52,062 nucleotides of DNA from a virus. Positions 1 through 52,062 of this stretch are shown in pieces (within the stretch, counting starts at the first letter, position 1; every line of letters starts with the position of its first letter). The position numbers and the translations under genes are program-made. The stretch lies in IMG/VR virus record IMGVR_UViG_3300033816_001108, positions 1 through 52,062 of that record. One strand, given 5' to 3'. The notes beneath the pieces were generated by a model. The model saw only the letters and a list, made by a program, of their open reading frames with translations. It had not been told where the DNA came from and did not search any database.

Positions 1-86
1 GACATTATTCATCTCTTTCACCAGAAATATAAAACTTGAAACAAATCACGAACAAAGCTAAATTGATAGAAATCCAAAACATCATA

Positions 87-338
87 TCATTCAAAGACTA
101 ACACACCTTGAGAATCTTTCTTGTCTTTAAGGCTTTCTGCTTCTGCCAAATACTTCTTATGCATTTCAGAGACTTGCAACTCATACTTTGGATCTAGAGT
201 GACAGTGTCAGGATTTGACTCATCTACAACAAGACGGACTTGCCTCATCAGGTCAGCACCATCAACTCCCAGCAAAAGAGCCTCTTGAAAGATTTGAATC
301 ATTCTCATTGCAACTGCATCAGAAATTTTATAGCTCAT
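87..338 (-). CDS. Small conserved-looking phage protein, function unknown
   Basis: An 83-residue protein that I do not recognise by function. It is soluble, with an amphipathic N-terminal helix (about residues 5-40) and a charged C-terminal helix rich in Lys and Glu. The ATG at 338 has a good ribosome binding site (AAGGA, 8 bases upstream). It is the last gene on the minus strand in the window, about 55 bases after the thymidylate kinase gene, so it is probably the distal member of the nucleotide-metabolism transcription unit. The coding call rests on the ribosome binding site and the collinear position. The function is unknown. Confidence 0.65.
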   Translation of the reverse strand: MSYKISDAVAMRMIQIFQEALLLGVDGADLMRQVRLVVDESNPDTVTLDPKYELQVSEMHKKYLAEAESLKDKKDSQGVLVFE

Positions 339-393
339 GTTTTTTGTCCTTCATGGAAATTTAAATCATCTATCTTTGATAGTACAATCACTA

Positions 394-975
394 TTAAAAA
401 TTTAATTCGCTCAATTTGGTTCTAATCTCTTCTGCAATGACTTCACGAGGTTGAGTGCAGTCAATCACCTTACAAGAAGCCGGATGCTCTTTTGACCATT
501 CTAGGTAAATTCTTCTCACGTTCTCTTGCAACTCAGCATCAGATTCATACACGTCTTCAGCAGAGTGTTTGTGGGCAGGACCCAACAATAAAAAGGTGAA
601 CTCAGGTCTTCTTAACCTAGCATGTAATTTTTCAGTGAACTCAGATGGAACTCCTGTTGCTTTACCATAAACGACCGTGGATAGACTCCATCTATCCATT
701 ATGATATAATCGTAATTTTTCTCCAGCTTTCTCAAGCTGAACCATTGAAAAATCTGTCTATTAAAATACTGTAACCACTGAAAACATTTTGGAAACTTTT
801 TTGCTAGCCCATTCCTTAGCATCCAATAGATGATGTGATAAACAAAATTAGAACGAATAGGAACCTCAATCGTTAAGACCTTGTAACCTCTCCATGATAA
901 AAAATTAGAAAGAAAATTTGTTTGAGTTGCTTTACCAACTCTATCAGGACCCTCGATTACTATTAGCTTGGACAT
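394..975 (-). CDS. tmk: Thymidylate kinase (dTMP kinase)
   Basis: Phosphorylates dTMP to dTDP, the step after thymidylate synthase in dTTP synthesis. The 193-residue protein opens with a P-loop (EGPDRVGKATQ, about residues 8-18) and has the DRW-S motif of the family near residue 92, followed by a lid-like basic stretch (RLRRPEF). The length is close to the usual 200-215. An upstream ATG at 1014 exists, but it would overlap thyX by 26 bases. The ATG at 975 starts directly before the conserved P-loop strand and has a GAAAG-type site, so I chose it. It lies 13 bases after thyX, which makes a ThyX-Tmk pair converting dUMP to dTDP. Confidence 0.85.
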   Translation of the reverse strand: MSKLIVIEGPDRVGKATQTNFLSNFLSWRGYKVLTIEVPIRSNFVYHIIYWMLRNGLAKKFPKCFQWLQYFNRQIFQWFSLRKLEKNYDYIIMDRWSLSTVVYGKATGVPSEFTEKLHARLRRPEFTFLLLGPAHKHSAEDVYESDAELQENVRRIYLEWSKEHPASCKVIDCTQPREVIAEEIRTKLSELNF

Positions 976-988
976 AAGATTTAATCTT

Positions 989-1648
989 TCAAGAAAAAGG
1001 TTCTCTGATCTCACCGTTAACGACTAACCCAAAAGCTTCAAGAGTAGCAGGAAATGCTTTGGATGCTACGACAAGTTCCAACATCTGTTGTGCGATATTC
1101 CTTATCTCTAATTGAGCATGCTCAGAATACCGAAGCTTCAAAAAATGATAAAAGCTTCTAAAATTGAACATAACATCAGCAGTGATCTGATTACCATAAG
1201 GCAAATACAATCTTGCAGATTCTTTAGCACGCTTGCGTGACATACCTTTTCGCACAAGTCTCTCAAGAGTTTCATGATATTTTTGTAAAGAATGATCCAT
1301 ATGCATCACGTATGCAATCGCTTCTTCATTATCCCAATCAACAGGAACATAGTACTTATCATCTTTCAATTCCTTGTACCTAGCTGATTCAGCATTGATT
1401 GATACGCCGATTCTATGCTTGATTAAGTGTATGTGTGAAGCAACATCGCTGGTAACTAGAAAATGAATTGAAGATTTTTCAAAAACAGAATGGTGTTCAT
1501 TCTCAGCTAACATCTTCAACAAGGAAGGTATTCTATTCTTTTTTTCTTCAGTCAGATCTCTTGATGTTGATGTCCACGCTGAAAGCGCATGGGTTTCATC
1601 AGATCCGTAATACCCGATCAGCTCTACTTTATTATTTTGTGCAGGCAT
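989..1648 (-). CDS. thyX: Flavin-dependent thymidylate synthase ThyX
   Basis: Makes dTMP from dUMP with methylene-tetrahydrofolate and reduced FAD. It is 219 residues, the normal ThyX length. The signature region around residues 77-91 reads KHRIGVSINAESARY. This matches the ThyX motif (RHR, seven residues, Ser), except that the first Arg is Lys and there is one extra residue before the Ser. The LYLPYGNQITADVMFNFRSF segment (around 150-170) is the conserved substrate and FAD region. The gene sits between a small unknown gene and tmk, downstream of the ribonucleotide reductase, giving a complete dTTP route in one operon. No folate-dependent ThyA is present in the window. Confidence 0.9.
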   Translation of the reverse strand: MPAQNNKVELIGYYGSDETHALSAWTSTSRDLTEEKKNRIPSLLKMLAENEHHSVFEKSSIHFLVTSDVASHIHLIKHRIGVSINAESARYKELKDDKYYVPVDWDNEEAIAYVMHMDHSLQKYHETLERLVRKGMSRKRAKESARLYLPYGNQITADVMFNFRSFYHFLKLRYSEHAQLEIRNIAQQMLELVVASKAFPATLEAFGLVVNGEIREPFS

Positions 1649-1655
1649 ATTTTTC

Positions 1656-1919
1656 TCAATGAGAAGATCTATTCAAAAACTCCGATAGTTTTTCGTCGAG
1701 TAACTTTTTTACTTCTTCTTCCAAGTCTTCAGATACTTTGTTAGCTAAAGCAATCATATAAGTACGATCAGCTGGTGATTTTACTTTAATGTGATTTATC
1801 ATCAATCGTTTAAGATCCTCAGAGCACTTTTCCGCCATTTGACGTAACATAAAGTCAGGAATTGTGCTAGAAAATTCTTCTTTTATTATCCTACGAAGAT
1901 CTTTGGCTTTTAATTTCAT
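1656..1919 (-). CDS. Small helical protein of unknown function
   Basis: An 87-residue, strongly charged, mostly helical protein (Lys- and Glu-rich) that I do not recognise. It lies between the ribonucleotide reductase and thyX genes and is probably co-transcribed with them. A longer reading from 1943 would overlap the reductase end by 16 bases. I prefer the ATG at 1919 (protein begins MKLKAKDLRR) because it falls just after the reductase stop. The N-terminal pattern (LRRIIKEEF) recalls the start of the 76-residue protein at 11379-11609 (LRRYVLEIIKES). That may be a shared helical motif or chance. Confidence 0.6.
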   Translation of the reverse strand: MKLKAKDLRRIIKEEFSSTIPDFMLRQMAEKCSEDLKRLMINHIKVKSPADRTYMIALANKVSEDLEEEVKKLLDEKLSEFLNRSSH

Positions 1920-1927
1920 ATTACTAC

Positions 1928-4510
1928 TCAACACTTGCTCCAAGAGCAGCTGTTACATGTGACGCATCCTTCTTTGTAAACTAGAGAGTTAGATCCACAC
2001 TCAGGACACGTCTTGTCAGACGTTGATTTTGCGCCGTCAGGAATGTATCCTTTTAGAACGCGGGCCAAGACTCTAGAGAAAGATTGCATATCACTGTATT
2101 TGTCTTTTTGTAGCTGTTCAACAACGTATTGAACAGGAACCCCATGGCGTAGAGCAAGCGAGAGGGATCTTGTAAAAGCTCCGTGATTTGGATTGGAGAA
2201 CAACTCCACAATGTCCTTGAAAACAAGGTTATCGTCATCCCCAACAGGAATCTGAAGATTGTATGTTGCAACTCCATCCTTCTTACCATTCTTGATAAGA
2301 TTTCCTACCTTCGCCTTCTTCGGAACTTCAACGTGATGTGATAGGCCACAGAAGATCTCGTATGGCTTTCCTTCAAGCCTGCCGACCAGGACAAGATATG
2401 ATTCCTGACCTTCAGAACCCTTTACGTTAATTCGATGAATATCGCATGGTAATTCCTTCGGTCGCTTTGGAGCATGATTTTCTATCATGGTTTCTGGCTG
2501 GCTGTCATCAACCTTCTTTGTCTCCTTGGGAGTATCCTGAACTAGAACGCCTGTACGGCATCCATCTCTATAGACAGTGAAACCCTTGCATCCGGCCTCC
2601 CAGGCAGCCATATAAACGTCAGCAACAACTTCTCTTGTCACATCATTAGGAAGGTTACAGGTCTTAGAGATTGCATGGCAGACCCACTTTTGAGCAGCAG
2701 CCTGAAGCTTGACGGACATAGGCCAGTCAACATCATTGCTTGTTGCCTTCCAGTAGGGTGACTCTGCAATTTGCTCATCTACCTTTCCTGTGGCATCCAT
2801 CCACTTCTTGAAACCGTGGTGGTAGACCTTATACTCCTGCCACTTATCACCAAGCTGATCGATAAAATCAACTCGTGATGCGGTGTCATTAGGGTTAATC
2901 TTCTTACGGCGTGTGTAGGAAAGAAGGTAAGCTGGTTCAATACCGCTTGTCGTTTGCGTGAGGCATGAAACAGACCCTGCCGGAGCAGTCGTTGTCAACG
3001 CAATGTTGCGACGACCGTATTTCACCCAATCTGCAAATAAGGCCTTATCAGCTTCCATAACTCTCTTTAAAAATGGACTTTCGTTTTCTAAAGACCAATC
3101 ATAGACGGGGAATGATCCTCTGTCCTTTGCCATGTCGACTGAAGATCGATAAGCGGAAAGAGCCAACGTTTTATAAATCTCTTCTGTCTTATGAACTGAC
3201 TCTTCAGAACCATAGGTTACGCCAATCGAAGCCAGAGCATCTCCGATGCCAGTGATTCCAAGTCCTGTGCGACGGGCGCCTGAGGCAGCTTTTTTGATTT
3301 TTTGCCAGAGGTTGACCTCATGTTGTTTGACCTCTTCACTCTCAGGGTCGGATCCAATCTTTTTCAAGATAGCATCGACGGCCTCAATCTCAAGATCGAC
3401 AAGATCATCCATCAACTTTTGCGCTTTTGCAGAAACTTTCTTGAACTTATCAAAATCGAATGAAGCCGTGGGAAGGTATGCGTCCTTCACAAACTTTGTG
3501 AGGTTGATGAGAAGAAGGCGGCAAGAATCGTAAGGGCTGAGAATCAGCTCAGCGCAAGGATTCGTAGAAACGTTGGCGTATCCTTTTGAAGCATATGCCT
3601 CAGTTGGTGTCATCTTCTTGACTGTATCCCAGAATAGAAGACCTGGTTCTGCAGAAGTCCATGCGGCATCGATGACCTGATTCCAAAGCTCTCGAGCCTT
3701 GACGATCTTGGTAACTTTAGCTTCTTCAACAGGTACCTCGACTGGCCAACGAAGAGTAAATTCCTTATCATCTTTCACTGCATTCATAAATTCGTCAGTG
3801 AGACGAACAGAGATGTTTGCTCCTGTGACTTTCTTTAGATCTCGTTTGATGTTGATGAAAGTCTCAACCTCAGGATGCATCACCGAAATTGTGAGCATTA
3901 GTGCTCCACGACGACCACCTTGAGCAACCTCACGGCATGTGTTGGAGAACCTCTCCATAAAGACGCCGATACCATCGGTCGTTCCAGCTGCATTGGCTGT
4001 GGCAAGGCCTTTGGGACGAATCGTAGAGACGTCGAAACCAACGCCACCACGACGTTTCATGATTTGCGCCTGTTCCTGATCCGTGAATAGAATTCCGCCA
4101 TAAGAATCTTGCGGAGAAGCTATAACGAAGCAGTTAGACAATGATTGAAGCTTGTATGGATTGCCCATGGCAGACATTGGAGAACCTTGCGGAACGACTG
4201 CCCCAATGCCTCGCGATTCGGCTGCCAATTGTTCAAGCGTCATTGTCGACTTTTGTGTGACGTCTAGATGATCAGTGTCAGCAAGGAGACAGAAAATCTC
4301 TTTCTCCGAAAGAGGATTTGGATACTTGGCTTCAATACGAGCAAACTCACGAGTGAGACGCAGATGCATGTCAGTAGGCGTCTTTTCTAAAATGCCTCCT
4401 TTAGAATCGCGCAGCGCGTACTTTGAAACAAAGACTGATGCAGCGAGCTCGTCTCCCTTAAAGTAGTCCAACGATGCTTCATATGCTTCATTATACGTGT
4501 ATGTTTTCAT
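1928..4510 (-). CDS. nrdJ: Class II (adenosylcobalamin-dependent) ribonucleoside-diphosphate/triphosphate reductase
   Basis: Reduces ribonucleotides to deoxyribonucleotides. About 860 residues. In the numbering from the outer ATG at 4528, the substrate-site cysteine is at C133 (SLSNCFV). The radical-site motif NPCAE is near residue 323. The C-terminus carries an extra domain (DIHRINVKGSEGQ onward) and a terminal zinc ribbon, CPECG ... CNSC-WSKC, which is typical of NrdJ. No radical-generating small subunit (NrdB/NrdF) or activase (NrdG) is nearby, which supports the B12 class. There are two in-frame starts. I chose 4510 because GGAA/GGAG sites precede it, and 4528 is the alternative. No intein interrupts it, although this enzyme family is a common intein host. 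Confidence 0.88.
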   Translation of the reverse strand: MKTYTYNEAYEASLDYFKGDELAASVFVSKYALRDSKGGILEKTPTDMHLRLTREFARIEAKYPNPLSEKEIFCLLADTDHLDVTQKSTMTLEQLAAESRGIGAVVPQGSPMSAMGNPYKLQSLSNCFVIASPQDSYGGILFTDQEQAQIMKRRGGVGFDVSTIRPKGLATANAAGTTDGIGVFMERFSNTCREVAQGGRRGALMLTISVMHPEVETFINIKRDLKKVTGANISVRLTDEFMNAVKDDKEFTLRWPVEVPVEEAKVTKIVKARELWNQVIDAAWTSAEPGLLFWDTVKKMTPTEAYASKGYANVSTNPCAELILSPYDSCRLLLINLTKFVKDAYLPTASFDFDKFKKVSAKAQKLMDDLVDLEIEAVDAILKKIGSDPESEEVKQHEVNLWQKIKKAASGARRTGLGITGIGDALASIGVTYGSEESVHKTEEIYKTLALSAYRSSVDMAKDRGSFPVYDWSLENESPFLKRVMEADKALFADWVKYGRRNIALTTTAPAGSVSCLTQTTSGIEPAYLLSYTRRKKINPNDTASRVDFIDQLGDKWQEYKVYHHGFKKWMDATGKVDEQIAESPYWKATSNDVDWPMSVKLQAAAQKWVCHAISKTCNLPNDVTREVVADVYMAAWEAGCKGFTVYRDGCRTGVLVQDTPKETKKVDDSQPETMIENHAPKRPKELPCDIHRINVKGSEGQESYLVLVGRLEGKPYEIFCGLSHHVEVPKKAKVGNLIKNGKKDGVATYNLQIPVGDDDNLVFKDIVELFSNPNHGAFTRSLSLALRHGVPVQYVVEQLQKDKYSDMQSFSRVLARVLKGYIPDGAKSTSDKTCPECGSNSLVYKEGCVTCNSCSWSKC

Positions 4511-4560
4511 ATTACGTTCCGTCTCCAATTCATTGAATTCTTGGGATGCATAACTATATC

Positions 4561-5997
4561 TTAACTTCCAACCGTTGTTACTGATTCTGCGCTCGAAAAG
4601 TTTCTTGAACTAGAAAATTCATTTTTTAGTTCTTTCCATTTGGCTCTTAAGGCTTTTTTCTGTTCAACTTCATCTGAGGATGAAGTTTCTTCTGGCGTAT
4701 CTGCTGCTCCTGTAATCTCAAATTTACTCTGAGCAGTGTTGATCTTGGCAGGAAAAACAAGTCCATCTCTACCTGCTCGATTCTTTGCGACAAAGAGTCT
4801 ACCCCAGCCTGAAGCCTTCTCATGTGGTCGTCTAGAGACTGATATGATGAAGTCGCAAATCATAGCCTTTCCGTAAGCTTCTGACATATTTGTCATGTCG
4901 ATGATCTCGCTATTGGCTCCTTCTTTATTCGATTGCGATGCTGTCCAGATTGGAACGCCTAATTCCATTGCAAGACCTCGCAGCTCCTCATATACCAATT
5001 TCAATTCGTGACGAAGAGAATCAAACTGACGAGTTGATCTCATGATGTCAGCATAATCAATGATGATAATGTCCGGTTTAAAACCTTTTAGGTCGAGACG
5101 TTCAATATGCGAACGGATCGTGAAGATAGACGCTGTGTTGGTTGGATATTCCTTAATGTAAAGTCGACCGAGGTTCATGTTCTTATACTTCTCAGCAACC
5201 TCGTCTTTATGATCCATGACTTCATTAGAATCCATGTCGCAAAGGTTTGAATCGTAACGAATACCAACGGCTGTCTCAGATAGCTCAAAGGTGTAGTGCA
5301 TGACGTTTTTACCTGCACGCAGAGCATTGGCTCCAATCATTGTGAGCCAGTGAGACTTTCCGCTTCCGCTTCCTCCGACAACACACAAAAGTTCTCCCTT
5401 ACCAGAACCACCTTGCAGAATCTCTTTCTTATCAAGCTCAGGTACGCCTGTCGGAATTGTGTCACGTTTCAGACGTGTGAATCGAGCGTCCATCTCGTTA
5501 AAGAAGTCATGACCGACAGACGGAGCTGTGCCAACCTGAACGGCCTTCTTAATCGATTCGACGATCGATTCATATTTGTTTGCCTGCATCTGATCAACAG
5601 CATTTTCCAAAGCTGCTTTTAGAGCCTGCTTCCTACAAAAGTCAAGAGACTTTTCACGAACAAATTGCAGATCTCCTGGATCTGGATTGGCCTTCATCCT
5701 TTGGAGATACTCAATGATTTGATCTCGAAGGATAACGTCTGTACCAACCTTCAAATCCTCTCTAATAATGGTGACGAGCAATTGAAGGGTTGGAAAAACC
5801 TTATATTTCTTTGAATATGAAAAGTATCGATCAGCAAGGAACTGTAAGTACTTCAACTCAAAGTAAGAAGTGTCAAACACTTCCATCATCTGCTCGGCAA
5901 ATTTCGAGTCAGTCAAGAGAGCCTGCATGATCTTCTCTTGAAAAGACTTACCGTAAGATCCAAAGGTTAACTTGTTTTTATTTTCGTTTTCTAACAT
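4561..5997 (-). CDS. Replicative DNA helicase, DnaB / T4 gp41-like
   Basis: Hexameric ATP-driven helicase that unwinds DNA ahead of the fork. It is 478 residues, close to T4 gp41 and DnaB. The N-terminal helical domain (about 1-165) is followed by a RecA-fold motor. Walker A GGSGSGKS is at residues 208-215. Walker B is IIIIDYAD near 315. The YTFELSE element (about 235-242) and QSNKEG region are DnaB-like. The ATG is one base from the stop of the upstream 5' exonuclease gene, so translation is probably coupled. No separate DnaG-type primase is seen in the window. The Ser- and Glu-rich C-terminus (from about 440) looks like a flexible tail. Confidence 0.88.
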   Translation of the reverse strand: MLENENKNKLTFGSYGKSFQEKIMQALLTDSKFAEQMMEVFDTSYFELKYLQFLADRYFSYSKKYKVFPTLQLLVTIIREDLKVGTDVILRDQIIEYLQRMKANPDPGDLQFVREKSLDFCRKQALKAALENAVDQMQANKYESIVESIKKAVQVGTAPSVGHDFFNEMDARFTRLKRDTIPTGVPELDKKEILQGGSGKGELLCVVGGSGSGKSHWLTMIGANALRAGKNVMHYTFELSETAVGIRYDSNLCDMDSNEVMDHKDEVAEKYKNMNLGRLYIKEYPTNTASIFTIRSHIERLDLKGFKPDIIIIDYADIMRSTRQFDSLRHELKLVYEELRGLAMELGVPIWTASQSNKEGANSEIIDMTNMSEAYGKAMICDFIISVSRRPHEKASGWGRLFVAKNRAGRDGLVFPAKINTAQSKFEITGAADTPEETSSSDEVEQKKALRAKWKELKNEFSSSRNFSSAESVTTVGS

Positions 5998-5998
5998 T

Positions 5999-6970
5999 TT
6001 AGTTACCAGTCACGTATTTCGCGCTGTCAATACAGTTCATTGAATAAAAAAATGCCTCAACATCAAAATCGTTGATTCCTTCTTTGAGGAGGGCTTTGAT
6101 CAATCCGATCTTATTAACGTGCGGAACGAATGTATCTAACGTATGTTGCACTTTAGAAATTTGAGATGCTGACAACATACTACCATCTAGGTATACCAAT
6201 CTCCAATTTCTGTTGATCAAATCTTGATTGTCTACGACCTTCTTATAAACAGTAGATTCTCCAATCCTGGATTGACAAAACGAAATGATGTCCTCTATCA
6301 AGAGATCATCATCTGTTCCCAATATAGGAAGTTTTTTAGAAACCGTCTTAAACCCCAACCCTTTTACTCCAGGAATGTTATCTCCAGGATCTCCACATAA
6401 CGCCTTGGCGGCTGCGAAGTTGTTGGGTTTTATTCGGAATTCTTCAAAGACGTCATCAACTGTCAAGACTTTTTTCTTATGAAGAGAATAGATCGAAGTA
6501 TTTGCATCCAACAGTTGATACATGTCTTTGTCAGAAGAAACTATGATCTTTTTATTTTGCTTAAATGGCCCCGAACAAAGAAACGCAACTATGTCATCAC
6601 CCTCGCAATCAGAGGCGTAAACTTGGCAAACAGGAGAATTTTTTAGCATGTTCAATAGAGAAATAAGCTGATGTTTCCTGTTCTCTTCTGACTCAGGTAT
6701 ATCATCTCCGTAAAAACGGTTGAGCTTCTCAGGACGTCTACCAAGCTTATATTCAGGATAAATTGATCTACGTCTTAGAGAACCCCCACCTTCCCACGCT
6801 ATACAGATCATTGAAGGCTGTAACTCAGTTGTGATTCTTTTCAACGTCTTAAGAAAACCGATGCAACCTCCCATTTGATAGCCATGGGTCGACATTTGTG
6901 GGTATGCCGCCCATGACCTAATAAAAAGATTTGCTCCATCAATAACCAAGATGGGACGATCTGAACTCAT
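5999..6970 (-). CDS. 5'-3' exonuclease / RNase H of the FEN (T4 rnh-like) family
   Basis: Removes RNA primers and 5' flaps during lagging-strand synthesis. It is 323 residues (T4 RNase H has 305). The N-terminal PIN-like nuclease domain shows clustered acidic residues: VIDGAN at the start, DCEGDD in the middle and SSDKDMYQLL. These are followed by the helix-hairpin-helix DNA-binding element GDPGDNIPGVKGLGFKT around 190-207. The ATG overlaps the stop of the dUTPase C-part gene by 4 bases (ATGA), and the downstream helicase follows after one base. This position fits a T4-type replisome module. Confidence 0.86.
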   Translation of the reverse strand: MSSDRPILVIDGANLFIRSWAAYPQMSTHGYQMGGCIGFLKTLKRITTELQPSMICIAWEGGGSLRRRSIYPEYKLGRRPEKLNRFYGDDIPESEENRKHQLISLLNMLKNSPVCQVYASDCEGDDIVAFLCSGPFKQNKKIIVSSDKDMYQLLDANTSIYSLHKKKVLTVDDVFEEFRIKPNNFAAAKALCGDPGDNIPGVKGLGFKTVSKKLPILGTDDDLLIEDIISFCQSRIGESTVYKKVVDNQDLINRNWRLVYLDGSMLSASQISKVQHTLDTFVPHVNKIGLIKALLKEGINDFDVEAFFYSMNCIDSAKYVTGN

Positions 6971-7263
6971 GTTTTGCCTGTAGAACCGAATCCACCACTG
7001 CCGCGGGTCGTTGAAGACAAACTGTTGGTTGGTTGGAATATCCCACGAAAAACTCGAGAAAATACCAACTGTGCAATCCTATCGCCTTTATTGACAATAA
7101 ATTCTTCGTCACCTGTGTTCAACAAAATGACCTTAATTTCCCCTCGATAGTCACAATTGTGAACAAGAACATCATTACAAAAAAAATTGTGATTATTTTC
7201 TACTGTAAGATCATAACATCGTTCATTATGCGTTGTTTTATTTTTAATTTTTACAAACTTCAT
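6967..7263 (-). CDS. dut: Split-intein C-part fused to the C-terminal half of dUTPase
   Basis: The 98-residue product has two parts. Residues 1-36 are an intein C-fragment: CYDLTVENNHNFFCNDVLVHN is the block F/G signature, ending in His-Asn followed by a Cys as the first extein residue. Residues 37-98 are the second half of a dUTPase: DYRGEI (rest of motif III), GDRIAQLVF (motif IV) and RGSGGFGSTG (motif V). The ATG at 7263 has a strong ribosome binding site (GGAG, six bases upstream) lying inside the end of the endonuclease gene, which it overlaps by 20 bases. Alone it cannot be an active enzyme. It must join the product of 8176-8715 by protein trans-splicing. This is a regular, expressed-looking gene and shows no sign of decay. 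Confidence 0.9.
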   Translation of the reverse strand: MKFVKIKNKTTHNERCYDLTVENNHNFFCNDVLVHNCDYRGEIKVILLNTGDEEFIVNKGDRIAQLVFSRVFRGIFQPTNSLSSTTRGSGGFGSTGKT

Positions 7264-8170
7264 TTTTTTCTCCAAAAAAATTAATGATATATTTTTTCGA
7301 TTCATCAAGGCTAAAAGACAAAAAATAGCGTGCATTAATGCTAAAGGCGAACAATTCAGCAGATGAACTTTTTCTTTCTATTTTATTATCGTTGAAGCTA
7401 AATCCTTTTAGCTCTAAAATGCATTTTTTGTCATCGTTGTAGATGTAAAAATCAGGAATGTAACGTCTTGTTTTATTGTTTTCATCGATATAAGAAATTT
7501 TATACCCATGAGCTTTTGTCCATGAAAGCGATGTTGTGTCAAGAAATGTCATTAATTCAAGTTCCCAAGAAGAATCGTAAAATTCTTTTGATCCTATCTT
7601 AGTAAGATACCACCCTTTTTTGTATCTATTTGATGATCCACAACGACCTTCTAAAATAGCTTCAGAAACACCTTCACTAATCTTTTGTCTCCATTGCTCT
7701 TTTCTTTCATCCGTCCATGACAGACGAAATTTAAATTCATCAGAGACGTGTTCTTTCATAAAATCACTATGATTTTTTAGATAATCATGAGTTTCTTTTG
7801 TGCGACCTGTCAAAAGCGCAGAATTTCTTTTTCCAACCGCAGCAACACGTTCATCATCATGCTTTGTAAGTCCATCATTCCAGTTTTTATGACCGTTTGC
7901 ATATGTGTTTGATATTATTTCAGATTGTTTTTTTCGAAATGCATCCGTTCTATGAGTAACTTGACGAGATTCGCACATCTTCTTGTGATAGTCGGGATTG
8001 GACCAAACATTACGATTGTTTTTTGAGACCAACTCTTTTGCTTCAAGAGATTTTACTTCTGCATCTTTGAACCGCAGTCGATATTCTTTTGTTGATATTT
8101 TGTGAGTATTACGAAGATGCTCAACTATAGAAAACTTCTTTTCTAGATTACAAATTAGACATTTCACCAT
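7244..8170 (-). CDS. Homing endonuclease, zinc finger plus EDxHD (Vsr-like) type, inside the fractured dUTPase gene
   Basis: A 308-residue free-standing nuclease. The N-terminus has a C2H2-like finger (C4, C7, H18, H23). The middle (about 50-185) is charged, with repeated DNA-binding-like segments (WSNPDYHKKM, WTDERKEQWRQKIS). The C-terminal domain has the pattern Y-SSWELELMTFLD, then R-YIPDFYIY and CILELKGF, which fits the Vsr/EDxHD nuclease fold known from I-Bth0305I-like homing enzymes. It starts five bases after the intein N-part stop and its end overlaps the intein C-part gene. Its start codon lies in a perfect hairpin (8166-8189) and no good ribosome binding site is visible, so expression may depend on ribosomes terminating just upstream. 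The family call is from motif pattern only. Confidence 0.85.
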   Translation of the reverse strand: MVKCLICNLEKKFSIVEHLRNTHKISTKEYRLRFKDAEVKSLEAKELVSKNNRNVWSNPDYHKKMCESRQVTHRTDAFRKKQSEIISNTYANGHKNWNDGLTKHDDERVAAVGKRNSALLTGRTKETHDYLKNHSDFMKEHVSDEFKFRLSWTDERKEQWRQKISEGVSEAILEGRCGSSNRYKKGWYLTKIGSKEFYDSSWELELMTFLDTTSLSWTKAHGYKISYIDENNKTRRYIPDFYIYNDDKKCILELKGFSFNDNKIERKSSSAELFAFSINARYFLSFSLDESKKYIINFFGEKNEVCKN

Positions 8171-8189
8171 GATAATTAAGTATCATGGT
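8166..8189 (-). promoter_or_regulatory. Hairpin enclosing the endonuclease start codon
   Basis: A perfect 9-base inverted repeat (ACCATGATA / TATCATGGT) with a 6-base loop. On the minus-strand RNA the loop holds most of the TAA stop of the intein N-part gene, and the 3' arm holds the ATG of the endonuclease. It could hold down endonuclease initiation unless a ribosome finishing the upstream gene melts it. The structure is visible. The regulatory role is inference. Confidence 0.5.
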
Positions 8190-8715
8190 CAATTACAATT
8201 TCATCATCATATGATAGCTCATCAGCTCTTTTAAGCCCATCTCGAGTATAAATCATCGTTCCTGGAGTTACGCACAGTTCTGTGTCATCATCAAAAACAA
8301 ATTTGATTACATCTTTTTCACCTACATCAACAATTGCGCTTATCACATCGCTTTCGACACAAAGAGTCTGTTCATTCATAGAAAACACGACATCATTTAT
8401 CTTCAAATCAAATACTTGCTTTTTTCCAGCAGGAGTTGAAATCAAACAATTTGAAGTAAAACAATCTACTGTTCCTGGAGAATTAAGAACAGTGATACCA
8501 TATTTGGCAGCTAACCCAGATCTAGGTCTGACTTGGGCTTCAAATCCAGGAGGCAGTTCAATCTTTAACCCAGTCGCTACAGTAGCCCTTTGACCAGGTT
8601 TGATCGTCAGATACTCGTTAGCGTATAGATCACACCCTGCTGATCCTTGTGTTTGATACTTCGGAACAAGATCGTCACTGTCTACTTCACATCGAATCCA
8701 GAATATATCACTCAT
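8176..8715 (-). CDS. dut: N-terminal half of dUTPase fused to a split-intein N-part
   Basis: A 179-residue product. Residues 1-84 are dUTPase: motif I AGCDLYA, motif [21 protein letters not shown] and motif III up to GTVD. The sequence then turns into an intein N-fragment of about 95 residues starting [17 protein letters not shown] and ending at a normal TAA. Block A (Cys1) is good. Block B reads [17 protein letters not shown], so the usual His of the TxxH motif is Thr here. I chose the ATG at 8715 because AGGAGG lies eight bases upstream. The earlier ATG at 8736 would overlap uvsX more. Joined to the C-part, the extein gives a 146-residue dUTPase with GTVD-CDYRGEI restored. Confidence 0.92.
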
Positions 8716-9895
8716 CTGACATTCCTCCTTCACCATCTCCTTCGCCAGAAGGCTCTCCGCCAGTCGTTACAAGAGCAGAATCAATAGCCGTCAAAAGATA
8801 GTTACGATATTTCTCATCCTTCAACATGTCACCAAACTCTGATTTGTAGAACTTTTTCTCTACCATAACTTCGCCTGTTTTTGCATTGACGACTGATAAC
8901 TCTTTCCAAGCGCCTTCTCCGCTAATGTTAATCTCAAGACCATCTCGTTTTACAGCTCCATTTGCTTTGCAATGAGATCGAACTTCATCAAAGAGATACT
9001 CATCCTCAACAATACCTTTGCCGAAGATAATGTCAAATTCGCACTTGCGGAAAGGAGCTGCAACTTTATTCTTTTTGAGAGTGACAGTCGTGTGAATACC
9101 GATCGGATTACCATTTTTGTCTTTCACTTGATTTCCGCTACCAAGACGGATGCGGACGGACGAGTGAAATGGAATTGCACGACCACCTGGTGTTGTCGTT
9201 GGATCGCCATGCATGACTCCAATGGCATCACGAATTTGATTGATACAGAGAAGAGTCACGTTGTTCTGACCAATCACGCCTGTGATCTTGCGCATTCCTT
9301 TGGAAATGGCACGGGCCTGAAGGCCGATCGAATTTTGATCGTAATCGCCATCCAACTCTGCCTTCGGAGAAGTTGCAGCCACTGAATCCCAAATGACGAG
9401 GATTGGAATGTTCTTATCAAGGACTTGCTTCGCCTTAGTGATGGTAGATTCTATGATGGAGAATACCTCTTCTGTGCAATGAGAATCGCAGTAGACAAAT
9501 CTCTTACGTACATCAATACCCATGTCGGCGAGCTTGGCAACAGGAGTTGCATTCTCTGTGTCTATATAGACGACAAGACCACCCATTCGTTGCGCGACGC
9601 TGGCTGCATGGTAAGCAAGATGCGATTTACCTGATGAAGGCAATCCTGCAATCTCTATGATTCGTCCTTCTGGATATCCTCCATCCATCGCGTTTCTAAT
9701 CGCATAATTGAGCTGAATAGATCCTGTGTCAATCCACCGTTTTACGACAGTGGGTGCATCCATCTCTGACAGGTTATATGCGATGCGTTGACCAAACTCC
9801 TTATTGATAGATGAAATGAGATCTTTCATCATGTTATCAACTTCGGACTTTTTAGTCACGGTCTCAATCTCTTCAGACTTCTCTCTTTTTGCCAT
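8708..9895 (-). CDS. uvsX: RecA/UvsX-like recombinase
   Basis: Strand-exchange ATPase for recombination-dependent replication and repair. 395 residues from the ATG at 9895, which has an AAGGA site upstream. An earlier start at 9931 would add 12 residues and reach into the intergenic hairpin. Walker A GLPSSGKS is at about 84-91, the VYIDTEN segment near 110, Walker B-like [10 protein letters not shown] near 165, and the L2-like region [22 protein letters not shown] near 230. The C-terminus is acidic and Gly-rich. The stop overlaps the start of the split dUTPase gene by 8 bases. No intein is present here. Confidence 0.88.
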
Positions 9896-9927
9896 ACGTT
9901 TATTATCCTTTAAGAGCATTAAATAGT

Positions 9928-9965
9928 TCAAGCGCCGGGGATTTTTTAATTTCCCCGGCGCTTGA
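9928..9965. other. Strong GC-rich hairpin between ssb and uvsX
   Basis: A perfect 14-base inverted repeat around AAGCGCCGGGGA with a 10-base A/T loop, lying between the SSB stop and the uvsX start. Neither strand has a T-run after the stem, so it is not a standard intrinsic terminator. It could be an RNA-stability or processing element that separates the abundant SSB message from uvsX. Confidence 0.6.
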
Positions 9966-9975
9966 TATCGTCAAA

Positions 9976-10815
9976 TCACTCGTCGCCCATCAGGTCAGCG
10001 AATGCATCATCTAACGACTGTTTCTTTGGAGCATCCTCATCGGCCTTCTTCGGTTTCTTCGGCTTCTCAGGAGACGAAGCTTTCACTTCTGCCACAAGAT
10101 CTTCAAGAGCATCTGCTGTTGCAGGTCCACGGGTCGTCTCAACAGGTGTGTCATCCGTCGCGCCACCATTGAGCCAGTTATTGAGGACTGCTTCAATCTC
10201 TTGAGTTGACTTAAGACGATACATGTCATCGATGTTTGGAATGTTTTCAAGCCACGTCGCCATGACCTTTGGATCCTCATGCAGCTTTGAGGGGCGGCGA
10301 GCAGGATCCACCATCGTGTCATTGAACTGCTTGCCTGGTGCCTTGGAGATTGTCACCTTGAGGTCGAATCCTTGGTTCGGATCCAAGATGTCTCCAACCT
10401 CCTCATCGAGGAAGAAACCAAGCATACGCTGATATACGATCTTGCCGAATGCCCAAACCTGCACGCCCTTGTCTTCCTCACCTCGAACGACAACGGGAGC
10501 GTAGCAACGCATCTTAGGGGCAAGCTTCTTCGCAAGAACCCTATCATCTGGCTTACCGCTGCTATACAGCTTGCGAATCAGATCGTTGATGGGATCTGGC
10601 TTACCGAACTGATTCGGCGCCAGAAGGCCTGCGTTCTCTCCAATATAATAGAACCACCTCTCGGCGAAGGGTTGGCCCTCAGGAGCATTCTTCCATGGAA
10701 GACAACGAATCTTGTATTCTCCGATTTGTGGCTTCCACATCTGGACTGATGACGTCTTCTTCACACCACTGAGTTCTGCCACGCGACGCTTGATTGCTTC
10801 TAGATCGATTGCCAT
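9976..10815 (-). CDS. Single-stranded DNA-binding protein, gp32-like
   Basis: Coats single-stranded DNA at the fork. 279 residues (T4 gp32 has 301). The N-terminal basic stretch (IKRRVAELSGVKK) is followed by an OB-fold-like core with aromatic residues (WKPQIGEYKIRCLPWKN, ERWFYYIGENAG, VQVWAFGKIVYQRML). A linker rich in Pro and Lys (about 245-265) leads to an acidic tip (LDDAFADLMGDE), the partner-binding tail typical of phage and bacterial SSBs. A GGAAAAGGA ribosome binding site precedes the ATG. The leader is about 250 bases long and contains a palindrome, which suggests independent control. It is followed by a strong hairpin. Confidence 0.85.
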   Translation of the reverse strand: MAIDLEAIKRRVAELSGVKKTSSVQMWKPQIGEYKIRCLPWKNAPEGQPFAERWFYYIGENAGLLAPNQFGKPDPINDLIRKLYSSGKPDDRVLAKKLAPKMRCYAPVVVRGEEDKGVQVWAFGKIVYQRMLGFFLDEEVGDILDPNQGFDLKVTISKAPGKQFNDTMVDPARRPSKLHEDPKVMATWLENIPNIDDMYRLKSTQEIEAVLNNWLNGGATDDTPVETTRGPATADALEDLVAEVKASSPEKPKKPKKADEDAPKKQSLDDAFADLMGDE

Positions 10816-11068
10816 GTTATTTTCCTTTTCCGTTTCCGCTGTGAATGAAACATCCTTGACGAATCCGCAACATGCGAACCAAGTCTTGGTTGGACATTCA
10901 AGTCATTTTTAAACTAAGCCAGGGTAAACGAGATGTATCGTTTTATTATTCCTGACGTCAACTTTGCACGATGCCGATTCGACAGAGCAAGTTTTATTTT
11001 TAATTCCCATGTCCAGTCCGTTTCCGCATCGAACAAGTCGATGGTATAAATATTGCAGAATCGCAATT
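10816..11068 (-). promoter_or_regulatory. Intergenic leader region of ssb
   Basis: A gap of about 250 bases, the longest in the replication cluster. It holds a weak promoter-like pair on the minus strand (TTGACG at 10956-10961, then TACATC at 10932-10937, spacer 18), an odd palindrome AACCAAG-T-CTTGGTT at 10877-10891, and two small hairpins near 11028-11067. It also contains a 33-codon open frame (10909-11010) without a convincing ribosome binding site. The promoter call is weak. The palindrome could be an operator or an mRNA structure for SSB autoregulation. Confidence 0.3.
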
Positions 11069-11377
11069 TTAGGCTGCCATCATTGCGACGCCGATCAACG
11101 ACACCAAAAATCCTGCTATCTGCAACGGGGTGAGTCTGTCACCTAAGATCATGAAGCCGATGACGAAAGCAGCCGTGTAAAGAACGTCAACAAGAACGGA
11201 CATGAGGCTCAGGTTTTCCGACCTCTTCGCGATCCACCCCCATAAGAATCCACTTGCGATAGAAGGGAATATGGGGACCCAAATGGGTAACTCAGATGCC
11301 TGTACTTTTTTCGTGATGAATGCTCCTACAATGCCTATCACGAATAGAACAGCATATGGTAGAAATAAGCTTTTCAT
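11069..11377 (-). CDS. Small four-helix membrane protein, drug/metabolite transporter (EamA/SMR-like)
   Basis: 102 residues with four predicted membrane helices (about 4-22, 30-48, 56-76 and 83-101) and short charged loops. The last part (FMILGDRLTPLQIAGFLVSLIGV) has the look of the final helices of EamA and small multidrug resistance proteins. The conserved Glu of true SMR pumps in helix 1 is missing, so a proton-coupled drug pump is not supported. It may form a dimer in the host inner membrane. It begins one base after the stop of the 76-residue gene, in the operon between the HD protein and SSB. Confidence 0.6.
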   Translation of the reverse strand: MKSLFLPYAVLFVIGIVGAFITKKVQASELPIWVPIFPSIASGFLWGWIAKRSENLSLMSVLVDVLYTAAFVIGFMILGDRLTPLQIAGFLVSLIGVAMMAA

Positions 11378-11378
11378 G

Positions 11379-11609
11379 TCACTTCCAGGCCGGTTGTTTT
11401 CTCTTCTTTCTTTCTTTAACTTTAGGAGACTCCATGTCTTTACTCGTCCATCCCAAAGGAGCGGTAAAACCCGCTATTGCGCCTACGCCGCTAAATTCGT
11501 TGATGTCATCAGAATCTGACTTTGGTTCTTTTTCGTCTTCATCTTCATCAATCTTCAAGCTTGATTCTTTTATGATCTCTAGAACATAACGGCGTAGTAA
11601 GTCGTTCAT
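11379..11609 (-). CDS. Small acidic/basic protein of unknown function
   Basis: 76 residues, not recognised. A helical N-terminus (RRYVLEIIKES) is followed by an acidic block (EDEDEKEPKSDSDD), a Gly-rich segment (GVGAIAGFTAPLGW) and a very basic C-terminus (KERKKRKQPAWK). The pattern suggests an unstructured adaptor, not an enzyme. It lies tightly between the HD-domain gene (8 bases upstream) and the membrane protein (1 base downstream), so it is probably co-translated with them. Confidence 0.6.
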   Translation of the reverse strand: MNDLLRRYVLEIIKESSLKIDEDEDEKEPKSDSDDINEFSGVGAIAGFTAPLGWTSKDMESPKVKERKKRKQPAWK

Positions 11610-11617
11610 GCTGCTAA

Positions 11618-12214
11618 CTATTCGTCAATCATCTCTTTTTCTTGCTTCGTCGCAAGATAATCAGCCGTTTGTACGACGTGAACGAGGTTCGATTCCTTTA
11701 GACAGTAGGCTTTGTTTTCCTGAAGAACCCATCCATCGTTCAACATGATGGAAAGCCACTCATCTTGAGTGAGGCGCAGACCGAATTGCTGACACAACCA
11801 AACGCCTCGATGAGGAACAGTCATGTACTTGATATTTTTGTTGTGTTTGTAGGTCTCACCCAACTTATCTCTATGCCAATCTGAGTCTTGGGGCAGGTAA
11901 TAATCTTGTTCCAGATCTCCCAGCTTTCCTGCATCGTGAAAGAGACACCCGATGATCAGAGAATCCTTTGGCAAATCATATTCAAATGCCTTACACAACT
12001 TCATTGCATTGCTGAGAACGCGAAGAGAATGATCCACCAAACCTCCGGGTTCTGCCAAATGAAATTCTTTTCTGCCTGAAGCAGGACATAAAGCCAATCT
12101 CTCGCCGAAATGATCGACTAGAGACAGGGCGGCAGCGGATCGATCTCCTAACCTCTCACACAGAGATCGAAATTTGTCAAAGTTTGAAGCAATTTTCTCA
12201 GGACTTAATGTCAT
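11618..12214 (-). CDS. HD-domain phosphohydrolase
   Basis: A 198-residue metal-dependent phosphohydrolase or nuclease of the HD superfamily. The metal ligands are visible: H62 (GGLVDHS), H93-D94 (LFHDAGKLGD) and D185 (QTADYLAT), with H135 as a possible extra ligand. The spacing fits HD proteins that act on nucleotides or RNA. In this nucleotide-metabolism setting a dNTP or dNMP phosphohydrolase is plausible, but the substrate cannot be read from the sequence. It lies between the family A polymerase gene (about 50 bases upstream) and two small genes. Confidence 0.75.
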   Translation of the reverse strand: MTLSPEKIASNFDKFRSLCERLGDRSAAALSLVDHFGERLALCPASGRKEFHLAEPGGLVDHSLRVLSNAMKLCKAFEYDLPKDSLIIGCLFHDAGKLGDLEQDYYLPQDSDWHRDKLGETYKHNKNIKYMTVPHRGVWLCQQFGLRLTQDEWLSIMLNDGWVLQENKAYCLKESNLVHVVQTADYLATKQEKEMIDE

Positions 12215-12265
12215 AAAATCACATTACTCTTTCACGACGTTGTTGTTCACAGCGACAAGGAAGAG

Positions 12266-13492
12266 TCAGATTTTTTCTAACTTCAACGGAAATTCAAATT
12301 CATAACCTGGAACTTTAACTGACTCGACGGATTCCACGTCTTTTATCCTGTCCTCTCTTACGTCTAGTATGAGAGCATCGTGAAGAACGAAAAGAGGCCT
12401 GATCCCGTCGTTACCCAGCGACGTCAAAATCTTGTTGAATCCTACGAGAGCCACATCGACGCCCGTGCTCTGAGCGTAATAATTGATGAAGATGTTGTCC
12501 TGCGGGCGAGAGACCTCGATCCTTCGACCATACTTGTTCGTGATGAAACCCTCACGAGAAAATTGCCTCTTTAGGTTAGAAAGCAAGGCTCGAGTGTCTA
12601 TGATCTCTCCAACTTTGCTTATGAAGCGTGATAGGTCATCGTTTGACATGCCGAGAGTCAAAGCCAGGGCATTTCTGGAAGATCCATACAGTTCAGCCAG
12701 AACAGCTGCCTTCACTACGTTCCTGGGTATGCCACCCAAACGTGTCGCTATATCCGCGTAGAGATCGGCCGCTTCGCAACCTCTGCCGGATTCATAGAGC
12801 AGAATCCTCGCTTCAAGAGATGAAAAGTCCAATGAAACCACGTATCCTCCGATCGTCGAAGGTTTCAACAACCTCCTGTTTTCTTTCTTCAGCAACAGAA
12901 TATTTGGACCTGAGGACACTGTGAGACGACCCGTCACCGTCCCAAACCTGTCATACGTGATAGGATGAGCGTATCCTCCCGCGCGGGCCTTGAATGTGGA
13001 AACGATTTGAGAATTGTGAACTGATTCGCACAAGGCTTCAACCAATGCACCATCAACCTTTGCAGGTTTTAATGATGACAGAAGAGAGGAAGCATGCATC
13101 CAAATATTCTTATAATATTCGATTGTTGTTTCATCAACCTTCTTTTTTGAAAAAGCCACGAGTGAATCTAGGTATGTCCTGTAGATCGTTGGGGGCAGAA
13201 CCATCGACCATGGAGGAATCCCTTCCTTCATCAAGGAACGAATCGACCTGACGTGTGCCTCAGGAGGTTGAGGGACCTCTGACTTGTCATGCAACATCTG
13301 CAGAGTATTCCAACAGAAAGTCGCGTCCTCACGGCGGTCTAGAGAACATCGCCAGACTTCATCAGGAATCTTTTTGATTCTCGAGTAACCATCATCCGAC
13401 ACGAGAAGGTGTTGGTTCGTTCCCAACAAGGACGATTCTAGAGCAACATCCATGCAACATATATGGTAACACGTCGATGAGCGGATTTTCAA
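12266..13492 (-). CDS. Compact family A DNA polymerase (polymerase domain only)
   Basis: 408 residues. TGRL at 187-190, motif A LDFSSLEAR with D222, motif B R257-NVV-K261 ... Y269-G and motif C LHDA with D372 identify a family A polymerase. Motif C normally reads HDE, and here the Glu is Ala. There is no 3'-5' exonuclease domain (T7 polymerase has about 700 residues and Pol I over 900), and the fingers are short. The upstream gene's TGA overlaps a TTG at 13492, used here. An ATG at 13453 would give 395 residues. Neither has a good ribosome binding site, so translational coupling to the baseplate gene upstream is likely. Proofreading would have to come from another gene. Confidence 0.78.
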   Translation of the reverse strand: MKIRSSTCYHICCMDVALESSLLGTNQHLLVSDDGYSRIKKIPDEVWRCSLDRREDATFCWNTLQMLHDKSEVPQPPEAHVRSIRSLMKEGIPPWSMVLPPTIYRTYLDSLVAFSKKKVDETTIEYYKNIWMHASSLLSSLKPAKVDGALVEALCESVHNSQIVSTFKARAGGYAHPITYDRFGTVTGRLTVSSGPNILLLKKENRRLLKPSTIGGYVVSLDFSSLEARILLYESGRGCEAADLYADIATRLGGIPRNVVKAAVLAELYGSSRNALALTLGMSNDDLSRFISKVGEIIDTRALLSNLKRQFSREGFITNKYGRRIEVSRPQDNIFINYYAQSTGVDVALVGFNKILTSLGNDGIRPLFVLHDALILDVREDRIKDVESVESVKVPGYEFEFPLKLEKI

Positions 13493-16400
13493 CCACCTGG
13501 CTTTTTCTGCGCGTTGCGGGCGGCCTGGGCATTGATCCCAGCAGTAACAGTGCTTAATTGTGTGGTCAACCCGGCGACCACCGATTGAGCTCCTTCGAAC
13601 GTTCCATATGCGTCGGCAAAGGCTAGCTTCAACTCTGTCGTGAACTTTCCAGGAGACATGTTGTGATTCAGGCTGATGACGTTGTAGAGGTTGTCAACAG
13701 TCGTACCAGTGTTTAGATCTATAAAGAATTGTTGCATGTATTCGAGTATTGGACAACCCATCGTCGTCAACGACATGGTGCCCTGCACGACTCTCATCGG
13801 CAGATCTCCAGCCCCCGAACCGTTGGGTTCCGAAGGGTTCGCCGCGTCGGAAGTGTTCCTGAGCATCATGATGGTGGACAGCAACGCGTCTTGGTTCGTG
13901 GAATAGTTCACGTTAGAGATCATTGTGCCGTTTGATCCCACATTTAGGGTGGGAACCAGGCGCGAGATCTCTCTCTTTATGACCTCAAAGCTAGGAGCCG
14001 ATTTGCCATCTTCACCACGAGGTTTTATAAATCTCGCCTTAAACTTCACGTTGGCGCCTGGGAATCGCTTGTTGATGATTGATTCAGCCTCAGTGAGCGT
14101 CTGCTGGGCGGTCAATCCTGTTTTCTGTTTTAAATCTCCAATTTCCGCTTTTGCGGCGTCGAGCTGACCAGCATTCGCCTTCATTTGAGCCGAGTTTTCA
14201 TCCGATACTACTCTGGTGCCCGTCTGCTGACCGATATCGTTCTCGACAGCGACGTATCCTAGACCGCTCGCAGCTTTCATGTAAGTCTCGGCGGTTTGAT
14301 GAGGAGTCGCCGCGCGGTCATAAATGTGGATTCTCATGATGCGCGTCTGACCTCGGGCCTTGAACCTCCCGTCAGATTCGTTGGCCGCAATCGTGTACTT
14401 TTCTAACAGATCAGTCGTGCTGTGTTGGGATCCCTTTGACAAGGTTTCAATGTAAAAATCCACCATTGGTAACAAGAATGGACCATCTGCACCCCAGTTG
14501 TCGATTGCCAATTTAGAGATGGTCGTGTTGGCTTTTTCATCCTTTGCGACTAAAGTGCCATTCGTCTTGTCGACCTTGTATTGATCGCTGAACCCATACG
14601 CGCGATTCTTCATGTCACCAAACTGAGATTCTCTAACGATCTCCATGAAAGAAGAAAACGACATTCGATCACCCTTTTGTTGCTTGACCCTTTTTGCATA
14701 AGCAGATTTCAAAGTCGGCACGTCGATCGGGAACTCAGCTATGTTCAAACCACGAGCCTTGCCTGCCCGATGATTTAATTTATAGAAAATGACCTGAAAC
14801 TCATCCACCACGTTGCCGGCCATGGCGCGGGCCAGGGCGGCGAAGTATACAGCAAAAACCTTCCCAAACGAGTTTGTACCGTAATCACCATACACCAAAG
14901 CCTCAGCGGTCTCAGAATAATCTCTTTGTCCTGGGCTGTTATTCATTATATCAAGCAGAGGATGTTTCGTGAGAGCTGGTTGATCGTTCGCAAACTTTTT
15001 TGCGTCCTGCTTTTTTGCGTCTTTCACCACGGCAAAGAAGTCTTTCGCTTTCGCAAGCTCAGAGAATCTCTCTGCGGAGGTTGCGTTAGCCTGTTTAGCA
15101 AGCTCCGTCTCCGCGTTATTTGCGGGAGAATAAAGCTTTTTTAGCAGTCCCAGAAATTCTTGCTTCGTTGCCGCGTCGCCACTCTTACTACTATTAAGAG
15201 CGTTTGTCAATCCGGCTATTTCAGCATTCAGAGTCTTTGTATCCGCAGTCGACAAGTTTCCAGAATTAACAGACGACATCAACACTGAACCACGGATGTC
15301 AGGAGCTGCGGCGTAGATGGCAGGCAAACCCAAGCGAGCTGCTAGCTCTTGTATCCTACTTATGTCGGCGGAGAGCTTCTGCTGGAACACGTCAAAGCTG
15401 TTAGAGATAGCGTCTGGACTTGAGATTATCACCTCATTGCCTCCTTGAGATGATAGAGAAAGAGTCACCGTCGCCACGCCGTTGCTGTCTATCTGTATGC
15501 TAGAGTTGATGACTCCGTACGCTTCTCTCTTTAGCATTGTTTCATTGATGAAACGAAAGTAAGGATTGTCCTGTGACGGATCGTTCGCAGGAAGCGCGGG
15601 GGCCCGCCACCCATACGTCACCCAAATCGTCGTGGACTTGTACAGCTTAGGGCTGATGAAGTCGGCTATCTCGACCAACCTAGACCTGTCGAATATTTTC
15701 AACGTCATCTTCGCCGTCTTGAACGAGAACGTTCCAACCGAAGATTGGACGTTGACAGAAAAATCTGTGATGGTTCCAAAAGGTAACATGGGATTGATGA
15801 CAGGGTGATACCTGGGACTTGCTGTCTGATCATAATCCATGTTGATCAGCGTCTGAGGCATGGTGAACATCTCCATACCCGTCACTGTCGTGAAAGCTCC
15901 TGAGGGTTTAGGATCAGGGGTCGGATTATCTATCTGTTTGAGGTAATCTGGCTCTTTTGGTGGGGATGCCTTCAATTTGTCTTGTGGAGGTAACAAATTG
16001 TACTGCAATAATTGAAAATCATATTGCTGCTTCAGCTGCGCATTTTTTCTTTTAACAAAATCTACCTTCTCTATACCGACCGAGTTAAAGAAGTTGTTCC
16101 TTGTCATCGCGTCGTAGATCATCGCGTTCGCGGTGAGAGGTTTGTTCTTGTCAGGTATCGTCGACGTGTCAGCGCCCAACAAGAACTTAAGGGGGCTCAT
16201 CGTCATCAAGGGACGATTCGTGGCCGTCGTGTTTTTATCGTTGTTCCGGTGCAACGTGAACTCAGCCGAAAGGTAAGGCACGAGCTGTGATGCGATGATG
16301 CCAGGCACGTAATTTAGAAACGTCTCGGCCTTGTCTGCGTTGCGAAGTTTCAAGTCAATATTGGGAGCGTCGACGAGGAGGTATGTCAACTCGGGATAAG

Positions 16401-16827
16401 GAATCTCAGTTGAATCACCGGCGAGCTTGGGGATCATCAAATCGAAGTTACCTTCTTTATAGGTACCGTCGTTGTCTAGGTAGGTGTATGCAGACGGTCT
16501 TCCATTTTCATTGTACCACGTTGCGATACTTTCCGCGCCGCTGTTGCCATTCTTGTCTCCAACGTTCGTCGTGTACACTCTGAAGAGCTTTGCGAGCGTT
16601 CTGCTTTTTTCTTTATCTTTTCCCGCAAGCTCTTTGAGTTTGGCAAATATCTCAGCGCCGTTGAGAACTTTATCATTATTTTGAAGCAGAATGTTACGTA
16701 AAGCTGTAAACATGTCCTCCGTGGCACCTTCGACCCCGGACAAGGACGCTTGCTTTTGTGAGCCGAGGACGTCGACTGTCTCGAAACTGCGATAAAGATC
16801 TGCGATGTTATCGAATTTAAAAGCCAT
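13489..16827 (-). CDS. Large baseplate/tail structural protein (hub or wedge candidate)
   Basis: 1112 residues. Around 360-400 a segment (TDFSVNVQSSVGTFSFKTAKMTLKIFDRSRL) followed by TIWVTYGW resembles beta-rich baseplate proteins. The C-terminal region (LNTGTTVDNLYNVISLNHNMSPGKFTTELKLAF) resembles the end of baseplate hub proteins of the gp27/gpD type. Residues 560-620 are Lys- and Ala-rich and probably helical. The position between a LysM baseplate protein and the polymerase gene supports a baseplate role. The exact equivalent in T4 is uncertain. Its TGA overlaps the polymerase start by 3 bases. Confidence 0.6.
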   Translation of the reverse strand: MAFKFDNIADLYRSFETVDVLGSQKQASLSGVEGATEDMFTALRNILLQNNDKVLNGAEIFAKLKELAGKDKEKSRTLAKLFRVYTTNVGDKNGNSGAESIATWYNENGRPSAYTYLDNDGTYKEGNFDLMIPKLAGDSTEIPYPELTYLLVDAPNIDLKLRNADKAETFLNYVPGIIASQLVPYLSAEFTLHRNNDKNTTATNRPLMTMSPLKFLLGADTSTIPDKNKPLTANAMIYDAMTRNNFFNSVGIEKVDFVKRKNAQLKQQYDFQLLQYNLLPPQDKLKASPPKEPDYLKQIDNPTPDPKPSGAFTTVTGMEMFTMPQTLINMDYDQTASPRYHPVINPMLPFGTITDFSVNVQSSVGTFSFKTAKMTLKIFDRSRLVEIADFISPKLYKSTTIWVTYGWRAPALPANDPSQDNPYFRFINETMLKREAYGVINSSIQIDSNGVATVTLSLSSQGGNEVIISSPDAISNSFDVFQQKLSADISRIQELAARLGLPAIYAAAPDIRGSVLMSSVNSGNLSTADTKTLNAEIAGLTNALNSSKSGDAATKQEFLGLLKKLYSPANNAETELAKQANATSAERFSELAKAKDFFAVVKDAKKQDAKKFANDQPALTKHPLLDIMNNSPGQRDYSETAEALVYGDYGTNSFGKVFAVYFAALARAMAGNVVDEFQVIFYKLNHRAGKARGLNIAEFPIDVPTLKSAYAKRVKQQKGDRMSFSSFMEIVRESQFGDMKNRAYGFSDQYKVDKTNGTLVAKDEKANTTISKLAIDNWGADGPFLLPMVDFYIETLSKGSQHSTTDLLEKYTIAANESDGRFKARGQTRIMRIHIYDRAATPHQTAETYMKAASGLGYVAVENDIGQQTGTRVVSDENSAQMKANAGQLDAAKAEIGDLKQKTGLTAQQTLTEAESIINKRFPGANVKFKARFIKPRGEDGKSAPSFEVIKREISRLVPTLNVGSNGTMISNVNYSTNQDALLSTIMMLRNTSDAANPSEPNGSGAGDLPMRVVQGTMSLTTMGCPILEYMQQFFIDLNTGTTVDNLYNVISLNHNMSPGKFTTELKLAFADAYGTFEGAQSVVAGLTTQLSTVTAGINAQAARNAQKKPGG

Positions 16828-16830
16828 CTA

Positions 16831-17130
16831 TCACCCTATGAGAACTGACACTGCGTTTAGATCTGGCACTACGATCACCGTTCCTGGTGGTAGCTGCAAT
16901 CCCCACCCTATTTCGCTGGCTGCCGCAAGAACCCACCAGTATCTCGAATCCTTGTAATAAGTTGCAGCCAGGTGATCCAACCTCTGATTTCCTTGCAGGG
17001 TCACCGTGTCGATGATCGGAAGCACGCCTTCGGCGAGTGCGGCTCGAATGGTGGCCACGGCACGCGACGTTCCGAACTGTTCGTTGAAACCTAACCTAGG
17101 AGACCCTCTATACCTGCTGAATATCGCCAT
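16831..17130 (-). CDS. LysM-like baseplate wedge protein (T4 gp53-like)
   Basis: 99 residues. The segment from QGNQRLDHLAATYY through KDSRYWWVLAAASEI to LPPGTVIVVPD is a LysM-type fold of the kind found in T4 gp53 and in small tail proteins of other contractile systems. It helps hold the baseplate wedges together. It is shorter than T4 gp53 (196 residues), so it may be only the LysM core. It lies 3 bases before the hub/wedge gene and 6 bases after the repeat-containing baseplate gene, so the three are tightly linked. Confidence 0.7.
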   Translation of the reverse strand: MAIFSRYRGSPRLGFNEQFGTSRAVATIRAALAEGVLPIIDTVTLQGNQRLDHLAATYYKDSRYWWVLAAASEIGWGLQLPPGTVIVVPDLNAVSVLIG

Positions 17131-17136
17131 AACTTT

Positions 17137-20100
17137 TTACTTTGCCTTCTCTTTTGAATTACCCATCGCGGCGCCAACTGGATATACGGGAGCACGATTA
17201 TAACCCATATGATCGATACCAGGAGTGATGTCATGAATCGGGCTAAAGCTGATCGTGACCTTACACATCTTGGGAGCAGTTCTTCCAAGATCGACCGACC
17301 AGGTCGTTTGATTCAACCAGTCGAATTGCATTGATTCGATGAATCCAGCAAGGCCTTTGCCACCGGCGGACTCGAAAGACTTGGTGATGGCGTTGTTGTC
17401 AGGATTCATGAAGTTGGCAACAGCATCAAAACCGACACCTTTAGAATCTTCCCCAAAAATTTTTTGAGATATTTTTTTCAAGTTTTCTGGCGTCTTTTTC
17501 AAATTTGTACTACTAACAATTTTAGTTTCTATTACTTGATTTTCCACTTCCGACGCAACCAAGTATGAACCAAACACAACATTTTTTACTTTGTAAGTAC
17601 GCTTCTTTGTTGCATCAACAGCTGGAATTGTTTCACTAGAGACTGGTTCCCCTGCATCATTTGTTATTACATTTTCAACGCTGATGTATCTGTCAAGCTC
17701 TTTCTTGATGTTTTCATCTGTAATTTCTACTTCTTCGCCGACTTCGAATGTGGTCGTTGCTTCTTGATACTTTTTTTGATTCTCTGATGTTGCTGCTTTA
17801 TTTTGTAATTCTATCTTCGCTGGATTGCCGTCTGCATCTGGGAATTCCACATTTCCATCAGCCATCCCAAACAATCTAGCGAGAGAAAACCTAGAGTAGT
17901 TGGATCTAAAAAGATCTCCTAGTCTTATTCTTACTAAAGGTGAAGCTCCGACAAGCTGGCTGAACGGAGCTACAAATCTGTAGTTCTCGCCCAGAAGATC
18001 CCTACCTCTTGTGTATTGAGGATAGATCATCGTCAAAAGTTTGTTAATCTTTACCCACATTCTATCAAAGTCGTTATCGCTTGTGGACGCCACTACGAAC
18101 GACATTCCTATCCTACGTGTGGTTCCTTTGTAGATTTTCACGGGTTCAATTCTTCCGAAACCGTCGACGGAGTCATACTGCGCATTATAATCATCTGTCA
18201 ACGAATTTAAAAACGCATGGAAAGACACGATTTCATTCGTTCTGACGTCATGGAATGAAAAAGGCACATACTCAGCGTCGAGGGCATCTTCTAACTTTTT
18301 TCTAACGTCATTGGGGATTCTTGCGCCGTTTCCGCTAGCATGATACTCACGAGATACTATTTTGTTTGGATCTTCTATGCCAACGTATTCTAAAGGTAAA
18401 GCACGGCCTCCTTTGAAAGATTCCAGCTTATTGCCGTTGATAGTGTCAGCTCTCTGTAATGAATAAACGTTACTAGACACCAAATACAACGAAGGCGCAC
18501 GCTGAGAGCTCCAAGCCAATGTCGCGTTATAAGATCCACCCCCCGACAATCTACTCTTTAACACGGAAGAATGCATGATAGTATTCGGTTCTGCTGCGTC
18601 AATTGCAGCTACTGTCAAGTCATTCCCGTCAGGACCTTTCAACCCTTTTATCGCAGATTGTTTCGATCTCTCTATTAGTGTGTCTCCTAACGACGTGAAC
18701 ACGTTAAAAGAAGCGATAAACTTTGAAGATCTGATGATTCTAAGAATCCCGACGGCTGACTTTATTCCCGCAACAATGTTGGGCGATCTGATGACTCTAT
18801 CAAGCGCCTGTGCGAGGACCAATCCGAACCTGATAATTGTCCTGCAAACTCCAAGGTTGTAACCGACGGCTTGACCTTCGCCTACGAGAGAATCTAGCCC
18901 GATGCCCAAAGCTCCGAACGCAAGTTCCCCGAGACTGACATCAGCTTTGCTATATCCTAAAAAGAAAGCATTGAATCCCGCGCGTAGACAATCTATAAAT
19001 AAATTGATGGTACGTTTGAATCCGAAGATCTCGTAAACATCAAAGGGAAACAAACTAAAGGTGTTATTCGGCTCCGTGTACATGTAGGATCCTAGGACCC
19101 TTTGACCTTTACTTTCTTTCTTTGTTACTTTGCCGTACGGTCGATTCGTCGGTAAGGCAAACAATTCTAGTAGCAATCTTACGGCGATCATCATCAAGAT
19201 CATCGTGATCATTAATCCGATATTGGTGGGATCGTCAAAGGGTTCGGACACGTTGTTCATGACGCCCCACGATTGATCACCGAATGGAGCTATCTCAGTC
19301 AAAGAACGAGTCGGAAAAGATCCTTCCAGGGAATTCAACATGTCTTTCGCTTCCAAGATGACGTTGTCAACCTTGAGGATGCCGGTTTGAACGACCGAGG
19401 GCAACTGGGCTGCTATCTCTGCGATGTTACCATTAGGATCGAATTTTCCTTGTAAGTACCCTGGTATCTCTGCAGAGGCTCGTTGCGACAAGCCGGCGCC
19501 GATCTGTGCCATCTCCATCGTTGTGATAGATTTTCCGTCTGAGAGCTTCAACGTGGGATTGAATCCTGGTATCTTTGCATCTAAGCCAACATGAGGAGCG
19601 AAACGATTGTTACCTAACGATAATGTTGAACCTCTATCACCCTTGTAAGTCTTAATTGGATGATCAGCTGGCGTTTTATCAGGAGAAGGGTTTCCTTTAG
19701 AGGTTGCTAAATCGACCGTTCCTTTTCCGACGATAGGAACTATTTGTTTCGCATACTTGTCACTATTTCGACCCGTGCTGAGATTGCCGTCAATTTCTTT
19801 TAATAGGTTGTGACCGTCATACTTGCTGTCGGCTGGGCCTTTTCCTTTTTTAAAGTTGGTTACGCTAGCATCTGAAGAAGGAGGGTTTATGTTCACCCTG
19901 TCATTCACAAACCTGTCGTCGTTTTGTGAATTAGCAAGAGGAGTAGGGATTCCTTGAGTGGTGGTTGAATCTAGAGCATATGTGTTCTTATCGATCGGAA
20001 AGCTATTTCTTTGCGTCGCTGCAACAGGCAACCCGCGTAACTCATTCAATGTCAACTGATCGTGAGGTGCACCTGTATGAGAACCAGGAGTCGAAACGTC

Positions 20101-21717
20101 AGCCAAGTAGGGATGATAGTTAGCAGGAGGTGCCGTCGGATCAATCTCGGATGGAATCAGGGGTTTTGAAGGTTTTTGATCATTCTTTTTTAACGTCGTT
20201 TCTGTGTAGACGTTTAGAACTGGATCTAGCTTGGTTTTTCCTTGAGCATTCGTGGTGACGCCCTTCGTCAATAACTCATTGCCGTCCTTACCGGACTCGT
20301 TTGACTTACCTTTTTTTATCAAGTTCGCGACTGTTGGGTACGCGTCTGACATTGAATCGGTAACCTTTTCAGCATGCACAGTGGAATTGACGTTGACTGC
20401 AGGAGTGAGAGGTGCAGGATATTTCCCGTCGGCTGAAGAGATTGAGTCCAGATCGGTGATATCAGGTTTGGAGACAGGATAGGCGTTCTTTGCAGCAACA
20501 GTGTCTGCGACAGGCTTCTTCGTCAAGGCCCCGAGATCGAGCTCGTACTTGGAGGAAGTCGTAACTTCTTCACCGGGTAGTCCTGGGATTGCTTCAGATT
20601 GAAGGATCGCGTTGAAGTCCTTAGGCGGTGAAGAAGGGTCTTCACCATTCGTGAATGAGTTAACGCCAGGCACCAACCTGTTTGGTCTGACGGCTGCGTC
20701 TGTATAGTCAACAAGAGGTTTTGGACCCTTCAACACGCCACCCGCGACCTGCGCTCCTGGCAAGAAATCGTGACCGCTTGGACCTTCGGCCGAAGTTTTA
20801 CCCTTTTGAAGGCCATCTGCGGCGCCGACGTTCAACCTGACGTAATCCTCTTCATTGTAAGAGTTTTTCACGTTCGGCGCAAATGCACCTTCTCCGACGT
20901 CAACTGGTTGGCTAAGAGGTGTCGGCACGCCTTGGGTGGTGTGAGATGCTTTTATGAACTGTTTATCGGATGTGGCTACGATTTGATCGTTTTGAGCTGA
21001 GACCTCTATGACCTTCGCTTGAGCTTCTGCGAGTCCAAGTTCATACTCAGCAGAAGGGAACTTAGTGGCTTCTCCTGAAGGCATCACGAACTCTGCGTTG
21101 GATTGAAGCTTAACCTCAAATCCCGCGCTCGGATTCGACGGGTCTTCCCCACCCGTGAACTCATTCTGTGAGTCCCAACGATTGTCGGCAATCACGGCGG
21201 CAGTGTACTTGTCGACGGGCGTGTTCGGAACGAGCTGCGTTGAAGTGTTGCCGGCCGTGGCGTTACGCAAGATCTCATTGCCGTCAGGGAGTTGAGCTGC
21301 CGATCTGCCTTTCTTGATTCCTCCAGCAATGCTTGCATAATCAGGAGAAAAAGAGCTTGGCAACACCTTGTTGAATTGTGAAGAATTATCTGAGGTGCCC
21401 AGGGGCGTCGGATACCCACCCGTAGTGATGGCCGAAGGTAAGGAGGCGTCGGTCGAGGCATCGACGATGTACTTGTTAGGTTTTGTCGAAGATCCCACCT
21501 CACCCTTGGTGACCTTGCTGAGGTACGTTCCCAAGGTGATTCGAGTCTTCTTGCTGATGTCCTTGACCGTGTTGTCGACGGTCATGTTGCCGGGATCAAG
21601 GTCAGGAGGGTTCTCATTCGCCCCGGGTTGACCTGGAGCGGCTGAATCCATCGTGTAAACCTTGTTTTGATCAGCGGGATTGACGAACCCCTTATTGCCT
21701 GTCTTGATTCCGGCCAT
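17137..21717 (-). CDS. Giant repeat-containing baseplate/tail protein
   Basis: 1526 residues. Residues 80-645 hold four degenerate repeats of about 160 residues. Landmarks recur: P(T/A)PL at 103, 265, 434 and 591; KKGK/QKGK at about 135, 304, 468 and 623; GEDP at 190 and 358; and YTDAAV-like segments. A strongly hydrophobic stretch (GLMITMILMMIAVRLLLELFAL, about 831-855) is unusual for a virion protein. The C-terminal third (YKGTTRRIGMSFVVAST-DNDFDRMW, SMQFDWLNQTTWSVDLG) looks like a folded beta-rich baseplate domain. The family is not recognised. The position between the tape measure and LysM genes indicates a tail-tip or baseplate component. Confidence 0.6.
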   Translation of the reverse strand: MAGIKTGNKGFVNPADQNKVYTMDSAAPGQPGANENPPDLDPGNMTVDNTVKDISKKTRITLGTYLSKVTKGEVGSSTKPNKYIVDASTDASLPSAITTGGYPTPLGTSDNSSQFNKVLPSSFSPDYASIAGGIKKGRSAAQLPDGNEILRNATAGNTSTQLVPNTPVDKYTAAVIADNRWDSQNEFTGGEDPSNPSAGFEVKLQSNAEFVMPSGEATKFPSAEYELGLAEAQAKVIEVSAQNDQIVATSDKQFIKASHTTQGVPTPLSQPVDVGEGAFAPNVKNSYNEEDYVRLNVGAADGLQKGKTSAEGPSGHDFLPGAQVAGGVLKGPKPLVDYTDAAVRPNRLVPGVNSFTNGEDPSSPPKDFNAILQSEAIPGLPGEEVTTSSKYELDLGALTKKPVADTVAAKNAYPVSKPDITDLDSISSADGKYPAPLTPAVNVNSTVHAEKVTDSMSDAYPTVANLIKKGKSNESGKDGNELLTKGVTTNAQGKTKLDPVLNVYTETTLKKNDQKPSKPLIPSEIDPTAPPANYHPYLADVSTPGSHTGAPHDQLTLNELRGLPVAATQRNSFPIDKNTYALDSTTTQGIPTPLANSQNDDRFVNDRVNINPPSSDASVTNFKKGKGPADSKYDGHNLLKEIDGNLSTGRNSDKYAKQIVPIVGKGTVDLATSKGNPSPDKTPADHPIKTYKGDRGSTLSLGNNRFAPHVGLDAKIPGFNPTLKLSDGKSITTMEMAQIGAGLSQRASAEIPGYLQGKFDPNGNIAEIAAQLPSVVQTGILKVDNVILEAKDMLNSLEGSFPTRSLTEIAPFGDQSWGVMNNVSEPFDDPTNIGLMITMILMMIAVRLLLELFALPTNRPYGKVTKKESKGQRVLGSYMYTEPNNTFSLFPFDVYEIFGFKRTINLFIDCLRAGFNAFFLGYSKADVSLGELAFGALGIGLDSLVGEGQAVGYNLGVCRTIIRFGLVLAQALDRVIRSPNIVAGIKSAVGILRIIRSSKFIASFNVFTSLGDTLIERSKQSAIKGLKGPDGNDLTVAAIDAAEPNTIMHSSVLKSRLSGGGSYNATLAWSSQRAPSLYLVSSNVYSLQRADTINGNKLESFKGGRALPLEYVGIEDPNKIVSREYHASGNGARIPNDVRKKLEDALDAEYVPFSFHDVRTNEIVSFHAFLNSLTDDYNAQYDSVDGFGRIEPVKIYKGTTRRIGMSFVVASTSDNDFDRMWVKINKLLTMIYPQYTRGRDLLGENYRFVAPFSQLVGASPLVRIRLGDLFRSNYSRFSLARLFGMADGNVEFPDADGNPAKIELQNKAATSENQKKYQEATTTFEVGEEVEITDENIKKELDRYISVENVITNDAGEPVSSETIPAVDATKKRTYKVKNVVFGSYLVASEVENQVIETKIVSSTNLKKTPENLKKISQKIFGEDSKGVGFDAVANFMNPDNNAITKSFESAGGKGLAGFIESMQFDWLNQTTWSVDLGRTAPKMCKVTISFSPIHDITPGIDHMGYNRAPVYPVGAAMGNSKEKAK
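19783..21477 (-). repeat. Four internal protein repeats of about 160 residues
   Basis: Codons for residues about 80-645 of the giant baseplate protein. Each unit holds, in order, T-GxPTPL, a KKGK-like element, DGNELL-like, YT-A-V, a GEDPS-PP-like loop, a LQS element, a KYEL-L element and a terminal PV-K. The repeats are diverged at the DNA level and are best seen in the protein. Confidence 0.7.
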
Positions 21718-21725
21718 GGAATGAC

Positions 21726-22007
21726 CTACCCTTTCGATCCAGAATTGATGGGTGAACCATCGCTTTCTTTAATTATGCCCTCGCCACTTTTCAGAGCCTC
21801 TGAAATCTTAGAGGCGGCCGCAGGATCCTGCTTCATCTGAGCCATCGCTGGAATGATTGCCTCATACAATGTGCCAAGTATGTGTTCCACCGTCTTCAAG
21901 GCTTTCGCACCATCTATCGCGTTCGGTGCCTTCTTGAGCACGGCTGCGACCTCAGGATCTTCGCGGAAACGCTTCAACAACTCTTCTTTTGAACCGATGT
22001 CTTTCAT
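21726..22007 (-). CDS. Small helical tail-associated protein, function unknown
   Basis: 93 residues, not recognised. It is mostly helical (EELLKRFREDPEVAAVLKKAP ... KTVEHILGTLYEAIIPAMAQMKQD) with a flexible Ser/Gly C-terminus. It sits 38 bases after the tape measure gene and 8 bases before the giant baseplate gene, so it is probably part of the tail operon. It could be a small tail-tip or assembly factor. Confidence 0.6.
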   Translation of the reverse strand: MKDIGSKEELLKRFREDPEVAAVLKKAPNAIDGAKALKTVEHILGTLYEAIIPAMAQMKQDPAAASKISEALKSGEGIIKESDGSPINSGSKG

Positions 22008-22045
22008 GATGCCACATTATAACGCTGTGAGAAGGTCAGGCCGAA

Positions 22046-25000
22046 TCATTTTTCTACAACAGGCACTGTCTGCGAGATGTCATAGTTTTGCACGCCTGAT
22101 CTGACGGCCAGCTGCTCTATTCTGTGCTTAATGATGTTCGAAGACTTCGCGATTCCGTCGGCGACGTCGCCAGCCTTCATGATGATGCTTAAATCAACTG
22201 TGATGTTGATCGGTTTTGCCTCGACGGTGTACTTGGCGCCCTTGACGCCGAGGGTGTCGAGAGTTCGTCGTAATTCCACCGCAATCTTTTCCGTTTTTGC
22301 TCCCGATATTTGTTTGAGCTGCGTCTCGAAGTCTCCAAGTGCTTTACTGAGTTTTCCAAGCGATGCATCGGCAACCGCCTTTGGTAATGCATCCGCGACA
22401 GAGTTGACGACAACAGGCAAATCTTTTATCTCGCCATATCCTTTTAGCTTGAGCATCAATGCCGCAAATTCAGTTGCTGCTCCGCCTCTGATGTTTTTAT
22501 TCGCGTCTTGTATGGCTTTGTCCAAGGTGGGAATACCACTTTCAGGATTACCTAAAGATTCTATCAAAAATTTCACGTTGCTTATTCGGCCAGCTATGTA
22601 AGAAACATTTGCTTGTTCTACAGTGGGAACGCCTATCTCCCCACCGGGCATCACAGGTACATTTCCGTCGTCCTTTGACATAACATCTGAAATGCCTTCC
22701 AACGCGTCTGTCACCGTTTTTAACGATTTCAAACTCTCAGCAAAAGATGTAAGCCGTTTTACTGACCCAAGGTCTGGACCTGCGGGGATTTTACTCAACG
22801 TTTCAGATAACGCTTCTAGCGGAGATTTTTTTGAATTTTTTACTGGTGAGATAAGCCTGCGCAAAAACGCGCCTGCTATTAGCACGTTATGCATTAAACC
22901 CGTTATTCTTTCTTCGTTTGAAAGCTTTTTACCTTCCCCGGGATCAGGAATAGAAGTCGCAATTTCGTTTAATGCTTTTATAATGGTTCCAAGAGCGTCC
23001 ATCCCTCCCTTCAATGTCTCAACCTTCTTTGCTGCATCCGGGGCGAACGTTACTGAATTGATTGCATCACCAATTACTTTGAAAATTCCTGGTGCTTTAT
23101 TTTTTATGGCCTCTAACGTATCCTCTATCTTTGGGAACGTCGTCGTGATGTTATAGGTGATTGAATCAGCAATCTTTCCAACTGTTTGCTGCTTTGACTT
23201 GTTCATCAGTTGCTGATTTTCTACAACTAATTTTGGATTCGACATAGCCGAATAGAGACCCTGTATAATACCTAAGGTTGAAACTATCACTTCTGACAAA
23301 GGCTTCAAAGCATCAATCTTGGATACGTCCATGCCTGACAAGCTTGTCGAGATGGCGCCTATGGTGTCAGCCATAAAAGTTTTTAACACTCCCAACAAAG
23401 GCCCCATTTTTGCAGTAAATTGCTCGATGTACTTCGTGTAAGCTTCTGTGTTAAACTTTTCTTCTGATGTATCTGTAACAATCCCTTCAGTCTTTGTTGT
23501 TTCTTTAAAATCTTTTACGTTCTTACCTAAATTTTCCATCAGGGTCGCTGTAGCGGTCAGAACCTGTCCTATGCCTGCAGCTGATTGAGCAACTGCGTTA
23601 GCTTGCTCAGGTTTTATTTTATTAAGAGCAACTGCGGTGGCATCTATCAGCGATGACATGGAAGGTAAAACTGACTCAATGAACCCTTGCAAAATAGGAG
23701 CATTTTTCCCAAATTCATTAGCCATGTCTTGCTCATCTGATCCAAAGAGTCCAGTTGACTTGTATTTCAAAGTGAAAGATTTAATGATCCCGGTTATTTC
23801 GCCAATGACCTTGCTAACTCCTAGAAGAATGTCTGCAAAAGCCTTGACGGTCGCCGTCGGAACATTTTGTAACAGCGAAATTGTGCCTTTAATAACGTTG
23901 AGAATTCCTAATATCCCGCTTTTATCATCTTTGCCCATCAAATTAGATATGAGATTTGCAGCTCCATCAAAAGGACTCTTGTTTTCAAATTGGTTGATCG
24001 TGCTATTCACACTAGAATTTTGAGCAACCTTTAAGATTTCGCCAATAGACTTTATCATCTCAATGATTGTTTTCATGACTGAGATGAAAGGTTCTACTTT
24101 GTTTTTTAGTGTCGAAGGATCAACTGGTAGTTTATTAATTTCTACAATGACATTTTTTGTTGTCTCTATAATGCTGTTAACAATCTGTTTTATTTTATTA
24201 AATCCAGCAATAGCAAGAGGTCCAGCTGCCACGAGCGCAATTGCTCCTAATATTGCAGCCATTATCGGGATCGTCGCGATGTATAACCCTCCGACCACCA
24301 TCAACAATTTTGTTACTGATTCTACTTTGTTGGTATCTGTAATTGAGCTAGCTACGCCTATAATCACCCCAGCGGTTACGATCATTGCGGTAACGATACC
24401 ACCTATAACCAGAAGACCCAACCCCACTCCTGCTGCAAGGCCACCGCCAGTTGCTACTATGGCAGCTCCAACCGACGCTGCTACCATCGTAAGACCCGCG
24501 GCTGCTAACATCAAAACTGCGGTGGCACCTAAAATCACCAAGGCTTTTCCAATCGACCCCGGTGATACATTTTTAGCGGCTGCTGCAAGACCCAGCGTAG
24601 TAAATGCAAAGAGAAGCATAGCTCCAACAACCGCTCCTAAGACAGGCAAAGCTGCAGTCGCAACTGGTGCTGCACCAGCAGTTGGTGCTCCTATTGTAGC
24701 AGTCATCATCGTAGCCACGCCAGCCGCTACGGCGAGCACCGCGGCGGCACCAACTATTGCAACCGCCTTTATTACTTCTTCGGTCGTTACTCCCGCTGCC
24801 CTAACAGCGAAAATAACAGCGCCGACCATCGCAAGAGCAGCAAGCATGAAAACTCCCATACGAATAAAAGTATCTGTACCGATCTCAAATGGTATGGCAG
24901 CCCCCGCTGCGGATTGGGCTCCAAGAGCTTGAATTGGTCCTAAAGCGCCTTGTGACGCGGCGCTCGATGCGCTAGCTATGACAATTTGAGCGGCTAACTT

Positions 25001-27214
25001 CTGCAAAAATGGCGTAATAACCATTTGCATGATTGCCGTTCCCGTCGCAGAGACAAAAGCGTTGGCAAATGCTCCAATGAACGCAAAGGACAGATACCCC
25101 GATAATATCTTCATCCAATGATTGTCTAAAAATTCTCCAATCTTAGTTCCAATGAAATTAAGAGCAATTTCAACGAGTTTAGAAACCGGTTCTTTCAATT
25201 TGTCGAACAGACGTCCAAAGGCTTCAGTAATTGGGCTAACTTCATCCATGATTGCGTTACCAACCGAAGAAGCCTGTTCATTGAACTTGCCCGTGAGCAT
25301 ATCAGTAAGTGTGGTAATACCTGAAGACAAAACATCGCCGATATAATCTAATGCGCTCGCGATGATAGCTCTGGCTGCTGTCCATAAATCTTTCAATCCG
25401 TTCAAGAAACTCTGACCACCTGGGCCTGCTGCAGTCAAATAATCTAAGAAGTTTTTCTTTAGATTTTCAACCAACTCACGGATCGTGACAGTTCCGCCTG
25501 ATTTTAACGTTTGAAAAAATTCCACGAAGCTCTTGGAAAATGATCTAAACATTCCACCTATCTTGTCTGGTGAAACTATGTCTGACAATCCTCCTATAAG
25601 TTGCTTCAAGCCAGGAATCACATTCATCAATTGCGCGCCGAGCTCGCGCCCAGCTTGACGAACTGCATTAATGGACTGCATCATGTTCATCATTAACTTC
25701 CTGAACTCAGAGGTCCTCTCCATGCCTTCCATCACACCTTCAAAGAACACCTCGAAGAAGTTTTCTCCCTTCGGAGGTTCACCCGCCTTCACCACGCGTT
25801 CAATGTCCTTCGACAACGCCTGCATCGCCTGTGCGGTGGACATCGTCTGCCCTTCAAGCCCGGCCGACGCCGCAGCGGCTCTATCCATGGAGATGCCAGC
25901 GTTCTTGGTCGACAATGCCTGCCGAACAGCCGCCTCATCCATGTTGACTGACTGTGCGATGAGCTGCAACTCACGGCGGCTCATCTGATCTGCAGACTTA
26001 CCTGCGGCGTTAAAGGCCTGCTTGATCTGGTCTAGGGCCTGATCAGGCGTCTCTGCCTCGAGCAACTTCATCGTGTCAAGGTTGATGCCGAAAGCCTGCG
26101 ACAGCTTGGAGACGCTCTCTGCGGCTGACTCAAACGTGTTGAATGCATCAAGAACGCCTGTGATGTCTTTCAACTCCAACCCCAACCCGTGAGCATAGGT
26201 CGTCGCCTTCGCGAGCTCCTTGACTGAAACGTTGGCAAAGTGCTTCACGTCCTTCATGGCACGACCCATGTCACGCGATATCATCTTGGAATCTAATCCG
26301 AATTCCTTTGCCATTCCCTTGGCGTACTTCGTGATTTCAGTCTGAATCTCAACGACGTCACGACCGCTAGACACAGCTGCATTCATCAGGCCCGCGAACT
26401 CTTCCTTCGAGATACCTAACCCCTTGGCCATCGCCAACGCCTCTTTGGCGCTGTCCTTAAATTGAGATGACAATTTCTGGAAGGCTGCGGGTGCCAAAGA
26501 TGCCATCTCATTCGCGTATGCGGTGGCTTCAGCCACGTTGCCGAAGACGCGCATCGCGCTCAATCCGGGCACGATCACCCCTTGCGTGAGAGACTTACCC
26601 ATCCCTGCAACGATGCCGCCTAATCCAGAACCAATGTCACCAAAGTTCTCTCTTATCTTTTCGAGCGCCGTCGCGAGCTCTGTCGATCCGGACATCGCTT
26701 GCTTCGCCTTAGAGAACAAGGCGTTGAACATCTTGATCGGTCCAGTGAGGATCGCGACGCCGAGATCAAAAACTGTTCCTATGATGGTCGACAGTATGCC
26801 ACCGAGGCCGCTCAATACGTTGTTCATCAACGTGATTCCAGCCTTGAACCCCTTTGCCGCTCCACTGACCGCCGCAAGACTAATAGCCAACGATTTGTTG
26901 CTCTTGGCGGCCTCTTTCAACTTTTTATCCAAGAGAGACGTGAGATCTTTAAGAGACTCAATGCTCTCTATCTCCTTCTGCAGCTGCTCTAGTCTCTCTT
27001 TCGCTTGCTTCTCTTCTTTCTCGCGTTCAGAAGCAATATCATCCAAGACGTCAGATAATTCTTCGCTGATCTCTGATTGATCCCGAAGGCCTTTGTTCGT
27101 CTTCTCTAGCTGCTTAGCAAAAGCAGCCATCACAGCGGTCAGCTGTTTCGTCGCTTCTACCTGTGCTGACAAATCAGGTGCGCTCGGCGGACTACCAGGA
27201 GGCGTCGGGGTCAT
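22046..27214 (-). CDS. Tail tape measure protein
   Basis: 1722 residues. It sets tail length and is packed inside the tube. The N-terminus (about 10-110) is a coiled coil rich in Glu and Lys. Alpha-helical blocks follow, then a long series of hydrophobic Ala/Val/Gly-rich segments around 700-1010, which is typical of tape measures and may act in membrane passage of DNA. The C-terminal half is again helical and polar. The ATG at 27214 has a GGGGA site eight bases upstream. At the known rule of about 0.15 nm per residue this predicts a tail near 260 nm, much longer than T4's. The N-terminal third is more GC-rich than the middle. Confidence 0.88.
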   Translation of the reverse strand: MTPTPPGSPPSAPDLSAQVEATKQLTAVMAAFAKQLEKTNKGLRDQSEISEELSDVLDDIASEREKEEKQAKERLEQLQKEIESIESLKDLTSLLDKKLKEAAKSNKSLAISLAAVSGAAKGFKAGITLMNNVLSGLGGILSTIIGTVFDLGVAILTGPIKMFNALFSKAKQAMSGSTELATALEKIRENFGDIGSGLGGIVAGMGKSLTQGVIVPGLSAMRVFGNVAEATAYANEMASLAPAAFQKLSSQFKDSAKEALAMAKGLGISKEEFAGLMNAAVSSGRDVVEIQTEITKYAKGMAKEFGLDSKMISRDMGRAMKDVKHFANVSVKELAKATTYAHGLGLELKDITGVLDAFNTFESAAESVSKLSQAFGINLDTMKLLEAETPDQALDQIKQAFNAAGKSADQMSRRELQLIAQSVNMDEAAVRQALSTKNAGISMDRAAAASAGLEGQTMSTAQAMQALSKDIERVVKAGEPPKGENFFEVFFEGVMEGMERTSEFRKLMMNMMQSINAVRQAGRELGAQLMNVIPGLKQLIGGLSDIVSPDKIGGMFRSFSKSFVEFFQTLKSGGTVTIRELVENLKKNFLDYLTAAGPGGQSFLNGLKDLWTAARAIIASALDYIGDVLSSGITTLTDMLTGKFNEQASSVGNAIMDEVSPITEAFGRLFDKLKEPVSKLVEIALNFIGTKIGEFLDNHWMKILSGYLSFAFIGAFANAFVSATGTAIMQMVITPFLQKLAAQIVIASASSAASQGALGPIQALGAQSAAGAAIPFEIGTDTFIRMGVFMLAALAMVGAVIFAVRAAGVTTEEVIKAVAIVGAAAVLAVAAGVATMMTATIGAPTAGAAPVATAALPVLGAVVGAMLLFAFTTLGLAAAAKNVSPGSIGKALVILGATAVLMLAAAGLTMVAASVGAAIVATGGGLAAGVGLGLLVIGGIVTAMIVTAGVIIGVASSITDTNKVESVTKLLMVVGGLYIATIPIMAAILGAIALVAAGPLAIAGFNKIKQIVNSIIETTKNVIVEINKLPVDPSTLKNKVEPFISVMKTIIEMIKSIGEILKVAQNSSVNSTINQFENKSPFDGAANLISNLMGKDDKSGILGILNVIKGTISLLQNVPTATVKAFADILLGVSKVIGEITGIIKSFTLKYKSTGLFGSDEQDMANEFGKNAPILQGFIESVLPSMSSLIDATAVALNKIKPEQANAVAQSAAGIGQVLTATATLMENLGKNVKDFKETTKTEGIVTDTSEEKFNTEAYTKYIEQFTAKMGPLLGVLKTFMADTIGAISTSLSGMDVSKIDALKPLSEVIVSTLGIIQGLYSAMSNPKLVVENQQLMNKSKQQTVGKIADSITYNITTTFPKIEDTLEAIKNKAPGIFKVIGDAINSVTFAPDAAKKVETLKGGMDALGTIIKALNEIATSIPDPGEGKKLSNEERITGLMHNVLIAGAFLRRLISPVKNSKKSPLEALSETLSKIPAGPDLGSVKRLTSFAESLKSLKTVTDALEGISDVMSKDDGNVPVMPGGEIGVPTVEQANVSYIAGRISNVKFLIESLGNPESGIPTLDKAIQDANKNIRGGAATEFAALMLKLKGYGEIKDLPVVVNSVADALPKAVADASLGKLSKALGDFETQLKQISGAKTEKIAVELRRTLDTLGVKGAKYTVEAKPINITVDLSIIMKAGDVADGIAKSSNIIKHRIEQLAVRSGVQNYDISQTVPVVEK

Positions 27215-27233
27215 GCTCTAAATCCCCTAGAGA

Positions 27234-27494
27234 TCAGAGAAGCCAACGAACGCCGAAGCTGGCTTCAAATCGTTCTGCCGCTGCGTGCTTCTCTTCCAGC
27301 TTCTCGGCGATGGATTGTAGACTAGCGTTCGGCCTGTTTAACTCCTCGTGAAATTGTCGCGAGGCGATCATCACTCTTCGCACCGTCTCTAGCTGCTGCT
27401 GAGAACCCCTCAGATTAACATCGGAGGCGCGGCCCTCGAACAACCACGCGCTAACGGAAGAAAAGAGATCACGACGGGTGAGATCGTTCTTCAT
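27234..27494 (-). CDS. Small tail-assembly protein, chaperone candidate
   Basis: 86 residues from the ATG at 27494. It is helical and charged (LETVRRVMIASRQFHEEL, SIAEKLEEKHAAAERFEASFGV). It lies directly upstream of the tape measure, where tail assembly chaperones or small hub factors are found. The open frame continues upstream to a GTG at 27593, but that part is AT-rich and does not look coding. No strong ribosome binding site is seen. The frame is the same as that of the preceding 79-residue gene, separated by its TGA stop. Confidence 0.5.
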   Translation of the reverse strand: MKNDLTRRDLFSSVSAWLFEGRASDVNLRGSQQQLETVRRVMIASRQFHEELNRPNASLQSIAEKLEEKHAAAERFEASFGVRWLL

Positions 27495-27602
27495 CTCATT
27501 CAGATTTATGGAAGAATTAGGTTCTTGGCATGTCATGCATATATCTAATATTTTGCGGTATAAAACATCCAAAAATATTAACGAGATTATCACGAGACAA
27601 CG

Positions 27603-27842
27603 TCATGTAAATCGCCGCAGCCTAGAAGGTACCTGGGCACGTGCTGCGCCCATCATGGCCCTCGCGTCGGGTGTATTCTGGTGAAGTGCTCGTGAGGTGT
27701 TCTTCTGTTCTTCTTGACCCTTGGATAGCTCTTTACTGATCCTGTCGATGAACCAACGCTTGTACGCAACCGGGAGAGCGTAGGCCTCCCGGTACGTGAA
27801 TCCGCAGTAATACATCAATAGGAACGCTGGCTCAAGGACCAA
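27603..27842 (-). CDS. Small tail-assembly protein, chaperone candidate
   Basis: 79 residues if the TTG at 27842 is used, or 70 from the ATG at 27815. The segment MYYCGFTYREAYALPVAYKRWFIDRI follows a pattern seen in small phage proteins encoded just before the tape measure: a short helix, TY-EAY-LP, then RWF-(D/E)RI. A conserved tail-assembly role is likely. The C-terminus is basic (PSRLRRFT). It lies 7 bases after the hub protein gene. The start is uncertain because neither candidate has a clear ribosome binding site. Confidence 0.6.
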   Translation of the reverse strand: MVLEPAFLLMYYCGFTYREAYALPVAYKRWFIDRISKELSKGQEEQKNTSRALHQNTPDARAMMGAARAQVPSRLRRFT

Positions 27843-27849
27843 CGCTTCT

Positions 27850-28728
27850 CTATCTTGCGGCTGCAGGCCAAAGAAACGAGACTCCGAGGGGCATGTTCAC
27901 CTCCTCTTCGTGACCACAAGATGGACACGACGTCTCTTGCTTCATGGTGACACCAGGCTCATTGTCTCTGATGTAATTCCTGAGAGCCAAGGAGTCCGAT
28001 GCAGGCATCAGCTTGATGAAGTTCTGTATCTTGAATCGATCCTCAATACCATCGATCGAAATGATCGCCTGCTGCAATGAGGTCGTCACTGTGGAGTCCG
28101 ACTGAAGACCCAACTTCTTCTGCTTCTCTGCCATGTGCAAGATCTCTTCCTCGTCACGACCCGTTGGGAACTTGAAAACCACCTTCTTCTTCGTCCGCGG
28201 CAGCAGGAACTCAAACGCGTTCGTTCCCTTCATGACAGGATCGATCTCAAGCCGTTTGATCGGAAGCTCGGTCAGATTGAAAGAATGCTGACCCTTCGCC
28301 TCACACTCATTGCACTCCATCTCCGTGTTGTACTCAGGACCATATCCCGTGATGCGAACCGCGACCATGAGAGCATTTCGATCGCCAACGAGAAGATCTT
28401 GAGGATTGACTGAACGATCGATCAAACACGCCTTGATGAGCTCAGATATGACAGTGCCCTTCTTGATGAGAGCGCGCGAGGTGAGAATGTCCTCCTCACG
28501 AGCCGTCATCGGCCTGATCTCAACGACGTCCTGATCATGCAGCGATGATCCAACAGGATAGATCTTTCCAGCGCTGGGCAGAGGAACCAGTTCGGTCGGG
28601 ATGTCCAAACCAAACTCTGCCTTCAGCTTTTCTGCGGCCGTCTGCGACGGCATGCGGGGATCCACACCAGCTGGGACCGAAGCCCCTGAAAAAACTGCGT
28701 TTCGTTGCTCACGTTCTTCTGTGCTCAT
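27850..28728 (-). CDS. Baseplate hub protein with zinc-binding pairs (gp26-like of T4-type marine phages)
   Basis: 292 residues. The pattern LPSAGKIYPVGS, then VEIRPMTAREEDILTSRALIKKG, then LLVGDRNALMVAVRITGYG is a widespread one in T4-like phages, where it is annotated as the gp26 hub protein. Two Cys pairs (CNEC near 138 and CPSC near 270) probably hold a zinc ion. The ATG is preceded by AAGGA, and a late-promoter-like TATAATAA lies 26 bases upstream. It opens the tape-measure unit. The gp26 name is from pattern memory, so the subunit identity is less sure than its hub or baseplate role. Confidence 0.7.
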   Translation of the reverse strand: MSTEEREQRNAVFSGASVPAGVDPRMPSQTAAEKLKAEFGLDIPTELVPLPSAGKIYPVGSSLHDQDVVEIRPMTAREEDILTSRALIKKGTVISELIKACLIDRSVNPQDLLVGDRNALMVAVRITGYGPEYNTEMECNECEAKGQHSFNLTELPIKRLEIDPVMKGTNAFEFLLPRTKKKVVFKFPTGRDEEEILHMAEKQKKLGLQSDSTVTTSLQQAIISIDGIEDRFKIQNFIKLMPASDSLALRNYIRDNEPGVTMKQETSCPSCGHEEEVNMPLGVSFLWPAAAR

Positions 28729-28754
28729 CTATTATTCCTTTTATAAAAAGAAGC

Positions 28755-28762
28755 TTATTATA
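28755..28762 (-). promoter_or_regulatory. Candidate late promoter for the hub gene
   Basis: TATAATAA on the minus strand, ending 26 bases before the hub start. It belongs to the recurring octamer set of the tail genes. It lies inside the loop of an 8-base inverted repeat (28748-28755 with 28773-28780). No -35 element is evident. Confidence 0.35.
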
Positions 28763-28854
28763 TACTAAACACAGCTTCTTACGCGTAAATAAAGAACGTG
28801 AGAAAAATTTGACCACGCTACGTAGTTGAAAATCAAAGTATTTTGAACGTCATG

Positions 28855-29754
28855 TTAGCTTGACAAAAATCTATGAGATTTTTCTGTCCATATTTCAAAT
28901 ATGAAACCATTTTCGGTTGCAAATTTTTGAGCAGATTGAAATTTGGCGACATTTTTGTCATGAGTAACATGGCAATTTGGTTTAAATTCTACAATACGTT
29001 TTGTTCCGTCTTTATACTCTATTAAACAATCAATGATGTAATGTCTAATTTTTCCTTCAAATGAATATTCGATGTTGTAAGGTTCAAACGTATAAGAAAT
29101 AACATCTTCGTTTGATTCTAAATGTAGAATCGCATTTAATTCGAATAATGACCTGTAATAAACATTAGGCTTAGATGATTTCTTAGAGTTATTGAAATAT
29201 CCATGAACGCGAGTGCATTTAGTCAGCAATCCATTTTTTACTCTCTCAGCTTGCTCCAAGCTTTGACGTTCTCGATTGGTTTCTTTGCCCCAATAAGATT
29301 TCATATGCTCTGAGATTTTTTGTTTATGAGATTCTGATTTTGATTTTCCTGTTAAAGATCTGGATATTTTTTCAGATCTTTCAGGAGTATTCATCTTTTC
29401 AATGATTGATGCTATTCTTGGATCGTCCTTCGTTAATCCCTTACACCATCCTTGAATTTCACCATTTTCCCACATTTTTCTTCTGGTTGTGAGACTTTTC
29501 TTGAAGGCTTCTTTGTTGTGACCCCAATTATTGTTCACTTTCGAAGCATGACCCCATACAAACTTAGAGTATCCATTCACCAATCCGTTAAATTTTGTAT
29601 CGGAACCACACCCACATTCGCACGTTGGTTTAATTCCTTTTAGCACAACTTGAATGTATAAATCTTCGCTTGAAATATCATGTTTTTTTGAAGCATGAAT
29701 TCTAAGGGAATTGATGCTTTCAATTTGAAAGTCGCATTGGGGACATTTAAGCAT
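28855..29754 (-). CDS. Free-standing homing endonuclease, zinc finger plus EDxHD type
   Basis: 299 residues from the ATG at 29754, which has GAGG four bases upstream. The N-terminus carries a C2H2-like finger (C4, C7, H20, H25) and then a Cys-rich loop (CECGCGSDTKF). The middle is basic with repeated helices (SHKQKISEHMKSYW). The C-terminal domain has YYRSLFELNAILHLE, then RHYIIDCLIEY and RIVEFKP, the same layout as the nuclease at 7244-8170, so the two are paralogues. It interrupts no gene. It is a selfish insertion between the tail tube and hub genes. Its ribosome binding site is in a hairpin and a late-promoter-like octamer overlaps that hairpin, which suggests late-only expression. Confidence 0.82.
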   Translation of the reverse strand: MLKCPQCDFQIESINSLRIHASKKHDISSEDLYIQVVLKGIKPTCECGCGSDTKFNGLVNGYSKFVWGHASKVNNNWGHNKEAFKKSLTTRRKMWENGEIQGWCKGLTKDDPRIASIIEKMNTPERSEKISRSLTGKSKSESHKQKISEHMKSYWGKETNRERQSLEQAERVKNGLLTKCTRVHGYFNNSKKSSKPNVYYRSLFELNAILHLESNEDVISYTFEPYNIEYSFEGKIRHYIIDCLIEYKDGTKRIVEFKPNCHVTHDKNVAKFQSAQKFATENGFIFEIWTEKSHRFLSS

Positions 29755-29757
29755 AAA

Positions 29758-29784
29758 ACCTCTGCAGCTTGACGCCACAGAGGT
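29758..29784 (-). promoter_or_regulatory. Hairpin sequestering the endonuclease ribosome binding site
   Basis: On the minus strand ACCTCTG pairs with CAGAGGT, and the stem can extend inward by four more pairs (two of them G-U) to a 5-base loop GTCAA. The GAGG of the endonuclease ribosome binding site is in the 3' arm. Transcripts reading in from the tail tube gene would hide this site. Confidence 0.6.
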
Positions 29785-29791
29785 AATTATA
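29784..29791 (-). promoter_or_regulatory. Candidate late promoter of the endonuclease
   Basis: TATAATTA, one base from the T4 late consensus TATAAATA. With T4 spacing, transcription would start near 29778, which is inside the 5' arm of the hairpin, so the resulting RNA could not form the outer stem. Confidence 0.45.
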
Positions 29792-29822
29792 CATCACTTT
29801 ATGATTTGGTATAAGACTTTTT

Positions 29823-30311
29823 CTAGAACTGCAGCACGCAATTGTCGAAACGGAGAGTTAGTGATATTTCCGTTGGGTTTCCGTCCTCGTAGGTGACCTC
29901 GTTGAAGTTAGCATCCGTGATGAATGCGCCTTTGATGTCCCAGAGTTCGATGACGGTGCCGACGGGGTCGAGCATCTTGAGTTGGATGTCACGCTTGTAG
30001 AAGTCGGCGTAGCCCGCGCGGCCGCTGACCGATTCGAAGTGGAGGCGGATCCATTCCATGACCTGTTGCGCGCCTGATGGAGCGATTGGGTCGTGGAGGG
30101 TGACGCCCATGGTGCTGAACGTCGTTTTGCCTGCGAGGTAGCGGGTTGAGTTGATGAACGGGACTGGGACTTCTTCTGTCGTGATTTGTGGACGAGCCGC
30201 TGTCTTGATGATGTAGGCGTCGATGCCTTCAATCATGAGGACCCAGCGGTTCTTACGCTTTGGTTCAAACTTGTTTGGAATCATTGACGTGACGTCAAGA
30301 GTTTCGGCCAT
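29823..30311 (-). CDS. Tail tube protein (T4 gp19-like)
   Basis: 162 residues, the usual gp19 length (T4: 163). The pattern KRKNRWVLMIEGIDAYIIKTAARPQ, then VTLHDPIAPSGAQQVMEWIR and KGAFITDANFNEVTYEDGNPTEISLTLRFDNC, is characteristic of phage tail tube subunits. It forms stacked hexamers inside the sheath. It follows the third sheath gene by 66 bases, with an AGGAG ribosome binding site and an octamer AATAATTA 30 bases upstream of the start, so it may have its own late promoter for high-level expression. Confidence 0.88.
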   Translation of the reverse strand: MAETLDVTSMIPNKFEPKRKNRWVLMIEGIDAYIIKTAARPQITTEEVPVPFINSTRYLAGKTTFSTMGVTLHDPIAPSGAQQVMEWIRLHFESVSGRAGYADFYKRDIQLKMLDPVGTVIELWDIKGAFITDANFNEVTYEDGNPTEISLTLRFDNCVLQF

Positions 30312-30341
30312 TGTAGAATTCTCCTGCTATTGGAACTAACA

Positions 30342-30349
30342 TAATTATT
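30342..30349 (-). promoter_or_regulatory. Candidate late promoter of the tail tube gene
   Basis: AATAATTA on the minus strand, 30 bases before the tail tube ATG. It matches the recurring tail-gene octamer at the same kind of distance. Weak alone, and supported by the set. Confidence 0.3.
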
Positions 30350-30377
30350 CACAAAAGATGATATAACAAAAAATATT

Positions 30378-33300
30378 TCAAATCTCGGACTGTAGACCGT
30401 TCGAGATGATGAAATCCAGTGAGACGAATTCAAGGGTCTTTGGGGGTTGGAGGTAGATTTTGCCCTTGAGCAAGTTGTTTTCGACGTTTTGTCTAGATTT
30501 TAGGGGTGATTCTATGTTCACCTTGAAGGATTGGAGGCCGTTGCGGGCGCGGACGGACGACAGGTATTCTGTGATCTGTGAGGCGAAGACGGTTGACACT
30601 CTCTCTACGTTTGGTTCAAAGAGGAATTGTAGCGCGATTTGTCTGACGGCCTTGCGTACGTCGATGAGAAGCCTGCGGACGGCTATTCTGCCTAGAGAAG
30701 ATTCTGTCGATAGCAGCAGCGTCTTTTGACCCCAGATGACGACGCCTGACGTTTGGGCTGGGGATAGTTGTTTTATGTTTGTCGTCGCGTAGAGTGGATT
30801 TATGTTGTTGATGTACAGGTTATCGATCGTGGGTTCGTCGAAGTTGATCACGGGTTGTAGGGCCGTTGTGAGACGGCCTCGGGTCATGCCGGCGGGAGCG
30901 AACCATGGAGCTCCGACAGAGTCATTGAGTGAGATGGCGCCGAGGACGGCCACGGAGGGTGGGACGATTATCTCCTGATCAGGCAATTGATCAGGGGTTA
31001 TTATCACGTCGGGGTAGTATGCGGCTGCATAGGATGAGTTCACGCCGCGTTCTTTAAGAGCCGCAATGGTCAATGACGTTGAGGGTGCGTTGGACTTGCC
31101 TAGAGCCGACATGGACATGGGATTTGAGCCTGAATCGTACTGTTCTATGTCCATGATATAGAGAGTGTCCATTCTTTCTTCCGCCGCCTGCACGGCGACG
31201 TCAGTGATCACGCGTTCTCTTATTCCAGGGATGGCCATGACGCCGATGTCCGCATTGACTGTGTTCTTGATGATGTCTATCGCTTTTCTGTGAGAGACCA
31301 CGGCTGAACCGTTCAATCCGCCTCGTGCAATGTCCTCCATGTCTCCTCTGACGGCGACGTCATTGATGGCAGCTTCATCAGAGTCGAAGATGTTGATCCC
31401 GTCGAATCCTCCTTGGAACATCACATTAAAGCTTAGATAGTCTCTGTTTTTCTTCAATAGAAGATCAGAGACGTTGATCCCTCGTGTCTTTGCATCATCA
31501 TCGACCGCGACGAAGCCGTGACGAACATACTCGGCAGAGCCCCACTCGATGATTCCGCTGCTACCGGTCAACACCTTGACATTTTCTAAAGTGAATAGGT
31601 TGTTACAGAACCTATCGGCGTCCAATATCCCATTCGTGGTAGAGTCGGGCGTTCCCTCGTTGTCTCTCACGGAAAAGTTTAGAGTTGTCGTCGAGTGGTC
31701 AGGATAGTGAAGCGCAAAAGCGTTGAAAGATTTATTGAGATTTGAGTTTGGCAAATCGTTCGAGTCGAATGGACTTGAGTGAACGAATATAGGTCCCCAA
31801 GGCTTCTTCGTCGGGGGGTCCGTGTTGTTACCTGCTGCCTTGTTGTTTAGCCTCATTGGTAGAGGAGGAACCACGGAATTTCGCAGGTAGTATTGATCGA
31901 CCAGAGGTAGAATATCCGAGCCGCCCAATGGAGCTAGCGGAGCCGAGCCGGAAGTAACTATGTGTGAAATTCCTCGGGACCCCATCGGGATGGCCGCAGG
32001 ATTCAGAGTAGCGTTATGAACCTCTTCAGATACTTCAACTCTAACGTATCTAGACTTTAAGGGATAATTGCCTTCGATCACCATCCTTTGGTCGTCAGGA
32101 GGTCTGTCAAAATCGTAGTAGACGTTTACGTCTCCTATCACTTTACAGATGTAAGTGGCAGAAGATGGATCCAGCGTCAGGTCGTTGAAGGTTTCAAGCG
32201 GTTTAGAGTCTTCGTTATCTGGATCATCTATCAACCTCACAGACAGGCTGAACGAACCGTACTTGTATGGACTTCCTTCTGACTTAGGACGTACGTCATG
32301 AATTGTCACCTTGTAGCTGTTGGATACGTTCGCCCCCGCGTCAAGGGCATGGAGCTTGAAAAGATTTTCGTGCTTTCCTAAAAGTTTTTGAGAAATTATC
32401 CAAGGCGTGGATGCGTGAGTGAATCGATCTCTGAAAGATTCATAATTTGGGACCGTCGTCGATCCAACGTTTCTAGACAACGAAGACGTGATCAAAAAGA
32501 CTGATCTCTCAGTGTCTAGTATTCTATTTGAATCTGAAGCCACGTCGGCGCCAGCAGATACGACTCCCGTACCAGTCACGACAGCGTGAGAGGGGTAGAT
32601 GTCCCAATGAGCTGCAAGGTAGTGACCTTTTTCTTGTATCAATGAAGCCGTGAGATTGAATACGTTCGATATGTAGTTGGTGGAGAACATATCGAAGGAA
32701 GCCGTGATGAAATTAGGAGCTGAGGTCGTGCCTTTGTGACCATTCATCAGCAGAACGAATTCCTGTGATGGCGTTTGATCTTTTCTAAGCGAGATGGAGC
32801 CTAAAGTCGTACCGTGAGCCGTTGATTCATCGGCTACAAAGTTTGATAAGGGAGCCGATGAATCGTATCCTCCTCCTGATGAAGATAAACGTAAGATCAC
32901 CCCCGAAGGTGCCATCAGAACTCCTCTGATGATGGGAACGGCTCCTGCCGTTATCCCATTGATGCTGCCTGTTCCTTGCAGCCCAGCCGAACTGAACACG
33001 ACTGATCCTGCAGATTCTGACATGAAGCATCCCAAAAAGTAAGTCCTGCCTAGAGGACCATTGAGATTTGCATATGGATTGGACCCTAAGGAACTAGAGT
33101 TGATAGGTTGTTCTTCTCCGACAGTGAAACCTGCGTTGGTGACCTCGCCAGACGTCAGGCGTTTATTTCCGTCGCCTGCTCCGAGGATGCGAATGTAGGT
33201 GATAGAGTTTGCATTTCTCATCCACTCTGCGACCGCAAGGGGACCAAACTTTTTGCCGTCGATGGTCCCAAACTTGTCGATAAAATCAGTGAGAGATCCT

Positions 33301-33443
33301 AACGTAAAGGGAACGAAAGCGGGACCGTTATTTGAAGTTCCAATGACGCCAGCCGAAAGACCACTCGGTTGGGTCTTGACAGGACCAATCGTCCCGATCT
33401 CTTGTGCTGATATTCCTGCGCTTGAAAATTCGAATTTAGCCAT
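30378..33443 (-). CDS. Tail sheath protein, paralogue 1
   Basis: 1021 residues, against 659 for T4 gp18. The N-terminus (GPVKTQPSGLSAGVIGTSNNGPAFVPF, then FGPLAVAEWMRN and TYIRILGAGDG) and the C-terminus (VRRLLIDVRKAVRQIALQFLFEPN, then GKIYLQPPKTLEFVSLDFI) are the conserved sheath core, the C-terminal part of which wraps the tube. The middle (about 130-620) is a large insertion that would project outward. It is closest to paralogue 2 (same DRFTHASTPWIISQK, GIFDAD/NGILDADRFCNNLF and GGFDGINIFD segments). A terminator separates it from paralogue 2, and it has its own promoter candidate, so it can be expressed separately. Confidence 0.88.
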   Translation of the reverse strand: MAKFEFSSAGISAQEIGTIGPVKTQPSGLSAGVIGTSNNGPAFVPFTLGSLTDFIDKFGTIDGKKFGPLAVAEWMRNANSITYIRILGAGDGNKRLTSGEVTNAGFTVGEEQPINSSSLGSNPYANLNGPLGRTYFLGCFMSESAGSVVFSSAGLQGTGSINGITAGAVPIIRGVLMAPSGVILRLSSSGGGYDSSAPLSNFVADESTAHGTTLGSISLRKDQTPSQEFVLLMNGHKGTTSAPNFITASFDMFSTNYISNVFNLTASLIQEKGHYLAAHWDIYPSHAVVTGTGVVSAGADVASDSNRILDTERSVFLITSSLSRNVGSTTVPNYESFRDRFTHASTPWIISQKLLGKHENLFKLHALDAGANVSNSYKVTIHDVRPKSEGSPYKYGSFSLSVRLIDDPDNEDSKPLETFNDLTLDPSSATYICKVIGDVNVYYDFDRPPDDQRMVIEGNYPLKSRYVRVEVSEEVHNATLNPAAIPMGSRGISHIVTSGSAPLAPLGGSDILPLVDQYYLRNSVVPPLPMRLNNKAAGNNTDPPTKKPWGPIFVHSSPFDSNDLPNSNLNKSFNAFALHYPDHSTTTLNFSVRDNEGTPDSTTNGILDADRFCNNLFTLENVKVLTGSSGIIEWGSAEYVRHGFVAVDDDAKTRGINVSDLLLKKNRDYLSFNVMFQGGFDGINIFDSDEAAINDVAVRGDMEDIARGGLNGSAVVSHRKAIDIIKNTVNADIGVMAIPGIRERVITDVAVQAAEERMDTLYIMDIEQYDSGSNPMSMSALGKSNAPSTSLTIAALKERGVNSSYAAAYYPDVIITPDQLPDQEIIVPPSVAVLGAISLNDSVGAPWFAPAGMTRGRLTTALQPVINFDEPTIDNLYINNINPLYATTNIKQLSPAQTSGVVIWGQKTLLLSTESSLGRIAVRRLLIDVRKAVRQIALQFLFEPNVERVSTVFASQITEYLSSVRARNGLQSFKVNIESPLKSRQNVENNLLKGKIYLQPPKTLEFVSLDFIISNGLQSEI

Positions 33444-33463
33444 CTATATCGCTCTACGTTCCA

Positions 33464-33471
33464 TAACTATA
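33464..33471 (-). promoter_or_regulatory. Candidate late promoter of sheath paralogue 1
   Basis: TATAGTTA, 20 bases before the ATG at 33443. It lies in a 200-base gap downstream of a strong terminator, so some promoter is needed in this gap. Confidence 0.4.
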
Positions 33472-33479
33472 ATCCTGCT

Positions 33480-33572
33480 TCAGACATCTGACATGTAAGA
33501 ATCATCATCAGATGTCATGGGAATATTTTGCAATATGTCCTTGATTGTTTTACCACGTGCAATTGTTGACAT
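33480..33572 (-). CDS. Possible 30-residue peptide between sheath genes
   Basis: A short open frame (starts MSTIARGKTIKDIL, ends SYMSDV) with a fair ribosome binding site (GAGGG, nine bases upstream of the ATG). It lies just after the terminator of sheath paralogue 2, so it would need a promoter of its own. Its last codons overlap one arm of a 9-base inverted repeat (33483-33491 with 33508-33516). It may be a real micro-gene, a leader peptide, or the remnant of a longer gene. Confidence 0.3.
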   Translation of the reverse strand: MSTIARGKTIKDILQNIPMTSDDDSYMSDV

Positions 33573-33589
33573 TAATTAATGCCCTCGAC

Positions 33590-33624
33590 AAAAAAGAAAC
33601 CGCCCCGTTAAAAGAGGCGGTTCC
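33590..33624 (-). terminator. Intrinsic terminator after sheath paralogue 2
   Basis: On the minus strand an 11-base stem (GGAACCGCCTC with its partner, one G-U pair near the base) and a 7-base loop are followed directly by six T residues. It begins about 20 bases after the sheath stop. It is the clearest intrinsic terminator in the window and splits the tail cluster into separate transcription units. Confidence 0.85.
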
Positions 33625-33645
33625 TGTCTGTTTTGACAGAGGTTA

Positions 33646-36600
33646 TCAGGTCACTGACTGCAGGTTATTTGCAACGACGAAGTCGAGTGAGACGAACTCG
33701 ATTGTCTTTGTTGGCTGCAGGAATATCTTACCTCTGACCGTGTTGTTCTCGACGTCGGCCTGTGTGGTCGTAGAAGAATCGATGATGACTCTGAAACGAT
33801 CGAGACCGGCGAGGGCTTGGATTCTCTGGAGACGTGGTGTGACAGCTGCAGAGAACCTTGCGAGGGTTGCTTCGCGGTTGGGCTCGAAGATGATCGTTTG
33901 AGCAATCTCGCGAACCTGACGACGAACGTCGATGAGGAGACGGCGGACGTTGATTCTATCAAGAGCAGAAGCAGCTTGTAGCATCGTCTTTTGACCCCAA
34001 ACAACCACTCCGCCGCGTGGGTTCAATCCGCCTTGTGCGTTTATAATTTGAGCGTACAAGGGGTTGATGTCCTCATCGTAAAGCGAATCTAGGTCCTGAT
34101 CCTTGAGCTGTATGCTTGTCTCAAGAGTCGTGGGGAGAGCGCCGCGGGTTTGACCTGCTGGAGCAAACCAAGGATATCCTAGTGAGTCATTCAAGGCTAG
34201 AGCTCCGAGGACCACGACCGAAGGTGGAACGACCACTGTGTTCGATTGCTTTGAAGGATCTCTCATTAGAACGTCTGGGAAGTAAGCTGCCGCGAAGGAC
34301 GTGTTGAGGTTACGTGCCTTATGCTGCAGGATTGTTTCCGTGACTGAAGGTTTGACGACTCCCGTGATATCGATCAGGTTTCCGTCCTTGTCTACCTGTT
34401 CCATGTCCATAATGTACAGAGCATCGAAACGCTCTTCAGTCGCCGTGATTGCAGCATCTGTAACGACAGGCGTTCTGATGCCGGGTATCGCGAGAAGCTG
34501 AATATCAACATTGGTCGTGTTCTTCATGACCTCGAGGGCCTTGAGATAAGCGGATACGTTGGGACCCTTTTCGCGACCTCTATCAGCGTCGTTCATGTCT
34601 GCTGTGACAGCAGCATTATTGATCTGATGTTCATCCTCATCAAAGATATTGACGCCATCAAATCCACCCTGCATGATCAAAGAGAACTTAAGGAATCTTC
34701 TGTTCAGCGAGAATGATAGATCGTCGACCTTCACTGCTCTTGTCTTGGCACCATCGTCTGGTTGTATATCACCATTTCTGACGTATGTCGCATGTTTCCA
34801 ATCGTCAGCTTGCTCAACGGTACCGTTAGAACCTGTTCTGATCTGAACATGCTCTAGAGAGAACAAGTTGTTACAGAATTTGTCAGAATCTACGATTCCA
34901 TTTTCGTCAGTCGTCGCAGCACCAGCGTTGTCACCCACCACGAAGTTCATGAATGCAGTCGAGAAATTCGGGAAGTAGCTTGTGAAGCTGTTGAATGATT
35001 TGTCTGGTGTTACGTTGCTGTTTTGGTCGTTCACATCTACGACGTGTTCGAACTTTGCACCCCAGTAGTACCTAGAATTTTCTTGAGCTTGAGCACCGAC
35101 GCCATCAAAAATGTTCTTTCTGAATGGAAGAGGTGGTTCAACCACGTTATGGATCAATCCGCCGTCTATTAATGCCGCATTATCCACATTAAAGATAGCT
35201 GATCCTGATGTCATGAGGTGAGCAATACCTCTGAAACCCATTGGCAATGCAGTTGGATCGACTGATAGATCTATCACTTCATCAGAAACCTCAACTCTAA
35301 CGTGTCTGGATCTTAATGTGTAATTTCCTTCAATGACCAATTTTTGGCTTGAGTCATCACGATCAAAATCGTAGTAGGCATTTATGTCGCCCATTACTTT
35401 TCCGATGTAACGATCAGAAGATGGATCGAGGTTGACTCCATTAAAGCTCTCCAAAACCTTAGGTTCGATATCCGTATCATCCATGCGACGAAGAACGACG
35501 TTGAATGAACCGTATTTGTAATTAGCCGCATTTGAAGGAGTGATGTTGGCGATTCCAATCTTGACCTTGTTAGAGATGTTGGCTCCAGAGTCTAGAGCGT
35601 GGAATCTGAACAAGTTAACTGGTTTTCCGCCGAACTTTTGAGAGATAACCCAAGGGGTCTTGGCATTGGAGAATCTATCGCGGAAGGACTCGTAATTGGG
35701 TACAGTCTGTGATCCTGAGTTTCTTGCCAAAGACGAAGTTAACAAGAAGACCGAATTCTCTGATCCAAGTGAGTGTGTTAAGCTAGATACACAGTTATAT
35801 CCTGCGTCTACTGGTAAGAATCCTGTTCCAGTAATGACTGCCAACGAAGGATGTATATCCCAGCTTGCTGCAAGATAGTGACCTGCTTGCTGCATCTTAT
35901 AAGGATCTGTGTTAAGAACCTTGGATATGTGGTTCGCTGAGTTAACGTCAAAAGATGCAGTTAGAACGTTTGGATACGCAACGTCTGTTCCTTTGTGCCC
36001 GTAAAGCAACATCGTGAACTCTTGTTTGGAAGGTGCGTTGGAAGCAGAAAGAACGATCGTTCCCACCGAAGCTCCAAACAGGTTTGCGGGTGTTGCAGGT
36101 GTTGCAGAACCAGGAACGGCGGACGTAGCATAGCTTGCCGACAAGCGCAAGACGACTCCTGAAGGAGCCATCAACACGCCTCTGACGATTGGAACTGAAG
36201 CTGATAAGACAGAAGGAGAGTTAACCCTTCTTGTTCCTTGAAGACCAGCGTCACTTAAGAAAGTTGACCCTACGGACTCTGACATAAAACATCCTAAGAA
36301 GTATGTTCTACCCAGTGGTCCTCCTGAAACAGCATATGGATTCGGTGATAAAGTTCCGTCTTCTGCAGGTTGTTCTTCGCCTACGACGAATCCTGCATTG
36401 TTAACTTCACCAGCGGTTGTTCCAGTTTTAAGACGTTGCTTTCCATCACCAACGCCTAAGACTCTAAGGTAAGTCACTGCGGTTGAACGGCTCAGCCATT
36501 CAGAGACAGCTATCGGTCCAAACTTCTTAGAATCGCTCTCACCGAACTTCGCGAAGAAGTCCTTGAGCGTTCCATAAGTTAGTGGTACGAATGCTGGTCC

Positions 36601-36717
36601 CTTTAATGACGTGCCGATGACCCCCGCGGGGACCCCCGTCGGTCCTGTTTCGACGGGGCCCGTTAAGTCTATTTCTCTTGTTGTTACTCCTGCGCTTCCA
36701 AATTTGAGCTGTGCCAT
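33646..36717 (-). CDS. Tail sheath protein, paralogue 2
   Basis: 1023 residues. The conserved sheath ends are present: GVPAGVIGTSLKGPAFVP and KKFGPIAVSEWL at the N-terminus, and NVRRLLIDVRRQVREIAQTIIFEPN and GKIFLQPTKTIEFVSLDFV at the C-terminus. It matches paralogue 1 over nearly its whole length by eye, including the outer insertion, so this pair arose by a more recent duplication than the split from paralogue 3. It is preceded by an octamer TATACTTA and followed by a strong terminator, so it can be made in different amounts from the other two. Confidence 0.88.
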   Translation of the reverse strand: MAQLKFGSAGVTTREIDLTGPVETGPTGVPAGVIGTSLKGPAFVPLTYGTLKDFFAKFGESDSKKFGPIAVSEWLSRSTAVTYLRVLGVGDGKQRLKTGTTAGEVNNAGFVVGEEQPAEDGTLSPNPYAVSGGPLGRTYFLGCFMSESVGSTFLSDAGLQGTRRVNSPSVLSASVPIVRGVLMAPSGVVLRLSASYATSAVPGSATPATPANLFGASVGTIVLSASNAPSKQEFTMLLYGHKGTDVAYPNVLTASFDVNSANHISKVLNTDPYKMQQAGHYLAASWDIHPSLAVITGTGFLPVDAGYNCVSSLTHSLGSENSVFLLTSSLARNSGSQTVPNYESFRDRFSNAKTPWVISQKFGGKPVNLFRFHALDSGANISNKVKIGIANITPSNAANYKYGSFNVVLRRMDDTDIEPKVLESFNGVNLDPSSDRYIGKVMGDINAYYDFDRDDSSQKLVIEGNYTLRSRHVRVEVSDEVIDLSVDPTALPMGFRGIAHLMTSGSAIFNVDNAALIDGGLIHNVVEPPLPFRKNIFDGVGAQAQENSRYYWGAKFEHVVDVNDQNSNVTPDKSFNSFTSYFPNFSTAFMNFVVGDNAGAATTDENGIVDSDKFCNNLFSLEHVQIRTGSNGTVEQADDWKHATYVRNGDIQPDDGAKTRAVKVDDLSFSLNRRFLKFSLIMQGGFDGVNIFDEDEHQINNAAVTADMNDADRGREKGPNVSAYLKALEVMKNTTNVDIQLLAIPGIRTPVVTDAAITATEERFDALYIMDMEQVDKDGNLIDITGVVKPSVTETILQHKARNLNTSFAAAYFPDVLMRDPSKQSNTVVVPPSVVVLGALALNDSLGYPWFAPAGQTRGALPTTLETSIQLKDQDLDSLYDEDINPLYAQIINAQGGLNPRGGVVVWGQKTMLQAASALDRINVRRLLIDVRRQVREIAQTIIFEPNREATLARFSAAVTPRLQRIQALAGLDRFRVIIDSSTTTQADVENNTVRGKIFLQPTKTIEFVSLDFVVANNLQSVT

Positions 36718-36743
36718 TTATATCGCTCCTACGCTTTGCATGA

Positions 36744-36751
36744 TAAGTATA
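36744..36751 (-). promoter_or_regulatory. Candidate late promoter of sheath paralogue 2
   Basis: TATACTTA, 26 bases before the ATG at 36717, in the 52-base gap after paralogue 3. The downstream leader shares the GCGATATA(A/G) stretch with the leader of paralogue 1, which suggests the leader was duplicated with the gene. Confidence 0.4.
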
Positions 36752-36769
36752 AGATTCCCGACGTTTGCA

Positions 36770-39700
36770 TCAGACAAATTCGACGCCGGCGTTTGTTACG
36801 ATGAAATCGATCGCAATAAATTCAATTGCTCTCGTTGGGACGACGACGATTCGACCATTCAAACGATTGAGATCGATGTCCTCTTGTGTGTTGTTCGTCT
36901 CATTCATGATGACCTGGTAGGCCTCAATGCCTGCCTGGGTCTGAATAAGGCTGAGTTGAAGAATTGCATCCGCCACAAACTTGTTTCTGACGGCTGGTGT
37001 GTTCTGTTCAAATATGATCCTGTTAGCTATGTTGATGATTAATCTCTTAACCTCTAAGAGCAAACGTCTCACATTAACTCTATCAAGAGCAGACTTTCTT
37101 ATTTGTAACGTCTTCTGTCCGTAGATAACGAATCCCAATCTTGGGAATGTCGCTATAGGATTGATTCTAGCGTCGTATAGACGATCTCTATCCGAGACGT
37201 TCAATCTGACCTCTACGTTGTTAACGAAGTCAAGCGCGGCGCGGTTGAATCCTGCAGGTGCAAACCAAGGATATGCAATAAAGTCGTTGAACCCTAATGC
37301 ACCGAGAGCTGCAACAGACGCAGGAACTTTCACGTATCTGCTGTTCGTCGTATCATTGACATAGACGTTGGGGAAGTAGGTCGCGACGTAGTTGTTATCG
37401 AACGTTCTTTCTTCGAAGATAGCTGCTGTATTTTCGATGTTGATTCTGTTCGTAGAATCATCATAGATTCTATCACTGTTGTCGTCATAATTTGGTATGT
37501 CCATGATGTACATGGCCAATCCATAATCTCTTACTTTCTTTGATGTGTAATTCGTGAGATAATCCTCACGAATACCTGGGAGGGCAAGCAGATTCACATT
37601 GACCTGCAGAGGATCAGTCATTACGTCAATTGCTGTGACATAAGAACTAACTGAGTTATTGTCAACTCCAGTTCCAGCCACGTTAGAAGCAAGACCTGGT
37701 GATGTATATGTGGTTGAGGCTGCTCCCTTAGGAGTTTCAAATGAAGTTGCTTTATCATTCATTCGACGGGCAGCTGGGTCTAGGATATTCAATCCGTCGA
37801 ATCCTCCGCACATGAATGTTGAGAACTTTGCAAACGTTGAGAATCTGTTGAACTGATAGGATTCTCCATTTGATAGTAAGCTCGCTAAAGTGATTCTATC
37901 TCCGAATCCTGAATCGTAGATCGTGTAAGTTGATGGATCAACCTTGGCATTTCTGATATATGCTGCTTCTCTCATGTGAGTTCTAACTGTGCCAGTTAAC
38001 TCAGCTATAGATCCATTTGCAAAAGCGACCTTGGAAAGGCTGAATTTGTTGTTATTGAAAGTGTCAGCACCAGAACCCGTGACTAGAACATCTAGCTTTT
38101 TGATTCCCATGAACTTTGTGAAGCTTTCAATGAGAACGTTCTTTTCTTCACTCAGGTTGTTGTTTAAGGGTTCTGTATTCCTTTCAAACTTCACGCCCCA
38201 GTAATAAGCTGGATTTGTAGACTCAAGAGGTCCAGGTTCGCCACTCCAGTTTGCAGCGGATGAAACTGCGCCGCGGGTTACCTTATATCTGTAAGGTACA
38301 GGAGGAAGAATAGAACTTGCTAAACTTGAGCCTCCGGTACCTACTGATCCCCATAGTCTATTTCTTGTTGGAACAGAATCTTTCAAATTATCGTTTGTCT
38401 TCAGAAGCTCAAACCCTCTGAAACCGAAAGGCAAAGATTTTGCAGGGATTTTTTTCTCTTCCACAGCGGGAGACATGACTACTCTGACAAACTTTGAAAT
38501 ATTTTGGTACTTTCCTGTCGTAACGATGCGTCTTTCTACCAATATGTCTTGATCAAAGTCATAAGTCACTTTGCGATCTCCTACTAACTTTGCCACATAG
38601 TTGTCGGCGTCGGGATCGAGTGAACAATTTACAAACTCTTCTATGATAACTGGATTTACGTCCGTATCATTAAAATCGCGAATTTGTAGATTGAATGTTC
38701 CATAATCATATGCGTCATTCTCAGAAACCTTAAGATTGCTGATCGACACCTTGTAAAGACTGTTTGCGTATTCTCCATCGTCGATAGATTCAACGGCAAA
38801 CAAATCATATTCTGACGTTCCGAAAGGCTGAGAAATAAAGTACGGAGTTTTGGGTGCCGTGAATCTAGTATCGAATGAACCAAATGCTCCGCTGAAATGA
38901 AGTGATGGATCTCCAGATGCTGGACTATTAAAGCTTGATCCTGATAATATTGCTACCTTATCATTATCAAGAACCGAGGCAACTTCATCATCTACAGCAA
39001 AGTCCGTGTATAGCAAGTGCTGATACTGCGCAAATTTTTCAGGATCCTTATTTAACACTTTACCAAAGTAATCTGCGCTAGTAGGGTTAAGAGATGCTGT
39101 ATAAACCTTCAATCCTGCTTTCCCATCATCATAAGAGAAAGCTGATCCTAAAGTGGATGAAATGACTAACTTGACTTTTCCGCTCTTTACAGCTCCTTCA
39201 TCATCAACAGAAACCACACCATCGAAGCTGGTTCCTATGCTTTGATCTCCGTCTAAAACAAGCATTCTAGCGCCAGATGCCATAAGAACGACGCCTCTAA
39301 CAAGCGAAACGTTGCTGGTTTGAGTCCTAGAATCATTGTCAGTGAACATAGGCATTCCTGCTGGTTCATCCGCCGTATCGATCGTGTGATCAGCTACGAT
39401 GAACTGCACACCCCCGACATGTCGTTTGTATTGATCCTCGGTTAAATCAGTTTTAGTCCCGATCGTCTTAAATCCGGCATTCTTTACCTTACCAGTTATA
39501 AGCGTCGTTTGCACGTCGCTTAAAGAACGATTAGAGCCTCCGCCTAGGACGCGCATATACGTTAACGCTGTTCTATTTTTCAAAAACTCATTGACGGCAT
39601 AGGGACCAAACTTTTTTGGATCTAGATCGCCAAAAATGCTTACGAATTCGTTAAAGTTAGAAACAGCAACTGGTACGAAAGCCGGTCCTTTTTTAGAAGT

Positions 39701-39805
39701 ACCAATCACGCCTGCAGGAACTCCGACGGGTCCTGACGGAGGCGGTGCCTTAAGCTCAATTTCTCTTTCAAAAAAATTAGGTGATCTAAAAACTTGTTCA
39801 GCCAT
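36770..39805 (-). CDS. Tail sheath protein, paralogue 3 (most divergent)
   Basis: 1011 residues. The conserved N-terminus (GPVGVPAGVIGTSKKGPAFVP, KKFGPYAVNEFL, TYMRVLGGG) and C-terminus (NVRRLLLEVKRLIINIANRIIFEQN, GRIVVVPTRAIEFIAIDFIV) identify it. The middle region differs more, and the last residues (TNAGVEFV) lack the LQS found at the ends of the other two. It is the first of the three in transcription order, next to the neck genes. It may be the ancestral copy, or the one that forms specialised discs near the neck or baseplate. Confidence 0.86.
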   Translation of the reverse strand: MAEQVFRSPNFFEREIELKAPPPSGPVGVPAGVIGTSKKGPAFVPVAVSNFNEFVSIFGDLDPKKFGPYAVNEFLKNRTALTYMRVLGGGSNRSLSDVQTTLITGKVKNAGFKTIGTKTDLTEDQYKRHVGGVQFIVADHTIDTADEPAGMPMFTDNDSRTQTSNVSLVRGVVLMASGARMLVLDGDQSIGTSFDGVVSVDDEGAVKSGKVKLVISSTLGSAFSYDDGKAGLKVYTASLNPTSADYFGKVLNKDPEKFAQYQHLLYTDFAVDDEVASVLDNDKVAILSGSSFNSPASGDPSLHFSGAFGSFDTRFTAPKTPYFISQPFGTSEYDLFAVESIDDGEYANSLYKVSISNLKVSENDAYDYGTFNLQIRDFNDTDVNPVIIEEFVNCSLDPDADNYVAKLVGDRKVTYDFDQDILVERRIVTTGKYQNISKFVRVVMSPAVEEKKIPAKSLPFGFRGFELLKTNDNLKDSVPTRNRLWGSVGTGGSSLASSILPPVPYRYKVTRGAVSSAANWSGEPGPLESTNPAYYWGVKFERNTEPLNNNLSEEKNVLIESFTKFMGIKKLDVLVTGSGADTFNNNKFSLSKVAFANGSIAELTGTVRTHMREAAYIRNAKVDPSTYTIYDSGFGDRITLASLLSNGESYQFNRFSTFAKFSTFMCGGFDGLNILDPAARRMNDKATSFETPKGAASTTYTSPGLASNVAGTGVDNNSVSSYVTAIDVMTDPLQVNVNLLALPGIREDYLTNYTSKKVRDYGLAMYIMDIPNYDDNSDRIYDDSTNRINIENTAAIFEERTFDNNYVATYFPNVYVNDTTNSRYVKVPASVAALGALGFNDFIAYPWFAPAGFNRAALDFVNNVEVRLNVSDRDRLYDARINPIATFPRLGFVIYGQKTLQIRKSALDRVNVRRLLLEVKRLIINIANRIIFEQNTPAVRNKFVADAILQLSLIQTQAGIEAYQVIMNETNNTQEDIDLNRLNGRIVVVPTRAIEFIAIDFIVTNAGVEFV

Positions 39806-39845
39806 TCTCCTGCTCCTTCATGAATACACTGGGAATTTCTTCGTA

Positions 39846-39853
39846 TAAGTATT
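39846..39853 (-). promoter_or_regulatory. Candidate late promoter of sheath paralogue 3
   Basis: AATACTTA on the minus strand, 40 bases before the ATG at 39805, in a 75-base gap. The start has a good AGGAG-type ribosome binding site. The match to the octamer is imperfect. Confidence 0.25.
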
Positions 39854-39880
39854 CAAGAGAATTCTAAAAAACTGGAGTGG

Positions 39881-41221
39881 TCACTTAGTAGTTTCGTATG
39901 TTAGATCACCTAGTAGCGTGTCAGCAGCCGCAGGATTAGATTTTGAAGAAAAATCATTTGACGGTTTTATGACAGTTTCTCCTGACGCATTGGATGTTCT
40001 AAAAACCCTAGCGTAAGTCGCAACATTTTTACCTGAAGAGTTTTGAGTAATTATTTTTTGGTACACTGGTCTATTTTGTTTGGATGACCTGGTTTGTAGT
40101 GCAGGATCATTTGAGACAGCAGAGTCCGTTGGAGAATATAGTTTAGTACCGCTTCTGCGTTGATCTTCTCTATTATTTTTGGTGTCAGACAACGGAAGAG
40201 TCGGATCATCGGATCCGAGGAAAGGATCTTCAACTAAATTGATAGGCGACGCGGGATCATCGTCTTTTGGCGCAACGGTTTCAAATTTTATAATCGGAGA
40301 TGAAACATAACGTTTTATTGGAACCCCAGTTCCAGGAGACTGCGTGGCAAACAAGTAAGCGAGAACTTTTACATTAAATTTATATTTGATGATTCTCTCC
40401 TCTTGTGACATGTCATCGACGTTATTTTCGGGTTCGTATGAATTATCCTCAACTTTAGCGATGAACCAGTATCCTTTGGTCGTGTTAAGCTTCCAAGAAT
40501 TACCTTGCGGTAAAAAAGAAGCAACAATATTTTCTAAAATCTGATTCATATGTTGCGTGTATTGAGTCCACAGAGTAATCTCATAACGAATGTTATAAAA
40601 TTGAGGAGCAGGAATGACTATGGTCTCATAGATATTTTTTTTCTTGATATCTGCAAGCCAAGCTCCATCTATTATGGCTGATGATTCTTCATCTTCTCCG
40701 ACAGTTCTGTCAGTCAAGATCTGACCATCGACGTATTCTTTGTTGGGATTAGTCGCTACATTCAGTTGGTTTTTTAATAAAAATCGATTAATAAGATTTT
40801 GATATTTTCTATCGGATTTATCAAGGCGTCTTTTTATGATGATTTCACCGGTTTGTTGATTTATACCTCTACCGGCGATGTCTTCGTCTGAATTTTGGGA
40901 AATTCCCGTCCTTACGATAGTGATCAAAGGAAGTATCAAAGAATTATTTCTATCTCTTAAGGCTTTTCTCTTCTTCAAGATTGCCCATTTTTCTCCCGAC
41001 GCAAAGATAACAGGAACATTTTTTGGTACTGAATTATCACCATTGACTTGCAAGGTTAACTCTTTATCAAACAAATTAAAAATCGAAACATCAACGTCTT
41101 CCAATCCGACGGGAGGGATTGTAAATTCAGCCGTTCCTTGGTGCGTTTTATCAATTAACCCTGGCACGCCAAACTGAGGATTGCTGTTAGAATTAAATCT
41201 GGTAGGCATAGTTCTGCTCAT
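39881..41221 (-). CDS. Tail completion / sheath stabiliser protein (gp15-like candidate)
   Basis: 446 residues. The arrangement PQFYNIRYEITLWTQYTQHMNQILENIVASFLP, followed later by RIIKYKFNVKVLAYLFA, parallels T4 gp15, where a YELSIFTRYEDDMFQIVEQILPYF segment is followed by a beta strand (WSLTFEVNGWMY). gp15 caps the tail below the neck. The protein is longer than T4 gp15 (272 residues). The N-terminal half (LITIVRTGIS) also fits. The C-terminal 110 residues are polar and probably disordered. It follows the gp14-like gene with a 4-base overlap and precedes the sheath genes, which is the expected neck-to-tail order. Confidence 0.55.
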   Translation of the reverse strand: MSRTMPTRFNSNSNPQFGVPGLIDKTHQGTAEFTIPPVGLEDVDVSIFNLFDKELTLQVNGDNSVPKNVPVIFASGEKWAILKKRKALRDRNNSLILPLITIVRTGISQNSDEDIAGRGINQQTGEIIIKRRLDKSDRKYQNLINRFLLKNQLNVATNPNKEYVDGQILTDRTVGEDEESSAIIDGAWLADIKKKNIYETIVIPAPQFYNIRYEITLWTQYTQHMNQILENIVASFLPQGNSWKLNTTKGYWFIAKVEDNSYEPENNVDDMSQEERIIKYKFNVKVLAYLFATQSPGTGVPIKRYVSSPIIKFETVAPKDDDPASPINLVEDPFLGSDDPTLPLSDTKNNREDQRRSGTKLYSPTDSAVSNDPALQTRSSKQNRPVYQKIITQNSSGKNVATYARVFRTSNASGETVIKPSNDFSSKSNPAAADTLLGDLTYETTK

Positions 41222-41883
41222 TCATCATAAAAAGAATTACCAGCACCAGTAGAATCTCCTTTGCTGGAAACTTCTCTGGGACCTGAGATTGGTGGGTCAA
41301 GAACCCCTTGCTTCACCAAATCTCTAACGTCGGCTGTCGGACCTTCGGCATTTTCTTCAACACCTCTTTGCTGTACGAATGTGGTTTGCGTAGCATCTTT
41401 ATCGGTGTACTCAATGCCAGTCGGGCCTTTAACAAGAGCCTTGAATTGACTATCACGTACCCTGAGTCCCACCAACGCGACTCCGTCAATGTTTTCAGCC
41501 TGTCCGTAAATGTTTCTCATGAATCTGTATTCAGTTATTTCATAAAAAACATCGCTAAAAGAATAATAATCGCCGATTGCAGGATTAATACCTTTTTCTA
41601 TCATGTCTCTATGTTGGATGTAAACCTCTGATTTAAAATTAGTGTCTACTCCAAACTTATCTATCTTTGTATCGATCTGAAATTCATTGCTTACTAAAAC
41701 ATCAATAACGATTGGATTATCGAATATTTTTTGCATAGCTTCAGCATAAACTTCATGAGTCTTGGTCTTAGTTTCTGAGATAGGATAGTAATAGATCTTT
41801 TGGCCGATCACATCTTTTATCACTTCTTTTGTGATGTCAGAAATGAAATTAATTTCTCTTTGTGTGATAAAAAGACGAGCCAT
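41218..41883 (-). CDS. Neck protein (gp14-like candidate)
   Basis: 221 residues. The segment GINPAIGDYYSFSDVFYEITEYRFMRNIYGQ resembles the part of T4 gp14 that reads [30 protein letters not shown], including the Tyr/Gln ending. The C-terminal 60 residues are polar and disordered. It sits between gp13-like and gp15-like genes, the order expected for neck assembly, with short gaps. The call rests on the motif and the order. Overall similarity to T4 would be low. Confidence 0.55.
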   Translation of the reverse strand: MARLFITQREINFISDITKEVIKDVIGQKIYYYPISETKTKTHEVYAEAMQKIFDNPIVIDVLVSNEFQIDTKIDKFGVDTNFKSEVYIQHRDMIEKGINPAIGDYYSFSDVFYEITEYRFMRNIYGQAENIDGVALVGLRVRDSQFKALVKGPTGIEYTDKDATQTTFVQQRGVEENAEGPTADVRDLVKQGVLDPPISGPREVSSKGDSTGAGNSFYDE

Positions 41884-41898
41884 AAATTATTCTCCAGT

Positions 41899-43074
41899 CT
41901 ATCCTATCGAAATAGCCTTGCCTAACGGCATAGGGATAAATCTAAGCTGCTTGTTCAAGTTTTCAGCGGCGAGGGCGTCTGTCTCAAGCAATTTTGCATA
42001 TGTCAAATTTGCCAAAAATTCTTTCATCTGAGTGTTTAATCTCTCTTTATCTTCGCGAGCTTGAGTAATTAAAGCCTCGCCATTAAGCTGAAGATCGGCA
42101 TTAGGTATGGGAACTGTTTGAAATTTTGATCGAATCAATCCTAACAACTCTTTACATAAGGCTAAAGTAAACTGTCTAATCCATTGTCTCCCAGGTTGAT
42201 TTATCGACGCGAATGGAATATTACCTAAAGGAACGTTACTGGGACCAGATATACCATAAATTGAATCATCATGGTAAGCTGGCATAAGAGGATTCTGCGG
42301 TTTTACGACTTTGATGTACAGCCTTCCTGTCTGCAAATCTGTGGTGGGTATGGGATAAATTCTCAACTTTCTGCCCATAATTTCGTAGCTATAATTTGAC
42401 CTTCTAACCCTAAAAGCTGTCTCTAGCATCCCTCTTCTTAACACGTCTTCAAAAACAGGCAACACATAAAAAACTGTAGAGTTAACATAAGATTCGTAAT
42501 TAAAATTGGTTGCCAAAAAGTTAGTAATATTAGATGCATTTAATAAAAAGTGTTGAGCGGCAAGGGGCTCAAAATGAAAAACTTCAGCAATCTTCAACTT
42601 GCCTTTTGATCCTGATACCATGGAATCATAGATTCCAATTCCTGTTTCGTTGTCTTTTACTTCAGAATAAATGTCATAATCTTGTCGACCAGTGGCGAGG
42701 TCAAGATACCCTAACGTCGCATCGTAAGATCCTCCTACGAAAGCTTGGGAAGCGTATGGTTCTGCCATACGTAACAAGTGTTCCAGCGTTTGTCTGGCAT
42801 ATTTGTTCGTCAGATCTGCACTTCCTGTAGGCAAGCCCAACAAGTTTGTCAATTCGGACGTTATTTTTGTCTCATGTATTAAACGACTATATTCACAACA
42901 AGCTTCTTCAAAACATGCCCATATCTCTTTTTTGGTCAATTCTACAGACAACACATCATCACCGAGTTTGCGCTTGACGAACAAGACCATTGCGTCGGCT
43001 TCTGATTGAAAAGTTGCGTCCGAATCAAAAAATCCGAACGGCGTAGGACCAATCGTCGTTGAAAACGTAGACAT
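41899..43074 (-). CDS. Neck protein (gp13-like candidate)
   Basis: 391 residues from the ATG at 43074. The earlier start at 43122 is a TTG and is less likely. The C-terminal part (GRQWIRQFTLALCKELLGLIRSKFQTVPIPNADLQLNGEALITQAREDKERL) follows a pattern common to gp13-like neck proteins of T4-type phages, which close the head after packaging. It begins the neck cluster, upstream of the gp14-like and gp15-like genes. The ribosome binding site is weak. Confidence 0.62.
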   Translation of the reverse strand: MSTFSTTIGPTPFGFFDSDATFQSEADAMVLFVKRKLGDDVLSVELTKKEIWACFEEACCEYSRLIHETKITSELTNLLGLPTGSADLTNKYARQTLEHLLRMAEPYASQAFVGGSYDATLGYLDLATGRQDYDIYSEVKDNETGIGIYDSMVSGSKGKLKIAEVFHFEPLAAQHFLLNASNITNFLATNFNYESYVNSTVFYVLPVFEDVLRRGMLETAFRVRRSNYSYEIMGRKLRIYPIPTTDLQTGRLYIKVVKPQNPLMPAYHDDSIYGISGPSNVPLGNIPFASINQPGRQWIRQFTLALCKELLGLIRSKFQTVPIPNADLQLNGEALITQAREDKERLNTQMKEFLANLTYAKLLETDALAAENLNKQLRFIPMPLGKAISIG

Positions 43075-43137
43075 AATACTACGTATCTTCGAACACAATA
43101 ATTTTCGTTTGCTGAGAACCAATAACTGAATTATTGT

Positions 43138-43521
43138 CTAAGGATCGTTAGGATCGTATGCGTACGTCGCGGTGACTTCATCTCCCGTGTGCGGAGGAAA
43201 ATTCATGGTGATTACTTTGCCTGATATGCTAAAATCTTTAGCTTCTCCATTATTTCTGTGTTGAAGAACTCCGTTCACGAATAACATTACTTCAGTGTCA
43301 GCGACGGGAGTATAAGACAGTTCAAAAATGGTGTTCAAATCATCGGTCACACCAGTTAAAGTCTCATTCCATATCATGGTCACCGTTGTCAATGACGCTA
43401 AATTATTGATTGTCTGTAATAATTGTTGCGTCTCTTCAGGAGTTGATACGTATTGCAAACGCGGACGTGGCCTGTAATACGAATATGCTTTTCTAGTTCG
43501 TGAGGCGTCTCTAAATGCCAT
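43138..43521 (-). CDS. Small virion protein with shared N-terminal docking motif
   Basis: 127 residues. The first 20 residues (R8-x-RK-x-YS-(F/Y)2-R17-x-x-P20) match position for position the start of the 585-residue fibre-like protein at 48588-50345. After this the region around 55-125 (FELSYTPVADTEVMLFVNGVLQ ... KVITMNFPPHTGDEVTATYAY) is a beta domain typical of phage fibre or decoration proteins. It could be a small head or tail decoration protein. An octamer-like TATAAAAT lies 28 bases before the start, inside the end of the peptidase gene. Confidence 0.6.
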   Translation of the reverse strand: MAFRDASRTRKAYSYYRPRPRLQYVSTPEETQQLLQTINNLASLTTVTMIWNETLTGVTDDLNTIFELSYTPVADTEVMLFVNGVLQHRNNGEAKDFSISGKVITMNFPPHTGDEVTATYAYDPNDP

Positions 43522-43539
43522 ATGATGTTGATTAAATAA

Positions 43540-44328
43540 TCACTCGATTATTTTATAAGCCTCAAAGTGCATTCCATCAGGTCTGGACTTAAACCATCCG
43601 CCCCAATAAAACCCGTTTTGGTATGCGATGTCAACCAGATCTCTGACTGATCCCTTTTCGTCCCGAAGAGCAGGACGTATGCCCAACCCATTCCACTGGT
43701 GGTTTATGTCGAATGCTGTGCCCCAAGCATGGTTTGATAGAGAAGTTCTTGATCCTCTCACAAACCGAGGCACCCATGATCCACCCCAGGTTAGAATTTT
43801 TTCATTTAAATTCGCTGATTGCCAATCATCAAACAATTTTAAGAATTGTTTTGATATCTTCCTGTGAACATGGGCGGCACCATTTTGTAAAGACCCTGGT
43901 ACTCCAATTAGTTGAGGGACTTGCACCACGACTATATTATCTTTTGACCAATCGTCAGTGATCTTTATTGCCTCTGGATTTGTCTGCGTCGGGGAAGAAA
44001 CAAAAGAGAACTTTCCAAATAATTTCATTCTTTCAAGAATAGTCAGCGGATTATTATCAGGCCGTGGGGGCCAATTAGGTCCGAGATCACCATCTGAATT
44101 ATCTTTTACTACGTCAAATCCATCTAACAAAGCTGCAGATATGGTTTTAGGACCTACTATGCCATCCGCGTCGAGATCCTTAGAAGTTTGGAATGCTTTT
44201 GTCGCATCAAGCGTAATCAAATCATAATCGCCATTGACGATTACATTAGAGTCGTTGGATAACCCTCTAAGAAAAATTTGCCAACGTTTTACATCGGCAC
44301 CTTTCATTCCTGGATATAACGTTTTCAT
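43540..44328 (-). CDS. Peptidoglycan peptidase: PG-binding domain plus M15 (VanY-like) domain
   Basis: 262 residues. Residues 1-70 form a peptidoglycan-binding type 1 domain (PGMKGADVKRWQIFL, then DGIVGPKTISAAL). Residues 150-262 are an M15 zinc peptidase: SNHAWGTAFD supplies H200 and D207, and GMHFE supplies H254. It cuts peptide cross-links in the cell wall. There is no signal peptide. Its place among neck and fibre genes suggests a virion-associated lysin for entry, but a cytoplasmic endolysin needing a holin is also possible. No holin-like gene lies beside it. Confidence 0.82.
   Translation of the reverse strand: MKTLYPGMKGADVKRWQIFLRGLSNDSNVIVNGDYDLITLDATKAFQTSKDLDADGIVGPKTISAALLDGFDVVKDNSDGDLGPNWPPRPDNNPLTILERMKLFGKFSFVSSPTQTNPEAIKITDDWSKDNIVVVQVPQLIGVPGSLQNGAAHVHRKISKQFLKLFDDWQSANLNEKILTWGGSWVPRFVRGSRTSLSNHAWGTAFDINHQWNGLGIRPALRDEKGSVRDLVDIAYQNGFYWGGWFKSRPDGMHFEAYKIIE
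43550..43557 (-). promoter_or_regulatory. Candidate late promoter for the 127-residue virion protein
   Basis: TATAAAAT, 28 bases before the ATG at 43521 and inside the last codons of the peptidase gene. It is similar to the T4 late element TATAAATA. Low weight by itself. Confidence 0.25.
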
Positions 44329-44332
44329 AATA

Positions 44333-44551
44333 TCAAATGGAAGACAACAAAGCTTGAACCGCAGTCTTCACTCTTTCTCTAAGTTCATCAGGAAGAGCTG
44401 ACAACAACACATAGTGTTCTGCACGCAGAGCATTCTCCACTGGGCCTCCCATAACTTCAGCAGAACTTCTTTGTACACCCACGTTGAGAACTAGCGGAGG
44501 TGCTCCGACTCGATTGCTGATCATTGGTTGATATAAGTCTACCTTTTGCAT
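44333..44551 (-). CDS. Small protein of unknown function
   Basis: 72 residues, not recognised. An extended N-terminus (PMISNRVGAPPLVLNVGVQ) is followed by a helical region (ENALRAEHYVLLSALPDELRERVKTAVQALL). It lies 4 bases before the peptidase gene and 14 bases after a 59-residue coiled-coil gene, so the three look like one translation unit. Confidence 0.6.
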   Translation of the reverse strand: MQKVDLYQPMISNRVGAPPLVLNVGVQRSSAEVMGGPVENALRAEHYVLLSALPDELRERVKTAVQALLSSI

Positions 44552-44565
44552 ATTATTTATTTCTA

Positions 44566-44745
44566 TTACCCTTTTAGAATGTTAGATTTGTTGCTCAAAG
44601 CTTCATTCTTTAACATAAAAGAACTTTTCATTTCGTTCAATTGTTCTTGCAAAGCAGAAGCATCTTGACCTTGCTTGATGGTTTCTTGAATTTGAAGCTC
44701 TAATTGCTTTATCTTCATCAATAATACGTCTGTTGTTGCTGGCAT
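44566..44745 (-). CDS. Small coiled-coil protein (59 residues)
   Basis: An open frame starting MPATTDVLLM and ending SNKSNILKG. The heptad-like pattern (LLMKIKQLELQIQETIKQGQDASALQEQL) predicts a single coiled coil, so it may form a trimeric rod or an adaptor. It sits tightly between the collagen-like gene and the 72-residue gene on the same strand, which supports it. No strong ribosome binding site was found. Function unknown. Confidence 0.6.
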   Translation of the reverse strand: MPATTDVLLMKIKQLELQIQETIKQGQDASALQEQLNEMKSSFMLKNEALSNKSNILKG

Positions 44746-44789
44746 GACTTATATGTTATTTCTGTTTTTGTTAAAGTAAATTAATTGAA

Positions 44790-45767
44790 TCATGTCGGCT
44801 CAAGAACTATGACTATCATTATATTAGATGGGGTTGTGCCTGTTCCTGAAGCTGGTACTGACGCCACGGAAATTTTATCACCAAATGATATCGCTATTGA
44901 GTCCGTCGTATTTGCGCCAGTGCCGCTTGTGGTTGTTGACACACCCATGCCTGATGCAGATCCATTTACGAATAGTTTATAGTCGATGGATCTAGTTCCT
45001 GAACCAGCCAATTGAGCAAGATACATCTTAGTGACATTACCTCTTATCGGCATCGGAATTTCAATGATAGTAGATGATGCTGCTGAAGTAGAACTTCCAG
45101 GATACAAATATCTCGTCGCATCAACGCTTATGCTTGTGGCACCGAAGTAAAACAAGAAACTACCACCCGCTGTTCCTGTCGGGCCTGTAGCACCTGTGGC
45201 TCCTGTCGCACCACGATCGCCCGCTGCACCAGTTGCGCCAGTTGCGCCATTATCTCCTCTGTCACCTTGAGGTCCCGTCGGACCCGTGGGCCCAGTTGCT
45301 CCTGTTTCGCCTCTGTCTCCTGTGGCACCGGTCGCACCATTATCTCCTCTGTCACCTTGAGGTCCCGTCGGACCGGTGGGGCCAGTTGCGCCTGTGGGAC
45401 CTTGATCACCTGTGGCACCAGTTGCGCCATTGTCTGCTCGGTCGCCTTGCGGGCCGGTCGAACCAGTAGGTCCTGCTGGGCCTGTTTCGCCTCGATCACC
45501 CGTAGCGCCTGTTTCACCTTTATCTCCCTGTGGGCCAGTTGATCCTGATGGACCAGTCGGTCCTGTTGGCCCAGTAGAACCAACAGGACCTATTGAACCG
45601 GCGGAACCAGTTGGTCCGGTAGGACCTGTCGGACCGGTGGGGCCTGTCGGACCAGCTGGCCCTGTTTCCCCTTGCGGCCCAGTAGGACCGAGAACTGGTC
45701 TTCCAACTGGGAATCCAGAATTATAAATGTTGTTGGTTATTCCAATTCTTCTAAATTTGACAGGCAT
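44790..45767 (-). CDS. Collagen-like virion protein
   Basis: 325 residues. Residues about 27-200 are Gly-X-Y triplets, rich in GPT, GAT, GDR and GPQ. This region would form a trimeric collagen-like rod. One triplet start is Ala instead of Gly (DRADNGAT), which would be a local kink. The last 120 residues form a beta-rich, Ser/Thr-rich globular domain ([23 protein letters not shown] onward), probably the trimerisation or receptor-binding head. It is most likely a fibre or whisker. An octamer TATAATGA lies 21 bases before the start. Confidence 0.8.
45247..45374. repeat. Direct DNA repeat within the collagen-like gene
   Basis: A 38-base segment at 45247-45284 recurs exactly at 45337-45374, a 90-base (30-codon, 10-triplet) offset. 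It codes [10 protein letters not shown]-type triplets. Such repeats let the rod length change by recombination. Confidence 0.75.
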
Positions 45768-45788
45768 ATAAATTTGTCTTTTATTGTC

Positions 45789-45796
45789 TCATTATA
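45789..45796 (-). promoter_or_regulatory. Candidate late promoter of the collagen-like gene
   Basis: TATAATGA on the minus strand, 21 bases before the ATG at 45767, in a 35-base gap. It is part of the recurring octamer set, with one base changed at its end. Confidence 0.3.
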
Positions 45797-45802
45797 ATAC
45801 TT

Positions 45803-46165
45803 TTATGATGCAATGATCGAGTCGATAACTTTGTTGATAAGAGGATTCCCGCTGGGATTGGCTGAATCAGGATTCGTTGTAATCCAAAATTCGTACGTTG
45901 AACCTCCAACATAGTATCCTCTCATTCGATACTTGATTGCAGGAGCTCCTCCCGTCGTGGTGATTATTTGATATTTGAATACCTCAGGAGTCGTGTGGTC
46001 AAATTCAGTTGCGGTCTTTAAAGCACCAGCATCTTGAAAAATCTCAGGAATTAAGTTTGTAAATTCAGCAGCAGAAGAGTGTTGACCATTAGATTGGAAC
46101 ACTTCTGGAAAGACCTGATTTTGTACTTCAGGCGGAAAGAAATCTGCAAAGTCGTTTCCTGACAT
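45803..46165 (-). CDS. Small virion protein of unknown function
   Basis: 120 residues from the ATG at 46165, with AGGT six bases upstream. A TTG two codons earlier overlaps the stop of the upstream gene. The N-terminal half carries three loose repeats of the form PE(V/I)FQ/K followed by a polar stretch (FPEVFQSNGQ, IPEIFQDAGA, TPEVFKYQI). The C-terminal half (KYRMRGYYVGGSTYEFWITTNPDSANPSG) is beta-like. It follows the duplicated pair of virion proteins and is probably co-transcribed with them. Function unknown. Confidence 0.6.
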   Translation of the reverse strand: MSGNDFADFFPPEVQNQVFPEVFQSNGQHSSAAEFTNLIPEIFQDAGALKTATEFDHTTPEVFKYQIITTTGGAPAIKYRMRGYYVGGSTYEFWITTNPDSANPSGNPLINKVIDSIIAS

Positions 46166-46167
46166 GA

Positions 46168-47358
46168 TCAACCTATGCTAAAGTTTCTACCAGTTCTATT
46201 AGGCGAAGATGATTGAGGAGGAACTCCATCCCACGGAACCAGCACTTTTGATTCTGCTGTGGTCGGACGTCCAAACGCGGCTGAAGAAGAAAGTGTAGAG
46301 ACAGTGAGACTATTCATCCCAACGCCAAGTGTTAGATGTTTAAGAGTACCAAGGATTCCTCTTTCTGTACCTTCGTTAACAATAGCCCACACAGGGAATT
46401 TTTCAAATGATCCGCTGTTGATGAAATTGTTATATCCGTTAGAAGAATCATGAGCTAAAAACCCCCAGCTTAACTTTAAAGCTCCTTTGGACAAGTCTGG
46501 GTGTGCAATGGCTCCTTGTGGTGCATTGCTAACGAGGGTGAAGCTTCCAATTGTGTTGGCGTATCCGTGAATCCAAGGAGCAACATTATCATCTCCCGTG
46601 TTCCACATGACATACGGACTTTCAGGGTTAGATCCAGACCTCGGAATGTAAGGACCAAAGTGCATCACTCTAGAATAACCGTCAGAAGCATCATCAACAA
46701 GAATCGTGACGCTGTCCTCAGACAAAATGAAGTGATTTTTGCTTTGATCCATACTGCTACCCGCAATTCCAGATAGAGAAGATCTTGAGCTAGACAGCTG
46801 ACCTAGTACACCGTTCGGTCTCGGGAAGAATGCTCCTTTGCCGGCTGGAGTTGTTTTCCAAACAGGACCTACGGTCTCTATAGAAGCGCTCATTCCGTAA
46901 CCACCATTCCATGGGCCATCGACATAAGGATATGTGTTAGGAACAGATCCGCTTGGATGACATGCAAAGGCAATACCTACTTGATAGTAACCTTCTTGCT
47001 CGAAGAATTGCCTGTCTTGATTGTCTATGAAGATAGATCCTGTGTGCGTACGTACGGAAGTATTGGACCCAGTGTTCTCATAGATCAAGCAATCGAATTT
47101 TCCAAAAGACGCAGAATGAAATCTAAAACATGCAAAAGCATTTCTGCCTGTCGCTCCAGGTTCATCCCAAAAAGACCAATCTGATCCGCCATCGCCGTAA
47201 TTCCAGGCTAGCATCTCGATTCCAAGGTCGTTCATGCTAGAAGACATGTGTTGAATCAAATTAACAAAGAATTCACCGTTTGCTCTGGAATTGACACCAG
47301 CTGAATCTCCCACTGCGGGTTGTAAATAACAATCTACTCTTGCTCTATACTTTGTCAT
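46168..47358 (-). CDS. Virion structural protein, copy B of a tandem pair
   Basis: 396 residues, paralogous over its full length to the next gene upstream (47374-48570). Shared segments include KYRARVDCYL, GVNSRANGEFFVNL, SSSMNDLGIEMLAWNYG, CFRFHSASFGKFDCLIYENTGS, AFFPRPNG and the C-terminal RNFSIG. The fold is not recognised. The composition (Gly, Ser, aromatic) suits a beta-rich fibre or decoration protein. Copy B has a slightly longer loop near residue 105 and changes around 250-300. It is part of the fibre cluster. Confidence 0.7.
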   Translation of the reverse strand: MTKYRARVDCYLQPAVGDSAGVNSRANGEFFVNLIQHMSSSMNDLGIEMLAWNYGDGGSDWSFWDEPGATGRNAFACFRFHSASFGKFDCLIYENTGSNTSVRTHTGSIFIDNQDRQFFEQEGYYQVGIAFACHPSGSVPNTYPYVDGPWNGGYGMSASIETVGPVWKTTPAGKGAFFPRPNGVLGQLSSSRSSLSGIAGSSMDQSKNHFILSEDSVTILVDDASDGYSRVMHFGPYIPRSGSNPESPYVMWNTGDDNVAPWIHGYANTIGSFTLVSNAPQGAIAHPDLSKGALKLSWGFLAHDSSNGYNNFINSGSFEKFPVWAIVNEGTERGILGTLKHLTLGVGMNSLTVSTLSSSAAFGRPTTAESKVLVPWDGVPPQSSSPNRTGRNFSIG

Positions 47359-47373
47359 GTTAGATTCCTCTTG

Positions 47374-48570
47374 TCATCCTATGCTAAAGTTTCTACCTTT
47401 TCTCGTCCACGGCGTGGTGGTTGGAGGATCTCCGCTCCAAGGAACAATGACCTTGTTTTCATTCATCGTCATTCTACCGAATGCAGCTGATGAAGAGACT
47501 ACAGAGACGCTTAGATTTGGCATTCCTATTCCATACCAGAGATGATTTAAGATCCCTAAAGTCCCGCAGTCGGTTCCTTCATTGAGAGTGACCCATACAG
47601 GGAATTTTTCGTACGATCCATTCTCTACAAACTTATTCAACCCTAAAAACATGTCACTTGTTACGACAGTATTCCAACTGAAACGTCTTGATCCCGACAA
47701 CAGATCAGGATGCGCAAGAGCTCCTTGGTATATGTTGTCATCGTTTCTAGAGGTTGTGCCTATTTGACCACCATAGAAGTGAACCCATGGTGAGAAGCTG
47801 TCTGGATTGTTACTTGACCACATGACGTATGGGCTTTCAGGAGTAGGTGTCGTACCTGAACGAGGTGTGTATGGGCCGAAATGCATGATTCTATGACGGC
47901 CATCCATTGCTGAATCCGTGAGAATCGTCAAACTGTCTTCGGACACGATGAAGTGATTTCTAGATCCATTCATGTCATATCCGCCGAGACCTTGTAGGGT
48001 GGCCCTTGAACCAGAGCTTTCTCCTGAAATTCCATTTGGGCGTGGGAAGAAAGCACCTTTGCTTTCTGGTGTGGTTTTCCAAAGTTCTGTTACTGTCTGA
48101 ATATCCGCACCAGGTCCATAGCTGCCATCCCAAGGACCTCCTGTATATGGATAAACGTCAGGTACTGATCCACTCGGATGACATGCAAACGCTATACCAA
48201 CCTGAAAAAAACATGTTTCTTGAAAATAATTACTGTTTTGATTGTTTACATAAATAGAGCCTGTATGACCGTTGAAAGAACCCGTGTTTTCGTAGATCAA
48301 ACAATCAAACTTGCCGAAAGACGCCGAATGAAATCTAAAACAAGCAAAAGCATATCGACCTGTCGACCCAGGTTCATTCCAAAAAGACCAATCTGAACCT
48401 CCTTGACCATAGTTCCAGGCAAGCATCTCGATCCCAAGGTCATTCATACTGGATGAAATATGTTGTACCAGATTCACGAAGAACTCGCCATTAGCTCTAG
48501 AGTTAACACCGACGCTATCTGCCAACGTAGGTTCTAAGTAACAATCTACTCTTGCTCTATACTTTGCCAT
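47374..48570 (-). CDS. Virion structural protein, copy A of a tandem pair
   Basis: 398 residues, homologous to the gene at 46168-47358 with a 15-base gap between them. The two share the N-terminal 100 residues nearly identically (KYRARVDCYL-P--DS-GVNSRANGEFFVNL) and the ending KGRNFSIG. The central regions diverge, which may be the exposed surface. It starts 17 bases after the stop of the 585-residue repeat protein, so it belongs to the same transcription unit. No domain is recognised. Confidence 0.7.
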   Translation of the reverse strand: MAKYRARVDCYLEPTLADSVGVNSRANGEFFVNLVQHISSSMNDLGIEMLAWNYGQGGSDWSFWNEPGSTGRYAFACFRFHSASFGKFDCLIYENTGSFNGHTGSIYVNNQNSNYFQETCFFQVGIAFACHPSGSVPDVYPYTGGPWDGSYGPGADIQTVTELWKTTPESKGAFFPRPNGISGESSGSRATLQGLGGYDMNGSRNHFIVSEDSLTILTDSAMDGRHRIMHFGPYTPRSGTTPTPESPYVMWSSNNPDSFSPWVHFYGGQIGTTSRNDDNIYQGALAHPDLLSGSRRFSWNTVVTSDMFLGLNKFVENGSYEKFPVWVTLNEGTDCGTLGILNHLWYGIGMPNLSVSVVSSSAAFGRMTMNENKVIVPWSGDPPTTTPWTRKGRNFSIG

Positions 48571-48587
48571 GTTATTTCATTCTTTCA

Positions 48588-50345
48588 TTAACTTATCGTC
48601 AGTTTAGCTGACTTACATATTGCGTTCAAATTTGATCCAGTCGGATCGCACCATATCCTCGCTTCTATTATTCCGTTGCCAGAAGGAGAAGACATCGCAG
48701 TCGTCAAGTTTGCTGTTAGGTAAGTATAAGACTGACTCGATCCTGTCAACACCGATCCGGATATGGGCCCAGGAGAACCGCCGCTGAATATTCCATTGTA
48801 ATCGTAAAGATCCATGTATGCAGTCGTGCCAACTGTTGTAGCTAAAATTGCTGAGAATGTGTAGTTTGTTGGAACCGGTGGTAATGCTGAAAGATTCAGA
48901 TAATCCATCCCGATCGATTCCATAGACCCTGACGGCGCTGCTGAAGAAACCGTGCCAGCAAGGAACTGGAGATTTACTGTGCTTGATCCTCCTCCCGTAG
49001 AAGAGATCACAATAGAACCATTGGACTGCGAAACAATGTTAACATTGTTTCCTGCCACCAGGTATGAAGTTCCATCTGCCAACTTTGTTAATGATCCGCT
49101 GAATCCTTGAACAGCTGTAATGCTGCCCATTTCAGAAAACATAGATCCCGTAAGGAATAAAGTACCAGATAGGTAAGTGGAACCCGTGACGATGAGAGAG
49201 CCAGATATGTCGACGATGTCTCCTTCGACATCTAACGATCCTGTGACCCTGAGACCATTTTGTACAATGGCACCCGACAACATGTAAGTCGATCCGCTGA
49301 CTATTACATCTCCTCCAAATAGCGAAGAGCCTGCTACGGACGTGTCTCGAGAACCTTTGGAACCGCTGACATAAAAGAATACGTCCGTACCTTTGTCTAT
49401 TGGAGAATCTATAGATTCTTGACCCCTGAATGCAGCTGACCCCGTTGTATAAATTGAACCAGCCGTCGTTGAGGAAAAGAAGCTATCTCCTCCGCCACCT
49501 GTTGAAGATATTACTATCGATCCATTGGACTGTGAAACGATGTTAACATTGTTTCCTGCGACTAAATAAGACGTACCATCAGTGAGTTTTGTTAACGAAC
49601 CGCTAAACCCTGAAGTCGCCAGGATAGTTCCTGTCATCTCTAGGCGGTCGCCTTCCGCAAAGAAAGAACCGCTTACGACTACGTCACCTCCAAAAAGAGA
49701 TTTTTGATTGCTGACCGCGCCCGTAGAACCGCTGACAAAAAAGAAGACGTCAGTTCCAACGTCAGAAGGAGAATCTATTAGCTCTTGACCTCTAAAGGCA
49801 AATGATCCCGTCGTGTAAACTGATCCGGCAGTCGTAGAATCAAAAAAGTTAATTGAAGATCCACCACCACCAGTTGAAGAGATTACAATAGATCCATTAG
49901 ATTGAGAAGTTATCGTAATGTTACTACCTGCTACAAGATAAGAAGTGCCATCAGCAAGTTTTGTAATGGATCCGCTGACACCTTCTGTAACGACCAACGT
50001 GCCAGTTATTTCAAGATAATCGCTTTCTAGTAAAAAGGCACCACTGACAACAAGATCTCCACCAAAAACTGCCACTTTGCTGTCATTAGGATTAATGGCG
50101 TCTATAGAACCGCTGACATAGAAAAATACGTCAGATCCAACATCAAAAGGAGAGTCTAACCCCGTTTCATCTCCTCGAATTATAACTGACCCAGTAGTAT
50201 AGATCGAATCATTGGTGGTAGAATACCAAAATTGATCTCCATTACCCCCACCACCGCCGCCGCCCCCACCGCCTGAAGCAAAGATGGGTTGCTGTCTAAA
50301 AAAAGAATAAGTTTTTCTAAATCTATTCTTGTCGTTTGTTGACAT
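48588..50345 (-). CDS. Fibre-like virion protein with three internal repeats
   Basis: 585 residues. The N-terminus (residues 8-20) carries the motif shared with the 127-residue protein, followed by ten Gly in a row (25-34), which would be a flexible hinge. Three repeats of about 125 residues follow, each with STT--S-YTTGS---RG-E, then D(V/K)G-DVFF(Y/F)VSGS, then LFGGDVVVSGS-like, then TKL-DGTSYLVAG and SQSNGSIVISSTGGG. The C-terminal 120 residues are a different beta-rich domain. It is typical of phage fibre or tail-spike shafts. It is the first minus-strand gene after the strand switch. Confidence 0.7.
   Translation of the reverse strand: MSTNDKNRFRKTYSFFRQQPIFASGGGGGGGGGGNGDQFWYSTTNDSIYTTGSVIIRGDETGLDSPFDVGSDVFFYVSGSIDAINPNDSKVAVFGGDLVVSGAFLLESDYLEITGTLVVTEGVSGSITKLADGTSYLVAGSNITITSQSNGSIVISSTGGGGSSINFFDSTTAGSVYTTGSFAFRGQELIDSPSDVGTDVFFFVSGSTGAVSNQKSLFGGDVVVSGSFFAEGDRLEMTGTILATSGFSGSLTKLTDGTSYLVAGNNVNIVSQSNGSIVISSTGGGGDSFFSSTTAGSIYTTGSAAFRGQESIDSPIDKGTDVFFYVSGSKGSRDTSVAGSSLFGGDVIVSGSTYMLSGAIVQNGLRVTGSLDVEGDIVDISGSLIVTGSTYLSGTLFLTGSMFSEMGSITAVQGFSGSLTKLADGTSYLVAGNNVNIVSQSNGSIVISSTGGGSSTVNLQFLAGTVSSAAPSGSMESIGMDYLNLSALPPVPTNYTFSAILATTVGTTAYMDLYDYNGIFSGGSPGPISGSVLTGSSQSYTYLTANLTTAMSSPSGNGIIEARIWCDPTGSNLNAICKSAKLTIS
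49000..50225 (-). repeat. Three tandem protein repeats in the fibre-like gene
   Basis: The repeats begin near 50220, 49850 and 49475. At the protein level the strongest shared landmarks are YTTGS, SGS-rich stretches and GTSYLVAG. The third repeat has an insertion of about 50 residues (GSTYMLSGAIVQNG onward). Confidence 0.65.
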
Positions 50346-50427
50346 TTAAATTCTTAATGCTCCAGGCACGTATCATCAAATGTATGACATTCCGGAAAAC
50401 GTTAAATACACAAAACCATACTTTCAG

Positions 50428-50435
50428 TATTTATC
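50428..50435 (-). promoter_or_regulatory. Candidate late promoter of the fibre cluster
   Basis: GATAAATA on the minus strand, one base from the T4 late element TATAAATA, about 82 bases before the ATG at 50345. It lies in the 172-base divergent gap, where a promoter for the minus-strand tail cluster is expected. Confidence 0.3.
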
Positions 50436-50503
50436 TACCCGCACAAATACACGACCACACAAATTAATGAAATTCCATTTATGTATACTTTTGTATTACA
50501 TTG

Positions 50504-50511
50504 TATAATTA
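50504..50511 (+). promoter_or_regulatory. Candidate promoter for the plus-strand group
   Basis: TATAATTA on the plus strand, identical to the octamer before the endonuclease at 29784-29791. The predicted start site (about 50517) is one base before the ATG at 50518, so the message would be leaderless, or translation would begin at the Met at 50539. No ribosome binding site precedes either. Confidence 0.35.
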
Positions 50512-50517
50512 CAATCT

Positions 50518-51054
50518 ATGATTAACGCGACGATTTTTATGAATTTGATAATCTCTTTTTCCATTCTAGCTTTTCCAGCAAAAGAATGTAAAGTAGAGAG
50601 AAAACTTACGCCGATCGATAGCGATGATCTTGTAAAAATTTTAAATGAATCTTATGTAAATGTCTACGGAAACTTGCCGCATGAAAATTTGCTAGCAGGT
50701 GCATGGTCACATATTGCGTTGGAAAACCAACATGGTCGTAAAATCTGGAATCATAATTTAGGTAATATAGGAAATTTACCTGCTGGTACTCCCGGTCCGT
50801 ATTATAGTCATTTTGGGAAAGCGAAATATAGATCTCATAAAAACTTCGTAACGGGCGGAGAAGAGTATTGGAGATTCATGTCAAGATGTTCAATCGCTTT
50901 GAAAAATTTTAGATCAGGCAATCCTAAAGAGGCGTCTCTTTCGTTGAAAAGATGTAATTATTATAGATCGAATCAAGAAGATTACTCAATTGCATTATCA
51001 AATTTATATGCAAAAGGACTTAGAAAATCCAAAGAATTTAAGAGAAGAGAGTAA
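50518..51054 (+). CDS. Secreted glucosaminidase/lysozyme-like cell-wall hydrolase
   Basis: 178 residues. The N-terminus (MINATIFMNLIISFSILAFPA) is a signal peptide or signal anchor. The middle, ALENQHG with E69, then WNHNLGNIG and KYRSHKNFVTGGEEYWRFM, follows the pattern of glucosaminidase-type lysozymes (ALESGWG ... NNFGIK ... FRAYDS). E69 would be the catalytic acid. It probably cleaves peptidoglycan glycan strands, perhaps as an exported endolysin released without a classical holin. It is the first gene on the plus strand. The start is uncertain (50518 or 50539), and it overlaps the next gene by 47 bases. Confidence 0.6.
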   Translation: MINATIFMNLIISFSILAFPAKECKVERKLTPIDSDDLVKILNESYVNVYGNLPHENLLAGAWSHIALENQHGRKIWNHNLGNIGNLPAGTPGPYYSHFGKAKYRSHKNFVTGGEEYWRFMSRCSIALKNFRSGNPKEASLSLKRCNYYRSNQEDYSIALSNLYAKGLRKSKEFKRRE

Positions 51055-51493
51055 TCCGATTGTAGGATTTTCTAAAAAAAATGGATTTGAGTTCCTTTCT
51101 AATTTTTATAATTCGTCGATAACTTTTGAAGGAAAGTTATATCCCTCTGTTGAGCATGCATATCAAGCTGCAAAAAGCTTGAATCAAGAAACGAGGGAAC
51201 TAATAAGAAAAGCTGAAAATCCCAATCTTGCTAAAAGATTGGGACAATCTGTCATTGTTAGAGAAGATTGGAAAGAAGAAAAAATCTCTATCATGAAGGA
51301 TTTGATAAGAAAAAAGTTTGAAAATCCTTTTATTCGTTGTAGATTAAAAGGAACAGATAACAGACCACTGATTAATGAAAATCGGTGGAACGATAGATTT
51401 TGGGGAACAGTAGGAGGTGTAGGAGAAAACTGGCTTGGTAAAATATTGGAGGAAGTAAGAAAAGAAATTCTTCAAGATGATCAAGAAGAATGA
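51008..51493 (+). CDS. NADAR (YbiA/DUF1768)-family protein
   Basis: 161 residues from the ATG at 51008. The signature is clear: NGFEFLSNFYNSSITFEGKLYPSVEHAYQAAK at the N-terminus, LAKRLGQ in the middle, DWKEEKISIMKDLIRKKFENP, then WNDRFWGTVG-VGENWLGKILEEVR. The family contains N-glycosidases. Some members remove ADP-ribose from modified bases or proteins, and others act in riboflavin synthesis. In a phage it could reverse a host ADP-ribosylation defence, or take part in NAD metabolism. The start lies inside the preceding gene and lacks a good ribosome binding site, so coupling is likely. Confidence 0.82.
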   Translation: MQKDLENPKNLREESNPIVGFSKKNGFEFLSNFYNSSITFEGKLYPSVEHAYQAAKSLNQETRELIRKAENPNLAKRLGQSVIVREDWKEEKISIMKDLIRKKFENPFIRCRLKGTDNRPLINENRWNDRFWGTVGGVGENWLGKILEEVRKEILQDDQEE

Positions 51494-51518
51494 CGTGGCT
51501 TGTTTACGAGGTGTTACA

Positions 51519-51881
51519 ATGGAAGATGTAAAACAATTCATAGTGGTACGCAACGATCTAAACATGAGAAGAGGAGAAATCGCTTCACAAGTTGCCGCAG
51601 CTTCCGTAAAGTTTTTAATAGAAAATAATGAAGCCGCCAGACCAGATCAGGTTTTTGTCAATCTCTCGAATGACGAAGTTTCATGGCTAACTGGGTCTTT
51701 TTCGCAAATTATCTTAGGGGTAGATTCCGAAGAACAACTACATGATATTTTAAATCGAGCGGAGTTCATGGGAATAGAGGCTCACTCTAATACAAAGGGT
51801 AACGAATTAGTGTGTGTAGCATTAGGACCTGACAATACAAAATTAATTGAAAAGATTGTTAGTAAGTTAAAACCCATTTAA
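51519..51881 (+). CDS. Peptidyl-tRNA hydrolase 2 (Pth2)-like protein
   Basis: 120 residues from the ATG at 51519, which has GAGGT six bases upstream. An earlier ATG at 51477 is in frame but overlaps the NADAR gene. The pattern KQFIVVRNDLNMRRGEIASQVAAAS, then LHDIL, then CVALGPDNTKLIEKIVSKLKPI follows Pth2. Two usual features differ: the second Lys of the MGKGK motif is Glu, and the following SHA is AAA. It may therefore have altered or no peptidyl-tRNA hydrolase activity. It could rescue stalled tRNAs during phage growth or have been repurposed. Confidence 0.68.
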   Translation: MEDVKQFIVVRNDLNMRRGEIASQVAAASVKFLIENNEAARPDQVFVNLSNDEVSWLTGSFSQIILGVDSEEQLHDILNRAEFMGIEAHSNTKGNELVCVALGPDNTKLIEKIVSKLKPI

Positions 51882-51930
51882 ATTAGAATAAACTATTGCA
51901 TTGATTTGTGTTAGAATTTCAAAGAATGAA

Positions 51931-52062
51931 ATGAAAAAGCACAAAATTACGTTACCTGATAACGAAACAAAGACAAAATATTTCTATTTGTTTCCAGAAT
52001 CGACAGTCCTTCACAATTTAGTCAAAAAATCTTCAAAGAAAAATTTAAACAACTTATTGAAA
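51931..52062 (+). CDS. Partial gene of unknown function, runs off the window
   Basis: 44 codons from an ATG at 51931, still open at the window edge. The start (MKKHKITLPDNETKTKYFYLFPES) is basic with aromatic residues. It has a weak AAAGA site upstream and an extended -10-like element (TGTTAGAAT, 51909-51917). No family is recognised from this fragment. It is on the same strand as the three genes before it. Confidence 0.45.
   Translation, partial: MKKHKITLPDNETKTKYFYLFPESTVLHNLVKKSSKKNLNNLLK

Follow-up and report, generated by a model that had tools for sequence, protein, structure and literature searches.

A dUTPase gene of phages fractured by a split intein without the block B histidine and by a free-standing endonuclease

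The window analysed here, a whole stretch of 52,062 nucleotides of viral DNA, carries a dUTPase gene that is broken in two (Table 1). On the minus strand, the first half encodes motifs I to III as far as the Asp of GTVD and runs on into an intein N-part (IntN), which begins with Cys1 and ends at a real TAA. A complete endonuclease gene follows. The intein C-part (IntC) then opens with its own ATG behind a GGAG; it ends in VLVHN, after which CDYRGEI opens the rest of the enzyme, with motifs IV and V and a stop at 6967. All of these elements had been claimed in the original prediction, made from the letters alone, and all are present. The extein lengths, 84 and 62 residues, likewise confirm the 146-residue joined enzyme that it proposed, with motifs I to V spread over both exteins. 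Each half scores above the cut-off of the Pfam dUTPase profile.

Table 1. Features of the broken dUTPase gene and its flanks (positions in the window)
Feature	Position	Strand	Basis
dUTPase N-extein, 84 residues, motifs I-III through Asp of GTVD	8464..8715	-	PF00692 profile positions 5-70, E 2e-13
IntN, 95 residues, Cys1 first; block B T66-P67-G68-T69	8179..8463	-	profiles, alignment, AF2 model matching Hint domains
Stop codon TAA of the N-part	8176..8178	-	sequence
Predicted RNA hairpin; IntN stop codon in loop, endonuclease start codon in 3' arm	8163..8192	-	-12.3 kcal/mol, z -3.0
Free-standing endonuclease, 308 residues; N-terminal C2H2-type finger (C4, C7, H18, H23), C-terminal PD-(D/E)xK domain (E203, P239-D240, E253-x-K255)	7244..8170	-	profiles, alignment, model
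GGAG, ribosome-binding site for IntC, within endonuclease ORF and 6 nt ahead of the IntC ATG	7270..7273	-	sequence
IntC, 36 residues, own ATG at 7263; block F YDLTVENNHNFFCN, block G VHN	7156..7263	-	profiles
dUTPase C-extein, 62 residues; Cys+1, remainder of motif III, motifs IV and V, stop	6967..7155	-	PF00692 positions 67-129, E 5.9e-17
Upstream flank, 142 nt; no differences from L007, which carries the same insert but is otherwise diverged; likely co-conversion tract	8464..8605	-	comparison with L007
Downstream flank, ~1.2-1.3 kb with approximate end, common to L007 (first mismatch at offset 337; identity 93-100% in each 100 nt); likely co-conversion tract	5860..7155	-	comparison with L007

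The coordinates place the break directly after the Asp of motif III, again as predicted. (The motifs are numbered as is usual for the trimeric type of the enzyme.) This Asp is presumably the catalytic base of dUTPase, and because the break follows it immediately, neither half should function alone. Asp at -1 is also a residue that favours N-terminal cleavage over splicing. It occupies that position in all 26 cassettes that are distinct when extein flanks are included; +1 is Cys in 25 and Ser in one, a count biased upward, like that of the block F motif below, by a family search pattern that partly selects for both. In a set of 12 contigs, 65-354 kb long, the fractured members (11) have no dUTPase other than the two halves; the remaining member is intein-free and has one uninterrupted dUTPase. 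In one lineage (L157) the C-extein is mostly lost.

Are the inner parts really those of an intein? On IntC, NCBIfam intein_Cterm passes its cut-off, and Pfam Intein_splicing reaches 7.2e-7, below its curated threshold. On IntN, both Pfam Hint_2 (1.2e-4) and NCBIfam intein_Nterm (E 0.027) fall below theirs, so for this half the family profile and the structural model carry more of the weight. The family profile detects Ssp DnaB (1MI8) at 2.3e-10. The AF2 model (pLDDT 87.6) finds intein, intein-like or hedgehog Hint domains in all of its best 43 Foldseek rows (best E 1.3e-3), with no match at E 0.001 or better for it or for the endonuclease model; its VIA Z scores reach 7.6, all below 8. Cys1 is present in 25 of 25 distinct intein pairs and so is a terminal Asn, preceded by His in 24 and by Gly in one (L146, which also has Ser+1). 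IntN is acidic (mean charge -10.2) and IntC basic (mean +3.4) in every pair. Both are under purifying selection: dN/dS is 0.06-0.21 for IntN in 11 of 11 pairs and 0-0.17 for IntC in 10 of 11, the other being saturated; some extein comparisons failed or saturated too. By its predicted Hint fold, its nucleophile and its terminal Asn, the element is an intein, as had been proposed for both parts. Since it lacks the block B histidine (see below), we do not file it as a canonical class 1 intein.

The endonuclease matches the Pfam TnsA-like profile at 6.5e-4, below the cut-off. Its predicted fold resembles those of TnsA (1T0F, Z 9.4 over 125 residues), VRR_NUC (8.8) and Hjc (8.2), the middle region of the model being of low confidence. 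E203, P239-D240, E253 and K255 are invariant across 16 aligned endonucleases, as are the four finger residues C4, C7, H18 and H23. The modelled fold, together with the PD...ExK motif, makes it a PD-(D/E)xK nuclease. It gave no Vsr or MTES_1575 match with the profiles searched, and a sequence-profile search of the PDB returned four matches, including the Bax1 nuclease, none at E 0.05 or better. A sister group of inteins, the Lys clade described below, has a Vsr-like endonuclease at the same location; this L137-type protein matches MTES_1575 weakly, at E 0.0016, short of the cut-off. The window-type ORF is intact in 41 of the 56 complete cassettes, window included. It is frameshifted at L035 and L115, and five cassettes have lost most of the endonuclease and are still split.

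The IntC ATG lies within the endonuclease ORF, 20 nt or less from its end, and the two genes overlap in different frames, each with its own start. At the other end of the ORF lies the predicted hairpin. Its z is above -2 at 5 of 17 loci; covariation does not prove it, since only one of the 13 pairs shows a compensatory change across 12 sequences. A T4-type late promoter ahead of the endonuclease was considered and dropped, TATAAATA being absent from the minus strand of the window.

In IMG/VR, 61 contigs bear the same intein at the same dUTPase site. Six of the 62 loci (L106, L110, L111, L112, L135 and L139) are cut by contig ends and were excluded from the cassette counts. The complete cassettes, including that of the window, number 56, or 26 if only those distinct over intein and extein flanks are counted; all 56 are fractured and none is continuous. 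Sequence, profiles, models and the 61 related contigs thus agree with the core of the original prediction, an intein split in two around a free-standing endonuclease. A scan of genome contigs yielded 140 pattern matches, none of them confirmed, so the family is seen solely in viral contigs. No intein-bearing dUTPase was recognised among the matches listed for GenBank phages; Campylobacter CP220, one candidate, is annotated as a single 459-nt dUTPase and has no intein.

Homing is visible. In twelve relatives the site is empty, and every one of them has Glu at +1. Comparison of inserts with flanks, restricted to pairs whose inserts are at least 80% alike, reveals two cases of transfer between diverged backgrounds. 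The window shares 1308 of 1308 insert positions with L007 and L104, while the region 200-1200 nt upstream is only 75.5% alike; next to the insert, the flanks shared with L007 (Table 1) are likely co-conversion tracts. In the second case, L137 and L149, the insert is 99.5% alike and the flanks 54.5-82.5%. Alleles without the endonuclease keep both intein halves under purifying selection (L107 against L039: IntN 0.06, IntC 0.00).

One feature of this family, which the original prediction had not noted, sits badly with the usual account of protein splicing. The block B histidine is usually considered essential for the first step. In the window its position is taken by Thr69 (codon 8259-8257), which the profile alignment sets opposite the His of Ssp DnaB 1MI8. 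The histidine is missing from 25 of 25 distinct inteins, replaced by Thr in 13, Ser in eight and Lys in four; it is kept by all five inspected relatives in other genes. Block F has Asp in 21 of the 25, window included; the other four, which form the Lys clade, have His. The upward bias of the search pattern applies here again. That clade has 99% support in the tree, and because the paired B10/F4 residues follow it, they count as one event and not as repeated evidence. A conserved Asp39 (24 Asp and one Asn in 25) was rejected as the compensating residue: one alignment has Asp in UvsW inteins too, so it is not specific.

Other inteins bear on this loss. No single intein residue is described as more highly conserved than the block B histidine; many inteins need it, though not all (PMC6333167), and Tko CDC21-1 splices without it (PMC7765530). 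The residue is therefore highly conserved but not strictly defining. The portion of PMC6801210 consulted yielded nothing on a missing block B histidine. Like the window family, Tko CDC21-1 and Arth_1007 lack it naturally; the former is an archaeal intein in which a Lys is said to compensate and the latter a degraded pseudogene (PMC7765530 and PMC6333167). The window family differs from both in consisting of phage split inteins with Thr/Ser or Lys at the block B position itself.

We conclude that the region is, with good probability, a mobile element that fractures the dUTPase gene of a phage and whose split intein splices in trans by a first step independent of the histidine. The broken gene would yield two proteins, one joining dUTPase-N to IntN and the other joining IntC to dUTPase-C. 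Acidic IntN and basic IntC would associate into one Hint domain, and trans splicing would restore motif III in the 146-residue dUTPase. How might Cys1 be activated? Other residues would have to serve: the Thr/Ser or Lys in place of the histidine, and the block F Asp or His. The PD-(D/E)xK endonuclease would cut intein-free dUTPase alleles of co-infecting phages, and repair would copy the 1.3-kb insert together with its flanks. With less assurance, though we incline towards it, we propose that an entire phage split-intein lineage without the block B histidine still trans-splices through rewired sites (Thr/Ser B10 with block F Asp; in the sister clade, Lys B10 with block F His), moves with two unrelated endonucleases and leaves endonuclease-less alleles in which the gene is still broken.

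The absence of the histidine from every member could instead mean that the intein is dead. Its halves might merely bind, keeping the two pieces of dUTPase together unligated; alternatively, the host enzyme might stand in for an inactive phage dUTPase. Decay does occur, as the broken C-extein of L157 and the Gly-Asn and Ser+1 of L146 attest. However, if binding alone mattered there would be no clear reason for residues of the splicing chemistry to persist, and Cys1 and the terminal Asn are retained in 25 of 25, with IntN at a dN/dS of 0.06-0.21. Purifying selection on both halves continues even in endonuclease-less alleles (L107 against L039), and a report on Tko CDC21-1 describes splicing in an intein that lacks the histidine (PMC7765530). 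We consider a splicing-dead intein unlikely.

Two other explanations would do away with the split intein altogether. A continuous intein with an in-frame endonuclease might have been broken by errors, given that the contig is metagenome-assembled and that frameshifted endonuclease copies exist at L035 and L115. Against this, all 56 complete cassettes are split, the insert length is not divisible by three in 41 of them, and the endonuclease and IntC each have a start of their own, in overlapping but different frames. Nor is the window insert an assembly accident, since the same 1308 nt recur, base for base, on five further contigs, each with a different sample number. A sequencing error in the joining of frames, which the prediction itself had named as its refutation, is ruled out by the uniform splitting and the insert lengths, and we give an artefact of any kind almost no credence. 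Removal at the RNA level, by a group I or II intron or by programmed read-through or hopping without protein splicing, might be expected from the frequency of introns in phage nucleotide-metabolism genes (PMC3653736). Yet the window has no Rfam match at gathering thresholds, and both ends of the insert encode Hint parts under purifying selection; on these grounds we reject intron and read-through. Stop codons and a whole gene lie between the halves as well, and we hold this explanation to be very improbable.

Dassa et al. in 2009 reportedly described 'fractured genes' with split inteins and free-standing endonucleases, and gp41-1, gp41-8, NrdJ-1 and IMPDH-1 are said to stem from that metagenomic set. 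Those systems resemble the window in having a phage gene for an enzyme of DNA metabolism, a naturally split intein and an endonuclease gene between its halves; the window IntN model aligns to gp41-1 (6RIZ, Z 7.1) and NrdJ-1 (8UBS, Z 6.4). The window differs in its dUTPase host, its missing block B His and its TnsA-like PD-(D/E)xK endonuclease with a zinc finger. The same layout of IntN gene, overlapping endonuclease-like ORF and IntC gene recurs in the fractured uvsW of the cultured phages Salmonella S16 and Proteus PM2 (L158, L159), whose inteins are among the best IntN matches in GenBank phages. There, however, the host gene is another, the endonuclease is phrog_22417, block B has an intact TGNH and block F has Asn instead of Asp. 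dUTPase and dCTP deaminase share one superfamily. The dCTP deaminase intein of cyanophage vB_AphaS-CL131 also interrupts a phage nucleotide enzyme and self-excises in E. coli, but it lies inside one ORF and is not split (PMC6293099). Our literature search, whose coverage did not extend to the Dassa 2009 loci, found no report of a fractured dUTPase gene. The suggestion that this host might be new therefore finds no published case against it, short of proof of novelty; as far as searched, dUTPase joins the enzymes broken by split inteins.

If the family splices, it breaks the rule that protein splicing is initiated by the block B histidine. Its members would then be natural material for finding what replaces the histidine, and perhaps new split inteins for protein engineering. 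A single site offers the full series, from empty to invaded, to endonuclease decayed, to endonuclease deleted yet split; whether gene fracture is a stage on the way to permanent splitting can therefore be tested directly here.

In the 52-kb viral window the dUTPase gene is encoded on the minus strand, as one of a series of DNA-metabolism genes (gp32-like SSB, RecA/UvsX, dUTPase, 5'-3' exonuclease, DnaB-type helicase, ribonucleotide reductase and thymidylate kinase). It is in two pieces, each joined to part of an intein (the N-part, IntN, or the C-part, IntC) and separated by an endonuclease gene (see table). In profile searches dUTPase matches both halves; Hint_2 matches IntN and Intein_splicing matches IntC, both below their own cut-offs, and the intein_Cterm match passes its cut-off. 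The original prediction of a dUTPase gene fractured by a split intein, with an endonuclease between the halves, is borne out by this anatomy, by the profiles and by the family described below.

Features of the window, related loci and comparison inteins
Feature	Location	Strand	Details
First dUTPase gene		minus	motifs I-III to GTVD, then 95-residue IntN, TAA stop
Endonuclease gene		minus	308 codons; starts 5 nt past the IntN TAA
Second dUTPase gene		minus	starts within final 20 nt of endonuclease gene; own GGAG
Second dUTPase gene product		minus	36-residue IntC ending VHN, then Cys and remaining dUTPase
Family A DNA polymerase gene	12266-13492	minus	408 codons only
Very long ORF	13489-16827	minus	1112 residues
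Very long ORF	17137-21717	minus	1526 residues
Very long ORF	22046-27214	minus	1722 residues
Second TnsA-like endonuclease gene	28858-29778	minus	free-standing, near tail genes
TACTATTTATCAATAAAGATAA-like element	12 aligned loci: L116, L126-L129, L131, L142, L144, L148, L150, L092, L157
CTATTTATTAATAG-like element	L113-L115
Atypically split intein part	L031:2008-3399		in frame before DnaB-type helicase gene
His-keeping inteins			UvsW of S16 and PM2; helicases of CP-T1 and K391; terminase of Oceanotoga phage UFV02

Modelled fold and selection together indicate that the parts of the insert are an intein. The IntN model (pLDDT 87.6) has no Foldseek row at E 0.001; the top 43 rows are inteins and other Hint domains, led by Ssp DnaB and Npu DnaE. 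VIA-align matches it to gp41-1 (6RIZ; Z 7.1) and NrdJ-1 (Z 6.4), and a search with the sequence profile by itself picks up the DnaB intein (2.3e-10). All 25 distinct intein pairs keep Cys1 and the final Asn. In all 25, too, IntN is acidic and IntC basic, the pattern of natural split inteins whose assembly is driven by charge. The dN/dS ratio is 0.06-0.21 for IntN (11/11 pairs), 0-0.17 for IntC (10/11 pairs; one saturated) and 0.10-0.22 for the endonuclease (7 pairs).

Searching with a profile built from IntC and the adjoining dUTPase piece (C-extein) recovered 61 viral contigs that carry this intein at the same site. Of 62 loci, the window among them, 56 have the cassette complete; contig ends truncate the remaining six. 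Every one of the 56 cassettes, in 26 distinct versions, is split and none is continuous; the insert length is not divisible by three in 41. The window's insert recurs identically on five further contigs. Eleven of 12 large contigs are fractured, each with the two dUTPase halves and no other dUTPase, and the twelfth, which is free of the intein, has one whole dUTPase. Among 84,980 bacterial and archaeal genomes no family member was confirmed, and none was recognised among the matches listed from 50,697 GenBank phage records. We found no report of a fractured dUTPase gene in the literature searched, which did not extend to the founding account by Dassa and co-workers. The window locus is a Dassa-type fractured gene, as proposed, in a variant family that lacks the block B histidine. 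One odd member, L146, has a Gly-Asn intein end and Ser at +1, the first C-extein residue; another, L157, has a shortened endonuclease, is missing most of the C-extein and looks decayed.

The block B histidine of inteins aids the first splicing step. At this position (Thr69 of the window IntN) the 25 distinct inteins have Thr in 13, Ser in 8, Lys in 4 and His in none. The placement does not depend on the eye alone, because a 24-sequence profile aligned to the Ssp DnaB intein (1MI8) sets the Thr/Ser/Lys position opposite its block B His; nor was there selection on block B, since only patterns of the C-part served to find the contigs. The histidine is present in all five inteins of other phage genes that we inspected (see table), picked among the 25 matches listed of 44 records matched by one IntN. 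Block F has His for Asp in all four Lys inteins and Asp in all 21 Thr/Ser inteins. The Lys group is a single clade (99% support), so its Lys/block F His change was one event. According to a 2020 review, the systems without the block B histidine are Tko CDC21-1 and a degraded Arthrobacter intein (PMC7765530). The family is most simply explained by putative splicing with a histidine-independent first step, because the other splicing residues are kept under selection.

The window endonuclease combines an invariant C-x2-C...H-x4-H finger with a C-terminal PD-(D/E)xK domain, whose closest folds by VIA-align are TnsA, VRR_NUC and Hjc; its model, poorly resolved in the middle, has no Foldseek match at E 0.001. 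This type is intact in 41 of the 56 cassettes. The other 15 are eight of the Lys clade, L035, L157 and five with the endonuclease almost wholly deleted. In Lys-clade cassettes the enzyme is of another kind, having zinc ribbons and an end that resembles Vsr/MTES_1575; it is open in five (L137, L138, L140, L141, L149) and broken within an A run in three (L115, L130, L147), where the break may be a sequencing error. The L035 endonuclease is frameshifted. Nearly all of the gene is lost from L107-L109, L039 and L040, which keep its 3' end with the IntC start; the deletion can be followed base by base in L039 and L107 against L035. These five genes are still split, and the fracture therefore outlasts the endonuclease. 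The second TnsA-like endonuclease of the window (PF08722, 3.8e-12) is related to that of the dUTPase locus (29% over 198 columns, E 8e-6). The three very long ORFs have no Pfam match at E 0.001.

The window and the 212-kb contig L007 share 1308/1308 nt of insert, an identical 142 nt upstream of it and, downstream, 93-100% per 100 nt over about 1.2-1.3 kb. Farther out, 100-nt bins fall to 53-91% upstream (75.5% across 200-1200 nt) and 70-82% downstream. Recent homing with co-conversion gives such a pattern. In another pair, L137 and L149, the inserts are 99.5% alike, with flanks at 54.5-82.5%. Twelve relatives have an empty site (N-extein protein identity 74-96%). All twelve have Glu at +1, where intein-bearing genes have Cys, a residue found there in one of 53 intein-free dUTPases examined.

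In the window the start codon of the endonuclease falls within a predicted RNA hairpin (z -3.0) whose loop contains the IntN stop, an arrangement reminiscent of the T4 I-TevI hairpin. Measured against simple custom shuffles, fold z is at or below -2 upstream of the endonuclease in 12 of 17 loci and not in the other five; covariation is weak. Control of endonuclease expression by the hairpin is suggestive only. Short conserved elements (see table) sit between the IntN stop and the endonuclease start and can fold over the start region.

Other genes are broken in relatives and in phages. In L010 and L035 UvsX/RecA, upstream of dUTPase, is also broken; the intein part before its C-part holds block B (SPLH, by eye), an atypical split, and L010 has the end of a Vsr-like endonuclease upstream. 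The window RecA gene gives one RecA match and no intein match. Upstream of the L031 helicase intein (L106 is the same contig), a zinc-finger stretch resembles that of the window endonuclease. In the scarcely annotated Streptococcus phage GXN1 (L164), candidate intein C-termini precede two terminase-like stretches (by eye). Among cultured phages, uvsW is fractured with a split intein in Salmonella phage S16 (L158) and Proteus phage PM2 (L159), where the annotation treats the halves as two helicases, one on either side of a hypothetical protein.
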